DNA of 48,255 bases, taken from Desulfovibrionaceae bacterium (GTDB taxonomy: Bacteria; Desulfobacterota; Desulfovibrionia; Desulfovibrionales; Desulfovibrionaceae). Location of the stretch: assembly GCA_016932995.1 (NCBI GenBank), contig JAFGBU010000027.1:1-48255 (forward strand), written 5' to 3'. The notes under the pieces are model-generated. The model saw nothing but the letters and a program-made list of their open reading frames with translations. It ran no database searches and had not been told where the DNA came from. Shown one piece after another: positions 1-48,255 of this stretch. The number at the start of each line of letters is the position of its first letter. The first letter of the stretch is position 1. The position numbers and the translations under genes are program-made.

Positions 1-1
1 C

Positions 2-94
2 GTCGAAGCCCGGGTGGTCATCGCCTCGGTGGAGACCTACCTGAAGTACGCCGAGGCCATCGGCTTGACGGCCAGCGCCGCGGCTCCGGCCTAG
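2..94 (+). CDS. gvpA: Gas vesicle shell protein GvpA, C-terminal end (partial)
   Basis: Only the last 30 codons and the TAG stop are in the window; the gene starts upstream. The visible peptide contains [15 protein letters not shown], the diagnostic C-terminal signature of GvpA, the small hydrophobic protein whose ribs form the gas vesicle wall. It ends in a short Ala/Pro tail. It heads the gas-vesicle cluster that continues rightwards, so it is probably the main shell gene (gvpA1). The call rests on this short but highly conserved segment and on the context. Confidence 0.9.
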
Positions 95-131
95 GCCGCT
101 TTGGGAATGGACAGAGGGATGTGCGTTTCAT

Positions 132-161
132 CCGGAGGGGCCGAAACCCCGGCCCCTCCGG
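132..161 (+). terminator. Stem-loop after gvpA1
   Basis: Perfect 12-bp inverted repeat (132-143 with 150-161) around a 6-nt A/C loop, 37 bp after the gvpA stop. No T-run follows, so it may be a partial terminator or an mRNA-stabilising hairpin. Either would let the shell mRNA exceed the rest of the operon, as is common for gvpA. Confidence 0.5.
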
Positions 162-192
162 TGTCGCGCCGCAATAAGAAAGGAGAACCCAC

Positions 193-861
193 ATGGGTCG
201 CTTAACCGAAGACATGACCCGATTGTGTGGTGAGATCGTGACCCTGCGGGGGGCGCGGGGGGGCTTCGTGAGGGATTTGCGCCAAGACGTCGCCTCCCTG
301 AGGGTCCGTTTCCGTCGAACCGAGATGGCCGAGAAGTCCAAGGAAGAGCGTCTGTCGGACTTGTTCGAACTGAAAAAGGCAGTGTCCGCCATGAAGTCGG
401 GGTTTCGCCGGTCTCACGCGAGAATGGCCCGGGAAACCCAAAGAGGGCGACGGTCCTTTGTCGCCGATCTGAAGAAAAGGACGGCCGCCTTATTGCACGA
501 ATACGCCCTGGATCTGCGGGGCGCGCATCGGGCCTGGTTCGGTCCATCCCAGGCGGAGCTTCAGGCCCTGGCCGCGGCCGAACGGCGGGCCGCTGAGGCC
601 CACATCAAGGCCGAAGAGGAGCGAAAGGCCCTGGCCGCGGCCGAACGGCGGGCCGCCGAGGCCCACATCAAGGCCGAAGAGGAGCGAAAGGCCTTGGCCG
701 CGGCCGAACGGCGGACCGCCGAGGTCCACATCAAGGCCGAAGAGGAGCGAAAGGCCAGGAAGAAGGCCGAGCAGCCGCGGGCAGCCAAACTCCAAACCGA
801 GGCCGAAACGCCGGCGCCGTTGGGACCCAAACCCCGCTCTTCCGGAAAGAAGAGACGCTGA
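193..861 (+). CDS. gvpC: GvpC-like repeat protein of the gas vesicle cluster
   Basis: The 222-aa product is strongly charged and predicted almost entirely helical. Residues about 1-110 are an Arg-rich helical region with a segment around SFVADLKKRTAALLHEYALD. Residues 125-187 are three near-identical 21-residue repeats built on AAAERRAAEAHIKAEEER. A basic Pro-rich tail ends in SSGKKRR. GvpC proteins are helical repeat proteins that bind outside the vesicle and stiffen it; position directly after gvpA and before gvpN is the usual gvpC place. The repeats are 21 residues, not the classical 33, so the name rests mainly on position and architecture. An AAGGAG-type site precedes the ATG. Confidence 0.6.
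   Translation: MGRLTEDMTRLCGEIVTLRGARGGFVRDLRQDVASLRVRFRRTEMAEKSKEERLSDLFELKKAVSAMKSGFRRSHARMARETQRGRRSFVADLKKRTAALLHEYALDLRGAHRAWFGPSQAELQALAAAERRAAEAHIKAEEERKALAAAERRAAEAHIKAEEERKALAAAERRTAEVHIKAEEERKARKKAEQPRAAKLQTEAETPAPLGPKPRSSGKKRR
565..753 (+). repeat. Three tandem 63-bp coding repeats
   Basis: Units at 565-627, 628-690 and 691-753 differ at only a few bases (for example gcggac for gcgggc in the third). Each encodes 21 residues of the GvpC-like protein. The nearly identical DNA points to recent duplication or slippage, so copy number may vary between strains. Confidence 0.95.
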
Positions 862-906
862 CGGTATGGGTGGCGACGATGGCGCCTGACGATTGGATCA
901 ACGAAA

Positions 907-954
907 CCGGCGCCGGAAGCGGGGCTGCCTGCCTCGCCCCGCTTCCGGCGCCGG
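907..954 (+). terminator. Long perfect hairpin after gvpC
   Basis: Perfect 18-bp arms (907-924 and 937-954) around a 12-nt loop, between the gvpC-like gene and the convergent transposase relic. There is no T-run on either strand. It is probably a bidirectional transcript end or stabiliser, and may also mark the edge of the inserted IS. Confidence 0.55.
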
Positions 955-989
955 CGACACATGTTACACCGAAGGCAAATTGTTTCACA

Positions 990-1652
990 TCAGGCCGCGT
1001 AGCGGACTTGCCCGGCCTGAAAGAACCGTGCAACCAAGTCAGGTTTGCGTTGGCGACTGCGCGAGTACCCCCTCACCTTCTTGATCAATTCGGTCTTGTC
1101 GTTGGCCCTGCGCCTGCCGACCGGGTTGCTTTTCAGGTCCCGGTTCAACAACTCGTCAGGATTGAACTCCGGACTGTATCCCGGGAGAAGGAACAACCGG
1201 ATGCGGTCCTTGCTGTCCGCAAGCCACGCCTCCACTTTTCGGGACTGATGGACCGGATGCCGGTCCACGACAAGAAGGACCTTGAAATTCGAATTCCCCT
1301 GATTGGCGGCGGCCGAGATCATGTCGCATCCGAATCTCTTGCCCGTCGCCTTGACCGCCGGGGGCTGTCCCTTCGGGCCCCAAGTTCGGCCCACCGCATG
1401 ATCCGAGAGCAGCCCCAGTTCATCGCCAGAGGAGATTCTCGCTCCTTCTTCCCTGGCCCGTTGGCGGATGGCCGGGTATTTGTCCCTGAGCCAGTACCGA
1501 ACTTGGGCAAGATTACGCTCATAAGCGCGGCGCATGGGCCCTTGAGGGCCGAAGCCCCATTTGTGAAGACAGCGCCCGACCGTCCGGAAGGACAGGTTCA
1601 GCTCAAATTTGCGGGCGGTAAGCGCTCCAACGGCCTCTCTGGTCCATGGCAT
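990..1652 (-). pseudogene. IS630-family transposase relic
   Basis: The reverse strand encodes 220 aa matching the C-terminal two thirds of an IS630/Tc1-mariner-like DDE transposase. WTREAVGALTARKF and TVGRCLHKWGFGPQ are the end of the HTH region. SGDELGLLSDHAVGRTWGPK carries the first acidic residue, VVDRHPVHQSRKV the second, and FLLPGYSPEFNPDE the third. Intact members are about 340 aa. Here the N-terminal HTH (about 110 residues) is missing, and about 25 residues are lost between ANQGNSNFKV and LLVVD. It is therefore a dead copy. It interrupts the cluster between gvpC and gvpN, transcribed against them. I could not delimit terminal inverted repeats or a TA duplication. Confidence 0.85.
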
Positions 1653-1704
1653 GAACTGAGTAATAGCTTGTATCGTTTGTCAAATGATCACAGGAGGCCC
1701 CGCG

Positions 1705-2715
1705 ATGATAGCCAAAAAAGGGAAACGAGCCGCCACGTCCAAGACGATCGCACTGTGCCACGAAGACAACATTGTTCCCGAAGCCAGCCCCACCTTCGTT
1801 GAGACACCGTATGTCCAGGACCTGACGCAACGCGCCCTGGCTTACCTGGAAGTGGGATATCCGGTCCACTTTGCCGGGCCGGCGGGGACCGGGAAAACGA
1901 CCCTGGCCTTTCACGTGGCCGCGCAATTGGGCCGGCCGATCTCCCTCGTTCACGGCGACGACGAGTTCGGCAGTTCCGACCTCGTGGGCCGCCACTCCGG
2001 CTATCACAAGCAAAAGCTCATCGACAATTATATCCACTCCGTCCTAAGGACCGAGGAATCCATGAATCTCACCTGGATGGACAACCGCCTCACCACCGCC
2101 TGCCGGGACGGTTACGTCCTGATTTACGACGAATTCACCCGGTCCAGGCCCGAGGCGAACAACGCCTTTCTGAGCATCCTGGAGGAAAAGATCCTCAACC
2201 TTCCCAAGAACGCCAGATTCGGGAAGGGATACCTGGAGGTCCATCCGCGCTTTAGGACCATCTTCACCTCCAATCCCGAGGAGTACGCGGGGGTGCACAA
2301 GACCCAGGACGCGCTCATGGACCGCCTCATCACCATCCGATTGGACCATTTCGACCGGGAGACGGAGATCCAGATCGCCATGTCCAAGTCCGGCCTGGCC
2401 CGGGAGGATGCGGAGACCATCGTCGACGTGGTCCGGGAACTGCGCGGGGTGGGGGTCAACAACCATCGGCCCACGATCCGCTCCTGCATAGCCATCGCCA
2501 AGATATTGTCCTCCCGCCGCGCCCGGGCGCGGCGGGAGGACCCGGTTTTCCTCTGGGCCTGCCGGGACATCCTGCAAACGGATACGGCCAAGGTCACCCG
2601 GGCCGGGGAATCGCTCATGGGGCAAAAGGTGATGGAGGTGATCGGGACGGTCTGCGAATCCCGGGAGCAGGAACCGCGTTTCGCCGGCCAGGGCTCGGGC
2701 CTGGCGAGGGGGTGA
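1705..2715 (+). CDS. gvpN: Gas vesicle AAA+ ATPase GvpN
   Basis: A 336-aa MoxR/NorQ-like AAA+ protein of the GvpN family, needed for normal vesicle growth. The P-loop GPAGTGKTT lies at about residues 58-66. SLVHGDDEFGSSDLVG is a GvpN hallmark, followed by Walker B VLIYDEFTRSRPEANNAF and sensor 1 IFTSNPEEYAGV. An ATG seven codons upstream (1684) is open, but AGGAGG at 1692-1697 lies 7 nt before the 1705 ATG, so I chose 1705. The next gene begins 4 nt after the stop, indicating co-transcription. The upstream side is the IS630 relic, which may have replaced the native leader. Confidence 0.93.
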   Translation: MIAKKGKRAATSKTIALCHEDNIVPEASPTFVETPYVQDLTQRALAYLEVGYPVHFAGPAGTGKTTLAFHVAAQLGRPISLVHGDDEFGSSDLVGRHSGYHKQKLIDNYIHSVLRTEESMNLTWMDNRLTTACRDGYVLIYDEFTRSRPEANNAFLSILEEKILNLPKNARFGKGYLEVHPRFRTIFTSNPEEYAGVHKTQDALMDRLITIRLDHFDRETEIQIAMSKSGLAREDAETIVDVVRELRGVGVNNHRPTIRSCIAIAKILSSRRARARREDPVFLWACRDILQTDTAKVTRAGESLMGQKVMEVIGTVCESREQEPRFAGQGSGLARG

Positions 2716-2719
2716 GGGC

Positions 2720-3013
2720 ATGGCCGTCATCAGGAGAAGCTTGCGGGACATCCGGACCCTGGCCGGCAGGGTCGGCAAGGTGAGCACGCCGCACAACGCC
2801 TTCATGCGCATCAGCCACATCGAACTGGAGAAGGCCCGGCGGAGCCGGGAGAAAGAGGCCGCAACCCAGTTGATTGCCGACATCGACGAGCGCATCGGGG
2901 AAATCGAGGCCGAAAAGGCCGAGATTCTGCAGAAGCTGGAGAATGGGCATCTCGAAACCGAGGTTTCGTCCGGGCCGGACCGGAAGGCCGGGGGCTTCAA
3001 GATCAGGTACTAG
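2720..3013 (+). CDS. gvpV: Small helical gas vesicle cluster protein (GvpV-like)
   Basis: The 97-aa product starts SLRDIRTLAGRVGKVSTPHN, continues with a charged helix (residues about 30-75, coiled-coil-like, IDERIGEIEAEKAEI), and ends GGFKIRY. Proteins with the same SLRDI...G.V.KV..P start and GGFKIRY end recur between gvpN and gvpF in proteobacterial gas vesicle clusters. The name gvpV is given by its position relative to the Serratia 39006 cluster. The molecular role is unknown to me. It is translationally close to gvpN (4-nt gap). Confidence 0.65.
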   Translation: MAVIRRSLRDIRTLAGRVGKVSTPHNAFMRISHIELEKARRSREKEAATQLIADIDERIGEIEAEKAEILQKLENGHLETEVSSGPDRKAGGFKIRY

Positions 3014-3107
3014 CGTCGCGTCCGGGAATGTCTTCGGTAATGGTACACCACGTGGTCATCATGGATGGATTTCGCGGACATCACCCGAGGACGGAAGGAG
3101 GTCGCTC

Positions 3108-3327
3108 ATGCTCACCTTGAAAAACGTTCAGGCAGTTACGGAGCAAGCGCAACCTGAAGAGCTTCCGGGCGTGCCCCGCGTCCACGGGGCTGACCTCGTG
3201 GCGGGCGGAAATGCGCCGTCTGAGCCTTAATGACGTGGTCCTGGCCAACAATGAGCTGCGCCGCGTCCTCTTGGCGGAGCTATGGAACGCCCACCTCCGG
3301 CGATGCCGGTTGATCCGGGCGCTATAG
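3108..3327 (+). pseudogene. Possible small gvp-cluster gene broken by a +1 shift
   Basis: A strong Shine-Dalgarno (ggaaggagg, 3092-3102) stands before an ATG at 3108. The direct frame gives only 40 aa and stops at 3230. From the A-run at codons 5-6, the +1 frame stays open to a TAG at 3325-3327 and reads as a basic helical peptide including RAEMRRLSLNDVVLANNELR. One extra base in the AAAAA run would explain this. I do not recognise the product. Apart from this, the 413 bp between gvpV and the zinc-ribbon gene hold nothing I can identify. Confidence 0.35.
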
Positions 3328-3426
3328 GCCGGGGGATGGGCACCAAGCCCCCGCCGCTCCCGGGCGGGGATGCGCCATGCCCAGGTGGGCATGGCCTCAG
3401 CCGAACGGTCGGCGAAGGAGACTGAA

Positions 3427-3627
3427 ATGCGAATCAATTGTCTTTCCTGCGGCCACAGGCTGGAACTGGACGAGGCCTATGACGATTTCGAAGGCCCGGT
3501 CAAATGCCTCTGCGGCGCCATGCTCAAAATCAGGACCCAGGAGGGCAAGCTCAAGGGGATCAGCCTGACCATGAAGCCCCATCCGCCGAGGGGGCAGGCC
3601 GCCTCCCCGGATTTGCCCGGCGAATGA
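3427..3627 (+). CDS. Small zinc-ribbon protein in the gvp cluster
   Basis: A 66-aa protein. I use the ATG at 3427 because aaggaga lies just upstream; the frame is open further 5' but without a ribosome site. It opens MRINCLSCGHRLELDEAYDD and then has KCLCGAMLKI, giving a C-x2-C...C-x-C metal-binding ribbon in the first 40 residues. The tail is Pro-rich and probably disordered. The family resembles short zinc-ribbon proteins (MJ0042/zf-ribbon type). Function is unknown; it may bind metal or nucleic acid during cluster regulation. Confidence 0.6.
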   Translation: MRINCLSCGHRLELDEAYDDFEGPVKCLCGAMLKIRTQEGKLKGISLTMKPHPPRGQAASPDLPGE

Positions 3628-3711
3628 AGCAGAGATCGGGACGGGGATCAGGACCCGGCCATGGCGCGGCGAGGTTTTCAATCCACAACACTCCAACACT
3701 GCGGGTGAGCT

Positions 3712-4473
3712 ATGTCCGAGCGAGCCGACGCTGGAAAGACCGGCAAATATCTGTATGCCGTGGTGCCCGCCAATGCGGATTACGCCTACGGCTTTTCCGG
3801 GATCAACGGAAGCAATGTGTACGCCATCTCCAACGGGAGGGTGGCGGCGGTTGTCAGCGACGTTGAGAACAAGCGCATCCGCCCGGAACGGAGCCACCTG
3901 GCGGCCCAGCAGGCAGTCCTCAAGGGCCTGATGGCCGGGGAGGCGGTGCTGCCCATGACCTTCGGCATCATCGCCGACAGCAAAAAGGCGGTGCAGCGGA
4001 TCCTCGCCCGCAACCAGGAAGCCTTCCTCAAGCAACTGCGGCGCGTGGCCGGCATGGTGGAGATGGGATTGCGGGTCTCCTGGGATTCCGCTAACATATT
4101 TGAATATTTCGTAAACACCCACCTGGAGCTGAAATTGGCCCGGGACCGCCTCCTGGATCCCGGCCGCAACCCCTCCCAAGAGGACAAGATCGAAATCGGC
4201 CGCCTGTTCGAGCGGCTTCTCAATGCGGACCGGGAAATCCACACCGAGCTGGTGGAGCAGATATTGTCCCCGTATTGTCGGGAAATCAAACGCAACAAAT
4301 GCCTCCAGGAAAACAGGGTCATGAATCTGGCCTGCCTCGTCGCCAGCGGGGACCAGGTGAAATTCGAGGACGGCGTGTTCGAAGCGGCCAAGCTTTTCGA
4401 CAACAATTTCGCCTTTGATTACAACGGGCCGTGGGCCGCGCATAATTTCGTGGAATTGGAGTTCGCGGTATGA
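3712..4473 (+). CDS. gvpF: Gas vesicle assembly protein GvpF/GvpL (copy 1)
   Basis: The 253-aa product spans the full GvpF/GvpL family. The N-terminal ferredoxin-like fold opens KYLYAVVPANADYAYGFSGI. The conserved central element is VLPMTFGIIADSKKAVQRIL (the family's LPMRFG motif). The C-terminal signature is FDYNGPWAAHNFVELEF. GvpF/L proteins contact GvpA and act in vesicle initiation. It lies 24 bp upstream of gvpG, and two further homologues lie at 13,840 and 14,640. Confidence 0.92.
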   Translation: MSERADAGKTGKYLYAVVPANADYAYGFSGINGSNVYAISNGRVAAVVSDVENKRIRPERSHLAAQQAVLKGLMAGEAVLPMTFGIIADSKKAVQRILARNQEAFLKQLRRVAGMVEMGLRVSWDSANIFEYFVNTHLELKLARDRLLDPGRNPSQEDKIEIGRLFERLLNADREIHTELVEQILSPYCREIKRNKCLQENRVMNLACLVASGDQVKFEDGVFEAAKLFDNNFAFDYNGPWAAHNFVELEFAV

Positions 4474-4497
4474 GCCGGTCCGGCAAGCGGTGGCTCC

Positions 4498-4749
4498 ATG
4501 CTGATCGTTGACGATATCCTGGCTTTTCCCATCCGGAGCATCCTGTGGATTTTCCGTGAAATCCACAAGGCGGCCCAGAGCGAACTCGAGAACGAGGGCG
4601 AAGCTATCACCGCCCGGCTGAGCGAACTGTACATGATGCTGGAAACCGGCCGGATAACCGAGGCCGAGTTCGACGCAGAGGAAAAAAAGCTTCTGGATCG
4701 CCTGGACCGCATCCATGAATCCGAGCCCCCCGGCGGAAGGCGGCGATGA
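4498..4749 (+). CDS. gvpG: Gas vesicle protein GvpG
   Basis: The 83-aa helical product matches the GvpG family. It has a hydrophobic N-terminus (MLIVDDILAFPIRSILWIFR), a charged helix, and the conserved SELYMMLETGRITEAEFDA segment followed by EEKKLLDRLDRI. GvpG is an essential minor assembly protein always found beside gvpF/gvpL, as here. The ribosome site is weak (gcggtgg), which suggests coupling to gvpF. Confidence 0.9.
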   Translation: MLIVDDILAFPIRSILWIFREIHKAAQSELENEGEAITARLSELYMMLETGRITEAEFDAEEKKLLDRLDRIHESEPPGGRRR

Positions 4750-4813
4750 CGGGGGGAGATGAGTTCGGCGTTCGTTCACGGGGTTTGTGCGGCCAGCGTC
4801 GCCCGGGAGACAC

Positions 4814-6775
4814 ATGATCCTTCGTTCCGATATCCAGCCTGGGACCAAGGAGGAGCCCTCGTTTTTCCATGCTCCCGCGCCGCGTCTCCTGTTCTTCGGA
4901 GGTAAGGGCGGCGTGGGGAAGACCACCTGCGCCGCGGCCGCAGCCCTGAAGCTGGCGCGGTCTTCTCCCGAAAGCGCCTTCCTTCTGGTCTCCACCGACC
5001 CGGCCCATTCCCTGGCCGACAGCATCGCCGAGCTCGTCCCACCCGCGAATCTGCGCGTCCTGGAATTCGACGCGCAACAATGCCTGGAGGAGTTCAAGGC
5101 CGAACACCGGGACAAGCTCCTGGCGATCGCCGCCAAGGGAACCTTTTTCGACAACGCGGACCTCGACAGACTTTTGGATCTCTCCTTGCCCGGCCTGGAC
5201 GAGGTCCTGGCCCTGATCGAGATCTCCGCCTGGGTGGAGTCCGGAAGCTACGAGACCATCGTCATCGACACCGCGCCGACCGGCCATACGCTCAGGCTCC
5301 TGGGCATGCCCGAGGTGATCCAGACCTGGCTGGGCGCCCTGGACGCCCTGCTGGCCAAACACCGCTTCATGCGCCAACGCTTTCGGAAGAAGCCGACGCA
5401 CGACGAACTCGACATCTTCCTTCTGGATATGAAGGCCGCGGTCAAGCGGGTGAAGGGGCTCTTGCACGATCACCGGCGCTGCTGCTTCGTGCCGGTGATG
5501 CTGGCCGAGGAGTTGAGCATCCGGGAAACCGCGACCCTTTTAAGCGAGCTGAACCGGCAAAAAATCCGGAGCAGGGACATCGTGGTCAACCGGCTGTATC
5601 CGGCCAACGGCTGTCCGGTATGCGCCGATGCGCGGCGTCGCCAGCAACGGGCCCTTGAGACCTGTTATTCGGGCCTTGCGTCGGCCGGTTATTCCCTTTT
5701 CGGGGCGCTGTTGCAGCCTGAGGAAGTGCGCGGCGAGAGTCTGGCCTCCTTTTGGGAGAACATCACCGGGCTCGATGCGCCCGAAACGGCCGCCGCCGGA
5801 ATGCCGCCGCCGCTTTCTCCCAAGGTCGAGGCGGCACCGAGGCGTCCCTCGGCCGAAACCAGGCTGCTTATTTTCGCGGGCAAGGGCGGGGTGGGCAAGA
5901 CGACCTTGGCCTGCGCCACGGCGATGCGCCTGGCGCGCGACTTGCCGGGCATAGAGATATTCCTCTTTTCCACCGACCCGGCGCACTCCATCTCCGACTG
6001 CTTGGGCCTGCCGGTCGGTCCGGAGGCGATCCGCCTCTTACCGGGGCTCATGGCCATGGAAATCGACGCCGCGGCGGCCTTCGACTCCCTCAAAGAGGTC
6101 TACCGGCAAGAGATTCAAAGGGCTCTAGCCAAGCTGTTCGAGGGCTTCGACATGCCCTTCGACCGCAAGGTGGTGGAGCGGATGCTGGACGTGTCGCCCC
6201 CGGGCCTGGACGAGATCATGGCTCTGACCACGGCCATGGACTACCTGAATGAGGACGATCGGCGCATTCTCATCCTGGACGCCTCGCCCACCGGGCACCT
6301 CGTCCGGTTCCTGGAGCTGCCGCGCGTCATCGAGGACTGGCTACAGGCCTTCTTCGACCTGTTTTTGAAATACGATCTGTCCATGCGTTTGCCGGAATTC
6401 TCCCGGCGTTTGGTCAACATGTCCAAAAACCTGAAAAGACTCCGCGCCCTGTGGGAAAACCCGCGCCGGGCAGCGGTCTACGCCGTGGCCATCCCAACCG
6501 AGATGGCCTTCCAGGAAACCGGGGATCTGCTGGCCGCCTGCGCCCGGATTGGCTTGAGCGTGCCGGTCTTGTTCGTCAATTTAGCCACCTTGCCGGGCGA
6601 GTGCCCCTTGTGCTCGTCCCTGCACCGAAGGGAATCGGCGGTCGGGGAACAATTCCGGCGAACCTTTCCGGACGTGCACCAAGCGCTGGTGTACCGCTGC
6701 GGCGAACCCCTGGGCCTGGAACGCTTAAGCGAGCTGGGACAGGTCTTGTACCGGCCGCAGGGGAGGTCCAAGTGA
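4814..6775 (+). CDS. Double-domain ArsA/Get3-type ATPase of the gas vesicle cluster
   Basis: The 653-aa protein has two tandem ArsA/Get3 domains. P-loops GGKGGVGKTT (about 30-39) and AGKGGVGKTT (about 355-364) are the deviant KGGVGKT type. Switch I is STDPAHS in both halves; switch II is DTAPTGHTLRLL and DASPTGHLVRFL. Each half has a CxxC pair (CPVC about 266, CPLC about 597), as in Get3 zinc sites. ArsA-type ATPases pump oxyanions or chaperone hydrophobic proteins. With no arsB nearby and placed in a gvp operon, chaperoning hydrophobic GvpA-type proteins is the better inference. By position it is Serratia gvpW; I am unsure the families match. I take the ATG at 4814, after ggga, over the upstream GTG at 4787. 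Confidence 0.8.
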   Translation: MILRSDIQPGTKEEPSFFHAPAPRLLFFGGKGGVGKTTCAAAAALKLARSSPESAFLLVSTDPAHSLADSIAELVPPANLRVLEFDAQQCLEEFKAEHRDKLLAIAAKGTFFDNADLDRLLDLSLPGLDEVLALIEISAWVESGSYETIVIDTAPTGHTLRLLGMPEVIQTWLGALDALLAKHRFMRQRFRKKPTHDELDIFLLDMKAAVKRVKGLLHDHRRCCFVPVMLAEELSIRETATLLSELNRQKIRSRDIVVNRLYPANGCPVCADARRRQQRALETCYSGLASAGYSLFGALLQPEEVRGESLASFWENITGLDAPETAAAGMPPPLSPKVEAAPRRPSAETRLLIFAGKGGVGKTTLACATAMRLARDLPGIEIFLFSTDPAHSISDCLGLPVGPEAIRLLPGLMAMEIDAAAAFDSLKEVYRQEIQRALAKLFEGFDMPFDRKVVERMLDVSPPGLDEIMALTTAMDYLNEDDRRILILDASPTGHLVRFLELPRVIEDWLQAFFDLFLKYDLSMRLPEFSRRLVNMSKNLKRLRALWENPRRAAVYAVAIPTEMAFQETGDLLAACARIGLSVPVLFVNLATLPGECPLCSSLHRRESAVGEQFRRTFPDVHQALVYRCGEPLGLERLSELGQVLYRPQGRSK

Positions 6776-7383
6776 CAACGCCCAGGCCAAGGGACGCGTC
6801 GGCGGACGAGTATGAGCACGTCAGCCTGTGCGAGGCCCTGGACCGGATATTGAACAAAGGCGCGGTGGTTTTTGGGGAGTTGACGATCTCCGTGGCCGAT
6901 GTGGATCTGATCTATCTGGGTGTCCAGCTCGTCCTCGCGTCCATCGAGACCGCGCGGGGCGGGCCGGACAAAGCGATGCGAAAGGACGAAACAAAGGGGC
7001 GAGACGATGAAGGCGCCGTCGGAAGCGAGGATGGATTCGCGGGACTTGGACGACTTCGCCAGGGCGTTGCAACGGGGAAACGACCGGTCGACGGGGGGGT
7101 CCAATCGGGAGGGCTTCAGGGCAACCGGCTGGATATCGGTGGGGAGAACGCCAAGAACGGACTGGGACAACTGGTCCTGACCCTGGTGAAACTCGTGCAT
7201 GAGCTCTTGGAGCAACAGGCCATCCGGCGGATCGAGGCCGGCTCTCTCGGCGAACAGGAGATGGAATGGCTCGGCCTGGCCCTGATGCGGCAGGGGCAAG
7301 AGATTGACCGGCTCCGCAAGGAGTTCGGCCTGGAAGAGGACGATCTAAACCTGGACCTCGGCCCTCTCGGCCGGCTTTTCTAA
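6772..7383 (+). CDS. gvpA2: GvpA/GvpS-type protein read in frame into GvpK
   Basis: A GTG start overlaps the ATPase stop (GTGA) with ggggagg upstream. Residues 18-62 (SLCEALDRILNKGAVVFGEL then ISVADVDLIYLGVQLVLASIET) are a GvpA-family module closest to GvpS/GvpM, minor shell proteins. Residues 119-203 are a complete GvpK core: LDIGGENAKNGLGQLVLTLV, IRRIEAGSL, and DLNLDLGPLG. No stop separates them, so as written this is a 203-aa fusion with a linker of about 55 residues. The linker looks artificial: from 7007 to about 7092 the high GC3 is in another frame. A frameshift is therefore likelier than a true fusion (see next entry). Confidence 0.75.
   Translation: MTTPRPRDASADEYEHVSLCEALDRILNKGAVVFGELTISVADVDLIYLGVQLVLASIETARGGPDKAMRKDETKGRDDEGAVGSEDGFAGLGRLRQGVATGKRPVDGGVQSGGLQGNRLDIGGENAKNGLGQLVLTLVKLVHELLEQQAIRRIEAGSLGEQEMEWLGLALMRQGQEIDRLRKEFGLEEDDLNLDLGPLGRLF
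7007..7383 (+). other. gvpK: Probable original gvpK gene, shifted at a G7 run
   Basis: An ATG at 7007 opens a high-GC3 frame (MKAPSEARMDSRDLDDFARA) resembling a normal N-terminus. At 7093-7099 a run of seven Gs lies just before the conserved core LDIGGENAKNGLGQLVLTLV appears in the neighbouring frame. One G missing from that run would explain it, giving a GvpK of about 125 residues. ATG at 7007 also overlaps a TGA (7008-7010) in the third frame, which may be the lost end of gvpA2. GvpK is needed for vesicle formation. A sequencing homopolymer error, a real mutation and a true fusion cannot be separated here. Confidence 0.6.
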
Positions 7384-7406
7384 GGTCCTTCAGGAGAGGA
7401 GCAGCC

Positions 7407-7733
7407 ATGACACGAAACGACAGGCGCGGCGGCATCCAGAGTTCCATGCAGAGCACGAATTTGGCGGACCTCCTGGAGCGGCTGCTGGACAAAGGGGTAG
7501 TCATCGCCGGGGACATCAAGATTAAGCTGGTGGAGGTGGAGCTGCTGACCATCCAGTTGCGGCTGGTCATCTGCTCGGTGGAAAAGGCCCGGGAAATGGG
7601 GCTGGACTGGTGGCTGGACAATCCGGCGTTCAAGTCCGGGACCAACTCCCCCGAGCTTATGGAGTCCCTTGGCAACATCGAGGACCGGCTGTCCCGGATG
7701 GAAGCGGCCCTGGCTTCGTCCGGTTCGGCGTAA
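7407..7733 (+). CDS. gvpJ: GvpJ-type minor gas vesicle protein (gvpA3)
   Basis: A 108-aa GvpA-superfamily protein. Residues about 18-65 read LADLLERLLDKGVVIAGDIK then ELLTIQLRLVICSVEKAREM, followed by GLDWW. The KA(K/R)EMG-DWW ending is typical of GvpJ rather than the main shell GvpA. The C-terminal third is a charged helix (NIEDRLSRMEAALASS). A good site (caggagagg) precedes the ATG, 23 bp after gvpK. The order S-type, K, J is the same as in Bacillus megaterium. GvpJ is thought to help form the conical caps or nucleate assembly. Confidence 0.88.
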   Translation: MTRNDRRGGIQSSMQSTNLADLLERLLDKGVVIAGDIKIKLVEVELLTIQLRLVICSVEKAREMGLDWWLDNPAFKSGTNSPELMESLGNIEDRLSRMEAALASSGSA

Positions 7734-7792
7734 AGCCATGGGCGGCGCTTGACCGGTTTATTCCCGTGAACGGCGGAATGCGTAATGGACCG

Positions 7793-8193
7793 ATGAACCG
7801 ATTCAAAAACATATTCGTCATGTCGAAATCCAGAAGATATCGATATGAAAAATATTTTGAACAAGGCATCGCGAAAAAAATTCTGTTCCTCGACGACGAA
7901 CAGATGATGCTCAGTTCTTTGAATCGAAGAATGCATAGGTTGCGAGAATGCTGGAACGCCGGATTTGTGGATAACGGTTATGCCGCTTTGGAAGCCATGG
8001 AAAATACAATATCGACGTAATTATTTGCGATCTATGCATTCTAGAGATGGACGTGGTTCAACTTTTCAAGGAGCTTAAGAGGCTATAGCCTCATGTTATA
8101 CGGGTAATCCTGACCGGAGTTACGGATAGTGAAGGCCAAATAGTTTCTCTTCCAACGCATATTCATAGATATCTATCCAAGCCATGCAGCTAG
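7793..8193 (+). pseudogene. Degenerate response-regulator receiver gene
   Basis: An AT-rich stretch unlike its neighbours. The frame from 7793 gives KKILFLDDEQMMLSSLNRRM, a receiver-domain start, and stops at 8020. After a one-base loss in the A-run near 8001-8004 the next frame continues IDVIICDLCILEMDV, with the phospho-acceptor Asp. It meets an in-frame TAG at 8086, then resumes PHVIRVILTGVTDSEG and HIHRYLSKPC, the end of a receiver domain. Adding back one base gives a continuous 134-codon ORF apart from the amber stop. It is clearly dead, and probably once a RpfG-like two-component regulator. It sits between gvpA3 and gvpY. Confidence 0.8.
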
Positions 8194-8519
8194 GAATCAA
8201 TAATAAAGCTACGTTTTATCTGCATTTGAAAGAATGTGAGTTTTACTTTAACAACAGGGGGGAGGACCTCTAGCAGGCGCCCCTCAAAATCCTCAGGGAA
8301 GCTCCCCTGTTCTAGTCATGACCCCTGGCAATAACGAGCTGAGTTGCGCGATTCGACCCAGCGCAACTTCGCCAAACATTTTCAGCACTGCCCTGGCCAA
8401 CCCACCCGGGCATCCCAACCCTTGGAGTTGCCCCCATAAACCGGACACTCCTGTTGTGCACATGACCATCGCCGCCGTCCCGCCGCCTCCGACGGGTTCT
8501 TGTTGCGCCCATTCTCGGC
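8194..8519. other. Unassigned stretch with an imperfect inverted repeat
   Basis: I see no credible gene here. Arms at 8253-8264 (aacaggggggag) and 8302-8311 (ctcccctgtt) can pair around a 37-nt spacer with two bulged Gs. The reverse-strand frame of the WYL fragment stays open through 8293-8519, but the translation does not look like a family member. It may be fused junk or a second relic. Confidence 0.3.
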
Positions 8520-8916
8520 GGCGGTCCCGGATGGCCAGGAACAGCGCCTCGATGGCCTCCTGGCGCGGGGTGTAGTCGATGGCCCCCTTCACCCGAGCGC
8601 GGGTGAAGGGGGCCAGGGCCTCGGAGCGCTGCTCCATGTCCGGCAAAAGCACCGTGGACTGGGCGATGGTGTTCTCCTCGTCGCGCCGGATGTTCTTGGG
8701 CATCAGGTGCCGGACCATGTCCCGGCAAAGCAGCAGGTGCTGGACGCGCTCCGGGGTGAGCGGGACGTTCGGCCGCGTGCGTAGCGGCTTGACCCGGAAC
8801 CAGCGCTTGCCGTCCTCGATCCAGGACTCGATGCCCACCTCGTGTCTCTTTTCGATCTGCTCGATCATGCGCAGGACGCTCTGCTTCGAGCACTCCAGGT
8901 CCGTCTCACAACAAGC
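8520..8916 (-). pseudogene. WYL-family transcriptional regulator fragment
   Basis: The reverse strand reads LECSKQSVLRMIEQIEKRHE (second half of an HTH) and continues GIESWIEDGKRWFRVKPL. The linker region includes RVQHLLLCRDMVRHLMP and GAIDYTPRQEAIEALFLAIR, which resembles the entry to a WYL domain. There is no start codon: the frame begins right after a TGA at about 8923. The WYL core itself is absent, the match ending near 8520. It is truncated at both ends. It probably arrived with, or was cut by, mobile-element activity between gvpA3 and gvpY. Confidence 0.5.
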
Positions 8917-8983
8917 TTCTCAACCAGCTAAAAACACGGGTTAAACAGCGTAGGACAACCCCCCTTATTTTTTGTATATTCCC

Positions 8984-9014
8984 TTGACAAATTAACATTC
9001 GCTGGGGTTATGTA
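8984..9014 (+). promoter_or_regulatory. Candidate sigma-70 promoter for gvpY-gvrA
   Basis: TTGACA at 8984-8989 and TATGTA at 9009-9014, 19 bp apart, in an AT-rich pocket about 100 bp before the gvpY start. TTATGT at 9008 gives an 18-bp spacer. The relics upstream would otherwise cut gvpY off from the main gvp transcript. Confidence 0.45.
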
Positions 9015-9117
9015 TAAATATATATGGTTATTATATGGTCGATATTTTGACGAAAAACACTTCGGCACAATACGGGTTGCTCCGCACAGGCGAAGGGCCC
9101 GGGGTCGATTGACGGCC

Positions 9118-9768
9118 ATGAACACAGCAAACAACCCGAAAGCATCGTCCAGGACCCTGATTTATCTGCCTATCGTCCATACCCTGGCGGACATGGGGGG
9201 CCTTGGCGAAACGGTGTTGCAAAAGACCCTCCAGAAGCTGGGCCGCAAGCGGTATTCCCGTAAATCCGAGGCCATAGACGCAATGTGGGGGGAAATCGAG
9301 CGGGTCGTGGGCGCCCTGCCCCTGGCCTGGGACAAGGTTCGCCTGTACCAGGACGGCTTGCCGGTCTGCGGCCGGGAGACGGATATCGTGACGGACCTGG
9401 CCCAGGCGGGGAGCAGAAACCATCAACTCCTGCTGCGCCTGATGCACAAGGGCGCGGCGCTCATGGGGACCGAATCGGCCGACCTGTTGGTGCAGGAATA
9501 CCAATTGGTCCGGCAATCCCTGGCAGCCGAGGGCCCCGCCCGTTTAGCCGGAGAACCGCACTCATCGAAAAGCGTCGTCGGGAGCGCCGCGCTGCTTGAG
9601 CGCCGCGACCAGTACATCGCCCGGCGGATCAATGAAACCATCGGGCCGGGCGAAACGGGCATACTCTTTTTGGGGATGCTTCATTCCCTGGCAGCGCTGC
9701 TCGATAAGGATATAGGGGTGGAGTTCCCTCTGCATCGGCCCCTTGGCGGTTTCGGGGAGGTAAAATGA
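9118..9768 (+). CDS. Conserved gas vesicle cluster protein (gvpY position)
   Basis: The 216-aa soluble protein has no motif I can tie to an enzyme. It begins NPKASSRTLIYLPIVHTLAD; the middle (WGEIERVVGALPLAWDKVRL and LPVCGRETDIV) is helical. The C-terminal third (RDQYIARRINETIGPGETGI then LFLGMLHSL) looks like a conserved block. I chose the ATG at 9118; an ATG at 9010 is open but lies within the AT-rich promoter stretch and would add poorly coding residues. Its stop overlaps the gvrA start (ATGA), so the two are translationally coupled. By position it corresponds to gvpY of Serratia 39006. Confidence 0.6.
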   Translation: MNTANNPKASSRTLIYLPIVHTLADMGGLGETVLQKTLQKLGRKRYSRKSEAIDAMWGEIERVVGALPLAWDKVRLYQDGLPVCGRETDIVTDLAQAGSRNHQLLLRLMHKGAALMGTESADLLVQEYQLVRQSLAAEGPARLAGEPHSSKSVVGSAALLERRDQYIARRINETIGPGETGILFLGMLHSLAALLDKDIGVEFPLHRPLGGFGEVK

Positions 9769-11138
9769 CATTACGCAACAGCCGGGTGCTGATCGTCGAC
9801 GACGAGGCCGATATTTGCCTGATGCTTTCCCACCTCATGGATCGCGAGGGGTTCATCAGCCTGACGGCCCATGACGGGGAGGCGGCCCTGAAAATGATCG
9901 CGCTCAAAAAGCCCGATCTGCTCCTGGTGGACATCAAGATGCCCGGCATGGACGGGATGGAGCTCCTCAAGCGGGTCAAGGAGCTGGATCAGGACCTGCC
10001 CGTGATCATGATCACCGCCTTCGCCCACGTCACCGGGGCGGTGGCGGCCATGAGGGGCGGGGCTTACGATTACCTGTCCAAGCCGTTCGAGCACGCCATG
10101 GTCGTCCGCCTGGTGCGTCACGCCCTGAACGAGAGGGTGCGCCGGCGGCGGCTTCTGGACATGGCCGACCAGGCCGCCGGGGACGCCTCCCTCAGGGACC
10201 GGATGGGTTGCAGCGAGGCGGTGAGCCAGATCATCGAAAAAGTGAATCAGGTGGCCAATTCCGACTTCAACGTGCTGATCCAGGGCGAAACCGGTTCCGG
10301 CAAGGATCTGGTGGCCCGCGCCATCCACCAGTTGAGCCGCCGCGCCAAGGGGCCCTTCGTCCCGGTGGACTGCGGAGCCATCCCCGAGACCCTCATCGAG
10401 AGCGAGATGTTCGGCTATCAGAAGGGGGCCTTCACCGGGGCGGTCGGGGCCAAGCCCGGGAAGTTCGAAATAGCCCGGGGGGGGACGCTCTTCCTGGACG
10501 AAATATCCAACCTGCCGCTGTCTTCCCAGGCCAAGCTGCTCCGCGTCTTGCAGGAGAAGACGGTCTACCGTCTGGGGGCCACCAAGGCCGTGCTTGTCGA
10601 TGTCCGGCTGCTGGCGGCCACCAACCAGGACTTGAGCCAGAAGGACGCGGCCTTGATGCGCGACGATCTGTTCTTCCGCTTAAACGAATTCAGCCTGACC
10701 ATCCCCCCCTTGCGCGAGCGCAAGCAGGACATCCCCTACCTGTGCAACCGCTTCCTGGCGCTCACCAACGCGGAGCTGCACAAGAACATCGGGGGAATAT
10801 CTGAATCGTGCCTGGAAATCCTGACCGCGTACGACTGGCCGGGGAACGTGCGCCAATTGCGTTCCGTCATCCGCCGCGCAGTGCTCCTGGCCGAGGACAC
10901 GATCACGGAAAAGCAGTTGGACATCAAGGGAGTCGTGGCCGCGGGCATGGCCTTCGTTCCCAGAATGCAAAAGATGCCCTGGCACGCCCACTCCTTCAAG
11001 GAGATCGTGCGCGACGGGGTGAACTCCATTGAAAAGGAAATCCTGGGCCGGGCCATGGAATACACCGGCGGCAACAAGGCCAAGGCGGCAAGGCTGTTGC
11101 GCATAGATTACAAAACCATGCACACCAAGCTCAAATAG
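9765..11138 (+). CDS. gvrA: NtrC-family sigma-54 response regulator (GvrA-like)
   Basis: The 457-aa product has a receiver domain (1-120; acidic pocket VDDE, phospho-acceptor Asp56 in LLVDIKMPGMDG, Lys in YLSKPF). The sigma-54 AAA+ domain follows (about 145-385), with Walker A GETGSGKD, the sigma-54 contact loop KGAFTGA, and Walker B GGTLFLDEIS. The C-terminus is a Fis-type HTH (YTGGNKAKAARLLRIDYKTM). It activates RNA polymerase-sigma-54 when phosphorylated. Placed inside the gvp cluster, it matches GvrA, reported to control gas vesicles in Serratia 39006. The kinase gvrB at 15,420 is a plausible partner. I found no clear GG-N10-GC promoter in the window's gvp gaps. Confidence 0.9.
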   Translation: MTLRNSRVLIVDDEADICLMLSHLMDREGFISLTAHDGEAALKMIALKKPDLLLVDIKMPGMDGMELLKRVKELDQDLPVIMITAFAHVTGAVAAMRGGAYDYLSKPFEHAMVVRLVRHALNERVRRRRLLDMADQAAGDASLRDRMGCSEAVSQIIEKVNQVANSDFNVLIQGETGSGKDLVARAIHQLSRRAKGPFVPVDCGAIPETLIESEMFGYQKGAFTGAVGAKPGKFEIARGGTLFLDEISNLPLSSQAKLLRVLQEKTVYRLGATKAVLVDVRLLAATNQDLSQKDAALMRDDLFFRLNEFSLTIPPLRERKQDIPYLCNRFLALTNAELHKNIGGISESCLEILTAYDWPGNVRQLRSVIRRAVLLAEDTITEKQLDIKGVVAAGMAFVPRMQKMPWHAHSFKEIVRDGVNSIEKEILGRAMEYTGGNKAKAARLLRIDYKTMHTKLK

Positions 11139-11166
11139 TTCGGTCTGCAGAAACCGGGGGGAAGAG

Positions 11167-11691
11167 ATGACTAGGAAAAAAAAGACGCCGTCCGGGGAAG
11201 AGGGCGCAACATGCGGTTTCCGCAGCCTGTTCACGGGGCTCGGGGAACTCATCGAGAAGGTCGGCTACCTGACCGAAAAAGGGGAAGAGCTGAAAAGAAG
11301 CAATGAGATCCTGGGCAAGGGCCTGGAAAAGGGGTTCAAGGGGGTCTACGGGATATCGGTCAAGATGGGCCTGGGCGACCGGGACATCAAGGTGGAGCCC
11401 TTCGGCAACCTCCAGCGGGACACAGAAACCGGAGAAGCCGAGGTCCAGGAGATCCGGGAGCCGGTGGTCGATGTCCTCGAGGAGAAGGACCATCTCCTGG
11501 TGGTGGCCGAAATGCCCGGCATCGGCGTCAAGGACGTGCGCCTCCAGGTCAAGGATGATCTGCTGACCATCGACGCCGCCAAGGGTGATAAGAAGTATCG
11601 CAAGGAGATACTTCTGCCCCGGAGCTACCCCCGGGAGAAGATAGGCATCTCCTGCAACAACGGCATCCTCAAGATCAAGTGCGTCCAGTGA
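11167..11691 (+). CDS. gvpH: Hsp20-type gas vesicle protein GvpH
   Basis: The 174-aa product has a helical N-terminal half (residues 1-90; SLFTGLGELIEKVGYLTEKG). The C-terminal alpha-crystallin/Hsp20 domain is about 95-174, with EPVVDVLEEKDHLLVVAEMP, the GI.VKDVRLQ strand, and CNNGILKIKC matching the Hsp20 A-x-x-x-G-x-L motif region. GvpH family proteins share this layout and may act as chaperones for hydrophobic Gvp proteins. The gene overlaps the open frame of the following ATPase and starts 28 bp after gvrA. Confidence 0.85.
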   Translation: MTRKKKTPSGEEGATCGFRSLFTGLGELIEKVGYLTEKGEELKRSNEILGKGLEKGFKGVYGISVKMGLGDRDIKVEPFGNLQRDTETGEAEVQEIREPVVDVLEEKDHLLVVAEMPGIGVKDVRLQVKDDLLTIDAAKGDKKYRKEILLPRSYPREKIGISCNNGILKIKCVQ

Positions 11692-11711
11692 ACAAGGGAT
11701 CGGGAGTCGGC

Positions 11712-13838
11712 ATGCAGGAATTCGAAGGCGCGTCGCTCAAGCTCAAGGTGACGGAAGCCCTGACCAAGGATGTCGGCAGGGCTTACGCCCGCATGGGGCC
11801 GGAGGACCAGGAGCGGTTGGGGCTCACCATCGGCGACAGCGTGGAAGTCGTCGGGAAACGCAGGACGGTGTGTAAGGTGATGCCCGCTTACAAGGAATTG
11901 CGCGGCCAGTCCAGGGTGCAGCTGGACGGGCTGACCCGCGACAACACCGGGGCCGGGCTCGACGAATTCGTGCAGGTGCGGAAAATCGCCTGCCGCTCGG
12001 CCGAGCGGGTGGTGCTCACGCCGGTCACCCTCATCCCGGCGGACCGGGACCTGAAATACATCGGCAGCCTTCTGGACGGCCTGCCCGTTTTGGAGGGGGA
12101 CAGAATCCGGGCCACCCTCTTCGGCAGCCGGTTCGCCGATTTCAAGGTGGAAAGCTTGAGCCCCAAAGGTCCGGTGTTCATCAACCCCACCACCGCTTTG
12201 GTGATCGGCAAGAAGCGCGGCGAGGAGTTCCCCCGGGCCGCGTCCTACGAGGACATCGGAGGACTCAAGGGCCAGCTCCAGCGCATCCGGGAGATGATCG
12301 AACTGCCCTTGCGCTATCCGGAACTCTTCGAACGCTTGGGGATCGACGCCCCCAAGGGCGTCCTTCTCCACGGGCCTCCGGGATGCGGCAAGACGCTCAT
12401 CGCCCGGACCCTCGCCCATGAGACGGACGCCAACTTCTTCTCCGTGAGCGGGCCGGAGGTGGTGCACAAGTTCTACGGCGAGTCCGAGGCCCACCTGCGC
12501 AAGATATTCGAGGACGCCAGTCGCAAGGGGCCGAGCATCGTCTTTTTGGACGAAATCGATTCCATCGCCCCACGCCGAGAGCGGACCGTGGGCGATGTGG
12601 AGAAAAGGGTTGTGGCGCAGCTGCTCGCCCTGATGGACGGCCTGGCCAAGCGCCAAAACGTCATCGTCATCGCCGCCACCAACATCCCCAACGCGCTCGA
12701 TCCGGCCTTGCGCCGCCCCGGCCGTTTCGACAGGGAAATCGTCATCCCCATTCCCGACCGGCACGGTCGCGAGAAAATCCTGGAGATCCACAGCCGGGGC
12801 ATGCCTCTGGCCGGGGACGTGGACCTGTCCCACTTGGCCGATATCACCCACGGGTTCGTCGGGGCCGACCTGGAGGCCTTGTGCCGGGAAGCGGCCATGA
12901 TCTGCCTGCGCCGCCTCATGCCGGACATCGATCTGGCCCTGGCCCATATCCCTTATGATCTCTTGGGGAAGCTCGAAGTGTACATGGATGACTTCCTGGC
13001 CGCCCTGCGCGAGGTGGAGGCCTCGGCGATCCGGGAGGTGTTCGTGGAGGTCCCGGATGTCCGCTGGCGGGATGTGGGCGGGCTTGGACGGGTCAAGGAC
13101 CGCCTCAGGGAGGCGGTGGAGTGGCCCCTCAAGTACGACCGCCTCTTCAAGCAGGCGGGGATCAAGCCCCCCAAGGGGATTCTTCTGGCCGGGCCGCCCG
13201 GTTGCGGCAAGACCATGCTGGCCAAGGCCCTGGCCACGGAAAGCCAGGTGAATTTCATCTCCGTGAAGGGCGCGGAGCTTATGTCCAAGTATGTGGGCGA
13301 GTCCGAACGGGGGGTCAGAGAGGTCTTCCGCAAGGCTAAGCAGGCCGCCCCCTGCATCATCTTCCTGGACGAGGTCGACGCGCTGTTGCCCGCGCGAGGG
13401 TCCGGCGGATCGGATTCCCACGTTCCCGAACGAGTCCTCAGCCAGTTCCTCGCGGAGCTGGACGGTATCGAGGAGCTCAAGGGAGTTCTGGTGCTCGGGG
13501 CCACCAACAGGCTGGACATCCTGGATGGCGCGGTGCTTAGGCCCGGCCGGTTCGACGAGATCGTGGAGATTCCCGTCGCCGATAGACAGGACCGGTTGGA
13601 AATCTTTCAGGTCCACCTGCGGGACAAGCCCCTGGCCGAGGGGGTCGACCTGGAGGATCTGGCGGACAAGTCCGAGGGGCAAAGCGGCGCGGCGATCGCC
13701 TCCATCTGCAACAAGGCCGCCCTCAGGGCCGTGCGCCGGGCCGTGGATGGCCTGTGCCGGTCTCCAGACCAGGAGACCTGCGTGCTCATCGAGCCCGCCG
13801 ATCTGGAAGCCGCCCTGGCGGCGGAGCGCGAGGCTTAG
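11712..13838 (+). CDS. CDC48/VCP-type double AAA+ ATPase of the gas vesicle cluster
   Basis: The 708-aa product has the full CDC48/VAT layout. A double-psi barrel N-domain (about 1-185) is followed by D1 with GPPGCGKTLIARTLAHE (about 222), Walker B IVFLDEIDSIAPRRE and RRPGRFDREI. D2 has GPPGCGKTMLAKALATE (about 494), CIIFLDEVDALLPARG and LRPGRFDEIVEIP. Both rings appear catalytically complete. CDC48-type unfoldases extract or remodel proteins; here vesicle assembly, turnover or aggregate control is inferred. An ATG at 11712 preceded by cgggag was preferred to a GTG at 11688 overlapping gvpH's stop. By position it equals Serratia gvpZ, but I am unsure the families match. Confidence 0.88.
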   Translation: MQEFEGASLKLKVTEALTKDVGRAYARMGPEDQERLGLTIGDSVEVVGKRRTVCKVMPAYKELRGQSRVQLDGLTRDNTGAGLDEFVQVRKIACRSAERVVLTPVTLIPADRDLKYIGSLLDGLPVLEGDRIRATLFGSRFADFKVESLSPKGPVFINPTTALVIGKKRGEEFPRAASYEDIGGLKGQLQRIREMIELPLRYPELFERLGIDAPKGVLLHGPPGCGKTLIARTLAHETDANFFSVSGPEVVHKFYGESEAHLRKIFEDASRKGPSIVFLDEIDSIAPRRERTVGDVEKRVVAQLLALMDGLAKRQNVIVIAATNIPNALDPALRRPGRFDREIVIPIPDRHGREKILEIHSRGMPLAGDVDLSHLADITHGFVGADLEALCREAAMICLRRLMPDIDLALAHIPYDLLGKLEVYMDDFLAALREVEASAIREVFVEVPDVRWRDVGGLGRVKDRLREAVEWPLKYDRLFKQAGIKPPKGILLAGPPGCGKTMLAKALATESQVNFISVKGAELMSKYVGESERGVREVFRKAKQAAPCIIFLDEVDALLPARGSGGSDSHVPERVLSQFLAELDGIEELKGVLVLGATNRLDILDGAVLRPGRFDEIVEIPVADRQDRLEIFQVHLRDKPLAEGVDLEDLADKSEGQSGAAIASICNKAALRAVRRAVDGLCRSPDQETCVLIEPADLEAALAAEREA

Positions 13839-13839
13839 C

Positions 13840-14643
13840 ATGTCCAGGGGATTGTATCTTTTCTGCCTGGCCCGTTCGGGTCTTTTACCCTCCTTCGAGG
13901 GGAGGGTGATCGATGGCCTGGGGCCCATGACCCTTCGCTCCTACCGGGATATCGCCGCGGTCTTGAGCGAGGTCTCCTTGGAGGACGCGATCGGCACGGA
14001 TGGGGAAACAGGGCTGCGGGAACCCGTCCGGACGTGGCGGCGGGCTTTGCGGCACGAAGAGGTGGTGGAGAAGGTCATGTGCTCTTGCGGCGTGCTTCCG
14101 GCCCGGCTGGACACCGTTTTTTCCAGTTGGGAAAGCCTGGAACGGGTTTTGCGAGCCCACCACGAGATCATCTCGCGGTTTCTGGACCGGGCCGCCGGCC
14201 GCGATGAATGGGCGGTCAAGGCGTTCCTGGATCGGGCCAGGGCGAAAGAGGCCCTTTTTGCCGACAAGCTCGCCCAAGAGGAGCACAATCTGGCCGCGTC
14301 GTCCACGGGCCTGCGTTATCTTCAGGTACAGCGCCTGCGCAAGGGCCTGGGAAACGAAGCGAGCCAAAAAATGCGGGAGGCCTGCCTCCAGGCCGAGGTG
14401 CGCCTGCGCGGGCATGCCAATGATTTTCGCCGGCGGGATGTGCTTTGCCCGGAGGCCTGCGGAGACCGGGAGATGATCATGAACTGGGCCTTTTGGGTGC
14501 CCCGGGAAAACACCGATGCCTTCAGGGCGTGCCTGGAAGACGTAAGCGGCCTCCAGGCCGGCGGCGGTCTCGTTCTGGAATGCACCGGGCCCTGGCCACC
14601 GTACAGCTTCTCGCCGTGCCTGGAAAAGGAGGCCGCGTCGTGA
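13840..14643 (+). CDS. gvpF2: GvpF/GvpL family protein (copy 2)
   Basis: The 267-aa product is a divergent GvpF/GvpL. It starts SRGLYLFCLARSGLLPSFEG and has the family motif in the form VMCSCGVLPARLDTVFSSWE. Long central helices follow, then a C-terminal ECTGPWPPYSFSP, matching the family's GPWPPYSF ending. The ATG lies one base after the CDC48 gene's stop, and the gvpF3 start overlaps its own stop, so all three are coupled. It probably acts with GvpF1 in assembly initiation. Confidence 0.85.
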   Translation: MSRGLYLFCLARSGLLPSFEGRVIDGLGPMTLRSYRDIAAVLSEVSLEDAIGTDGETGLREPVRTWRRALRHEEVVEKVMCSCGVLPARLDTVFSSWESLERVLRAHHEIISRFLDRAAGRDEWAVKAFLDRARAKEALFADKLAQEEHNLAASSTGLRYLQVQRLRKGLGNEASQKMREACLQAEVRLRGHANDFRRRDVLCPEACGDREMIMNWAFWVPRENTDAFRACLEDVSGLQAGGGLVLECTGPWPPYSFSPCLEKEAAS

Positions 14644-15370
14644 GCCGCCTAGTGTACTGCATCCTGCCCCGGCCGGCGACGGACCTTGGCGCGCACGGGA
14701 CGGGCGTCGACGGCCAACCCGTATGCTTGGTGTCGCATCGCGACCTGAGCGCGGCCACCTCGTTGCTGTCCAGGAAGAATATGCAACCCGACATCTCCCG
14801 GCTACGCGCCTATGAGCGGGTTGTCGCCTTGTTCCACAGCCGAAGCGCCGTCATCCCCATGCGCTACGGCTGCGCGGCGGATGACGAATCGCAGGTCGTC
14901 CGGATGGTTATGGAACATGCCGAGGAACACGGCCTTCTCCTCAAAGAGCTGGAGGGCTGCACTGAGATCGGACTGCGGATTCTGCCGGCGGGCCAGCCCC
15001 TGCCCGCCATGCCCCCTCCCTCCCCGGCCGGCGACGGCGCCTGCCCGCGTACCGGCTTGGACTACTTGCGCGCGCGGATCATTATGGCCGGGAGAAGCGT
15101 TGGCGGGAGGAGTGCCGCCAAACGGCCGAGCGCTGCCGCAAGGCCCTGGCCGGATGGTTCGTCAAATGCTTCAGCGAACCGCCCTCTCCCCGCACCCCGC
15201 TGTTGTCCATGTATTTTTTGGTGCGGCGCGGGGAAATCGAATCGTTTCGGCGAGCGTTCGACGAATACCGCGCGGCGGAGCCGGCCAAGCTGTTACTGAC
15301 CGGTCCCTGGCCGGCCTATAATTTCGTGGCCATGGACCTCCGCCTCAAATCGCCGCAAAACCGTGAATGA
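14640..15370 (+). pseudogene. gvpF3: GvpF/GvpL family gene (copy 3) with a one-base frameshift
   Basis: A GTG start overlaps the gvpF2 stop. The frame reads SRLVYCILPRPATDLGAHGT, then the family motif in SRSAVIPMRYGCAADDESQV and RTGLDYLRARIIMAG, then loses homology at about 15,091. The neighbouring frame continues EKRWREECRQTAERCRKALA and ends LTGPWPAYNFVAMDLRLK, the GvpF/L signature, stopping at 15,368-15,370. One G missing from the GGG at 15,090-15,092 restores a 243-aa protein. As written, translation runs in the wrong frame to 15,299. Either a recent mutation or a homopolymer error; other copies could compensate. Confidence 0.85.
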
Positions 15371-15419
15371 CCCCGTCGCAGGTTTATCCCGGGGGCCAAG
15401 GAGCAAAGGAAAGCCAGGC

Positions 15420-16904
15420 ATGGAGATCGAGCCGGAACTGAACAAATCCGCCCAGTTGAAATCAGCGCATCGCTACCAGAAGCTCTACGAAATGCTTTTG
15501 GAAGCCATACCCTCTTCCGTGTTGCTCATTGACCATGATTTGCGCATCGTCTCGGCCAACCGGAACTTCCTGAAGAAGATGCGCTGTTCCCTGGACAACA
15601 CCATCGGCTTCAGCCTCGCAGAGGTCTTGCCGTCCATTATCCTGGACCAGGCGAACATCATTTGGCGCATCAGCCAGGTATTTGAGAAGAACGAGGGCAT
15701 CCAGGGAGAGCGGTTGACTTACCGCGCCCCCGGTGTCCCCCTGACCATCTACTATTACAGCATCCTCCCCTTTTCCTGGCGGGGAGTCGTGGAAAAGGCC
15801 ATGCTGCTCATGGACGACGTCACGGAAAAAGTCCGCCTAAGCGAGGAGGTGCGCCGGGTGGAGCGCCACCTGGCGAGTATCGTGGAAAGCGCCAGCGACA
15901 TCGTCGTGTCCACGGACCTGGATGGGAGCATTTTGACCTGGAACACCGCCGCCGAGAGGCACTCGGGGTTCAAATTTTATCAAATCAAGGGGCGAACCTT
16001 CTTTGATCTGTGCGTCGCCGGCCACCACGAGGACATAACCACGGTCTTCTCCAACCTGTGCGCGGGCAAGGAAACGCAAATGGGGGAATGGAGCCTGATG
16101 ACCAGCGAGGGCGGCTCGATCCAGGTCTCCTGGGTCTGTTCCCCGATGCGGGATCACCAGGGGCAGACCACGGGCATGGTGGCGATGGGTCGGGATTTGA
16201 CCGAACGCCACAAACAGGAAGCCCAGCTACTCCAATTGCAGAAGTTTGCCGCCCTGGGTGTGATGGCTGGGGGGATCGCCCACGAGATCCGCAATCCCCT
16301 GGCCATTTGTGTTTCCGCGGCCCAGTTCATCCAGGAAGACAACGTGACGGCCGAATTTAGGCAGCTCTGCGCGCACAAGATCAAGTCCGGAATCCAGCGG
16401 GCGTCGGTGATCATCGAGAACCTGCTTTGCTTCGCCCGCCCGGCCGCGCAGATGGACCTTCGGGAAATCAGCCTGATCCCGCTGATCGAGGCCACCCTGG
16501 CCTTGATCACCAACGAGGCCAAAATTCAAAAGGTGGATTTGATCCGCCAGATGCCCGATCATCCCGTGCTGATCAGCGGCATCGAGGGTCTATTGCAGCA
16601 GGCCTTCCTGAATCTGTACCTGAACGCCATCCATGCCATGCCTGAGGGTGGGATTATCACGACCGAGGTGAAGATGGTCAACAACGAGGTACGGGTGCGC
16701 ATCGCGGATACGGGACACGGAATTCCCCAAGAGCACATAGATAAGATATTCGATCCATTCTATACGACATGGCCGGTTGGCAAGGGTATGGGCTTGGGCC
16801 TTTCCATCTGCTATTCCATCATCAAGCAACATTGCGGCAGCATCGAGGTGGCGAGCAATGGCGAGAAAGGAAGCGCGTTTACAGTCACATTTCCGACGAT
16901 CTGA
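15420..16904 (+). CDS. gvrB: PAS-PAS sensor histidine kinase (GvrB-like)
   Basis: The 494-aa soluble kinase has no membrane segments. PAS 1 is about 15-125 (LEAIPSSVLLIDHDLRIVSA) and PAS 2 about 135-255 (ESASDIVVSTDLDGSILTWN). The HisKA H-box GGIAHEIRNPLAIC puts the phospho-accepting His at about 286. The HATPase domain has an N-box (NLYLNAIHAMPEGG), G1 (DTGHGIP), F-box (FDPFYTTWP) and G2 (GKGMGLGLSIC). A cytosolic signal such as redox state is likely. I use the ATG at 15,420 behind aaagga; a GTG at 15,363 overlaps the gvpF3 end but lacks a site. It lies 6 bp before gvrC. Confidence 0.88.
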   Translation: MEIEPELNKSAQLKSAHRYQKLYEMLLEAIPSSVLLIDHDLRIVSANRNFLKKMRCSLDNTIGFSLAEVLPSIILDQANIIWRISQVFEKNEGIQGERLTYRAPGVPLTIYYYSILPFSWRGVVEKAMLLMDDVTEKVRLSEEVRRVERHLASIVESASDIVVSTDLDGSILTWNTAAERHSGFKFYQIKGRTFFDLCVAGHHEDITTVFSNLCAGKETQMGEWSLMTSEGGSIQVSWVCSPMRDHQGQTTGMVAMGRDLTERHKQEAQLLQLQKFAALGVMAGGIAHEIRNPLAICVSAAQFIQEDNVTAEFRQLCAHKIKSGIQRASVIIENLLCFARPAAQMDLREISLIPLIEATLALITNEAKIQKVDLIRQMPDHPVLISGIEGLLQQAFLNLYLNAIHAMPEGGIITTEVKMVNNEVRVRIADTGHGIPQEHIDKIFDPFYTTWPVGKGMGLGLSICYSIIKQHCGSIEVASNGEKGSAFTVTFPTI

Positions 16905-16910
16905 TGCATC

Positions 16911-17336
16911 ATGACGACAAGCAACGATAACAACAGCGAATTGATCCTCATCGTCGACGATGAAGTGGACATATGCTGGTCGCTTGAATATATACTGAAT
17001 AAGAACAATTTTTGTACGGCCATAGCCACCAGTGCCCGCGACGCTTTGCTGACCCTGCGCAAGCAGCGCTTCCATCTTGTCTTCATCGACGCCAAACTTC
17101 CGGATATAGACGGCCTGGAGCTGGCCAGGCAGATCCGCCTTATTGATCCGCACATCAGCATCGTGATGGTTTCCGGGTATTTTTACGAGGACGACGTTTT
17201 GGTGCAGCAAGCCATCGGCCAAGGCCTGATCAGCGCGTTCATCAGCAAACCGTTCCTCCAGGAGGAAATCGTCAGGGTGCTCGACAGCCCGTTTAAAAAA
17301 GCGTCATCTGTATTCATGAACAAAGCGCAAAGCTAA
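16911..17336 (+). CDS. gvrC: Stand-alone receiver-domain response regulator (GvrC-like)
   Basis: The 141-aa product is a single receiver domain: acidic pocket VDDEVD, phospho-acceptor Asp60 in LVFIDAKLPDIDGLE, Ser in VMVSGYF, and Lys in AFISKPFLQEE. A short tail without an output domain follows. It is 6 bp downstream of gvrB and almost certainly its partner; it could relay or compete for phosphate with the gvrA receiver. As GvrC does in the Serratia cluster, it closes the gvp region. Confidence 0.85.
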   Translation: MTTSNDNNSELILIVDDEVDICWSLEYILNKNNFCTAIATSARDALLTLRKQRFHLVFIDAKLPDIDGLELARQIRLIDPHISIVMVSGYFYEDDVLVQQAIGQGLISAFISKPFLQEEIVRVLDSPFKKASSVFMNKAQS

Positions 17337-17677
17337 AGGCGTATTGCATGCCAGCGTGCCGTGGGCCGAGGCAAAGGGTTGGTTCGCCTTGTCGGCGGGA
17401 GCACTTCAAGACCGGCTAGTTCTGCAATTCGCCTCCCTCATTCGCTGCAAGAGAAGGTTTAGGGACTACCCCCGCGCGGGCGGGGAAGCCTTCCCCCCGC
17501 CCTGATAGAGAGGGGATTGAAATCCCGCAAAGGCCATGCCCGTCCCTGCCGGGCCGGCGAATTTGGCGGCATGGCCTTTGCGGACCGCAAACCAACGCGA
17601 CCGATCAGACGGCCCGGCTTGAGATTGCCATTCGTTTCGGCTAGATATGCAACGCCAAAACAAAAGCCGGAGAAACC
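17337..17677. other. Gene-free gap with two hairpins after gvrC
   Basis: No credible gene in 341 bp. An imperfect GC-rich hairpin occupies 17,478-17,502. A perfect 16-bp inverted repeat lies at 17,525-17,540 and 17,568-17,583 with a 27-nt spacer, its arms carrying gcaaaggccatgcc. They could end the gvr transcript or mark a recombination edge, because downstream DNA is mobile-element debris. The phrase ggggattgaaat resembles a CRISPR repeat end, but there is no second copy. Confidence 0.55.
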
Positions 17678-18372
17678 ATGGCCATCGCCCATCAGCTCAA
17701 AGACATCCTCGCCGACCTGAACATCCTCCCCCGGCGTCTCTCATTGCGCACCCCGGGCGTTCAGGCCACGGTTCCCATGCTGCGCGGGGTCTTCGGCGCG
17801 GCCCTGCACGACCTCGAACCGGACGCCTACGCCGAGGTCTTCATCGGCCTGGGCGGTCATGCGCACATCGCCGCCGTCCGCAACGTGCGGGAACTCATGC
17901 GCGTGGCCGTGCCGGAAGAACCGGTCGCAGACAAGAAAGATCAGGAAGGTGTGGACAGCGTTCAGCGGTTTTACGCCCCCATGCGATATGGGGACGCAGT
18001 GTATACCGTGTCGATGCTGGTGAAGAATTACAGAGGGAGCGTTTTTTTGAGGCCGAGGAAGTCCGTAAGCTCTACGATCTCCAGGTGGAAAAAGAGATGC
18101 CCGCTGATTCTCGCCAAGATGTCCGGCCGCCGGGGCAGAGGTCTTGGCTCAACGGGCACCGCAAAATTACCCTAAGGCGAATGCTCGAAGGCGTCAATGG
18201 GAGTGAAGGCGAAACTCTGTTTCAGACCGGCCCTGTGCTTGAAGTGCGTGGGGACGAGCTCGGCTCGGGCCTGTCTCTGAAAAAACTCCGTGACGCAGCA
18301 AAGCAAAAAGCCCCGGCTGCGGCCGAGGCTTCTTTGGACACCGCTCACGGGGCTACCCGGGGTTCGGGCTAG
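17678..18372 (+). pseudogene. Chimeric phage-type polyvalent protein remnant (PBECR-like)
   Basis: The first 65 or so residues (LRTPGVQATVPMLRGVFGAA then LHDLEP) carry an LRGxxGxAL phrase faintly like RAMP/Cas6 N-termini. Then comes a different module, DKKDQEGVDSVQRFYAPMRY followed by GDAVYTVSMLVKNY, resembling PBECR-type nuclease domains of phage polyvalent proteins. At about 18,025-18,045 the frame breaks: the first frame ends at 18,175, while the neighbouring one continues ERFFEAEEVRKLYDLQVEKE and KITLRRMLEGVN to a TAG at 18,370-18,372. The pieces suggest a deletion fusion plus a frameshift. An A/T-flanked stem-loop lies at 18,308-18,331. Confidence 0.5.
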
Positions 18373-18423
18373 CTTGCCGGCAACAAAGCAAAGAGCGGTA
18401 TCCGTAAAAACAACTTAGACATC

Positions 18424-18502
18424 TTCGCCGATGGAGTCAACATCGGCCTGCGCGAACCTGGACACACCTTCCACCAGGCCGGGCCCGGACCCAAGGGCGC
18501 GG
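18424..18502 (+). repeat. 79-bp direct repeat, copy 1
   Basis: This segment recurs at 18,638-18,716 with 3 mismatches, 214 bp downstream. It encodes FADGVNIGLREPGHTFHQAG in the frame of the polyvalent-protein relic. The duplication and the unrelated 135 bp between copies indicate insertion or slippage within the relic. Confidence 0.9.
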
Positions 18503-18513
18503 GGAGTTGGCAT

Positions 18514-18540
18514 CAAAAGAAACCCCGGCCGGAGCCGGGG
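18514..18540 (-). terminator. Rho-independent terminator on the reverse strand
   Basis: On the reverse strand, ccccggc-tccg-gccgggg is followed at once by tttctttt. It has no reverse-strand gene to serve here, so it was probably left behind by a lost gene between the two 79-bp repeats. Confidence 0.55.
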
Positions 18541-18619
18541 ATTCTGGGGCGTCGCCTCTGGCATTGACCGGCAAGGCCGGTTCAAAAATCCCCCGTACAA
18601 TCGGGCTGGGCGACACCAC

Positions 18620-19488
18620 AGAAATTGTATAGACCTTTTCGCCGACGGTGTCAACATCGGGCTGCGCGAACCTGGACACACCTTCCACCAGGCCGGGCCC
18701 GGACCCAAGGGCGCGGTCCAGTTCCTGGACGACGGCCGGGCCATGTTGCGCCTGTTCGAGACCGGGGACGTAACCACCGTCATCCACGAGACCGGGCATA
18801 TCCTGCGCCGGCAGCTGGGCGAGCGCGACCTGGCCGTGATCGAGGCCTGGGCCGCCTACCACGAGCTGGCCGAGCCGGTGGCCGTGTTTGATTCCGCGAC
18901 CATGGCCAACAGCTTCGTGGTGCCGACCGGTGCTTTTGACGCGCAGGGCCGGCCGATCCTGGCGGCCGTGCATCTGGCAGTGCGGCACGGGCGGCTTGAG
19001 GTCAACGAGATCGCAAGCGTCTACGGGCGTGAGAACGCTTCGGCGTGGTTGCGGCAGCAGATTGACGCGCGACGGGTGCTCTATCTGGATAAAAAGAAGG
19101 CCGCCGAGGTGCAGAGATCCGGCAGGCTCCAATCGCCAAGGGAGATGCACCGCGGCGGTAAAAAAAAATAGTCACCGAGGCCGACGTTGTCAAGCCCGTC
19201 ACGCCCGAGGACCTGGCGGAGAGCGGACCCCGCTTCGCCCGGGCCGTGGACGAGGCCGCCGAGGTCGAACAGGCCAAGGGCGAGGACCCGGCCGCCGAGA
19301 TCGAGGCCGAGCGCACCTTCTGCAACCAGATCCACGAGGCCCGGGACCTGGCCGTGCACCAAGTGGGATTGAGGGCCATGGCCCTACAGAGGGAGGTCCA
19401 GCATTTGGCCGAGGAACGATGGCGGATAGGCGGCCTTTGCAAGCCGCTTATCCATAGCTTGTCCACGATGGGGATGTGGGTGGTGTAA
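18620..19488 (+). pseudogene. Polyvalent-protein remnant with zincin and PBECR-like segments
   Basis: From the second 79-bp repeat the frame reads VQFLDDGRAMLRLFETGDVT, then TTVIHETGHILRRQLGERDL, an HExxH zinc-peptidase motif as in phage polyvalent proteins. It moves abruptly to SFVVPTGAFDAQGRPILAAV and LEVNEIASVYGRENASAWLR, resembling a PBECR-type nuclease domain. That frame ends TAG at 19,171 after a nine-A run. The next frame continues VTEADVVKPVTPEDLAESGP and EAERTFCNQIHEARDLAVHQ to TAA at 19,488. I read it as one decayed multi-domain gene of phage or conjugative origin, with an internal deletion and a homopolymer frameshift. Confidence 0.6.
18638..18716 (+). repeat. 79-bp direct repeat, copy 2
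   Basis: Second copy of the repeat at 18,424-18,502. This copy is continuous with the HETGH-containing frame and so is probably the original. Confidence 0.9.
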
Positions 19489-19490
19489 CT

Positions 19491-19530
19491 ATTGGCGCGG
19501 CATGGAGGATTCGAACCCCCGACCGTCGGC
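19491..19530. repeat. attL: 40-bp duplicate of the tRNA-Arg 3' end
   Basis: It is identical over 40 bp to 22,046-22,085, which covers the acceptor stem, T arm and part of the anticodon stem of tRNA-Arg on the reverse strand. A second 3' end of the tRNA without its 5' half is the classical footprint of tyrosine-recombinase integration into a tRNA gene. This copy marks the distal end of the integrated element. Identity stops exactly at the anticodon stem-loop. Confidence 0.93.
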
Positions 19531-19559
19531 AGAAGACATTTGGTGTATCGTATCCCGAG

Positions 19560-19585
19560 ATTACCCGCGATTACCTGATGTTACC
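19560..19585 (+). promoter_or_regulatory. Three TTACC motifs phased at 10 bp inside attL
   Basis: ATTACC at 19,560, ATTACC at 19,570 and GTTACC at 19,580 are exactly 10 bp apart, so they lie on one face of the helix, 30 bp inside the att repeat. Such spacing suits integrase arm-type or excisionase sites, but that role is inferred. Confidence 0.4.
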
Positions 19586-19755
19586 TTTCTTGCCTAAAAA
19601 ATGAAGTTTTTTGGGTCTAAACTCAAATGGTTTTTCTCTAGTTTTGGTCAAGCGATTTCGAAAAATTTGTTTTGGCGGTCAGGTTCGTTAACTAGTGGTC
19701 GTTTGAGGAGGGTTGAGAAGGTTTATAAAGACATTTGCTTCATCGAAGAAGAGAG

Positions 19756-19786
19756 TTGACTGTCATGTTTTATGCGGTTATATAAT
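19756..19786 (+). promoter_or_regulatory. Sigma-70 promoter of the NACHT-like gene
   Basis: TTGACT at 19,756-19,761 is followed by TATATA at 19,779 (17-bp spacer), overlapping a perfect TATAAT at 19,781-19,786. It is the only promoter-like pair I see in the element, pointing at the single gene and leaving a leader of roughly 95 nt. Confidence 0.6.
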
Positions 19787-19887
19787 CTTTTAACTAATTC
19801 AGTCGAGAGGAAATTTCTCGTTTTAGATAACGTTGGATCATTGAACTCCACCAACAGCCTAAACCTTCAAAGTTAACAAGGTACGAC

Positions 19888-21990
19888 ATGGATTACTACG
19901 GATTAAAATCTATTATATCTTCGCAGAAGCAGCAAGTCATGCTTAGAAAAAATACGGATTCCTTTTTTGTGCCCACAGAACGGCAGCCGACCTATGTTGA
20001 GCCAAAATTCTCGAAGGTTGAGTTCCCTGTAGAAAAACCAGCCGTCATCTTGATTTCCGCCGTTGGGGCTTCCGGCAAGACGGCCACAGCCCAAGCCTTG
20101 TCCAAGGACACGGACATCCCGATTTTGGATTTGGCCAAGCACAAGCCCGTTGGCGATAGCACCCTCTCCGGAATTCTGATTGACCATTATCCTGACAATA
20201 CGACAGACATCCTAATGGGGCTGGCTAAGGGTGAATGCGGTATCATCATCGACGGGATTGATGAGGGCAGGAATAAAGTAACCGAAGAAGCTTTCGAAGC
20301 CTTTTTGGATGATGTGGTCAAGCGCACCAAAGACGCGCAATATAATTCCATCGTTATACTTGGAAGAAGTGAAACCCTCATTAATACCTGGTGCTATCTT
20401 AAAGACCAGAATGCAAATGTAGGCTTATTAAAGATCAATACTTTTGATATAGATCAAGCAAAAAGATATATTGATATTCATGTTGCTGAATTTAAGTCAG
20501 TTCAAGAAACTATTTATAAAGAAGTAAGGGATGATATTTTAGAAAAACTTGGAGCCGCATTCAAAGTTGATGAAAAAGATAAAGATGCTTTTATTGCATT
20601 CCTTGGCTATCCACCTGTTCTAAATGCAATCTCAACATTGTTATGTGAGGAAAAGAACTATCACCGTCTCCGCAAGGAGTTAAACAGTGGAGACGGGGAA
20701 AATTTGGAAGTCAATCTTCTCATTAGCATCGGTGACTATCTTCTTGATCGCGAGCAAAAAGAAAAGGCCAAACCAAATCCCATCAACGAAATAGCGGACA
20801 ATGTAGGGGGCCAGGAAGGCAATTATCTCAAAGAGAATCTCTACAATCGGCAAGAGCAGTGTGCGCGTATTCTCGCGTTGACACTTGGTTCTAATTTAAA
20901 GCGTAAGTTAATTAACGATCCAGGTATCAATCAAGCATATGAAAATAAAATCAAAATATTATGCTCCGAGCATCCTTTTTTACAAGAAAAAAAATTACGG
21001 AATCCTGTTTTTGAAGCAATCTCTTTGGCAAGATGCGCTCTTAGCGAAATAGATGAGTACCGGGAATTAGCTTTCACATATTCCATGCGTATTAAGCCGA
21101 CATATCATTTGTTATACATTGTCGATGCTCTTTCTTCTGATAGAAAAGTCGATTTTTATTTTTTCAACATGCTTATGCAGTCGTGTACAGATTTTATTGG
21201 AATAAAATCGTCTATTTCAATCGATGTTGAAGGGGATTTGTGGGATGATGAAAATATAAAAAAAGGAAGTATGCTTACACTTTCAATTTATCTAGATAAT
21301 GATTATCAAAAACGAACTTTTATTTTCAATTCTTCAGATGAGATAAATGAATCGGCCCAGTTCGGTCCAAATTTTATAAATACTAGAATGGCATTACCAT
21401 GCGATATTGCCATGGTTGGAATAAATACAATACATATTTATGGAGAATGCTTAATATCAGCAAAAAATGTTGAGGTTAGATCGCCAGAGATTTTTGTATC
21501 TCGTCTTCCCCAATTGCATAAGAATGGGATGCCTTCACAAGCAAGTCTTACAGTTGATGCAAAAGATGTATTTGGTCATGTTGATATTATTTCTCCAAAT
21601 GACGCATTAGTTGAAGTTATATGTTCTAGTCACAAACTTGACTATCCTTTATCAAAGCATGCAAAGACAATACAAAGGTCAATCCTACGCCCAGATATTC
21701 AAAAAAAGTACAATATACTTAGAAGAATACTTATCGTTTTTAGATCGCATTCTAGGGGTGGCTTGGCAAGATACAAAGGAAAAATAGAACATAGGCGTAT
21801 TTTAAAGAATGATGGGAAAGCAGTACTGGAGGCGTTGTGTAGGGATGGCATATTAACGCATGACACCAATTTCTACTACATTCAGCCACAGGTCCTTTCC
21901 GAAAGACTGGGTATAAATTGGGATGATCTAAAGCAAAAGAAGTCTTCTCCACAGCTTGAGGAGTACCTTTCTAATATAAACCCAGTGTAA
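19888..21990 (+). CDS. NACHT/STAND-like P-loop NTPase, candidate defence protein
   Basis: The 700-aa product is AT-rich coded, unlike every neighbour. Walker A AVGASGKT lies at residues 58-65. Walker B is IIIDGIDE at 119-126; hhhhDGhDE is the NACHT/STAND form. SIVILGRSE at about 154-162 fits the sensor strand (NACHT proteins have TSRP-like here). Helical segments follow to about 420. A beta-rich region covers about 430-560, and a winged-helix-like end about 635-690 (GKAVLEALCRDGILTHD). No signal peptide or membrane segment. The upstream site is weak (caagg). It is the only gene between the att repeats. NACHT-type proteins include single-gene phage defences; that role here is inference. A non-defence regulatory STAND ATPase is possible. 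Confidence 0.65.
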   Translation: MDYYGLKSIISSQKQQVMLRKNTDSFFVPTERQPTYVEPKFSKVEFPVEKPAVILISAVGASGKTATAQALSKDTDIPILDLAKHKPVGDSTLSGILIDHYPDNTTDILMGLAKGECGIIIDGIDEGRNKVTEEAFEAFLDDVVKRTKDAQYNSIVILGRSETLINTWCYLKDQNANVGLLKINTFDIDQAKRYIDIHVAEFKSVQETIYKEVRDDILEKLGAAFKVDEKDKDAFIAFLGYPPVLNAISTLLCEEKNYHRLRKELNSGDGENLEVNLLISIGDYLLDREQKEKAKPNPINEIADNVGGQEGNYLKENLYNRQEQCARILALTLGSNLKRKLINDPGINQAYENKIKILCSEHPFLQEKKLRNPVFEAISLARCALSEIDEYRELAFTYSMRIKPTYHLLYIVDALSSDRKVDFYFFNMLMQSCTDFIGIKSSISIDVEGDLWDDENIKKGSMLTLSIYLDNDYQKRTFIFNSSDEINESAQFGPNFINTRMALPCDIAMVGINTIHIYGECLISAKNVEVRSPEIFVSRLPQLHKNGMPSQASLTVDAKDVFGHVDIISPNDALVEVICSSHKLDYPLSKHAKTIQRSILRPDIQKKYNILRRILIVFRSHSRGGLARYKGKIEHRRILKNDGKAVLEALCRDGILTHDTNFYYIQPQVLSERLGINWDDLKQKKSSPQLEEYLSNINPV

Positions 21991-22007
21991 ACAAGAGCAC
22001 ATAAGTA

Positions 22008-22041
22008 GAGAAGCCACCTTCATCCCTGAAGGTGGCTTCTC
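22008..22041. terminator. 15-bp stem-loop between the NTPase gene and attR
   Basis: Perfect 15-bp arms (22,008-22,022 and 22,027-22,041) around a tccc loop, 18 bp after the NTPase stop and 4 bp before the att repeat. It can end the NTPase transcript and, read the other way, the tRNA-Arg transcript, insulating the two. Confidence 0.75.
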
Positions 22042-22045
22042 GAAA

Positions 22046-22085
22046 ATTGGCGCGGCATGGAGGATTCGAACCCCCGACCGTCGGC
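22046..22085. repeat. attR: 40-bp repeat within tRNA-Arg
   Basis: Partner of 19,491-19,530. It contains the 3' 38 nt of the functional tRNA, so the incoming element rebuilt an intact tRNA gene. The distance between repeats gives an excised circle of 2,555 bp. Confidence 0.93.
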
Positions 22086-22124
22086 TTAGAAGGCCGATGC
22101 TCTATCCTACTGAGCTAATGCCGC
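22048..22124 (-). tRNA. tRNA-Arg (anticodon TCT)
   Basis: On the reverse strand a full 77-nt cloverleaf folds. The acceptor pair is GCGGCAT/ATGCCGC with discriminator G and an encoded CCA. The D arm is GCTC/GAGC; the anticodon stem TCGGC/GCCGA holds loop CTTCTAA (TCT); the T arm is GGGGG/CCTCC around TTCGAAT. It reads AGA codons, which are rare in this GC-rich genome but more likely in AT-rich mobile DNA. It is the integration target of the element on its 3' side. Confidence 0.96.
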
Positions 22125-22139
22125 GCGCAGGTGGACTCC

Positions 22140-22168
22140 TAACTAATCAAGCCCGCCCCGCCGGTCAA
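22140..22168 (-). promoter_or_regulatory. Putative tRNA-Arg promoter
   Basis: Reverse strand TTGACC (22,163-22,168) with a 17-bp spacer to TAGTTA (22,140-22,145), placing the start a few bases before the mature 5' end. The -10 is weak. The tRNA-His gene has the same TTGACC -35. Confidence 0.4.
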
Positions 22169-22391
22169 GAAAAACGCTCGTTGCCTTGAGGGCCCTTCAA
22201 CCCGACAATCCCCGCGCCCGCCAGAAAGTGTTTTACCTCTGGTTTCTTTTTCAATAACATTTAAACTTAGAAAGAAAAAAGTCCCAAAGATGCCGCCTTC
22301 TTTGAGGCCCTGGGCCGCGGCAGGGTCTTGCGCCTCCCCGGAGGTCCCCGGCCGCACCGTTTGAAAAAGACCGCTGACAGGATGGGACGCC

Positions 22392-23660
22392 GTGAAATCC
22401 ATACTCCTTGTCGAGGACAGCAAGTTCTTCGCCTCCATGGTCCTCAGGCGCATCTACCAGGAGATGGACGTCAACGTGGAGTGGGCCGAGACCTACGCCG
22501 ACGCGGTCAGGCTCATGGACCGGCGGCCGGACGACTTCTTCATCTCGCTTTTGGACCTCACCCTTCCGGACGCGCCGAGCGGCGAGATCGTGGACTACGC
22601 CGTGGCCAAGGGCATACCCGTGGTCGTGTTCACCTCCAACCTGGACGACGACATCAGGGAGGGCATCCTGTCCAAGAACGTGGTCGACTACGTGCTCAAG
22701 GAGAACACCGCCAGCCTGGACGCGGTCATCGCGAACATCAAGAGGATACACGGAAACAGCGGGATCAAGATTCTGGTCGTGGACGACTCGACCACCTCGC
22801 GCAAGTACGTGGCCGACCTGCTCCGGGTCCAGAAGTACGACATCCTGGAGGCCAAGAACGGCTTGGAGGCCCTGGATGTCCTCGAGGCCAACCCGGACCT
22901 GAAGATGCTCATCACCGACTACAACATGCCGGAGATGGACGGCTTCAGCCTCATTCGGGAGGTCAGGAAGAGACATTCCCGGGAGCGCCTGGCGATCATC
23001 GGGCTCTCGGCCTACGGCAACAACATCCTCTCGGCCCGGTTCATCAAGAACGGGGCCAACGACTTCATCAACAAGCCCTTTCTCAGCGAGGAGTTCTACT
23101 GCCGGGTGCAGCAGAACATCGAGATGCTCGAGTACATCGACAAGATCAGGGACGTGGCCATCAAGGACTACCTGACCGGGCTCTACAACCGGAGGTATTT
23201 CTTCGAGACCGCCAGGAAGACGCACGCCGAGTCCAGGCGTCAGGGCTTCGAGCTCGGCATCGCCATGATCGATCTGGACGACTTCAAGCAGATAAACGAC
23301 ACCTACGGCCACGACCTGGGCGACAAGGTGCTCGCCCGGGTGGCCGGCCTGCTCAAGGCGCGCTTCAGGGAGTCGGACATCGTGGCCAGGCTGGGCGGCG
23401 AGGAGTTCTGCGTCCTGACCGCGTACATGGACCGGGACAGGGCCTTTGCGGTTTTTGACGCACTCCGGGCCGAGATCGAGGCCCTGGAGATAAGGACGCC
23501 GGACAACGACCTGGCCCGGGTCACGGTGAGCATCGGCCTGTGCCTGGACAGGCTGGGCTCGATCGACGAGATGGTCAACAGGGCCGACGAGCTGCTCTAC
23601 TCGGTCAAGCGCACCGGCAAGAACAAGGTCTACGTCTGCGCGGCCCCCGCCGTCCATTGA
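22392..23660 (+). CDS. REC-REC-GGDEF diguanylate cyclase
   Basis: The 422-aa product has two receiver domains (1-120 with Asp55 in SLLDLTLPD; about 125-245 with LVVDDSTTS and LITDYNMPEMDG, plus NKPF). The GGDEF domain covers about 255-422 (DYLTGLYNRRYFF, active-site RLGGEEF about 335). RESD five residues before GGEEF is a canonical RxxD inhibitory site, so feedback by c-di-GMP is expected. The layout is PleD-like. It starts with GTG after an aggatggg site. It is the first gene right of the tRNA-Arg island. The 267-bp gap upstream has the tRNA promoter and otherwise only AT-rich and GC-rich patches I cannot assign. Confidence 0.92.
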   Translation: MKSILLVEDSKFFASMVLRRIYQEMDVNVEWAETYADAVRLMDRRPDDFFISLLDLTLPDAPSGEIVDYAVAKGIPVVVFTSNLDDDIREGILSKNVVDYVLKENTASLDAVIANIKRIHGNSGIKILVVDDSTTSRKYVADLLRVQKYDILEAKNGLEALDVLEANPDLKMLITDYNMPEMDGFSLIREVRKRHSRERLAIIGLSAYGNNILSARFIKNGANDFINKPFLSEEFYCRVQQNIEMLEYIDKIRDVAIKDYLTGLYNRRYFFETARKTHAESRRQGFELGIAMIDLDDFKQINDTYGHDLGDKVLARVAGLLKARFRESDIVARLGGEEFCVLTAYMDRDRAFAVFDALRAEIEALEIRTPDNDLARVTVSIGLCLDRLGSIDEMVNRADELLYSVKRTGKNKVYVCAAPAVH

Positions 23661-23724
23661 CTGACGCCCGCGCTCCTGCCAAAGGGAGGTCTGGCCGGGG
23701 GGGGTCCCGGCCGGGGAGCCCTGA

Positions 23725-24978
23725 TTGAGCTTTGCCGCGTTTTCCGATCTCTTGGCCTTTCTGGACCGCCTGGGCCAGTTCCGCATGGACCTGGGCCTGG
23801 GGCGCATGCGGGCCTTTGCCCGGGCCTTTGGCCGGGCCCCGCGCTTCGCCGTGGTCCACGTGGTCGGGACCAACGGCAAGGGCTCGACCTCGGCCTTTCT
23901 GGACGCCCTGGCCCGCGGCCACGGCCTGCGCTGCGGCCTGTACAGCTCCCCGCACTTCATCTCCGTGCGCGAGCGGGTCCTGGTGGACGGGGCCATGCTC
24001 TCCGAGGCCGAGTGGGTCGATCTGGCCGGCCGGGTCCAGGACATCGCGGGCCAAATCGACCTGACCTACTTCGAGTTCATCACCTGCCTGGCCGTGTTGG
24101 CCTTTGACCGGGCCGGGGTGGATGTGGCGGTCATGGAGGCCGGGCTCGGCGGCCGGTTCGACGCCGTCCGGGTCCTTGACCCGGACCTGACCCTGTTCAC
24201 GGCCATCGGCCTGGATCATTTGGAGGTCCTCGGCCCGGGGATCGAGGACATCGCCCGGGACAAGGCCGGGGCCATGGCCCGGGGCAGGCAGGCTTTGAGC
24301 GGGCCGCAGGACGCCTTGGTCATGTCCGTGCTCCTGGAGGCGGCGCGCGAGGTCGGGGCCGAGCTGTCCCTGGCCGCGGACTCAAAACGCGCCGCCTCGC
24401 TGCTCGAGGCCGCGCCTCTCGGCCTGGCCGGGCCGCACCAGCTGGACAACGCGCGCCTGGCCCTGGCCGGCTGGCTGCGGCTGGCCCGAATGCGCGGCTG
24501 GCCGGTCAGGGAGGGGGCCTGCGGCCCGGCCCTGGCCGGGACCTTTTTGCCGGGCAGGTTCCAGAAGGTGGACCTTGAGCCGCCCCTGATACTGGACGCC
24601 GCGCACAACGAGCCCGGGCTGGTCGCGCTCGCCAGGGCCCTGGACGCGGCGGGCGTGGTTCCGGCCGGGGTCGTGTTCGCCTGCCTCAGGGACAAGGACC
24701 TGGCCCGGATGCTGCCCGTTGTCCGGGGCCTTGCCCGCGGCCCGCTGATCGTGCCCGGCCTGCCCTGCGAGCGGGCCATGGAGCCCGGGGTTCTGGCCGG
24801 GATGCTCGGGCCCGGGGCCCGGCCCGCCCGGGACCTGGCCCAGGCCCTGGACATGCTCTCCGGGTCATCCGGTCCGGTCCTTGTCTGCGGTTCCTTGTAT
24901 TTGCTGGCCGAGTTCTATAAACTTCATCCCCGTTTCCTGCGCCGGCCCGAGCAGGCCCGAGGCGCGGCCACCAGTTGA
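23725..24978 (+). CDS. folC: Folylpolyglutamate/dihydrofolate synthase FolC
   Basis: The 417-aa Mur-ligase-fold protein has P-loop VVGTNGKGSTSAFL (about 48-60) and the folate-binding segment YSSPHFISVRERVLVDG. FEFITCLAVLAF, MEAGLGGRFDAV and the Mur-ligase DAAHNEPG (about 292) complete it. It joins glutamate to dihydropteroate and folates in the cytosol. The start is TTG with ccggggag upstream; no ATG gives a full N-terminus. Its stop abuts selA, so folC-selA-pepM18-selB is probably one operon. Confidence 0.93.
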   Translation: MSFAAFSDLLAFLDRLGQFRMDLGLGRMRAFARAFGRAPRFAVVHVVGTNGKGSTSAFLDALARGHGLRCGLYSSPHFISVRERVLVDGAMLSEAEWVDLAGRVQDIAGQIDLTYFEFITCLAVLAFDRAGVDVAVMEAGLGGRFDAVRVLDPDLTLFTAIGLDHLEVLGPGIEDIARDKAGAMARGRQALSGPQDALVMSVLLEAAREVGAELSLAADSKRAASLLEAAPLGLAGPHQLDNARLALAGWLRLARMRGWPVREGACGPALAGTFLPGRFQKVDLEPPLILDAAHNEPGLVALARALDAAGVVPAGVVFACLRDKDLARMLPVVRGLARGPLIVPGLPCERAMEPGVLAGMLGPGARPARDLAQALDMLSGSSGPVLVCGSLYLLAEFYKLHPRFLRRPEQARGAATS

Positions 24979-24992
24979 CCCAGGAGCTTCAA

Positions 24993-26411
24993 GTGTCCTC
25001 ACTCTTGCGCCACCTCCCGTCAGTGGACCAGGTCCTGGCCGCCCTCGGGTCCGACCCCGAGCTCGGGTCCCAGCCGCGCGCCCTGGTCCGCTCCGAGGTC
25101 AACCGCTTCCTGGACCTGTGCCGGGAGCGGGTCCGGCGCGGCGAGATATCGGACCCCGGGGACCTGTCCCTCAAGGCCCTGCTGCCCGGGCTGCGCAGAT
25201 CGGTCCGCGAGGGCTGCCGTCCGCATTTCCGCAGGGTCCTGAACGCCACCGGCGTGGTCGTGCACACGAACATGGGCCGCTCGCTCCTGGCCGAGTCGGC
25301 GGTCCGGGCGGTGACCGAGGCCTGCGCCCGGTACTCGAACCTGGAGTTCGACCTTGAGACCGGCGAGCGCGGCAGCCGCTACTCCCACGTGGAGGACCTC
25401 CTGCGCCGGCTGACCGGGGCCGAGTCGGCCCTGGTGGTCAACAACAACGCGGCCGCGGTGCTCATCGTCCTGGAGACCATGGCCCGGGGCAGGGAGGTCA
25501 TTGTCTCCCGCGGCCAGCTGGTGGAGATCGGCGGGTCCTTCCGCATCCCCGAGGTCATGGCCAAGAGCGGGGCCGTGCTGCGCGAGGTCGGGGCCACCAA
25601 CCGGACCCACTTAAGGGACTACGAGTCGGCCATAGGCCAGAACACCGCCGCGCTCATGCGCGTGCACGCCTCGAACTTCCGGATGATCGGCTTCACCAAG
25701 GAGGTCGGCCTGAAGGAGCTCAGGGCCCTGGGCGACACCTACGGCCTGCCGGTCATCGAGGACCTGGGCAGCGGCAACCTCGTGGACTTCCAGGCCCTGG
25801 GCCTGGGCGTGGAGCCCAGGGTCCAGGACGTGGTCGCCCAGGGCGCGGACGTGGTCACCTTTTCCGGGGACAAGGTCCTGGGCGGGCCCCAGGCCGGGAT
25901 CATCGTCGGGGCCGGGAAGTATCTGGACCGGATCAAGGAGAACCCGCTCAACCGGGCGGTGCGCATAGACAAGATGACCCTGGCCGCCCTGGAGGCCACC
26001 CTGAGGCTGTACCTGGACCCGGACCTGGCCATGGCCGAGGTCCCGACCCTGCGCATGATCGCCATGAGCGAGGCCGCGATCCGCTCCCGGGCGGTCAGGC
26101 TGGCCAGGCTGGTCGTGGAGCAGACCGGCGGCCGGCTCAAGGTCGGCACGCGCAAGGGCGTGTCCCGGGTCGGGGGCGGGGCCTTTCCCGAGCGCGACCT
26201 GCCGACCGTTCTGGTGCGCGTCGAGCCCGGCCGGGTCTCTCTGGAGGACCTGAGGCGATTTCTGCTTGAAGGCGATCCCCCCCTGGTCTGCCGGGTCGAG
26301 GACGACGCCCTGTGCCTGGACGCCCGCACCCTGGGCCCGGGCGAGCTCAAACTGGCGGCCGCGGCCCTGGGCAGCGCCCTGGCGGCCCTGGACGATAAAA
26401 GGAGTGCATGA
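24993..26411 (+). CDS. selA: L-seryl-tRNA(Sec) selenium transferase SelA
   Basis: The 472-aa PLP enzyme converts seryl-tRNA(Sec) to selenocysteinyl-tRNA(Sec) with selenophosphate. The SelA hallmarks NATGVVVHTNMGRSLL, NNNAAAVLIVLE, LVEIGGSFRIPEVM and VTFSGDKVLGGPQAG (PLP lysine about 294) are all present. I take the GTG at 24,993, 6 nt after aggag, instead of a TTG at 24,975. It shows this organism makes selenoproteins; selB is two genes downstream. Confidence 0.96.
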   Translation: MSSLLRHLPSVDQVLAALGSDPELGSQPRALVRSEVNRFLDLCRERVRRGEISDPGDLSLKALLPGLRRSVREGCRPHFRRVLNATGVVVHTNMGRSLLAESAVRAVTEACARYSNLEFDLETGERGSRYSHVEDLLRRLTGAESALVVNNNAAAVLIVLETMARGREVIVSRGQLVEIGGSFRIPEVMAKSGAVLREVGATNRTHLRDYESAIGQNTAALMRVHASNFRMIGFTKEVGLKELRALGDTYGLPVIEDLGSGNLVDFQALGLGVEPRVQDVVAQGADVVTFSGDKVLGGPQAGIIVGAGKYLDRIKENPLNRAVRIDKMTLAALEATLRLYLDPDLAMAEVPTLRMIAMSEAAIRSRAVRLARLVVEQTGGRLKVGTRKGVSRVGGGAFPERDLPTVLVRVEPGRVSLEDLRRFLLEGDPPLVCRVEDDALCLDARTLGPGELKLAAAALGSALAALDDKRSA

Positions 26412-26412
26412 T

Positions 26413-27795
26413 TTGGCCAAGAAAAAGACGCAGTTAGAGTTCACGCCCACCAACTGCTGGCAGGCCTACGCCTCGGACAGCCGGCGCAGGGCCGTGGACC
26501 GGCTGGCCGCCGGGTACATGGAGTTCATCAGCGTTTGCAAGACCGAGCGCCAGGTCGTGGCCTGGGTGCGCGAGCAGGCCCTGGCCGCTGGCTTTTCCGA
26601 GGACTTCAAGGATGCGGCCTGCCTGAGGGTCAACAGGGACAAGAACATCTTCCTGGCCCGCAAGGGCCGGGCCGGGCTGGACCAGGGCTTCAGGTTCATC
26701 GGGGCCCACGCCGACGCCCCGCGCATCGACCTGAAGCAGCGCCCCCTTTACGAGGAGGTCGGCCTGGGCCTGGCCAAGACCCACTATTACGGCGGGATAC
26801 GCAAGTACCAATGGCTGGCCAGGCCCCTGGCCCTGCACGGGGTGGTGGTCAAGAAGGACGGCCGGGCGGTCGCGGTTTGCGTGGGCGAGGACCCCAAGGG
26901 CCCGGTGCTGACCATCGCCGACCTCCTGCCCCATCTGGCCTACAAGGAGGTCGAGAAGAAGGTCCGCGAGGCCTTTGAGGCCGAGAAGATGAACGCGATC
27001 CTGGGCCATGTTCCGGCCGCGGCCCCGGCAAAGGGCAAGGCCAACAACCTGGTCAGGCGCGGGGTCCTGGAGCTGCTCAACCGGGACTACGGCCTGGTCG
27101 AGGAGGACCTGTACAGCGCGGAGCTGGAGCTGGTGCCCGCCGGACCGGCGCGCAGCGTGGGCCTGGACGCCGCGCTCATCGGCGGCTACGGCCAGGACGA
27201 CCGGGCCTGCGTGTTCACCGCCCTTTCGGCCATGCTCGCGGAGAAGAGACCGGCCCACGCCCAGGTCCTGCTCTTCTACGACAAGGAGGAGACCGGGTCG
27301 GACGGGGTCACCGGGGCCAAGTCCATGTTCTTCGAGTACTGCCTGGAGGACCTGTCCGAGGCCTGGGGGGCCGGGGCCAAATTGTCCAGTATATTCAACG
27401 CCTCCCAGGCCATTTCCGCGGACGTGCACCCGGCCGTGGACCCGGACTACCAGGACGTGCACGAGAAGCTCAACGCCGCGTACCTGGGCAACGGCCCGGT
27501 GATGTGCAAGTTCGGGGGCCATCGCGGCAAGTACGGCACCAGCGAGGCCCAGGCCGAGTACGTGGCCGGACTGCGCCGCCTCCTGGCCGAGGCCAAGGTG
27601 CCCTGGCAGATGGCCGAGCTGGGCAAGGTCGACGCCGGGGGCGGGGGCACGGTGGCCAAGTTCCTGGCCGTCTACGGCATGGACGTCATCGACATGGGCC
27701 CGCCGGTCCTGTCCATGCACAGCCCCTTCGAGCTGACCAGCAAGGTCGACGTCTACGCCACGCTTCTGGCCTTTCGGGCCTTTCTCAGGAGCTAG
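26413..27795 (+). CDS. M18 family aminopeptidase
   Basis: The 460-aa metallo-aminopeptidase is of the M18 (aspartyl aminopeptidase/LAP1) family. Metal-site segments are in order: FIGAHADAPRIDLK, GGYGQDDRACVFTAL, YDKEETGSDGVTGA, AISADVHPAVDPDY, and the C-terminal SMHSPFELTSKVD. It releases N-terminal residues in the cytosol. The start is TTG 8 nt after aaggag, overlapping the end of selA. Its presence between selA and selB is probably an operon convenience, not a selenium role. Confidence 0.9.
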   Translation: MAKKKTQLEFTPTNCWQAYASDSRRRAVDRLAAGYMEFISVCKTERQVVAWVREQALAAGFSEDFKDAACLRVNRDKNIFLARKGRAGLDQGFRFIGAHADAPRIDLKQRPLYEEVGLGLAKTHYYGGIRKYQWLARPLALHGVVVKKDGRAVAVCVGEDPKGPVLTIADLLPHLAYKEVEKKVREAFEAEKMNAILGHVPAAAPAKGKANNLVRRGVLELLNRDYGLVEEDLYSAELELVPAGPARSVGLDAALIGGYGQDDRACVFTALSAMLAEKRPAHAQVLLFYDKEETGSDGVTGAKSMFFEYCLEDLSEAWGAGAKLSSIFNASQAISADVHPAVDPDYQDVHEKLNAAYLGNGPVMCKFGGHRGKYGTSEAQAEYVAGLRRLLAEAKVPWQMAELGKVDAGGGGTVAKFLAVYGMDVIDMGPPVLSMHSPFELTSKVDVYATLLAFRAFLRS

Positions 27796-27819
27796 GCCCG
27801 CGGGCCGGCAGGAGCAGCC

Positions 27820-29724
27820 ATGCATGTAGTGATGGGAACGGCCGGGCACATCGACCACGGCAAGACCAGTCTGATCAAGGCCCTGACCGGCATAGACTGC
27901 GACCGGCTGGCCGAGGAGAAGAAGCGGGGCATAACCATCGAGCTGGGCTTCGCCTTTCTCGACCTGCCCGGGGTGGGCCGGCTGGGCGTGGTGGACGTGC
28001 CCGGCCACGAGCGCTTCGTCAAGAACATGGTCGCCGGGGCCGCGGGCGTTGATTTCGTGCTTTTGGTCGTCTCCGCGGACGAGGGCGTCATGCCCCAGAC
28101 CAGGGAGCACGTCGAGGTCTGCTCCCTGCTCGGCGTCGAGACCGGGCTGGTCGCCCTGACCAAGGTGGACCTGGTCGAGCCGGACTGGCTGGACATGGTC
28201 TCCGATGACGTCGCCGGCTACCTCGGGTCCACGTTTTTGGCCGACGCGCCGGTGATCCCGGTCTCCGCGCACACCGGCCAGGGCCTGGAGCGGCTCAAGG
28301 AGGAGCTGGCCAAGGCCGTGGCCGCGGTCCGGCCCAAGCGCCGCAACGACCTCTTCCGGCTGCCCGTGGACCGGGTCTTTGTCATGAAGGGCTACGGCAC
28401 CGTGGTCACCGGGACCATGATCTCCGGGGACCTGTCCGTGGGCCAGGAGGTCCGCGTCTATCCCGGGTCCCTGACCGCCAGGGTGCGCTCGCTCCAGTCC
28501 CACGGCCAGGCCGTGGAGCGCGCCGAGTCCGGCAGCAGGACCGCGGTCAACCTCCAGGGCCTGGAGGTCGCCGACCTGGCGCGCGGGGACGTCCTTGCCC
28601 GGCCCGGGACCCTGTTCCCGTCCCAGGCCTGGGAGGTCGAGCTGACCTGCCTCAAGTCCTCGCCCAGGTCCATCAAGCACAGGAAGGAATTGCACTTCCA
28701 CCACGGCTCGCGCGAGGTCATGGCCAGGGTCTTTCTCTTGGACCGCGAGGCCCTTGCCCCGGGCGAGACCGCCGTGTGCCAGGTCCGCTTTCAGGAGCCC
28801 CTGGCCGGGGTCTACGGCGACCGGGTGGTGCTGCGCTCCTTTTCGCCTTTGCGCACCGTGGCCGGGGGCAGGCTGGTCAGCCCCCTGGCCCGCAAGGTCA
28901 AGCGCTTTTTGCCCCAGGCCGAAAGGCTCTGGACCCTGGCCCGGGGCGGGCCCCGGGAGGTCGTGGCCCTGCAGCTCGAACGGGCCGGGACCGCGGGCCT
29001 GGACCTGGCCCTGATGTCGACCATGACCGAGCTGGAGGTCCGGGACCTGGACGCCCTGCTCAAGGACATGTGCGCGCGCCAGGAGGCCATCCTGTACGAC
29101 CGCGACCAGGGCCTGTACGTCTCGGCCGTGGTCGCGGCCGAGCTCTCCCGGGGCCTCTTGGAGCATCTGACCGCGTTCCACGCCAAAGAGCCCATGAAGG
29201 CCGGTCTGCCCAGGGCCCAATTGGCCTCGGGCTGGGGCAGGGACCTTGCGGCCAGGCTCTTCCACCGCATCCTGGAGAGGCTGGTCAAGTCCGGGGAGGC
29301 GGTCATGGACCAGGACGCGCTGAGGCTCCCCGGGCACAAGGCCTCCCTGGCCTCGGACCAGGTCGGGTTGAGGCGCAGTCTCCTCGAGGCCTACGAGTCG
29401 GCCGGGACCGCGCCCCCGAACCTCAAGGACGTGTTGGCCCCCTTGGGTCTGGAGCCCAAGGAGGCGGCCGCGGTCCTGGGCCTGCTCGTGGACCAGGGCC
29501 GGCTGGTCAAGGTCAAGGAAGGCATGTACTTCAGCGTCAGGGCCATGGACGAGATCAGGGACAAGGTGGTCTCTTTTTTGGCCCGGAACCAGGACATGGA
29601 GCCGTCCGATTTCAGGGACCTGACCGGGCTGTCGCGCAAGTACGCCATCCCGCTCATGGAGCATCTGGACAAGGAAAAGCTCACCGTGCGCGTGGGCGAC
29701 AGGCGCAGGCTCAGGAAGCGCTGA
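27820..29724 (+). CDS. selB: Selenocysteine-specific elongation factor SelB
   Basis: The 634-aa translational GTPase has G1 GTAGHIDHGKTSLIKALTG at 6-24. The KRGITIELGFAFLDLPG switch (G2), DVPGHERFVKNM (G3) and TKVD (G4) follow. EF-Tu-like barrels come next. The last about 250 residues are winged helices (SRKYAIPLMEHLDKEKL near the end) that bind the SECIS RNA. It delivers selenocysteinyl-tRNA to UGA codons. An ATG with gcaggag upstream. Confidence 0.96.
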   Translation: MHVVMGTAGHIDHGKTSLIKALTGIDCDRLAEEKKRGITIELGFAFLDLPGVGRLGVVDVPGHERFVKNMVAGAAGVDFVLLVVSADEGVMPQTREHVEVCSLLGVETGLVALTKVDLVEPDWLDMVSDDVAGYLGSTFLADAPVIPVSAHTGQGLERLKEELAKAVAAVRPKRRNDLFRLPVDRVFVMKGYGTVVTGTMISGDLSVGQEVRVYPGSLTARVRSLQSHGQAVERAESGSRTAVNLQGLEVADLARGDVLARPGTLFPSQAWEVELTCLKSSPRSIKHRKELHFHHGSREVMARVFLLDREALAPGETAVCQVRFQEPLAGVYGDRVVLRSFSPLRTVAGGRLVSPLARKVKRFLPQAERLWTLARGGPREVVALQLERAGTAGLDLALMSTMTELEVRDLDALLKDMCARQEAILYDRDQGLYVSAVVAAELSRGLLEHLTAFHAKEPMKAGLPRAQLASGWGRDLAARLFHRILERLVKSGEAVMDQDALRLPGHKASLASDQVGLRRSLLEAYESAGTAPPNLKDVLAPLGLEPKEAAAVLGLLVDQGRLVKVKEGMYFSVRAMDEIRDKVVSFLARNQDMEPSDFRDLTGLSRKYAIPLMEHLDKEKLTVRVGDRRRLRKR

Positions 29725-29745
29725 CGGCCGCGGCCGGAATAAGGC

Positions 29746-29767
29746 GGGCCGGCCCGCGGGCCGGCCC
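29746..29767. terminator. Perfect GC palindrome after selB
   Basis: A 22-nt perfect palindrome of gggccggcccg and its complement, 21 bp after the selB stop and before the opposing tRNA-His. It is a likely end for both converging transcripts, without a clear T-run. Confidence 0.55.
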
Positions 29768-29799
29768 GGATATGTAAAGGGGGTTTCCCCCGCGGTTCT

Positions 29800-29876
29800 T
29801 GGGGTGAGTGATGGGACTTGAACCCACGACCACCTGGGCCACAACCAGGTGCTCTACCAACTGAGCTACACCCACC
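29800..29876 (-). tRNA. tRNA-His (anticodon GTG)
   Basis: The reverse strand folds as tRNA-His. The extra G at -1 characteristic of tRNA-His is followed by acceptor GTGGGTG/CACTCAC, discriminator C and an encoded CCA. The D arm is GCTC/GAGC; anticodon stem CCTGG/CCAGG holds loop TTGTGGC (GTG); the T loop is TTCAAGT. No sign of an integrated element at its 3' end. Confidence 0.96.
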
Positions 29877-29891
29877 GTGGAAGGAAGATTC

Positions 29892-29919
29892 ATTTAACCG
29901 AGCCGCTGGCCGCGGTCAA
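29892..29919 (-). promoter_or_regulatory. Putative tRNA-His promoter
   Basis: Reverse strand TTGACC (29,914-29,919), 16-bp spacer, TTAAAT (29,892-29,897), about 15 bp before the tRNA. It has the same -35 hexamer as the tRNA-Arg promoter. Confidence 0.5.
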
Positions 29920-29984
29920 GTCGTTTCAGGACCACGCGGCGTTGCCGGGCCGCGGGAAAAGGTTCCAAGCGAGGAGCGGGTGTT

Positions 29985-31235
29985 ATGGACAAGCTGCTCA
30001 TAGAGGGCGGGGTCCCGCTCAGGGGCGAGATCAGGATCAGCGGGTCGAAGAACGCGGCCCTGCCCATACTCATGGCCTGCCTGCTGACCGATGGCCCGGT
30101 GAATCTGTCCAACGTGCCCAGGCTCAGGGACATCTTCACCACCCTGAAGCTCTTGGAGCTTCTGGGCTGCGACACGGAGTTCACCCAGGACCGGGTCAGG
30201 GTCGCGGTCAGGGACCTGAAGTCCGAGGCCCCCTACGAGCTGGTCAAGACCATGCGCGCCTCGGTCCTCTGCCTGGGCCCGCTCCTGGCGCTCCTCTGCC
30301 GGGCCAAGGTCGCCCTGCCCGGGGGCTGCGCCATAGGCGCCAGGCCCGTGGACCTGCACCTCAAGGCCTTGGAGCGCATGGGCGCGAGGTTCGAGCTGCA
30401 CTCCGGATACATCCTGGGCGAGTGCGACCGCCTGAGGGGCGCGCACATCAATTTTGACTTCCCCACCGTGGGCGGCACCGAGAACCTGCTCATGGCCGCC
30501 AGCCTGGCCGAGGGCGAGACCATCCTGGAGAACGCGGCCCGGGAGCCCGAGGTCCGGGACCTGGCCGAGTTCCTGAACGCCTGCGGGGCCAGGATCAGCG
30601 GCCAGGGGACGAGCATAATCAGGGTCCAGGGCGTGTCCTCCCTGCGCGGCTGCGACTACCGGGTCATGCCCGACCGCATCGAGGCCGGCACGTACATGGC
30701 CGCGGCCGCGGTCACCGACGGCGAGCTGTTGCTCAGGGACTGCCCGTTTCACGAGCTGGACGCCGTGGTCTTCAAGCTCAGGGAGATGGGCGTCTGGCTC
30801 GAGGAGTCCGACGACGCGGTGCTCGTCCGCCGCCACGGCCGGCTTGTGGGCGTGGACGTGACCACCCAGCCCTATCCGGGCTTTCCGACCGACATGCAGG
30901 CCCAGATAATGGTCCTCATGTGCCTGTCCGAGGGCGCGGGGAGCATCCAGGAGAAGATATTCGAGAACCGGTTCATGCACGTCCTGGAGCTGGTCCGGCT
31001 GGGCGCGGACATCAGGCTCAAGGACAGGACCGCCGTGGTCCGGGGGGTCAAGGGCCTGGCGGCCGCGCCGGTCATGGCCTCGGACCTGCGCGCCAGCGCC
31101 TCCCTGGTCCTGGCCGGGCTGGCGGCCCGCGGGGTGACCGAGGTCCAGCGCATCTATCATCTGGACCGGGGCTACGAGCGCCTGGAGGAAAAGCTTTCGG
31201 CCGTGGGCGCGCGGATAACAAGGGAAAAGGGCTGA
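29985..31235 (+). CDS. murA: UDP-GlcNAc 1-carboxyvinyltransferase MurA
   Basis: The 416-aa EPT-fold enzyme makes the first committed step of peptidoglycan synthesis, adding enolpyruvate to UDP-GlcNAc. [19 protein letters not shown] is the N-terminal substrate segment with the catalytic Lys. [15 protein letters not shown] carries Cys115, the fosfomycin target. [18 protein letters not shown] and [11 protein letters not shown] are further family motifs. ATG at 29,985 after gcgagg. Only 10 bp separate it from the comEC frame, suggesting co-transcription. Confidence 0.97.
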
Positions 31236-31245
31236 TCCCCGGGCC

Positions 31246-33753
31246 TTGGCCTGGTCCGCAAAGCGCTTTGCGTCCGGCCCGGCAAAGGCCATAACCCCGC
31301 AGGTGAACGCCGTGCTCAACGGGGCCGCCAAGAGGTTTGATCCTTCGTTCGGCCTGCTCGGCTGGCAGGTCCTTTTCCTGGCCTTTGTCCTCGGTCTTTT
31401 GAGCCTCGAATATCCGTTCGCCGCCTGCTGCGGCCTGGCCCTGGTCTGGGCCATGTCTTCGGCCGCCAGGCGCGGCCGGTTCGGCCCCCTGATCCTGGCG
31501 CTTTTTTTCCTGATCGGCGCGGGCTGGGTCCGGGCCCGGGCCCCGGAGCCCGCGGCCTCGGTCCCGGGCTGGGTCCTGGCCCGGGACGAGGTCCTCCTGG
31601 AGGGCCGGGTGGTCGAGGTCGAGTCCAGGCCCGGCCAGCGGATCACGGTCCTGCTCGCCGGGGTCAGGCGCGTTGACGGCCCGGCCGGCGAGCTGCCGGG
31701 CCTGGTCAAGTGGACCTGGCAGTATCCGGACCACAGCCCGGTGGAGGGCCGCACGGTGCGGCTCAAGGCCAGGGTCAGGCCGATTCGCGGCTTCGGGACC
31801 CCCGGGGCCTGGGACCTGGCCGGGCACTGGCGACGCCGGGGCGTTTTCTTCAGCGTCTACACCCGGGGCGCGGAGGGCGGCCCGCTGCCCGGACCCGGCC
31901 CCCAAGCCCCGGACCCGAGCCTGCGCCGGGCCCTGAGGCGGGCCGCTTTGCGGGGCGTGGCCCAGACCCAGGGCGGGGCCATGGTCCTGGCCCTGGTCAC
32001 CGGGGACCGCTTCCTGCTCGAGGACCGGACCCTGGAGCTGGCCCGGGCCGCGGGCCTGGCGCACAGCCTGGCCTTGTCCGGCCTGCACCTGGGCTTTGTG
32101 GCCTGCCTGGGGCTCGGCCTGGCCCATCTCGTGGGTCTGATCCGGCCCGAGGCCTACCTGCGCCTTCCCCGGCCCAAGATGGCCGTGCTCCTGGCCGCGC
32201 CCTTGGTCCTCGGCTACGCCTGGCTGGGCCAGCCCTCGCCCAGCCTGATCAGGGCCGCGTGCATGTTCGGGTCCTGGGGCGCGCTGCTCTTGATGGACCG
32301 CGACCGGGTCCTTTTGGACGGGCTGTTCATGGCCCTGGTCCTGATCCTGGCGGTCTCGCCCCTGGCCGTGTTCGACCTGCGGCTCCAGCTCTCGGCCCTG
32401 GCCGTGGCCGGGATAGCCCTGCTCAGGCCCCTGTTCGGGCCGTTTTTTGCGCCCGGACCCGGCCGTGTGCGGCGCGTTGCGCACGGCGCGGCCCGGATAC
32501 TGGTCATCAGCCTCTGCGCCACCCTGGCCCTTTTGCCCTTGACCGTGTCCTACTTCGGGACCCTGAGCCCCAACATCCTGCTCAACGTGGTCTGGCTGCC
32601 CGTGCTCGGGTTCGCGGTCCTGCCTCTGGGCCTGCTGGGCCTGATCGCCCAGGTCCTGGCCCCGGGCCTGGCCCTGGGGGCCTGGCTGCTTCAGGCCGCC
32701 TCGGCGATCGCCGAGGCCATGCTTTGGCTCCTGGAGCTTTTGGACGCCCGGGGCCTGTTGCCGGTGGTCGCGCTCCTTAGGCCCCTGTGGCCGGAGATTC
32801 TGGGCTGCGGCCTGCTTTTGATCTGCCTGGCCGCATACGGCCGGAGCCTGCGCGGCCGGGGCCTGGTCTGCCTGGGCCTGCTGCTCATGGTCCTGCCCCA
32901 GGCCTGGGTCATGGTTGGGGACTGCGCGGACCGCGTCGGCCTGGACGTGCTTGACGTGGGCCAGGGCCAGGCCCTGGTCGTCCGGACCCCGGGCGGCAGG
33001 CGCTGTCTGGTGGACGGCGGCGGCCTGGGCGGGGCGTTCGACGTGGGCGGGGCAGTGGTCGGACCGTATCTGGCCAGGGGCAGGCCGCCGGTGCTGGACG
33101 CCGTGGTCATGACCCACCCGGACCGGGACCACGCCCAGGGCCTGGTCTGGATACTGGGGCGTTTCAAGGTCGGCCGCTTCTTTTACAACAACAGCCTGCC
33201 CAAGGGGCGATTGGGCGAGGACCTGCGGGCCGCCATGCGGGCCGCGGGCCTCCGGGCCGAGGCCCTTTGGGCCGGGGACAGTCTGGACCTGGGCCGGAAC
33301 ACGGTCCTGCGCGTCCTGCATCCGGCCCCGGGCTTCGAGTCTCCGGAGAGCAACGAAAATTCCCTGGTCCTGGTCCTGGACTGGCAGGGCCGGGGCCTGG
33401 CCCTTCTGCCCGCGGACGTGGGCCAAAAGGGGATCAGGGCGTTTCTTAAGCGCCCAGGACCCCTTTCGGCCGACGTCCTGGTCCTGCCCCACCACGGCAG
33501 CGCGACCGGGTTGAGCAGGGAGCTGTACCGCAGGTGCGGGCCGAGAGCGGCCCTGTGCAGCTGCGGGTTTCTGAATTCCTTCGGCTTTCCCTCGGCCCGG
33601 GCGGCCGAGGCCCTGGCCGGGCTGGGCTGCCCGCTTCTGAGCACCGCGGACCTGGGCCTGCTGTCCGTGTCCTGGCAGGCCCAGGACGCCGGGCCGGTTG
33701 TTTCCGCGGCCTCAGGGGGCCGGGAATTTGATTTTATGGCCGACAGGAATTAA
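31246..33753 (+). CDS. comEC: ComEC/Rec2-type DNA uptake channel protein
   Basis: The 835-aa integral membrane protein has N-terminal hydrophobic helices (about 25-90) and a soluble OB-like region. The competence core has many membrane helices (about 265-565; LAHSLALSGLHLGFVACLGL is the ComEC signature). A C-terminal metallo-beta-lactamase domain (about 565-835; DVGQGQALVV, MTHPDRDHAQGL, LPHHGSATGLS) follows. ComEC passes single-stranded DNA through the inner membrane. The start is unsure: TTG 31,246 is longest, and GTG 31,303 begins just before the first helix; neither has a good ribosome site. Confidence 0.9.
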   Translation: MAWSAKRFASGPAKAITPQVNAVLNGAAKRFDPSFGLLGWQVLFLAFVLGLLSLEYPFAACCGLALVWAMSSAARRGRFGPLILALFFLIGAGWVRARAPEPAASVPGWVLARDEVLLEGRVVEVESRPGQRITVLLAGVRRVDGPAGELPGLVKWTWQYPDHSPVEGRTVRLKARVRPIRGFGTPGAWDLAGHWRRRGVFFSVYTRGAEGGPLPGPGPQAPDPSLRRALRRAALRGVAQTQGGAMVLALVTGDRFLLEDRTLELARAAGLAHSLALSGLHLGFVACLGLGLAHLVGLIRPEAYLRLPRPKMAVLLAAPLVLGYAWLGQPSPSLIRAACMFGSWGALLLMDRDRVLLDGLFMALVLILAVSPLAVFDLRLQLSALAVAGIALLRPLFGPFFAPGPGRVRRVAHGAARILVISLCATLALLPLTVSYFGTLSPNILLNVVWLPVLGFAVLPLGLLGLIAQVLAPGLALGAWLLQAASAIAEAMLWLLELLDARGLLPVVALLRPLWPEILGCGLLLICLAAYGRSLRGRGLVCLGLLLMVLPQAWVMVGDCADRVGLDVLDVGQGQALVVRTPGGRRCLVDGGGLGGAFDVGGAVVGPYLARGRPPVLDAVVMTHPDRDHAQGLVWILGRFKVGRFFYNNSLPKGRLGEDLRAAMRAAGLRAEALWAGDSLDLGRNTVLRVLHPAPGFESPESNENSLVLVLDWQGRGLALLPADVGQKGIRAFLKRPGPLSADVLVLPHHGSATGLSRELYRRCGPRAALCSCGFLNSFGFPSARAAEALAGLGCPLLSTADLGLLSVSWQAQDAGPVVSAASGGREFDFMADRN

Positions 33754-33821
33754 GCAATGGGCCGTTGGTTCCGCTTCAGGGCCCGCTAAGGGGTTCGCCG
33801 CCATCCGCACCGGAGGCCTGA

Positions 33822-34649
33822 ATGATCATCCGCTGTTGGGGCGCAAGGGGCTCGATACCTGTTTCCGGCAGGGACTACTTCCGCTACGGCGGGGACACCA
33901 CCTGCGTCGAGATCAGGACCAAGGACGACGAGATCATCGTCATCGACGCGGGCACGGGCATAAGGAGGCTGGGCAACAGGCTGGTCAGCGAGGGCCGCTT
34001 CGAGGTCAGCGTCCTGTTCACCCACTCGCACTGGGACCATGTCATCGGCTTTCCCTTTTTCAAGCCCCTGTACCGGCCCGAGGCCAGGATCGCGGTCCAC
34101 AGCTGCCCGCTGTCCCAGGGCAGCATGGAGCGGCTCTTGGCCGAGACCATGCGGCCGCCGCACTTCCCGGTCCCCTTTGAGCAGGTCCAGGCCAGGGTCG
34201 ACTACCGGGGCATCTGCCTGGATTCGATCGCCATCGGCGGGGTCAAGGTCAGCTCCATAGCCCTGAGCCACACCAACCCGGGCCTGGGCTACCGCTTCGA
34301 GGAGGACGGCAAGAGCTTCGTCTTTCTCACGGACAACGAGCTTTCACACGTCCACAGCGGCGGCTGCGGGTTCAGGGACTACCAGGCCTTTGCCCGGGAC
34401 GCGGACCTGCTGTTCCACGACGCGGAGTACACCGGGTCGGAGTACGAGGCCAAGAGGGGCTGGGGCCATTCCCGTTTCGAGGACGCCCTGGACCTGGCCC
34501 GGTCCGCCGGGGTGGGCGGCCTGGGTCTCTTCCACCACAATCAGGACCGCAGCGACGACCAGCTCGACGCCATGCTCGGCAGGTGCCGGGAGCTGGCGCC
34601 GGACCTCGACTGCTTCGCGGTCGGCCAGGATTGGGAGCGCCGCCTTTAG
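33822..34649 (+). CDS. Metallo-beta-lactamase fold hydrolase
   Basis: The 275-aa cytosolic protein. It begins MIIRCWGARGSIPVSG and has DAGTGIRRLG and the metal motif THSHWDHVIGFPFF (HxHxDH at about 68-73). Later ligands are ALSHTNPGLGYRF, FLTDNE and ADLLFHDAEY. It belongs to the PhnP/RNase Z-like group; members act as phosphodiesterases, and several resemble proteins found with receiver domains. Substrate unknown. A receiver-domain gene follows after a terminator. Confidence 0.85.
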   Translation: MIIRCWGARGSIPVSGRDYFRYGGDTTCVEIRTKDDEIIVIDAGTGIRRLGNRLVSEGRFEVSVLFTHSHWDHVIGFPFFKPLYRPEARIAVHSCPLSQGSMERLLAETMRPPHFPVPFEQVQARVDYRGICLDSIAIGGVKVSSIALSHTNPGLGYRFEEDGKSFVFLTDNELSHVHSGGCGFRDYQAFARDADLLFHDAEYTGSEYEAKRGWGHSRFEDALDLARSAGVGGLGLFHHNQDRSDDQLDAMLGRCRELAPDLDCFAVGQDWERRL

Positions 34650-34668
34650 GCCGGGCGGTTCTTTGACC

Positions 34669-34714
34669 ACGCCCTGCGCTTCAGGGCCTGGAAGTTGAGA
34701 GCAGGGCGTTTTTT
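34669..34714 (+). terminator. Rho-independent terminator after the MBL gene
   Basis: Arms acgccctgc (34,669-34,678 region) and gcagggcgt (34,701-34,709) around a 22-nt loop, followed by a six-T run and a second T-rich patch. It separates the murA-comEC-MBL block from the receiver gene. Confidence 0.7.
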
Positions 34715-34850
34715 CAGGCTTTTTCGCCCTTGGCCCTTGGCCCACGGGCCGTTGCGGCTTCTTGATTTTATCGGCCGGAAATGAGAGCTTGTCCTTGTTG
34801 TTCGGCGTGGACGCCGGATTTGGCTTTCAGCATTTTTTTTGGGGGCCGGG

Positions 34851-35264
34851 ATGAAAGTTCTCATAGTTGACGACGATTTTTACGCCAGGAGCATGATCCA
34901 CGACATGCTGAAGCCTGTTGCGGACTGCGACATCGCGGTCAACGGCGACGAGGCCATCTTCGCCTTCAGGAACGCCCTGCGGGCGAACAGGCCCTACTCC
35001 CTGGTCTGTCTGGACCTGATGATGCCCGAGATGGACGGCCAGCAGGCCCTGAGGGAGATCAGGGCCATCGAGCGCGAGCTCGGCGTGCCGGCCGAGTCAG
35101 AGGCCAAGGTCGTGGTGACCACGGTCCTGGACGACGACTCCGAGACCCACGACGCCTTTTTCCTGGGCGGGGCCACGGCCTACCTGGTCAAGCCCATTGA
35201 AGCGGATAAGCTGTTCTCGGAGCTCAAGAGCCTGGGCCTTGACCTGGGGGTCGGTTCAAGATAG
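34851..35264 (+). CDS. Stand-alone receiver-domain protein (CheY-like)
   Basis: The 137-aa receiver domain starts MKVLIVDDDFYARSMIHDML. It has phospho-acceptor Asp in LVCLDLMMPEMDGQQALREI, Thr in VVTTVLDD, and Lys in AYLVKPIEADKL. No output domain. A kinase partner is not in the window; the nearby MBL hydrolase or the REC-REC-GGDEF system might be related, but that is speculative. ATG with a purine-rich but weak site. Confidence 0.88.
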   Translation: MKVLIVDDDFYARSMIHDMLKPVADCDIAVNGDEAIFAFRNALRANRPYSLVCLDLMMPEMDGQQALREIRAIERELGVPAESEAKVVVTTVLDDDSETHDAFFLGGATAYLVKPIEADKLFSELKSLGLDLGVGSR

Positions 35265-35399
35265 CCGCTTTCCTGCGGCCGGCCGCGGCGGGCCCCTTTC
35301 CCGGGCGCCATCCTGTTTGAAGCCGGGCCTGAAAAGGTTTATTGTGCGTTCAATCTCAAAAAACGCCCGCCAAGGGTTTTTTCATACGGTACGCAAGGC

Positions 35400-36401
35400 A
35401 TGAGTCAGCTTCTCGGGGTCAAGTTCAACGATTACGGCCAGATATATCTGTACTCCTCCGGGCCGTTCGTGGTCGGCAAGGGGCAGAGCGTCATAGTCAA
35501 GACCGAGCAGGGCATGAGCCTGGGCCGGGTGGTGCTCATACGCGAGGACCCGTCCCAGGACGAAGGGGGCCAGGACCAGCACAAGTCCATATACCGGCTG
35601 GCCAATGAAGGCGACCTGCAGACCATGGACGAGAACCGCGAGCTCGCGGCCCGGGCCTTCGAGTTCTGCCGCCGGTGCGTCGAGGACCACGAGCTGGCCA
35701 TGAAGTTGGTGGACGTGGAGGTCCTGTTCGACAGGGGCAAGATGGTCTTCTACTTCACCGCGCCCGGCCGGATCGACTTCAGGGAGCTGATCAAGGACCT
35801 GGTCAAGGAGTACAGGACGCGCATCGAGCTCAGGCAGATCGGGGTGCGGCACGAGACCCAGATGATCGGCGCCATGGGCAGTTGCGGCCAGGTCTGCTGC
35901 TGCCGCAGGTTCATGCGCAGGTTCGTGCCGGTGACCATAAAGATGGCCAAGGAGCAGAACCTGTTCCTCAATCCGGCCAAGATTTCGGGCATCTGCGGCA
36001 GGCTGTTGTGCTGTCTGAGCTTCGAGCAGGGCGGCTACGAGGACTTCAACCGCAAGTGTCCCAAGATAGGCAAGCGCTACCAGACGTCCATGGGCCCGCT
36101 CAAGGTCCTGCGCTCCAACTTCTTCCGCAAGACCTTGAGCGTGCTCCTCGAGGACGGGGAGGAGAGGGAGATACCGGTTGAGGACTGGCCGGGTCTGATC
36201 GGCGAGCCGTCGGCCGGCCCGTCGGCCAAGGACTCGCCGGAAAGGGATCGGCCCGAGGTCGAGGCCCCGCCCGCCCGGGACGAGGCCCTGGACACGGCCC
36301 TTGAGGCCGCCCCCGAGGCGGCCGGGGCCGAACCCCCCTCCAAAACCAGGCCCAAGCCGAGGAAGAGGCGCAGAAAGGCCAAGTCGGCCAGGAAGGGCTA
36401 G
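35400..36401 (+). CDS. ricT: PSP1-domain protein RicT (YaaT-like)
   Basis: The 333-aa protein has a PSP1/YaaT core at about 5-265. MSQLLGVKFNDYGQIYLYSS opens it, then VIVKTEQGMSLGRVV. The Cys-rich metal site GSCGQVCCCRRFMRRFVPVT and ISGICGRLLCCLSFEQGGYE follow; RicT family members bind Fe-S there in the Ric complex that influences RNase Y in Bacillus. The C-terminal 70 residues are Pro/Lys-rich and probably disordered. It lies directly before metG, a common pairing. Confidence 0.9.
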   Translation: MSQLLGVKFNDYGQIYLYSSGPFVVGKGQSVIVKTEQGMSLGRVVLIREDPSQDEGGQDQHKSIYRLANEGDLQTMDENRELAARAFEFCRRCVEDHELAMKLVDVEVLFDRGKMVFYFTAPGRIDFRELIKDLVKEYRTRIELRQIGVRHETQMIGAMGSCGQVCCCRRFMRRFVPVTIKMAKEQNLFLNPAKISGICGRLLCCLSFEQGGYEDFNRKCPKIGKRYQTSMGPLKVLRSNFFRKTLSVLLEDGEEREIPVEDWPGLIGEPSAGPSAKDSPERDRPEVEAPPARDEALDTALEAAPEAAGAEPPSKTRPKPRKRRRKAKSARKG

Positions 36402-36443
36402 GTCCGCCCGGCCGTCCCCACTGCGCGTCGAGGAGCTCAGCAC

Positions 36444-38381
36444 TTGGAAACGTTCTACGTCACCACGCCCATATACTACGTCAACGCCAAGCCGCACCTG
36501 GGGCACGCCTACACGACCATCATGGCCGACGCCTTGAACCGTTTCCACCGCTTGATGGGTCGCCAGACCTTTTTTTTGACCGGCACCGACGAGCACGGGG
36601 ACAAGATAGTCAAGGCCGCCGAGGAGAACGGCCAGTCGCCCCAGGAGTACGTGGACAATATCAGCAAGCTCTTCAGGGACCTCTGCCCGCGCCTCGGGGT
36701 CGAGCACAGCGCCTTCATCAGGACCACGGACCCCAAGCACATCGAGTGCGTCCAGGCCATCCTCCAGAAGGTCTACGACAACGGGGACATCTACTTCGGG
36801 GAGTACGGCGGCCACTATTGCTTCGGGTGCGAGCGCTTCTACACGGAAAAGGAGCTGGTCGGCGGCCTGTGCCCGGACCACCTGACCAAGCCCGAGTACA
36901 TCTCCGAGAAGAACTACTTCTTCCGCATGTCCAAGTACCAGGCCTGGCTGCTGGAGCACATAAACAGGAACCCGGAGTTCATCCGGCCCGAGGGGTACCG
37001 GCGCGAGGTCCTGAGCCTGCTGGAGTCCGGCGCCCTGGAGGACCTGTGCATATCGCGGCCCAAGTCCAGGCTCACCTGGGGCATCGAGCTGCCCTTTGAC
37101 CGGGACTTTGTCTGCTACGTCTGGTTCGACGCCCTGATCAACTACATCAGCGCCCTGGGCTATCCCAAGGGCGAGAAGTTCAAGAAGTTCTGGCCCAGCG
37201 CCAACCACTTGGTGGCCAAGGACATCCTAAAGCCCCACGCCGTGTTCTGGCCGACCATGCTCAGGGCCGCGGGCATCGAGCCCTACCAGCGGCTGAACGT
37301 CCACGGCTACTGGCTGGTCAAGGACACCAAGATGTCCAAGTCCCTGGGCAACGTGGTCGAGCCCATGGCCCTTATCGAGCGCTACGGCCTGGCCGCGTTC
37401 AGGTATTTTCTGCTCCGGGACATGACCCTGGGCCAGGACTCGGGCTTTTCCGAGGAGGCCCTGGTGAACAGGTTCAACGCGGACCTGGCCAATGACCTGG
37501 GCAACCTGTTCAACCGGACCCTGTCCATGACCCACAAGTACTTCAAGGGCCAGGTCCCGGTCCCGGGCGACGAGGACCTGGCCGACGCCGAGATCAAGAA
37601 GCTCGGCCAGGAGGCCATGCGCGTCTATCAGGAGGAGTTCGCCGAGCTTCGCTTTTCCAGGGCCCTCGAGTCCCTGTGGACCCTGGTCCGGGGGCTGAAC
37701 AAGTTCATCGACAGCAGCGCGCCCTGGGCCCTGTTCAAGGCCAAGAAGCGGGCCCGGCTGGGCACGGTCATCTACATCCTCCTGGAGCACCTGCGCAAGG
37801 TCGCGGTGCATCTCTGGCCGGTGATGCCCGGGGCCTGCGGCGAGATGCTCGCCCAGCTGGGCATCTCCTTCGACCCCCTGAAGGTGGACCTGTTGAAGGA
37901 GCACGACGTCTGGGGCCTGCTCGAGCCCGGCACGGGCGTGGCCGAGTCCTCGAACCTGTTTCCGCGCATCGAGGTGCCTGAGGTCCCGGCCAGCGGCCAG
38001 ACCCTGGCGGGCGAGCGCAAGGCCCCGGCCAGGCCGCTGAAGGCGGCCCCGGCCGCGGGGCTCGAGTTCGAGGACTTCCAGAAGCTGGACCTGCGCGTGG
38101 GCCTCGTGGTCTCGGCGCGCAGGCATCCGGACGCGGACAAGCTCCTGCTCGTGGACGTGGACCTGGGCGAGGAGCGGCCCAGGCAGGTGGTGGCCGGTCT
38201 GGCCGGGTTTTTCGAGCCCGAGGACCTGGCCGGCCGCCGGGTGGTCGTGGTCGCCAACCTCAAGCCGCGCAAGATACGCAAGGAGATATCCCAGGGCATG
38301 ATCCTGGCCGTGCATAGCGGCCAGGCCATGGACCTGCTCACGGTCGGCGGCCGGCCGGCCGCCGGGTCCAGGGTGTCCTGA
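36444..38381 (+). CDS. metG: Methionyl-tRNA synthetase MetG
   Basis: The 645-aa class I synthetase has the HIGH-type motif KPHLGHAYTT near residues 14-23. The CP-domain zinc knuckle (CFGCERFYTEKELVGGLCPDH) is partially visible as Cys pairs. Then WFDALINYISALGYP, and KMSKS in DTKMSKSLGN at about 296-300. A C-terminal EMAPII-like tRNA-binding domain covers about 545-645 (FQKLDLRVGLVVSARRHPDA). The start is TTG after gaggagc (spacing 8). Confidence 0.96.
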   Translation: METFYVTTPIYYVNAKPHLGHAYTTIMADALNRFHRLMGRQTFFLTGTDEHGDKIVKAAEENGQSPQEYVDNISKLFRDLCPRLGVEHSAFIRTTDPKHIECVQAILQKVYDNGDIYFGEYGGHYCFGCERFYTEKELVGGLCPDHLTKPEYISEKNYFFRMSKYQAWLLEHINRNPEFIRPEGYRREVLSLLESGALEDLCISRPKSRLTWGIELPFDRDFVCYVWFDALINYISALGYPKGEKFKKFWPSANHLVAKDILKPHAVFWPTMLRAAGIEPYQRLNVHGYWLVKDTKMSKSLGNVVEPMALIERYGLAAFRYFLLRDMTLGQDSGFSEEALVNRFNADLANDLGNLFNRTLSMTHKYFKGQVPVPGDEDLADAEIKKLGQEAMRVYQEEFAELRFSRALESLWTLVRGLNKFIDSSAPWALFKAKKRARLGTVIYILLEHLRKVAVHLWPVMPGACGEMLAQLGISFDPLKVDLLKEHDVWGLLEPGTGVAESSNLFPRIEVPEVPASGQTLAGERKAPARPLKAAPAAGLEFEDFQKLDLRVGLVVSARRHPDADKLLLVDVDLGEERPRQVVAGLAGFFEPEDLAGRRVVVVANLKPRKIRKEISQGMILAVHSGQAMDLLTVGGRPAAGSRVS

Positions 38382-38383
38382 TC

Positions 38384-38420
38384 CCCGCAAGCCTGGTGGC
38401 AAAATAATTGCATTGCGCCT
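38384..38420 (+). repeat. 37-bp intergenic direct repeat, copy 1
   Basis: Identical over 37 bp to 38,456-38,492, 72 bp away, with 35 bp between. It lies 3 bp after the metG stop. It contains the AT-rich core ggcaaaataattgcattgcg, unusual in this GC-rich part. Confidence 0.93.
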
Positions 38421-38455
38421 TTAAGACGGGAGGCTGACCGAACTAAAACGAAGAA

Positions 38456-38492
38456 CCCGCAAGCCTGGTGGCAAAATAATTGCATTGCGCCT
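38456..38492 (+). repeat. 37-bp intergenic direct repeat, copy 2
   Basis: Second copy; its last four bases are the start of the terminator stem at 38,489, so this copy is part of the terminator leader. The first copy lacks the stem. Confidence 0.93.
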
Positions 38493-38526
38493 GTTGCGCC
38501 CGAATCGGGCGCAACAGGCCTTTTTT
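38489..38526 (+). terminator. Strong rho-independent terminator between metG and the radical SAM gene
   Basis: Perfect 14-bp arms (38,489-38,502 and 38,506-38,519), aat loop, then c and six Ts. It ends the metG transcript and sits 17 bp before the next start codon, so the radical SAM gene needs read-through or a promoter around the repeats. Confidence 0.92.
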
Positions 38527-38542
38527 CGGAGGACGTCGGAGC

Positions 38543-40267
38543 TTGCGAATCGCCCTCATCCACGCCCCGCCGTGGAAGATATCCGCCCCCGGGGAGCCGC
38601 CCGATCCGGACGGCCAGGGGCCGCCCCGCGGCTACGGGGCCGCGGCCATGGACAACCTCGATTTCCTGTCCGTGCCCTACGGGCTCCTGTCCGTGGCCGC
38701 CCAGGCCCTGCGGGCCGGACACCGGGTCCTGGTCCTGAACCTCTCGAACTTCGCCTGGAGGGACGTGGAAAGGGCGCTCACGGGCCTGGAGGCCGAGGTC
38801 TTCGGCATGACCTGCCTGACCGTGAACCGCCGCGGCGTGGCCGCCCTGACCGGGCTGATCAAGGCCCTGCGTCCCGGGGCCCACGTCACTGTCGGCGGGC
38901 CGCACGTCACGCCCCTGGCCAGGGAGGTCCTGGACCGCTGGCCGGGCGTGGACAGCGTGGTCCTGGGCGAGGGCGAGGCCACTTTCCTGGAGCTTGTGGA
39001 CCGGATTCGGACCAAGAGCCCCCTGGACGGCCTGGCCGGGGCGGCCTGGCGGGAGAACGGCGCAATCCGCGTCGGCCCGGCCCGGCCCAGGATAGCGGAC
39101 CTGGACTCCCTGGCCCCGGTCCATGACTATTTTCCCGTGGACGCCCTGGTGACCTCGCGCGGCTGTCCTGGCCGCTGCACCTTCTGCGCCAGCAAGGTCA
39201 TGTGGGGCGGCAGGCTCAAGTTCCATTCCGTGGACGCGGTCCTGGACATGATCGAAAAGGCGGTCAGGGACCACGGGCTGCGCGCCCTGGCGATCAAGGA
39301 CGACACCTTCACCGCCTCCCGGGGCCGGGCCCTGGAGATATGCCGGGGCATAGGCCGGCGCGGGCTCAACTTCCTCTGGAGCTGCGACACCCGCGCGGAC
39401 ATGCTCGACGAGGAGCTGCTTTTGGCCATGCGTCTGGCCGGGTGTCAGCGCATCAGCCTGGGGGTCGAGTCCGCCTCCCGGGAGGTGCTCGAAAACATCA
39501 ACAAGCGCACCACCCCGGAGCAGGTCCTCGCGGTCACCGGGCTGGCCGCCAAATACGGCGTCGAGGTCAGGTACTACATGATGGCCGGGAACCGGGGCGA
39601 GACCCGCCAGACCTTCGGCCAGAGCCTGGAGTTCGTGCGCCGGGCCGGGCCCAACTACTGCTCCTACTCGCTCCTTTCGATCTTTCCCGGCACCCGGGAG
39701 TTCGAGCTGTTGGCCGAGTCCGGCCTGGGGCCGGAGGTGTTTTTCGAGCACGACTTTCCTGAATTCGAGGTCTTTGCCGGCCGGCCAGAGGACCGGGAGG
39801 AGATCCGCAACCATGTCCTGGCCCGGCCCTTTGAGAGGGTCAGGCGCTACTCGGCGGCGGAGTGCGGGGCGGCCCTGGCCCTGACCCCGGGTCTGGCCGC
39901 CGCGCATATGGACCTGGCCGGGGCCTGCTGCCGCGAGGGCCGGTGGGCCAGGGGCCTGGAGCACGCGCTCAGGGCCATGGAGGAGGGCTACCCCCTGCCC
40001 GAGGTCGGGCTCAATTACCTGGCCTGCGCCGACGCGGCCAGGGGCGACTTGGCCTCGGCCAGGGCGCGCCTGGACCGGGCCGCGGCCGGCTACCCCTTTG
40101 ACTTCGTGATCCGCAACCGGCGCAGGCTCGAGGCCCTGCTCGCGGGCCGCAATCCGGAACAGGGCCCGGGGTTGGACCCGAATTTCGAGTTCGCAACGAC
40201 CATGAGCCCCGGGCAGCCGATCATGCCCGGGCCGGTCTCGGTCAGGCGGCCCCTGGGGCCTGGCTGA
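38543..40267 (+). CDS. B12-binding radical SAM protein
   Basis: The 574-aa product has a cobalamin-binding fold at about 1-150 (RIALIHAPPW, GGPHVTPLAREVLDRW, LGEGEATFLEL). The radical SAM core follows, with CPGRCTFCAS (CxxxCxxC) at about 211-218, then KDDTFTASRGRALEICRGIG, LGVESASREVLENINKRTTP and MMAGNRGET. A helical TPR-like C-terminus covers about 440-560. Such proteins methylate or rearrange lipids, antibiotics or bacteriochlorin-type substrates; this substrate is unknown. TTG start with ggagg 11 nt upstream. Its 3' end overlaps the opposite DUF523 gene by 26 bp. Confidence 0.85.
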   Translation: MRIALIHAPPWKISAPGEPPDPDGQGPPRGYGAAAMDNLDFLSVPYGLLSVAAQALRAGHRVLVLNLSNFAWRDVERALTGLEAEVFGMTCLTVNRRGVAALTGLIKALRPGAHVTVGGPHVTPLAREVLDRWPGVDSVVLGEGEATFLELVDRIRTKSPLDGLAGAAWRENGAIRVGPARPRIADLDSLAPVHDYFPVDALVTSRGCPGRCTFCASKVMWGGRLKFHSVDAVLDMIEKAVRDHGLRALAIKDDTFTASRGRALEICRGIGRRGLNFLWSCDTRADMLDEELLLAMRLAGCQRISLGVESASREVLENINKRTTPEQVLAVTGLAAKYGVEVRYYMMAGNRGETRQTFGQSLEFVRRAGPNYCSYSLLSIFPGTREFELLAESGLGPEVFFEHDFPEFEVFAGRPEDREEIRNHVLARPFERVRRYSAAECGAALALTPGLAAAHMDLAGACCREGRWARGLEHALRAMEEGYPLPEVGLNYLACADAARGDLASARARLDRAAAGYPFDFVIRNRRRLEALLAGRNPEQGPGLDPNFEFATTMSPGQPIMPGPVSVRRPLGPG

Positions 40268-41201
40268 GGTCTCTCAGGCCCGCTTCCAGGGGGTCCGGGC
40301 TCAGGTAGGCCTGGGCCGAGAGCCGGATGTGGCCGTACTTGCGCGCGTAGCGGCCGAGCAGCCCGATCGGGACGCTCAAAGGGGTCGCGGACCCGGCGTA
40401 GGCCTTAACGGCCGCAAGCAACTCGGCCCTTTGCTCCGGGCTCAGGAGCCCTTCAAGCTGGCCCGCGGCGCGCGTGAGCGCCTGGACGTTTTTCTTGACC
40501 GTGGCCTTGAGCTTGAGGGCCTGGTTCAGCCGGACGAGATACTCCCGGGCCGCGTCCCTGTCCTCTTCGGCCTCGGCCGCCAGCCGGTCCAGGACGGGCA
40601 GGGCCCTTGGGCCGTGGGCCATGATCACCAGCCTGTGCCCGGCGTGAAAGCGCGCCACTCCGGCCGGGCCCGCCTCCATTGACTCTTGCCAGCGTCTGAG
40701 GGCCAGGACCCGTTCGATGAAGTTTTCGCGCCGGCCCGGGTCAAGGAGCCGGACCTCCTCCTCGACCGGGACCAGGGGGAAGCGCCTGCCGAACATCGCG
40801 GCCCACAGGCCGACGCCCTTCTTGAGCGCCCGGCCGCCGGGCCCGGGGTGGACCTTGACCCCGGACAGGCCGCAGCTCGGGGACTTGGACTTGAACACGT
40901 ACCCGCACAGGTCCTCGGCCGCCAGCCGGTTAAGGACCTCCCGGCCCCAGGCAGTCATCCGGCCGCTCAGGTCCCGGGCGGTCTTGACCGTCAGGAGCCT
41001 GGGCCGGTCCGGGTCGCCGGTCAGGCGCATGGGCTCCCTGGGCGCGGGCAGGCCGCACTCGACCTCCGGGCAGACCGGGACCCAGCGCACGAAGCGGCCC
41101 AAGGCGTCGCGCAAAAAGGGGTCCAGCTTGTGGCCGCCGTCGTAGCGCACCTTCTCGCCGAGCAGGCAGCGGCTTATGCCCAGCTTGATCCTGTGCTCCA
41201 C
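40242..41201 (-). CDS. DUF523-DUF1722 protein
   Basis: The 319-aa product on the reverse strand has two known domains. DUF523 (about 5-150) has [38 protein letters not shown] and [14 protein letters not shown], with conserved Cys pairs. DUF1722 (about 190-310) has [37 protein letters not shown]1722 resembles the E. coli YbgA family. The function is unestablished; a desulfurase or metal role has been guessed from the Cys residues. It converges on the radical SAM gene. Confidence 0.85.
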
Positions 41202-41277
41202 GGGTCCTGTCTCGGGTCTTTCGGGCCGCCCAGGCGGCCTTTGTCCGGTTCGGTCTTCGGGGGGAGGGCGGCCCGGC

Positions 41278-41553
41278 TCAGCCGGTCTCGGCCCGTTCGG
41301 CCTCGGGGTCCGCGGCCTCGGCCGCGCAGGCCATTATCTTGCTCGCCAGGCCCTGGCCGATGATCAGGTCCGAGCCGCGCACCTTGAGCCTGCACGGCCC
41401 GGACCCGGAATGGACGACCTCCACGGCCGTGCCCGGGGTCAGGCCCAGGGAGAAGACGCGGCAACGGGCGCAGGACCCGGCGCAGACCTCGCTGATGCGC
41501 ACCCGGCTTCCGGTCGGGAAGGAGCAGAGCTTTTTCGGGCAGTCGTCTTTCAT
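41278..41553 (-). CDS. feoA: FeoA-domain protein
   Basis: The 91-aa SH3-like FeoA protein: [34 protein letters not shown] and [17 protein letters not shown]. FeoA associates with the ferrous iron transporter FeoB; no feoB is in the window on either side. The extra CAGSCARC cluster is notable. A Fur-like box lies just upstream on the same strand. Confidence 0.85.
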
Positions 41554-41563
41554 ATTCCGGATG

Positions 41564-41580
41564 TTGAAAATAGATTTCAA
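41564..41580 (-). promoter_or_regulatory. Fur-like operator upstream of feoA
   Basis: TTGAAAATAGATTTCAA is a TTGAAA/TTTCAA palindrome 11 bp before the feoA start codon, in an AT-rich pocket. The pattern fits a Fur-type box, so feoA would be iron-repressed. Confidence 0.6.
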
Positions 41581-41597
41581 TATCCGTCTTGTCAATA

Positions 41598-41633
41598 CCC
41601 CGGCGCGCCTAAAACGCGCCGGGCTTGTTTTTT
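41598..41633 (+). terminator. Terminator-like hairpin in the carB leader
   Basis: Perfect 9-bp arms cccggcgcg (41,598-41,606) and cgcgccggg (41,615-41,623), then cttgtttttt. It points rightwards, between the divergent feoA and carB, where no rightward gene ends. That suggests a carB leader attenuator or the end of a short leader RNA. Confidence 0.7.
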
Positions 41634-41787
41634 CCCGGCGCGGCCCCAAGCGGCCGCGCTTGCCCCGTGGCCGGAGATGGGCTATTCAATCCGTTTCCGC
41701 GTGGTCCCGGCCTTGCCCGGCGGTGTCATATTGCTTACATCTGTGGTGCCGCGGGTTGCGGCCGGGGGTTTCAATTTCGGCGGTCAT

Positions 41788-45012
<3,225 letters not shown>

Positions 45013-45074
45013 GGCCCGGGCCCGATGGGGTTACAGTTGCCGGGTTGCGGCCCTGAACGGAGGCTTTGCTGGCC

Positions 45075-46496
45075 ATGAAGAGGGAGTATTGCGGGCTTTT
45101 CGGCATCTACGGGCACCCCGAGGCGGCCCGGATGGCCTATTTCGGGCTCTACGCCATCCAGCACCGCGGCCAGGAGAGCGCGGGCATCGTCACCTGGGAC
45201 GGCCAGAAGATCCGCGAGCACAAGGGCATGGGCCTGGTGGCCGAGGTGTTCAACGAGCGGCACCTGGCCAGGGAGCTGAAGGGCGACATCGCCCTGGGCC
45301 ACATCCGCTACTCGACCACCGGCGCCTCGCTCATCCGCAACGCCCAGCCCTTTCTGGTCCGTTTCGGCGACATGCACCTGGCCGTGGGCCACAACGGCAA
45401 CCTGGTCAACACCCTGAAGCTCAGAAAGGAGCTCGAGGCCCAGGGGTCCATATTCCAGACCACCATGGACACCGAGATATTCGTCCACCTGATCGCCAAG
45501 AATCTGGGCAAGAACAGCCTGGAGGAGGCGATCATCAAGGCCTGCCGCAGGATCAAGGGGGCCTACTCGTTCATCATCCTGGCCAATGACAAGCTCATCG
45601 CGGTCAAGGACCCCAACGGGTTCAGGCCGCTGTCCATCGGCCGCCTGGGGGACAACTACGTCCTGGCCTCGGAGTCCTGCGCCTTTGACCTCATAGAGGC
45701 CGAGTACATGCGTCCGGTGGACTGCGGGGAGATGGTGGTCATCGAGGGCGGCAGGCTGACCAGCCACCGCATCTGCGACAAGGCCCCGACGAGCCACTGC
45801 ATCTTCGAGCTCATCTACTTCGCCAGGCCCGATTCCTACGTCTTCGGCGAGCTGGTCTACGAGAAGCGAAAGCTCATGGGCGCGGCCCTGGCCCGGGAGG
45901 CCGGGGTGGATGCGGACTACGTCATGCCCTTCCCGGACTCGGGCAACTACGCCGCGCTCGGCTACTCCCAGGTCTCCGGACTGCCCCTGGAGCTGACCAT
46001 GGTCCGCAACCACTACGTGGGGCGGACCTTTATCCAGCCCTCGCAGGACATGCGCGACTTCGGGGTCCGGGTCAAGCTCAACCCGGTCAAGAGCATGGTC
46101 AAGGGCAAGAGCATCATCATCGTCGAGGACTCCATCGTGCGCGGCACGACCATCCGGACCAGGGTCAAGAAGCTCAGGGAGCTGGGGGCCCGCCACATCC
46201 ACATGCGGGTCAGCTGTCCGGCCATCCGCTTTCCCTGCTACTACGGGATCGATTTTTCGTCCAAGGGCGAGCTCATCGCGGCCAACAACACCAACGAGGA
46301 GATAGCCAGGTTCATCGGCCTGGACAGCCTGCACTACCTGTCCGAGGAGGGCCTGTTGTCCTCGGTCGCGGTCAAGGACGCCTATTGCCTGGCCTGCTTC
46401 AACGGCGAGTATCCGATCAGGCCGGCCTGCGGCGCGGGCAAGATGTGCCTGGAGGACGGCGTGGCCGTGCTCCCGGGCCTGGAAAAATGTTGTTAG
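45075..46496 (+). CDS. purF: Amidophosphoribosyltransferase PurF
   Basis: The 473-aa enzyme of the first purine step. The N-terminal Ntn glutaminase begins CGLFGIYGHPEAAR; MKREY would be a short propeptide removed to expose nucleophile Cys6. GHIRYSTTG and HNGNLVNT follow. The PRPP loop is IIIVEDSIVRGTTIRTR. Cys residues in CPAIRFPCYYGID and CLACFNGEYP match the Fe-S cluster ligands of the Bacillus-type enzyme. ATG at 45,075, 11 nt after ggagg; a TTG at 45,066 would be too close to that site. Confidence 0.96.
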   Translation: MKREYCGLFGIYGHPEAARMAYFGLYAIQHRGQESAGIVTWDGQKIREHKGMGLVAEVFNERHLARELKGDIALGHIRYSTTGASLIRNAQPFLVRFGDMHLAVGHNGNLVNTLKLRKELEAQGSIFQTTMDTEIFVHLIAKNLGKNSLEEAIIKACRRIKGAYSFIILANDKLIAVKDPNGFRPLSIGRLGDNYVLASESCAFDLIEAEYMRPVDCGEMVVIEGGRLTSHRICDKAPTSHCIFELIYFARPDSYVFGELVYEKRKLMGAALAREAGVDADYVMPFPDSGNYAALGYSQVSGLPLELTMVRNHYVGRTFIQPSQDMRDFGVRVKLNPVKSMVKGKSIIIVEDSIVRGTTIRTRVKKLRELGARHIHMRVSCPAIRFPCYYGIDFSSKGELIAANNTNEEIARFIGLDSLHYLSEEGLLSSVAVKDAYCLACFNGEYPIRPACGAGKMCLEDGVAVLPGLEKCC

Positions 46497-46509
46497 GGGG
46501 CCTTGGTCC

Positions 46510-47526
46510 ATGAACGGCAATGTCGGAGATCGAGACTGGCTGGAGTTGGCCCGCACGGTCCTGGACATCGAGGTCCAGGGCCTCGAGGCCGTGCGCGGCC
46601 AGCTCGGCGAGGGGTTTCTGCGGGCCCTTGAGCGCATGTCCGGCTGCCGGGGGCGGGTGATCACCTGCGGGGTGGGCAAGTCCGGGCTGGTGGCGCGCAA
46701 GATCGCGGCCACCCTGTCCAGCACGGGCACGCCCTCGTTTTTCCTGCACCCGGTCGAGGGGGCCCACGGCGACCTGGGCATGATCCGTCCCGAGGACGTG
46801 GTCCTGGCCATATCCAACAGCGGGGAGACCGACGAGCTCAACGCCCTGTTGCCCGCCCTGCGCACCATGGGCGCGGCCATTGTCGCGCTGACCGGCCGGG
46901 GGTCCTCGACCCTGGCCGAGCTCGCGGACATCACCATCAGGGCCGAGGTGCCCAGGGAGGCCTGTCCCATGGGCCTGGCGCCCACGGCCAGCACCACCGC
47001 GGCCCTGGCCGTGGGCGACGCCCTGGCCGTGTGCCTCATGGAGATGAACGGCTTCGACAAGAGGGACTTCCAGCGCATGCATCCGGGCGGGGCCCTGGGC
47101 CAGCGCCTGTCGTTGCTGGTCGAGGCCCTGATGCACAGCGAAGACCTGCCCGTGGCCCGGGACTCCTCGGACCTGGCCGCGGCCCTGGACATCCTGAACC
47201 GCGGCGGCCTGGGGCTGGTGGCCGTGGTCGATGGCCCGGGCCGGCTCGTCGGCGTGCTCAGCGACGGGGACGTGCGCAGGCTGGTCTGCCGGGGGCCGTT
47301 CGACGCCGGCCGGCCGGTCACCGAGTTCATGACCCGCTCGCCGCGCTGCGTGCGCTCCGGGGAGACCGCGGCCCAGGTCCTGGACCTCATGGAGATCAAT
47401 CAGATAACCGTGCTCCCCGTGGTCAGGGAGGACGGCGGGCTGGCGGGCATGATCCATCTGCACGACCTGCTGGGCAAGGGCCGCCTGAGGTTCTCCGCAA
47501 GGTCGGCCGCGCCCGGGGGGCGCTGA
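46510..47526 (+). CDS. kdsD: D-arabinose 5-phosphate isomerase KdsD/KpsF
   Basis: The 338-aa product has an SIS domain (about 40-180; ITCGVGKSGLVARKIAATLS, HPVEGAHGDLGM, LAISNSGETDELN). HPGGALGQRLSLLVEALM is the family's linker. Two CBS domains follow (about 205-330; VGVLSDGDVRRLV, MEINQITVLPVV). It makes arabinose 5-phosphate for Kdo and thus lipopolysaccharide. It starts 13 bp after purF. Confidence 0.94.
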   Translation: MNGNVGDRDWLELARTVLDIEVQGLEAVRGQLGEGFLRALERMSGCRGRVITCGVGKSGLVARKIAATLSSTGTPSFFLHPVEGAHGDLGMIRPEDVVLAISNSGETDELNALLPALRTMGAAIVALTGRGSSTLAELADITIRAEVPREACPMGLAPTASTTAALAVGDALAVCLMEMNGFDKRDFQRMHPGGALGQRLSLLVEALMHSEDLPVARDSSDLAAALDILNRGGLGLVAVVDGPGRLVGVLSDGDVRRLVCRGPFDAGRPVTEFMTRSPRCVRSGETAAQVLDLMEINQITVLPVVREDGGLAGMIHLHDLLGKGRLRFSARSAAPGGR

Positions 47527-47542
47527 GGCCCGGGTTTGGATA

Positions 47543-48091
47543 TTGAGCGATCCGATGATCTGTAAGCGTTGCGCGGCCCAGGGCCCGACATGCTGCCATC
47601 TGGACCCGGGCCACGCCGAGTTCTGCTTTCCGCTTTCGGTCTTTGAAAAGGAGCGCCTCCAGGACTTTCAGCCCAATGCCGGCGGGTTCGCCCTCCAGGC
47701 CAACACCCGGGCCTTTTTGGACGGCATGGGCAGGCTGTTCCCGGGCGAGTCCGCGGCCCTGCTCGAGATATTTCCCCTGGGCAAGGAGCACTTCCGCCTG
47801 GCCGTGGACGCCGGGGGCCGTTGCAGGTTCCTGGGCCAGGACGGATGCCTGGTCCCCGAGGAGTTCAGGCCCTATTACTGCCGCATCTATCCCTTCTGGA
47901 TTCTGGGCGTAAGGATCACCTTTTTCGATTCCCCGACCTGCCTGGCCCGCAAGCAGGGGGGGCGTTTGGCCGAGATGATCAGGCTGCTGGGCGCCAGCGA
48001 GGCGCAGATACGGGACCTGCACGGACGGCTGAGGCTGGCCTGGGGCCTTGCGCCGAGGCCGGACATGGCGGCGGTCAAAAGGGGTTTTTAG
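47543..48091 (+). CDS. YkgJ-family cysteine cluster protein
   Basis: The 182-aa zinc- or iron-chelating protein (UPF0153/YkgJ). Its Cys motifs are MICKRCAAQGPTCCHL, CRFLGQDGCLVPEEFRPYYC (CxxxxxxxC...C) and YYCRIYPFW. The PF.CRIYPF pattern is typical. Start TTG at 47,543, after a run without a strong site, 16 bp after kdsD. The function is unestablished. Confidence 0.85.
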   Translation: MSDPMICKRCAAQGPTCCHLDPGHAEFCFPLSVFEKERLQDFQPNAGGFALQANTRAFLDGMGRLFPGESAALLEIFPLGKEHFRLAVDAGGRCRFLGQDGCLVPEEFRPYYCRIYPFWILGVRITFFDSPTCLARKQGGRLAEMIRLLGASEAQIRDLHGRLRLAWGLAPRPDMAAVKRGF

Positions 48092-48101
48092 GATTTCTCC
48101 C

Positions 48102-48255
48102 ATGAACATGCTTCGAATGGTCGGCGTTGTCTTCCTGGCGGGCTTCCTGTTGGCCGCGCTCGTGTTCTTCGGGCTCTACCACTGGGCCTCCAAGGACCTT
48201 CCCGGGTTCAAGAAGATCACCGACTACCGGCCGCCCCTGGTGACCACGGTGTTGA
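48102..48255 (+). CDS. Penicillin-binding protein 1A, N-terminus (partial)
   Basis: 51 codons are visible. A membrane anchor (MVGVVFLAGFLLAALVFFGL) is followed by DLPGFKKITDYRPPLVTTVL, the typical start of class A penicillin-binding proteins before the glycosyltransferase-51 domain. It would polymerise and cross-link peptidoglycan in the periplasm. The gene continues beyond the window. Confidence 0.8.
   Translation, partial: MNMLRMVGVVFLAGFLLAALVFFGLYHWASKDLPGFKKITDYRPPLVTTVL

Follow-up and report, generated by a model that had tools for sequence, protein, structure and literature searches.

A 2,555-bp segment with a single NACHT-like gene between two tRNA-Arg(TCT) 3'-end copies: a candidate one-gene integrative element in a Desulfovibrionaceae bacterium

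We identified, in a 48,255-nucleotide stretch of DNA from a Desulfovibrionaceae bacterium (referred to below as the window; contig C32 of a 2.48-Mb genome in 49 contigs), a segment of 2,555 bp that is bounded by two copies of the 3' end of tRNA-Arg(TCT) and holds one gene, which encodes a NACHT/STAND-like P-loop NTPase. On balance, we are inclined to regard this segment as a non-autonomous, CIME-like one-gene element that entered the chromosome by means of the tyrosine integrase of another element. The boundaries, the lone gene, the absence of an integrase, the presence of other elements at the same tRNA, the fold class of the product, and a one-gene relative in Propylenella binzhouense were all derived from sequence. 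The features are listed in Table 1.

A preliminary description of this DNA had reported a perfect 40-bp duplication of the tRNA-Arg(TCT) 3' end, and we confirmed both copies, which are spaced 2,555 bp apart. The repeat begins 2 bp past the 3' end of the tRNA gene and ends at the edge of the anticodon loop. The stretch from the 3' end of a tRNA to its anticodon loop is the usual footprint of tyrosine-integrase sites, and many of these enzymes cross over at the anticodon loop. A 26-bp core pattern of the repeat matched just two sites genome-wide with up to 2 mismatches allowed; that is, no third attachment copy was found in the 2.48-Mb genome at this tolerance. The GC content between the copies is 38.5%, compared with 62% in the 10 kb to the left and 69% in the 10 kb to the right, and the base composition shifts sharply at both copies.

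The AT-rich DNA between the repeats holds a single open reading frame of 700 codons and no integrase, as the preliminary description had stated: the integrases of relatives gave no tblastn match at E<1 across positions 17000 to 22300, and the small open reading frames of the leader had no PHROG match. Nor did tblastn detect in the gap any integrase remnant, which would have pointed to a larger decayed island. The gene had also been credited with its own promoter, and this claim is unproven. The best candidate found by eye is TTGACT-N19-TATAAT at 19756-19786, and a consensus scan, in which promoter-like sites were no more frequent than in shuffled sequences, lends it no support. The three-unit 10-bp repeat lies 30 bp inside the left copy; it was expected 0 times in shuffles of the window, and its pattern is unique in the genome. 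No arm repeats were found at the right end of the element. The stop codon is separated from the right copy by 55 bp that contain a perfect hairpin; thus, the terminal hairpin described earlier is real, but it was not called a terminator by the scan. This inverted repeat is a candidate for the hairpin at the gene end, for a replacement 3' hairpin of the tRNA, or for both, and similar hairpins occur at the same place in the elements of relatives. No attC-like site, such as an integron gene cassette would have, follows the gene in the window. As to the resemblance to a phage satellite suggested earlier, helper-related replication or packaging genes of the PICI or PLE type were not present among the open reading frames of the element.

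Table 1. Features of the segment, its left flank, and the displaced tRNA fragments of relatives (window coordinates unless a genome is named)
Feature	Position	Strand	Basis or remark
Fragment with large-polyvalent-protein domain 3 (LPD3-like), outside element	17678-18175	+	PF18798, 2.4e-5, below Pfam cut-off
Giant phage protein fragment, MuF C-terminal domain, outside element	18431-19171	+	PF18819, 4e-22; phrog_616
CTTATCC-repeat-like stretch outside left copy	19446-19465	.	17/20 match to the 40-kb elements of two relatives
Left attachment copy, displaced tRNA-Arg(TCT) 3' fragment, 40 bp	19491-19530	-	Perfect direct repeat
Non-coding leader, 357 bp, 38% GC	19531-19887	.	By-eye promoter candidate inside
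10-bp unit in three tandem copies (ATTACC/ATTACC/GTTACC), possible arm sites of an integrase, or iterons	19560-19589	+	30 bp inside left copy
Only gene of the element; NACHT/STAND-like P-loop NTPase of 700 aa, beta-rich domain and winged helix at the C terminus	19888-21990	+	Open reading frame, alignment, structure model
Perfect inverted repeat, 15-bp arms	22008-22041	.	Between gene end and right attachment copy
Right attachment copy, within intact tRNA-Arg	22046-22085	-	Perfect direct repeat
Target gene tRNA-Arg(TCT), intact, made whole at its 3' end by the element	22048-22124	-	ARAGORN; Rfam RF00005, 71.8 bits
Far 3' fragment, distance from tRNA-Arg	G002, 40 kb; G163, 43 and 60 kb; G281, 11.4 kb; G180, 9.7 kb		

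In agreement with the earlier proposal of a tRNA-integrated unit, relatives proved to use tRNA-Arg(TCT) as an integration hot spot. At least 4 of 119 family genomes have a displaced 3' fragment, 45 to 50 bp long, and in the genomes G002, G163, and G281 a tyrosine integrase adjoins the tRNA, the elements there being autonomous and 11 to 43 kb long. G163 carries two such elements in tandem (L093 and L094; C1:1853000-1882000), the outer with GGAGCA-type and the inner with CTTATCC-type repeats. In a soil provirus, too, an integrase, identified by reading, lies directly beside tRNA-Arg(TCT). Besides, the segment in G180 that is bounded by tRNA-Arg(TCT) copies (L088; G180:C1:215300-226100) carries genes for an aldehyde ferredoxin oxidoreductase, FdhD, a two-component pair, and a glutamate-synthase-like protein, with no integrase among its ten main open reading frames. 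Thus, integrase-less att-bounded segments at this tRNA are not unique to the window. An apparent tRNA-Ala 3' fragment lies at the tRNA-proximal end of the G180 segment.

The preliminary description held that the segment would have to be mobilized in trans, and for this part of the proposal the genome yielded no helper: none of the resident tyrosine integrases, which include one at tRNA-Glu and a broken one, was found to have arm repeats matching the candidate ones of the element, and the 10-bp repeats were found nowhere else in the genome. The integrase of contig C20 (L243, 10-1283) abuts tRNA-Glu(TTC), and its relatives are found at tRNA-Glu in many family genomes. We rejected it as a resident helper, because it is not at tRNA-Arg; its upstream DNA ends with the contig. 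The relative G195 has five RTTACC units upstream of a tRNA-Glu integrase. We nevertheless rejected the three RTTACC units of the element (period 10) as arm sites of that integrase, because the 98% identical integrase of G063 lacks them, as do nearly all of its other relatives with upstream DNA. A GATTACC match in G116 was found to lie in a flagellar gene. Among 108 viral contigs with RTTACC repeats of this kind, none had them near an integrase as judged by a small, insensitive profile. This profile missed integrases that Pfam found, and our claims of absence rest on Pfam, PHROGs, and tblastn.

Outside the left copy lie fragments of phage genes (Table 1), of which the MuF piece is similar to large proteins of Escherichia and Stx phages. 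An 87-bp tandem duplication (94% identical; 18416-18502 and 18630-18716) is present in the decayed phage gene remnant. The prophage remnant is adjoined by a gas vesicle cluster at 3712-15299 of the window, with gvpF/L, gvpK, gvpA-type genes, a sigma-54 regulator, and a CDC48-like AAA protein. Within the 45 bp that precede the left copy, a 20-bp stretch resembles the CTTATCC repeats of the 40-kb integrase elements of G002 and G163, which lie next to the tRNA-proximal end there; its match was reached by 0 of 200 chromosomal chunks, and judging from this sequence it is likely to be the end of an older accreted element. Since the decayed prophage end is directly outside the left repeat, the small element appears to have accreted to an older prophage-like element. 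A place between the decayed end of such an element and the tRNA is what tandem accretion usually produces (PMC5704250).

An alignment of 38 sequences of the NTPase family keeps a Walker A motif (GAxGK[TS]), a Walker B motif (DxxDE), and a C-terminal FRSHSxG...KI motif. The residues A61xGK64 and D122xxD125E126 of the window protein are invariant or nearly so in this alignment. In the AlphaFold model of the 700-residue protein (pLDDT 88.5, pTM 0.83), residues 1 to 430 match NACHT domains (NLRP3: Z 11.3, rmsd 3.8, 220 residues aligned), and NOD2 was the best Foldseek match. The C-terminal 300 residues modeled alone (pLDDT 91) combine a beta-rich region with a winged helix, and their matches were only weak; beyond the generic winged helix, no solved structure exceeded Z 6. 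Pfam and NCBIfam gave, for members of the family, only subthreshold or single-member matches to nSTAND3, NACHT, Avs3a, and EruA, and the window protein itself had no match to a curated NACHT model above the cut-off and none in PADLOC. As modeled, the protein has the P-loop NTPase fold of NACHT type, complete with both Walker motifs, that marks bNACHT proteins, and its predicted structure places it as a NACHT/STAND-like NTPase outside the named families.

By an alignment-based scan, we found 46 relatives across many phyla. The family is nevertheless rare and scattered: a clear homologue is present in just 3 of 395 genomes of the phylum, none of 58 related genomes has a close relative of the window gene, and phages and viral contigs have no homologue. 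Some homologues are plasmid-borne. Among the neighbors of homologues we found genes for type I restriction, Shedu, and Schlafen-type proteins, a cytosine methylase, an abortive-infection gene, and a multiubiquitin-E1 operon. Given the NACHT-like fold and the defense genes beside its relatives, the window gene is likely to have an antiphage role, and to that extent the earlier idea of a defense cargo holds. On an Acidithiobacillus plasmid (L010:3810-8007), a relative of the NTPase gene lies directly 3' of an operon for multiubiquitin, ThiF/E1, and a DUF6527-like protein; this locus is possibly a ubiquitin-like defense operon that includes the NTPase.

The family recurs, independently of the window case, as a one-gene insertion bounded by direct repeats, which accords with the earlier notion of a minimal cargo element. 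In the alphaproteobacterium Propylenella binzhouense, a homologue 24% identical to the window protein is the only gene between two direct repeats of 45 bp, perfect copies of the lepA 3' end, and no integrase lies there (L046:3442-5750). Its gene begins about 50 bp after the lepA stop codon and ends 21 bp before the second copy. In 10 relatives of this genome the lepA 3' end is single and the gene is absent, and in a synteny comparison seeking the empty site, the DNA downstream of lepA differed between these relatives. The Propylenella genome has several tyrosine integrases at other places, and no lepA 3' end was found in viral contigs. The target gene differs from that in the window, and the two cases have no repeat in common outside the gene. 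Next to the lone gene are tRNA-Ala(CGC) and another 3' fragment of a tRNA.

Among 48 homologues, a long perfect repeat pair surrounds the gene in two (window and Propylenella), and weaker pairs were seen in the loci L026 and L019. In L026 (Bacteroidota), the gene lies between two 21-bp perfect repeats (7835-7855 and 10669-10689) that sit within longer imperfect repeats with hairpins; it is possibly a third repeat-bounded insertion of the family. The tRNA-adjacent homologues of Caulobacter (L038) and Holophagaceae (L040) were discarded as repeat-bounded units, having no direct repeat longer than 12 bp. Furthermore, attC-like sites follow the homologues L014 and L019, which are 47% and 45% identical to the window protein and belong to its closest relatives; L014 has two such sites, 2.25 kb apart. 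L016 and L028 may also have attC-like sites.

We infer three things beyond these observations, namely, entry as a one-gene unit, a helper integrase, and a defense activity. The element would have arrived as a circle whose single gene was accompanied by a duplicate of the tRNA-Arg(TCT) 3' half, its attachment site. The enzyme that inserted this circle would be the tyrosine integrase of another element with the same tRNA-Arg target. Integration would push the old tRNA 3' fragment leftward, where it now abuts the decayed prophage end in a tandem accretion, and the copy brought by the element would restore the 3' end of tRNA-Arg. The cargo NTPase would be a stand-alone NACHT/STAND type, most probably antiphage. 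Its C-terminal beta-rich and winged-helix part would detect an invader or attach to nucleic acid, and oligomerization of the NTPase, driven by ATP, would turn on a growth-arresting response.

It is also conceivable that a larger integrase-bearing island at the tRNA decayed in place until only its att sites and one gene were left. The decayed prophage remnant directly outside the left repeat makes the loss of other genes, the integrase included, a serious rival explanation: decay has already taken place next door, CIMEs are well documented, as is their accretion with other elements (PMC5704250), no helper integrase was found, and the candidate arm repeats persist at one end only. On the other hand, no remnant of lost genes was seen, and the gene and the two ends are whole and lie close together. 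Decay would, moreover, need to have reached the same end point a second time in another phylum, where the one-gene Propylenella insertion arose independently. This recurrence speaks for a family that is able to move in single-gene form and against decay having left such a unit twice, and we consider decay in place a doubtful, if substantial, alternative to insertion by a helper.

Other histories seem less probable still. The left repeat might be the right end of the older prophage, the gene having come in between by homologous or illegitimate recombination without being att-bounded; the sequence left of this copy does match the tRNA-proximal end of the 40-kb elements of relatives. Tandem site-specific integration, however, gives just such an arrangement, both copies differ on their inner sides from the prophage end, and the composition shifts at both, so we judge this history improbable. 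The attC-like sites after L014 and L019, which are among the closest relatives, would suit a former integron cassette captured in a tRNA-targeted element; yet the window gene has no such site and its boundaries are tRNA copies, and we give this origin very little credence.

Insertion of a one-gene circle, our favored reading, has a wider and more tentative extension. It might be, although we think it rather unlikely at present, that the NACHT-like family spreads as one-gene "integrase cassettes," inserted by any helper integrase that uses the site. Such a cassette, on the same tentative footing, would be a circle in which nothing but a duplicate 3' end of a tRNA or protein gene accompanies the gene. 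If true, integrase cassettes would be the tyrosine-integrase counterpart of integron cassettes. The segment shows that an integrative element can be as small as one gene with an attachment copy, and the units in which this family seems to move are among the smallest mobile ones known. The case further links NACHT-like genes of the stand-alone kind with several mobile settings: tRNA-bounded, lepA-bounded, attC-like cassettes, and plasmids. Surveys that require an integrase miss such units, which perhaps carry bacterial immunity genes unnoticed.

Elements that depend on a helper have, as a class, been well reviewed (PMC11389934). Hitcher elements, such as MITEs, integron cassettes, and CALINs, likewise consist of cargo and a recombination site and are moved by the recombinase of another element, whereas the window element is bounded by a tRNA 3' end and not by inverted repeats or attC (PMC11389934). 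Like the tRNA genomic islands of the Islander survey, it comprises an intact tRNA and a displaced 3' fragment in the right order and orientation, more than 2 kb apart, but it lacks the integrase that this survey requires (PMC4383910). Islander resolves tandem arrays only if every member has its own integrase, and because it rejects integrase-less candidates, elements like ours are invisible to it (PMC4383910). The cargo resembles the bacterial NACHT antiphage proteins, especially those of clade 14, which have no discernible effector, in being a single gene with a NACHT-like fold and no recognizable N-terminal effector; it differs in scoring below the NACHT model cut-off, in its C-terminal beta-rich and winged-helix part, and in that its activity is putative (PMC12169576). 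A further likeness is to cis-mobilizable elements, or CIMEs, which are att-bounded, have no integration or transfer genes, and accrete beside another element in one tRNA (PMC5704250). The window element keeps both attL and attR and has no such genes between them, but it comprises one gene in 2.55 kb, has a same-family one-gene counterpart at another target, and has no known parent element, no such ICE or IME having been found in 119 family genomes searched by tRNA or in 58 searched by gene. Elements that are att-bounded and integrase-less are known under the name of CIMEs; what is new is the one-gene size, a NACHT-like cargo family that is nameless in four libraries, and a parallel case in another phylum.
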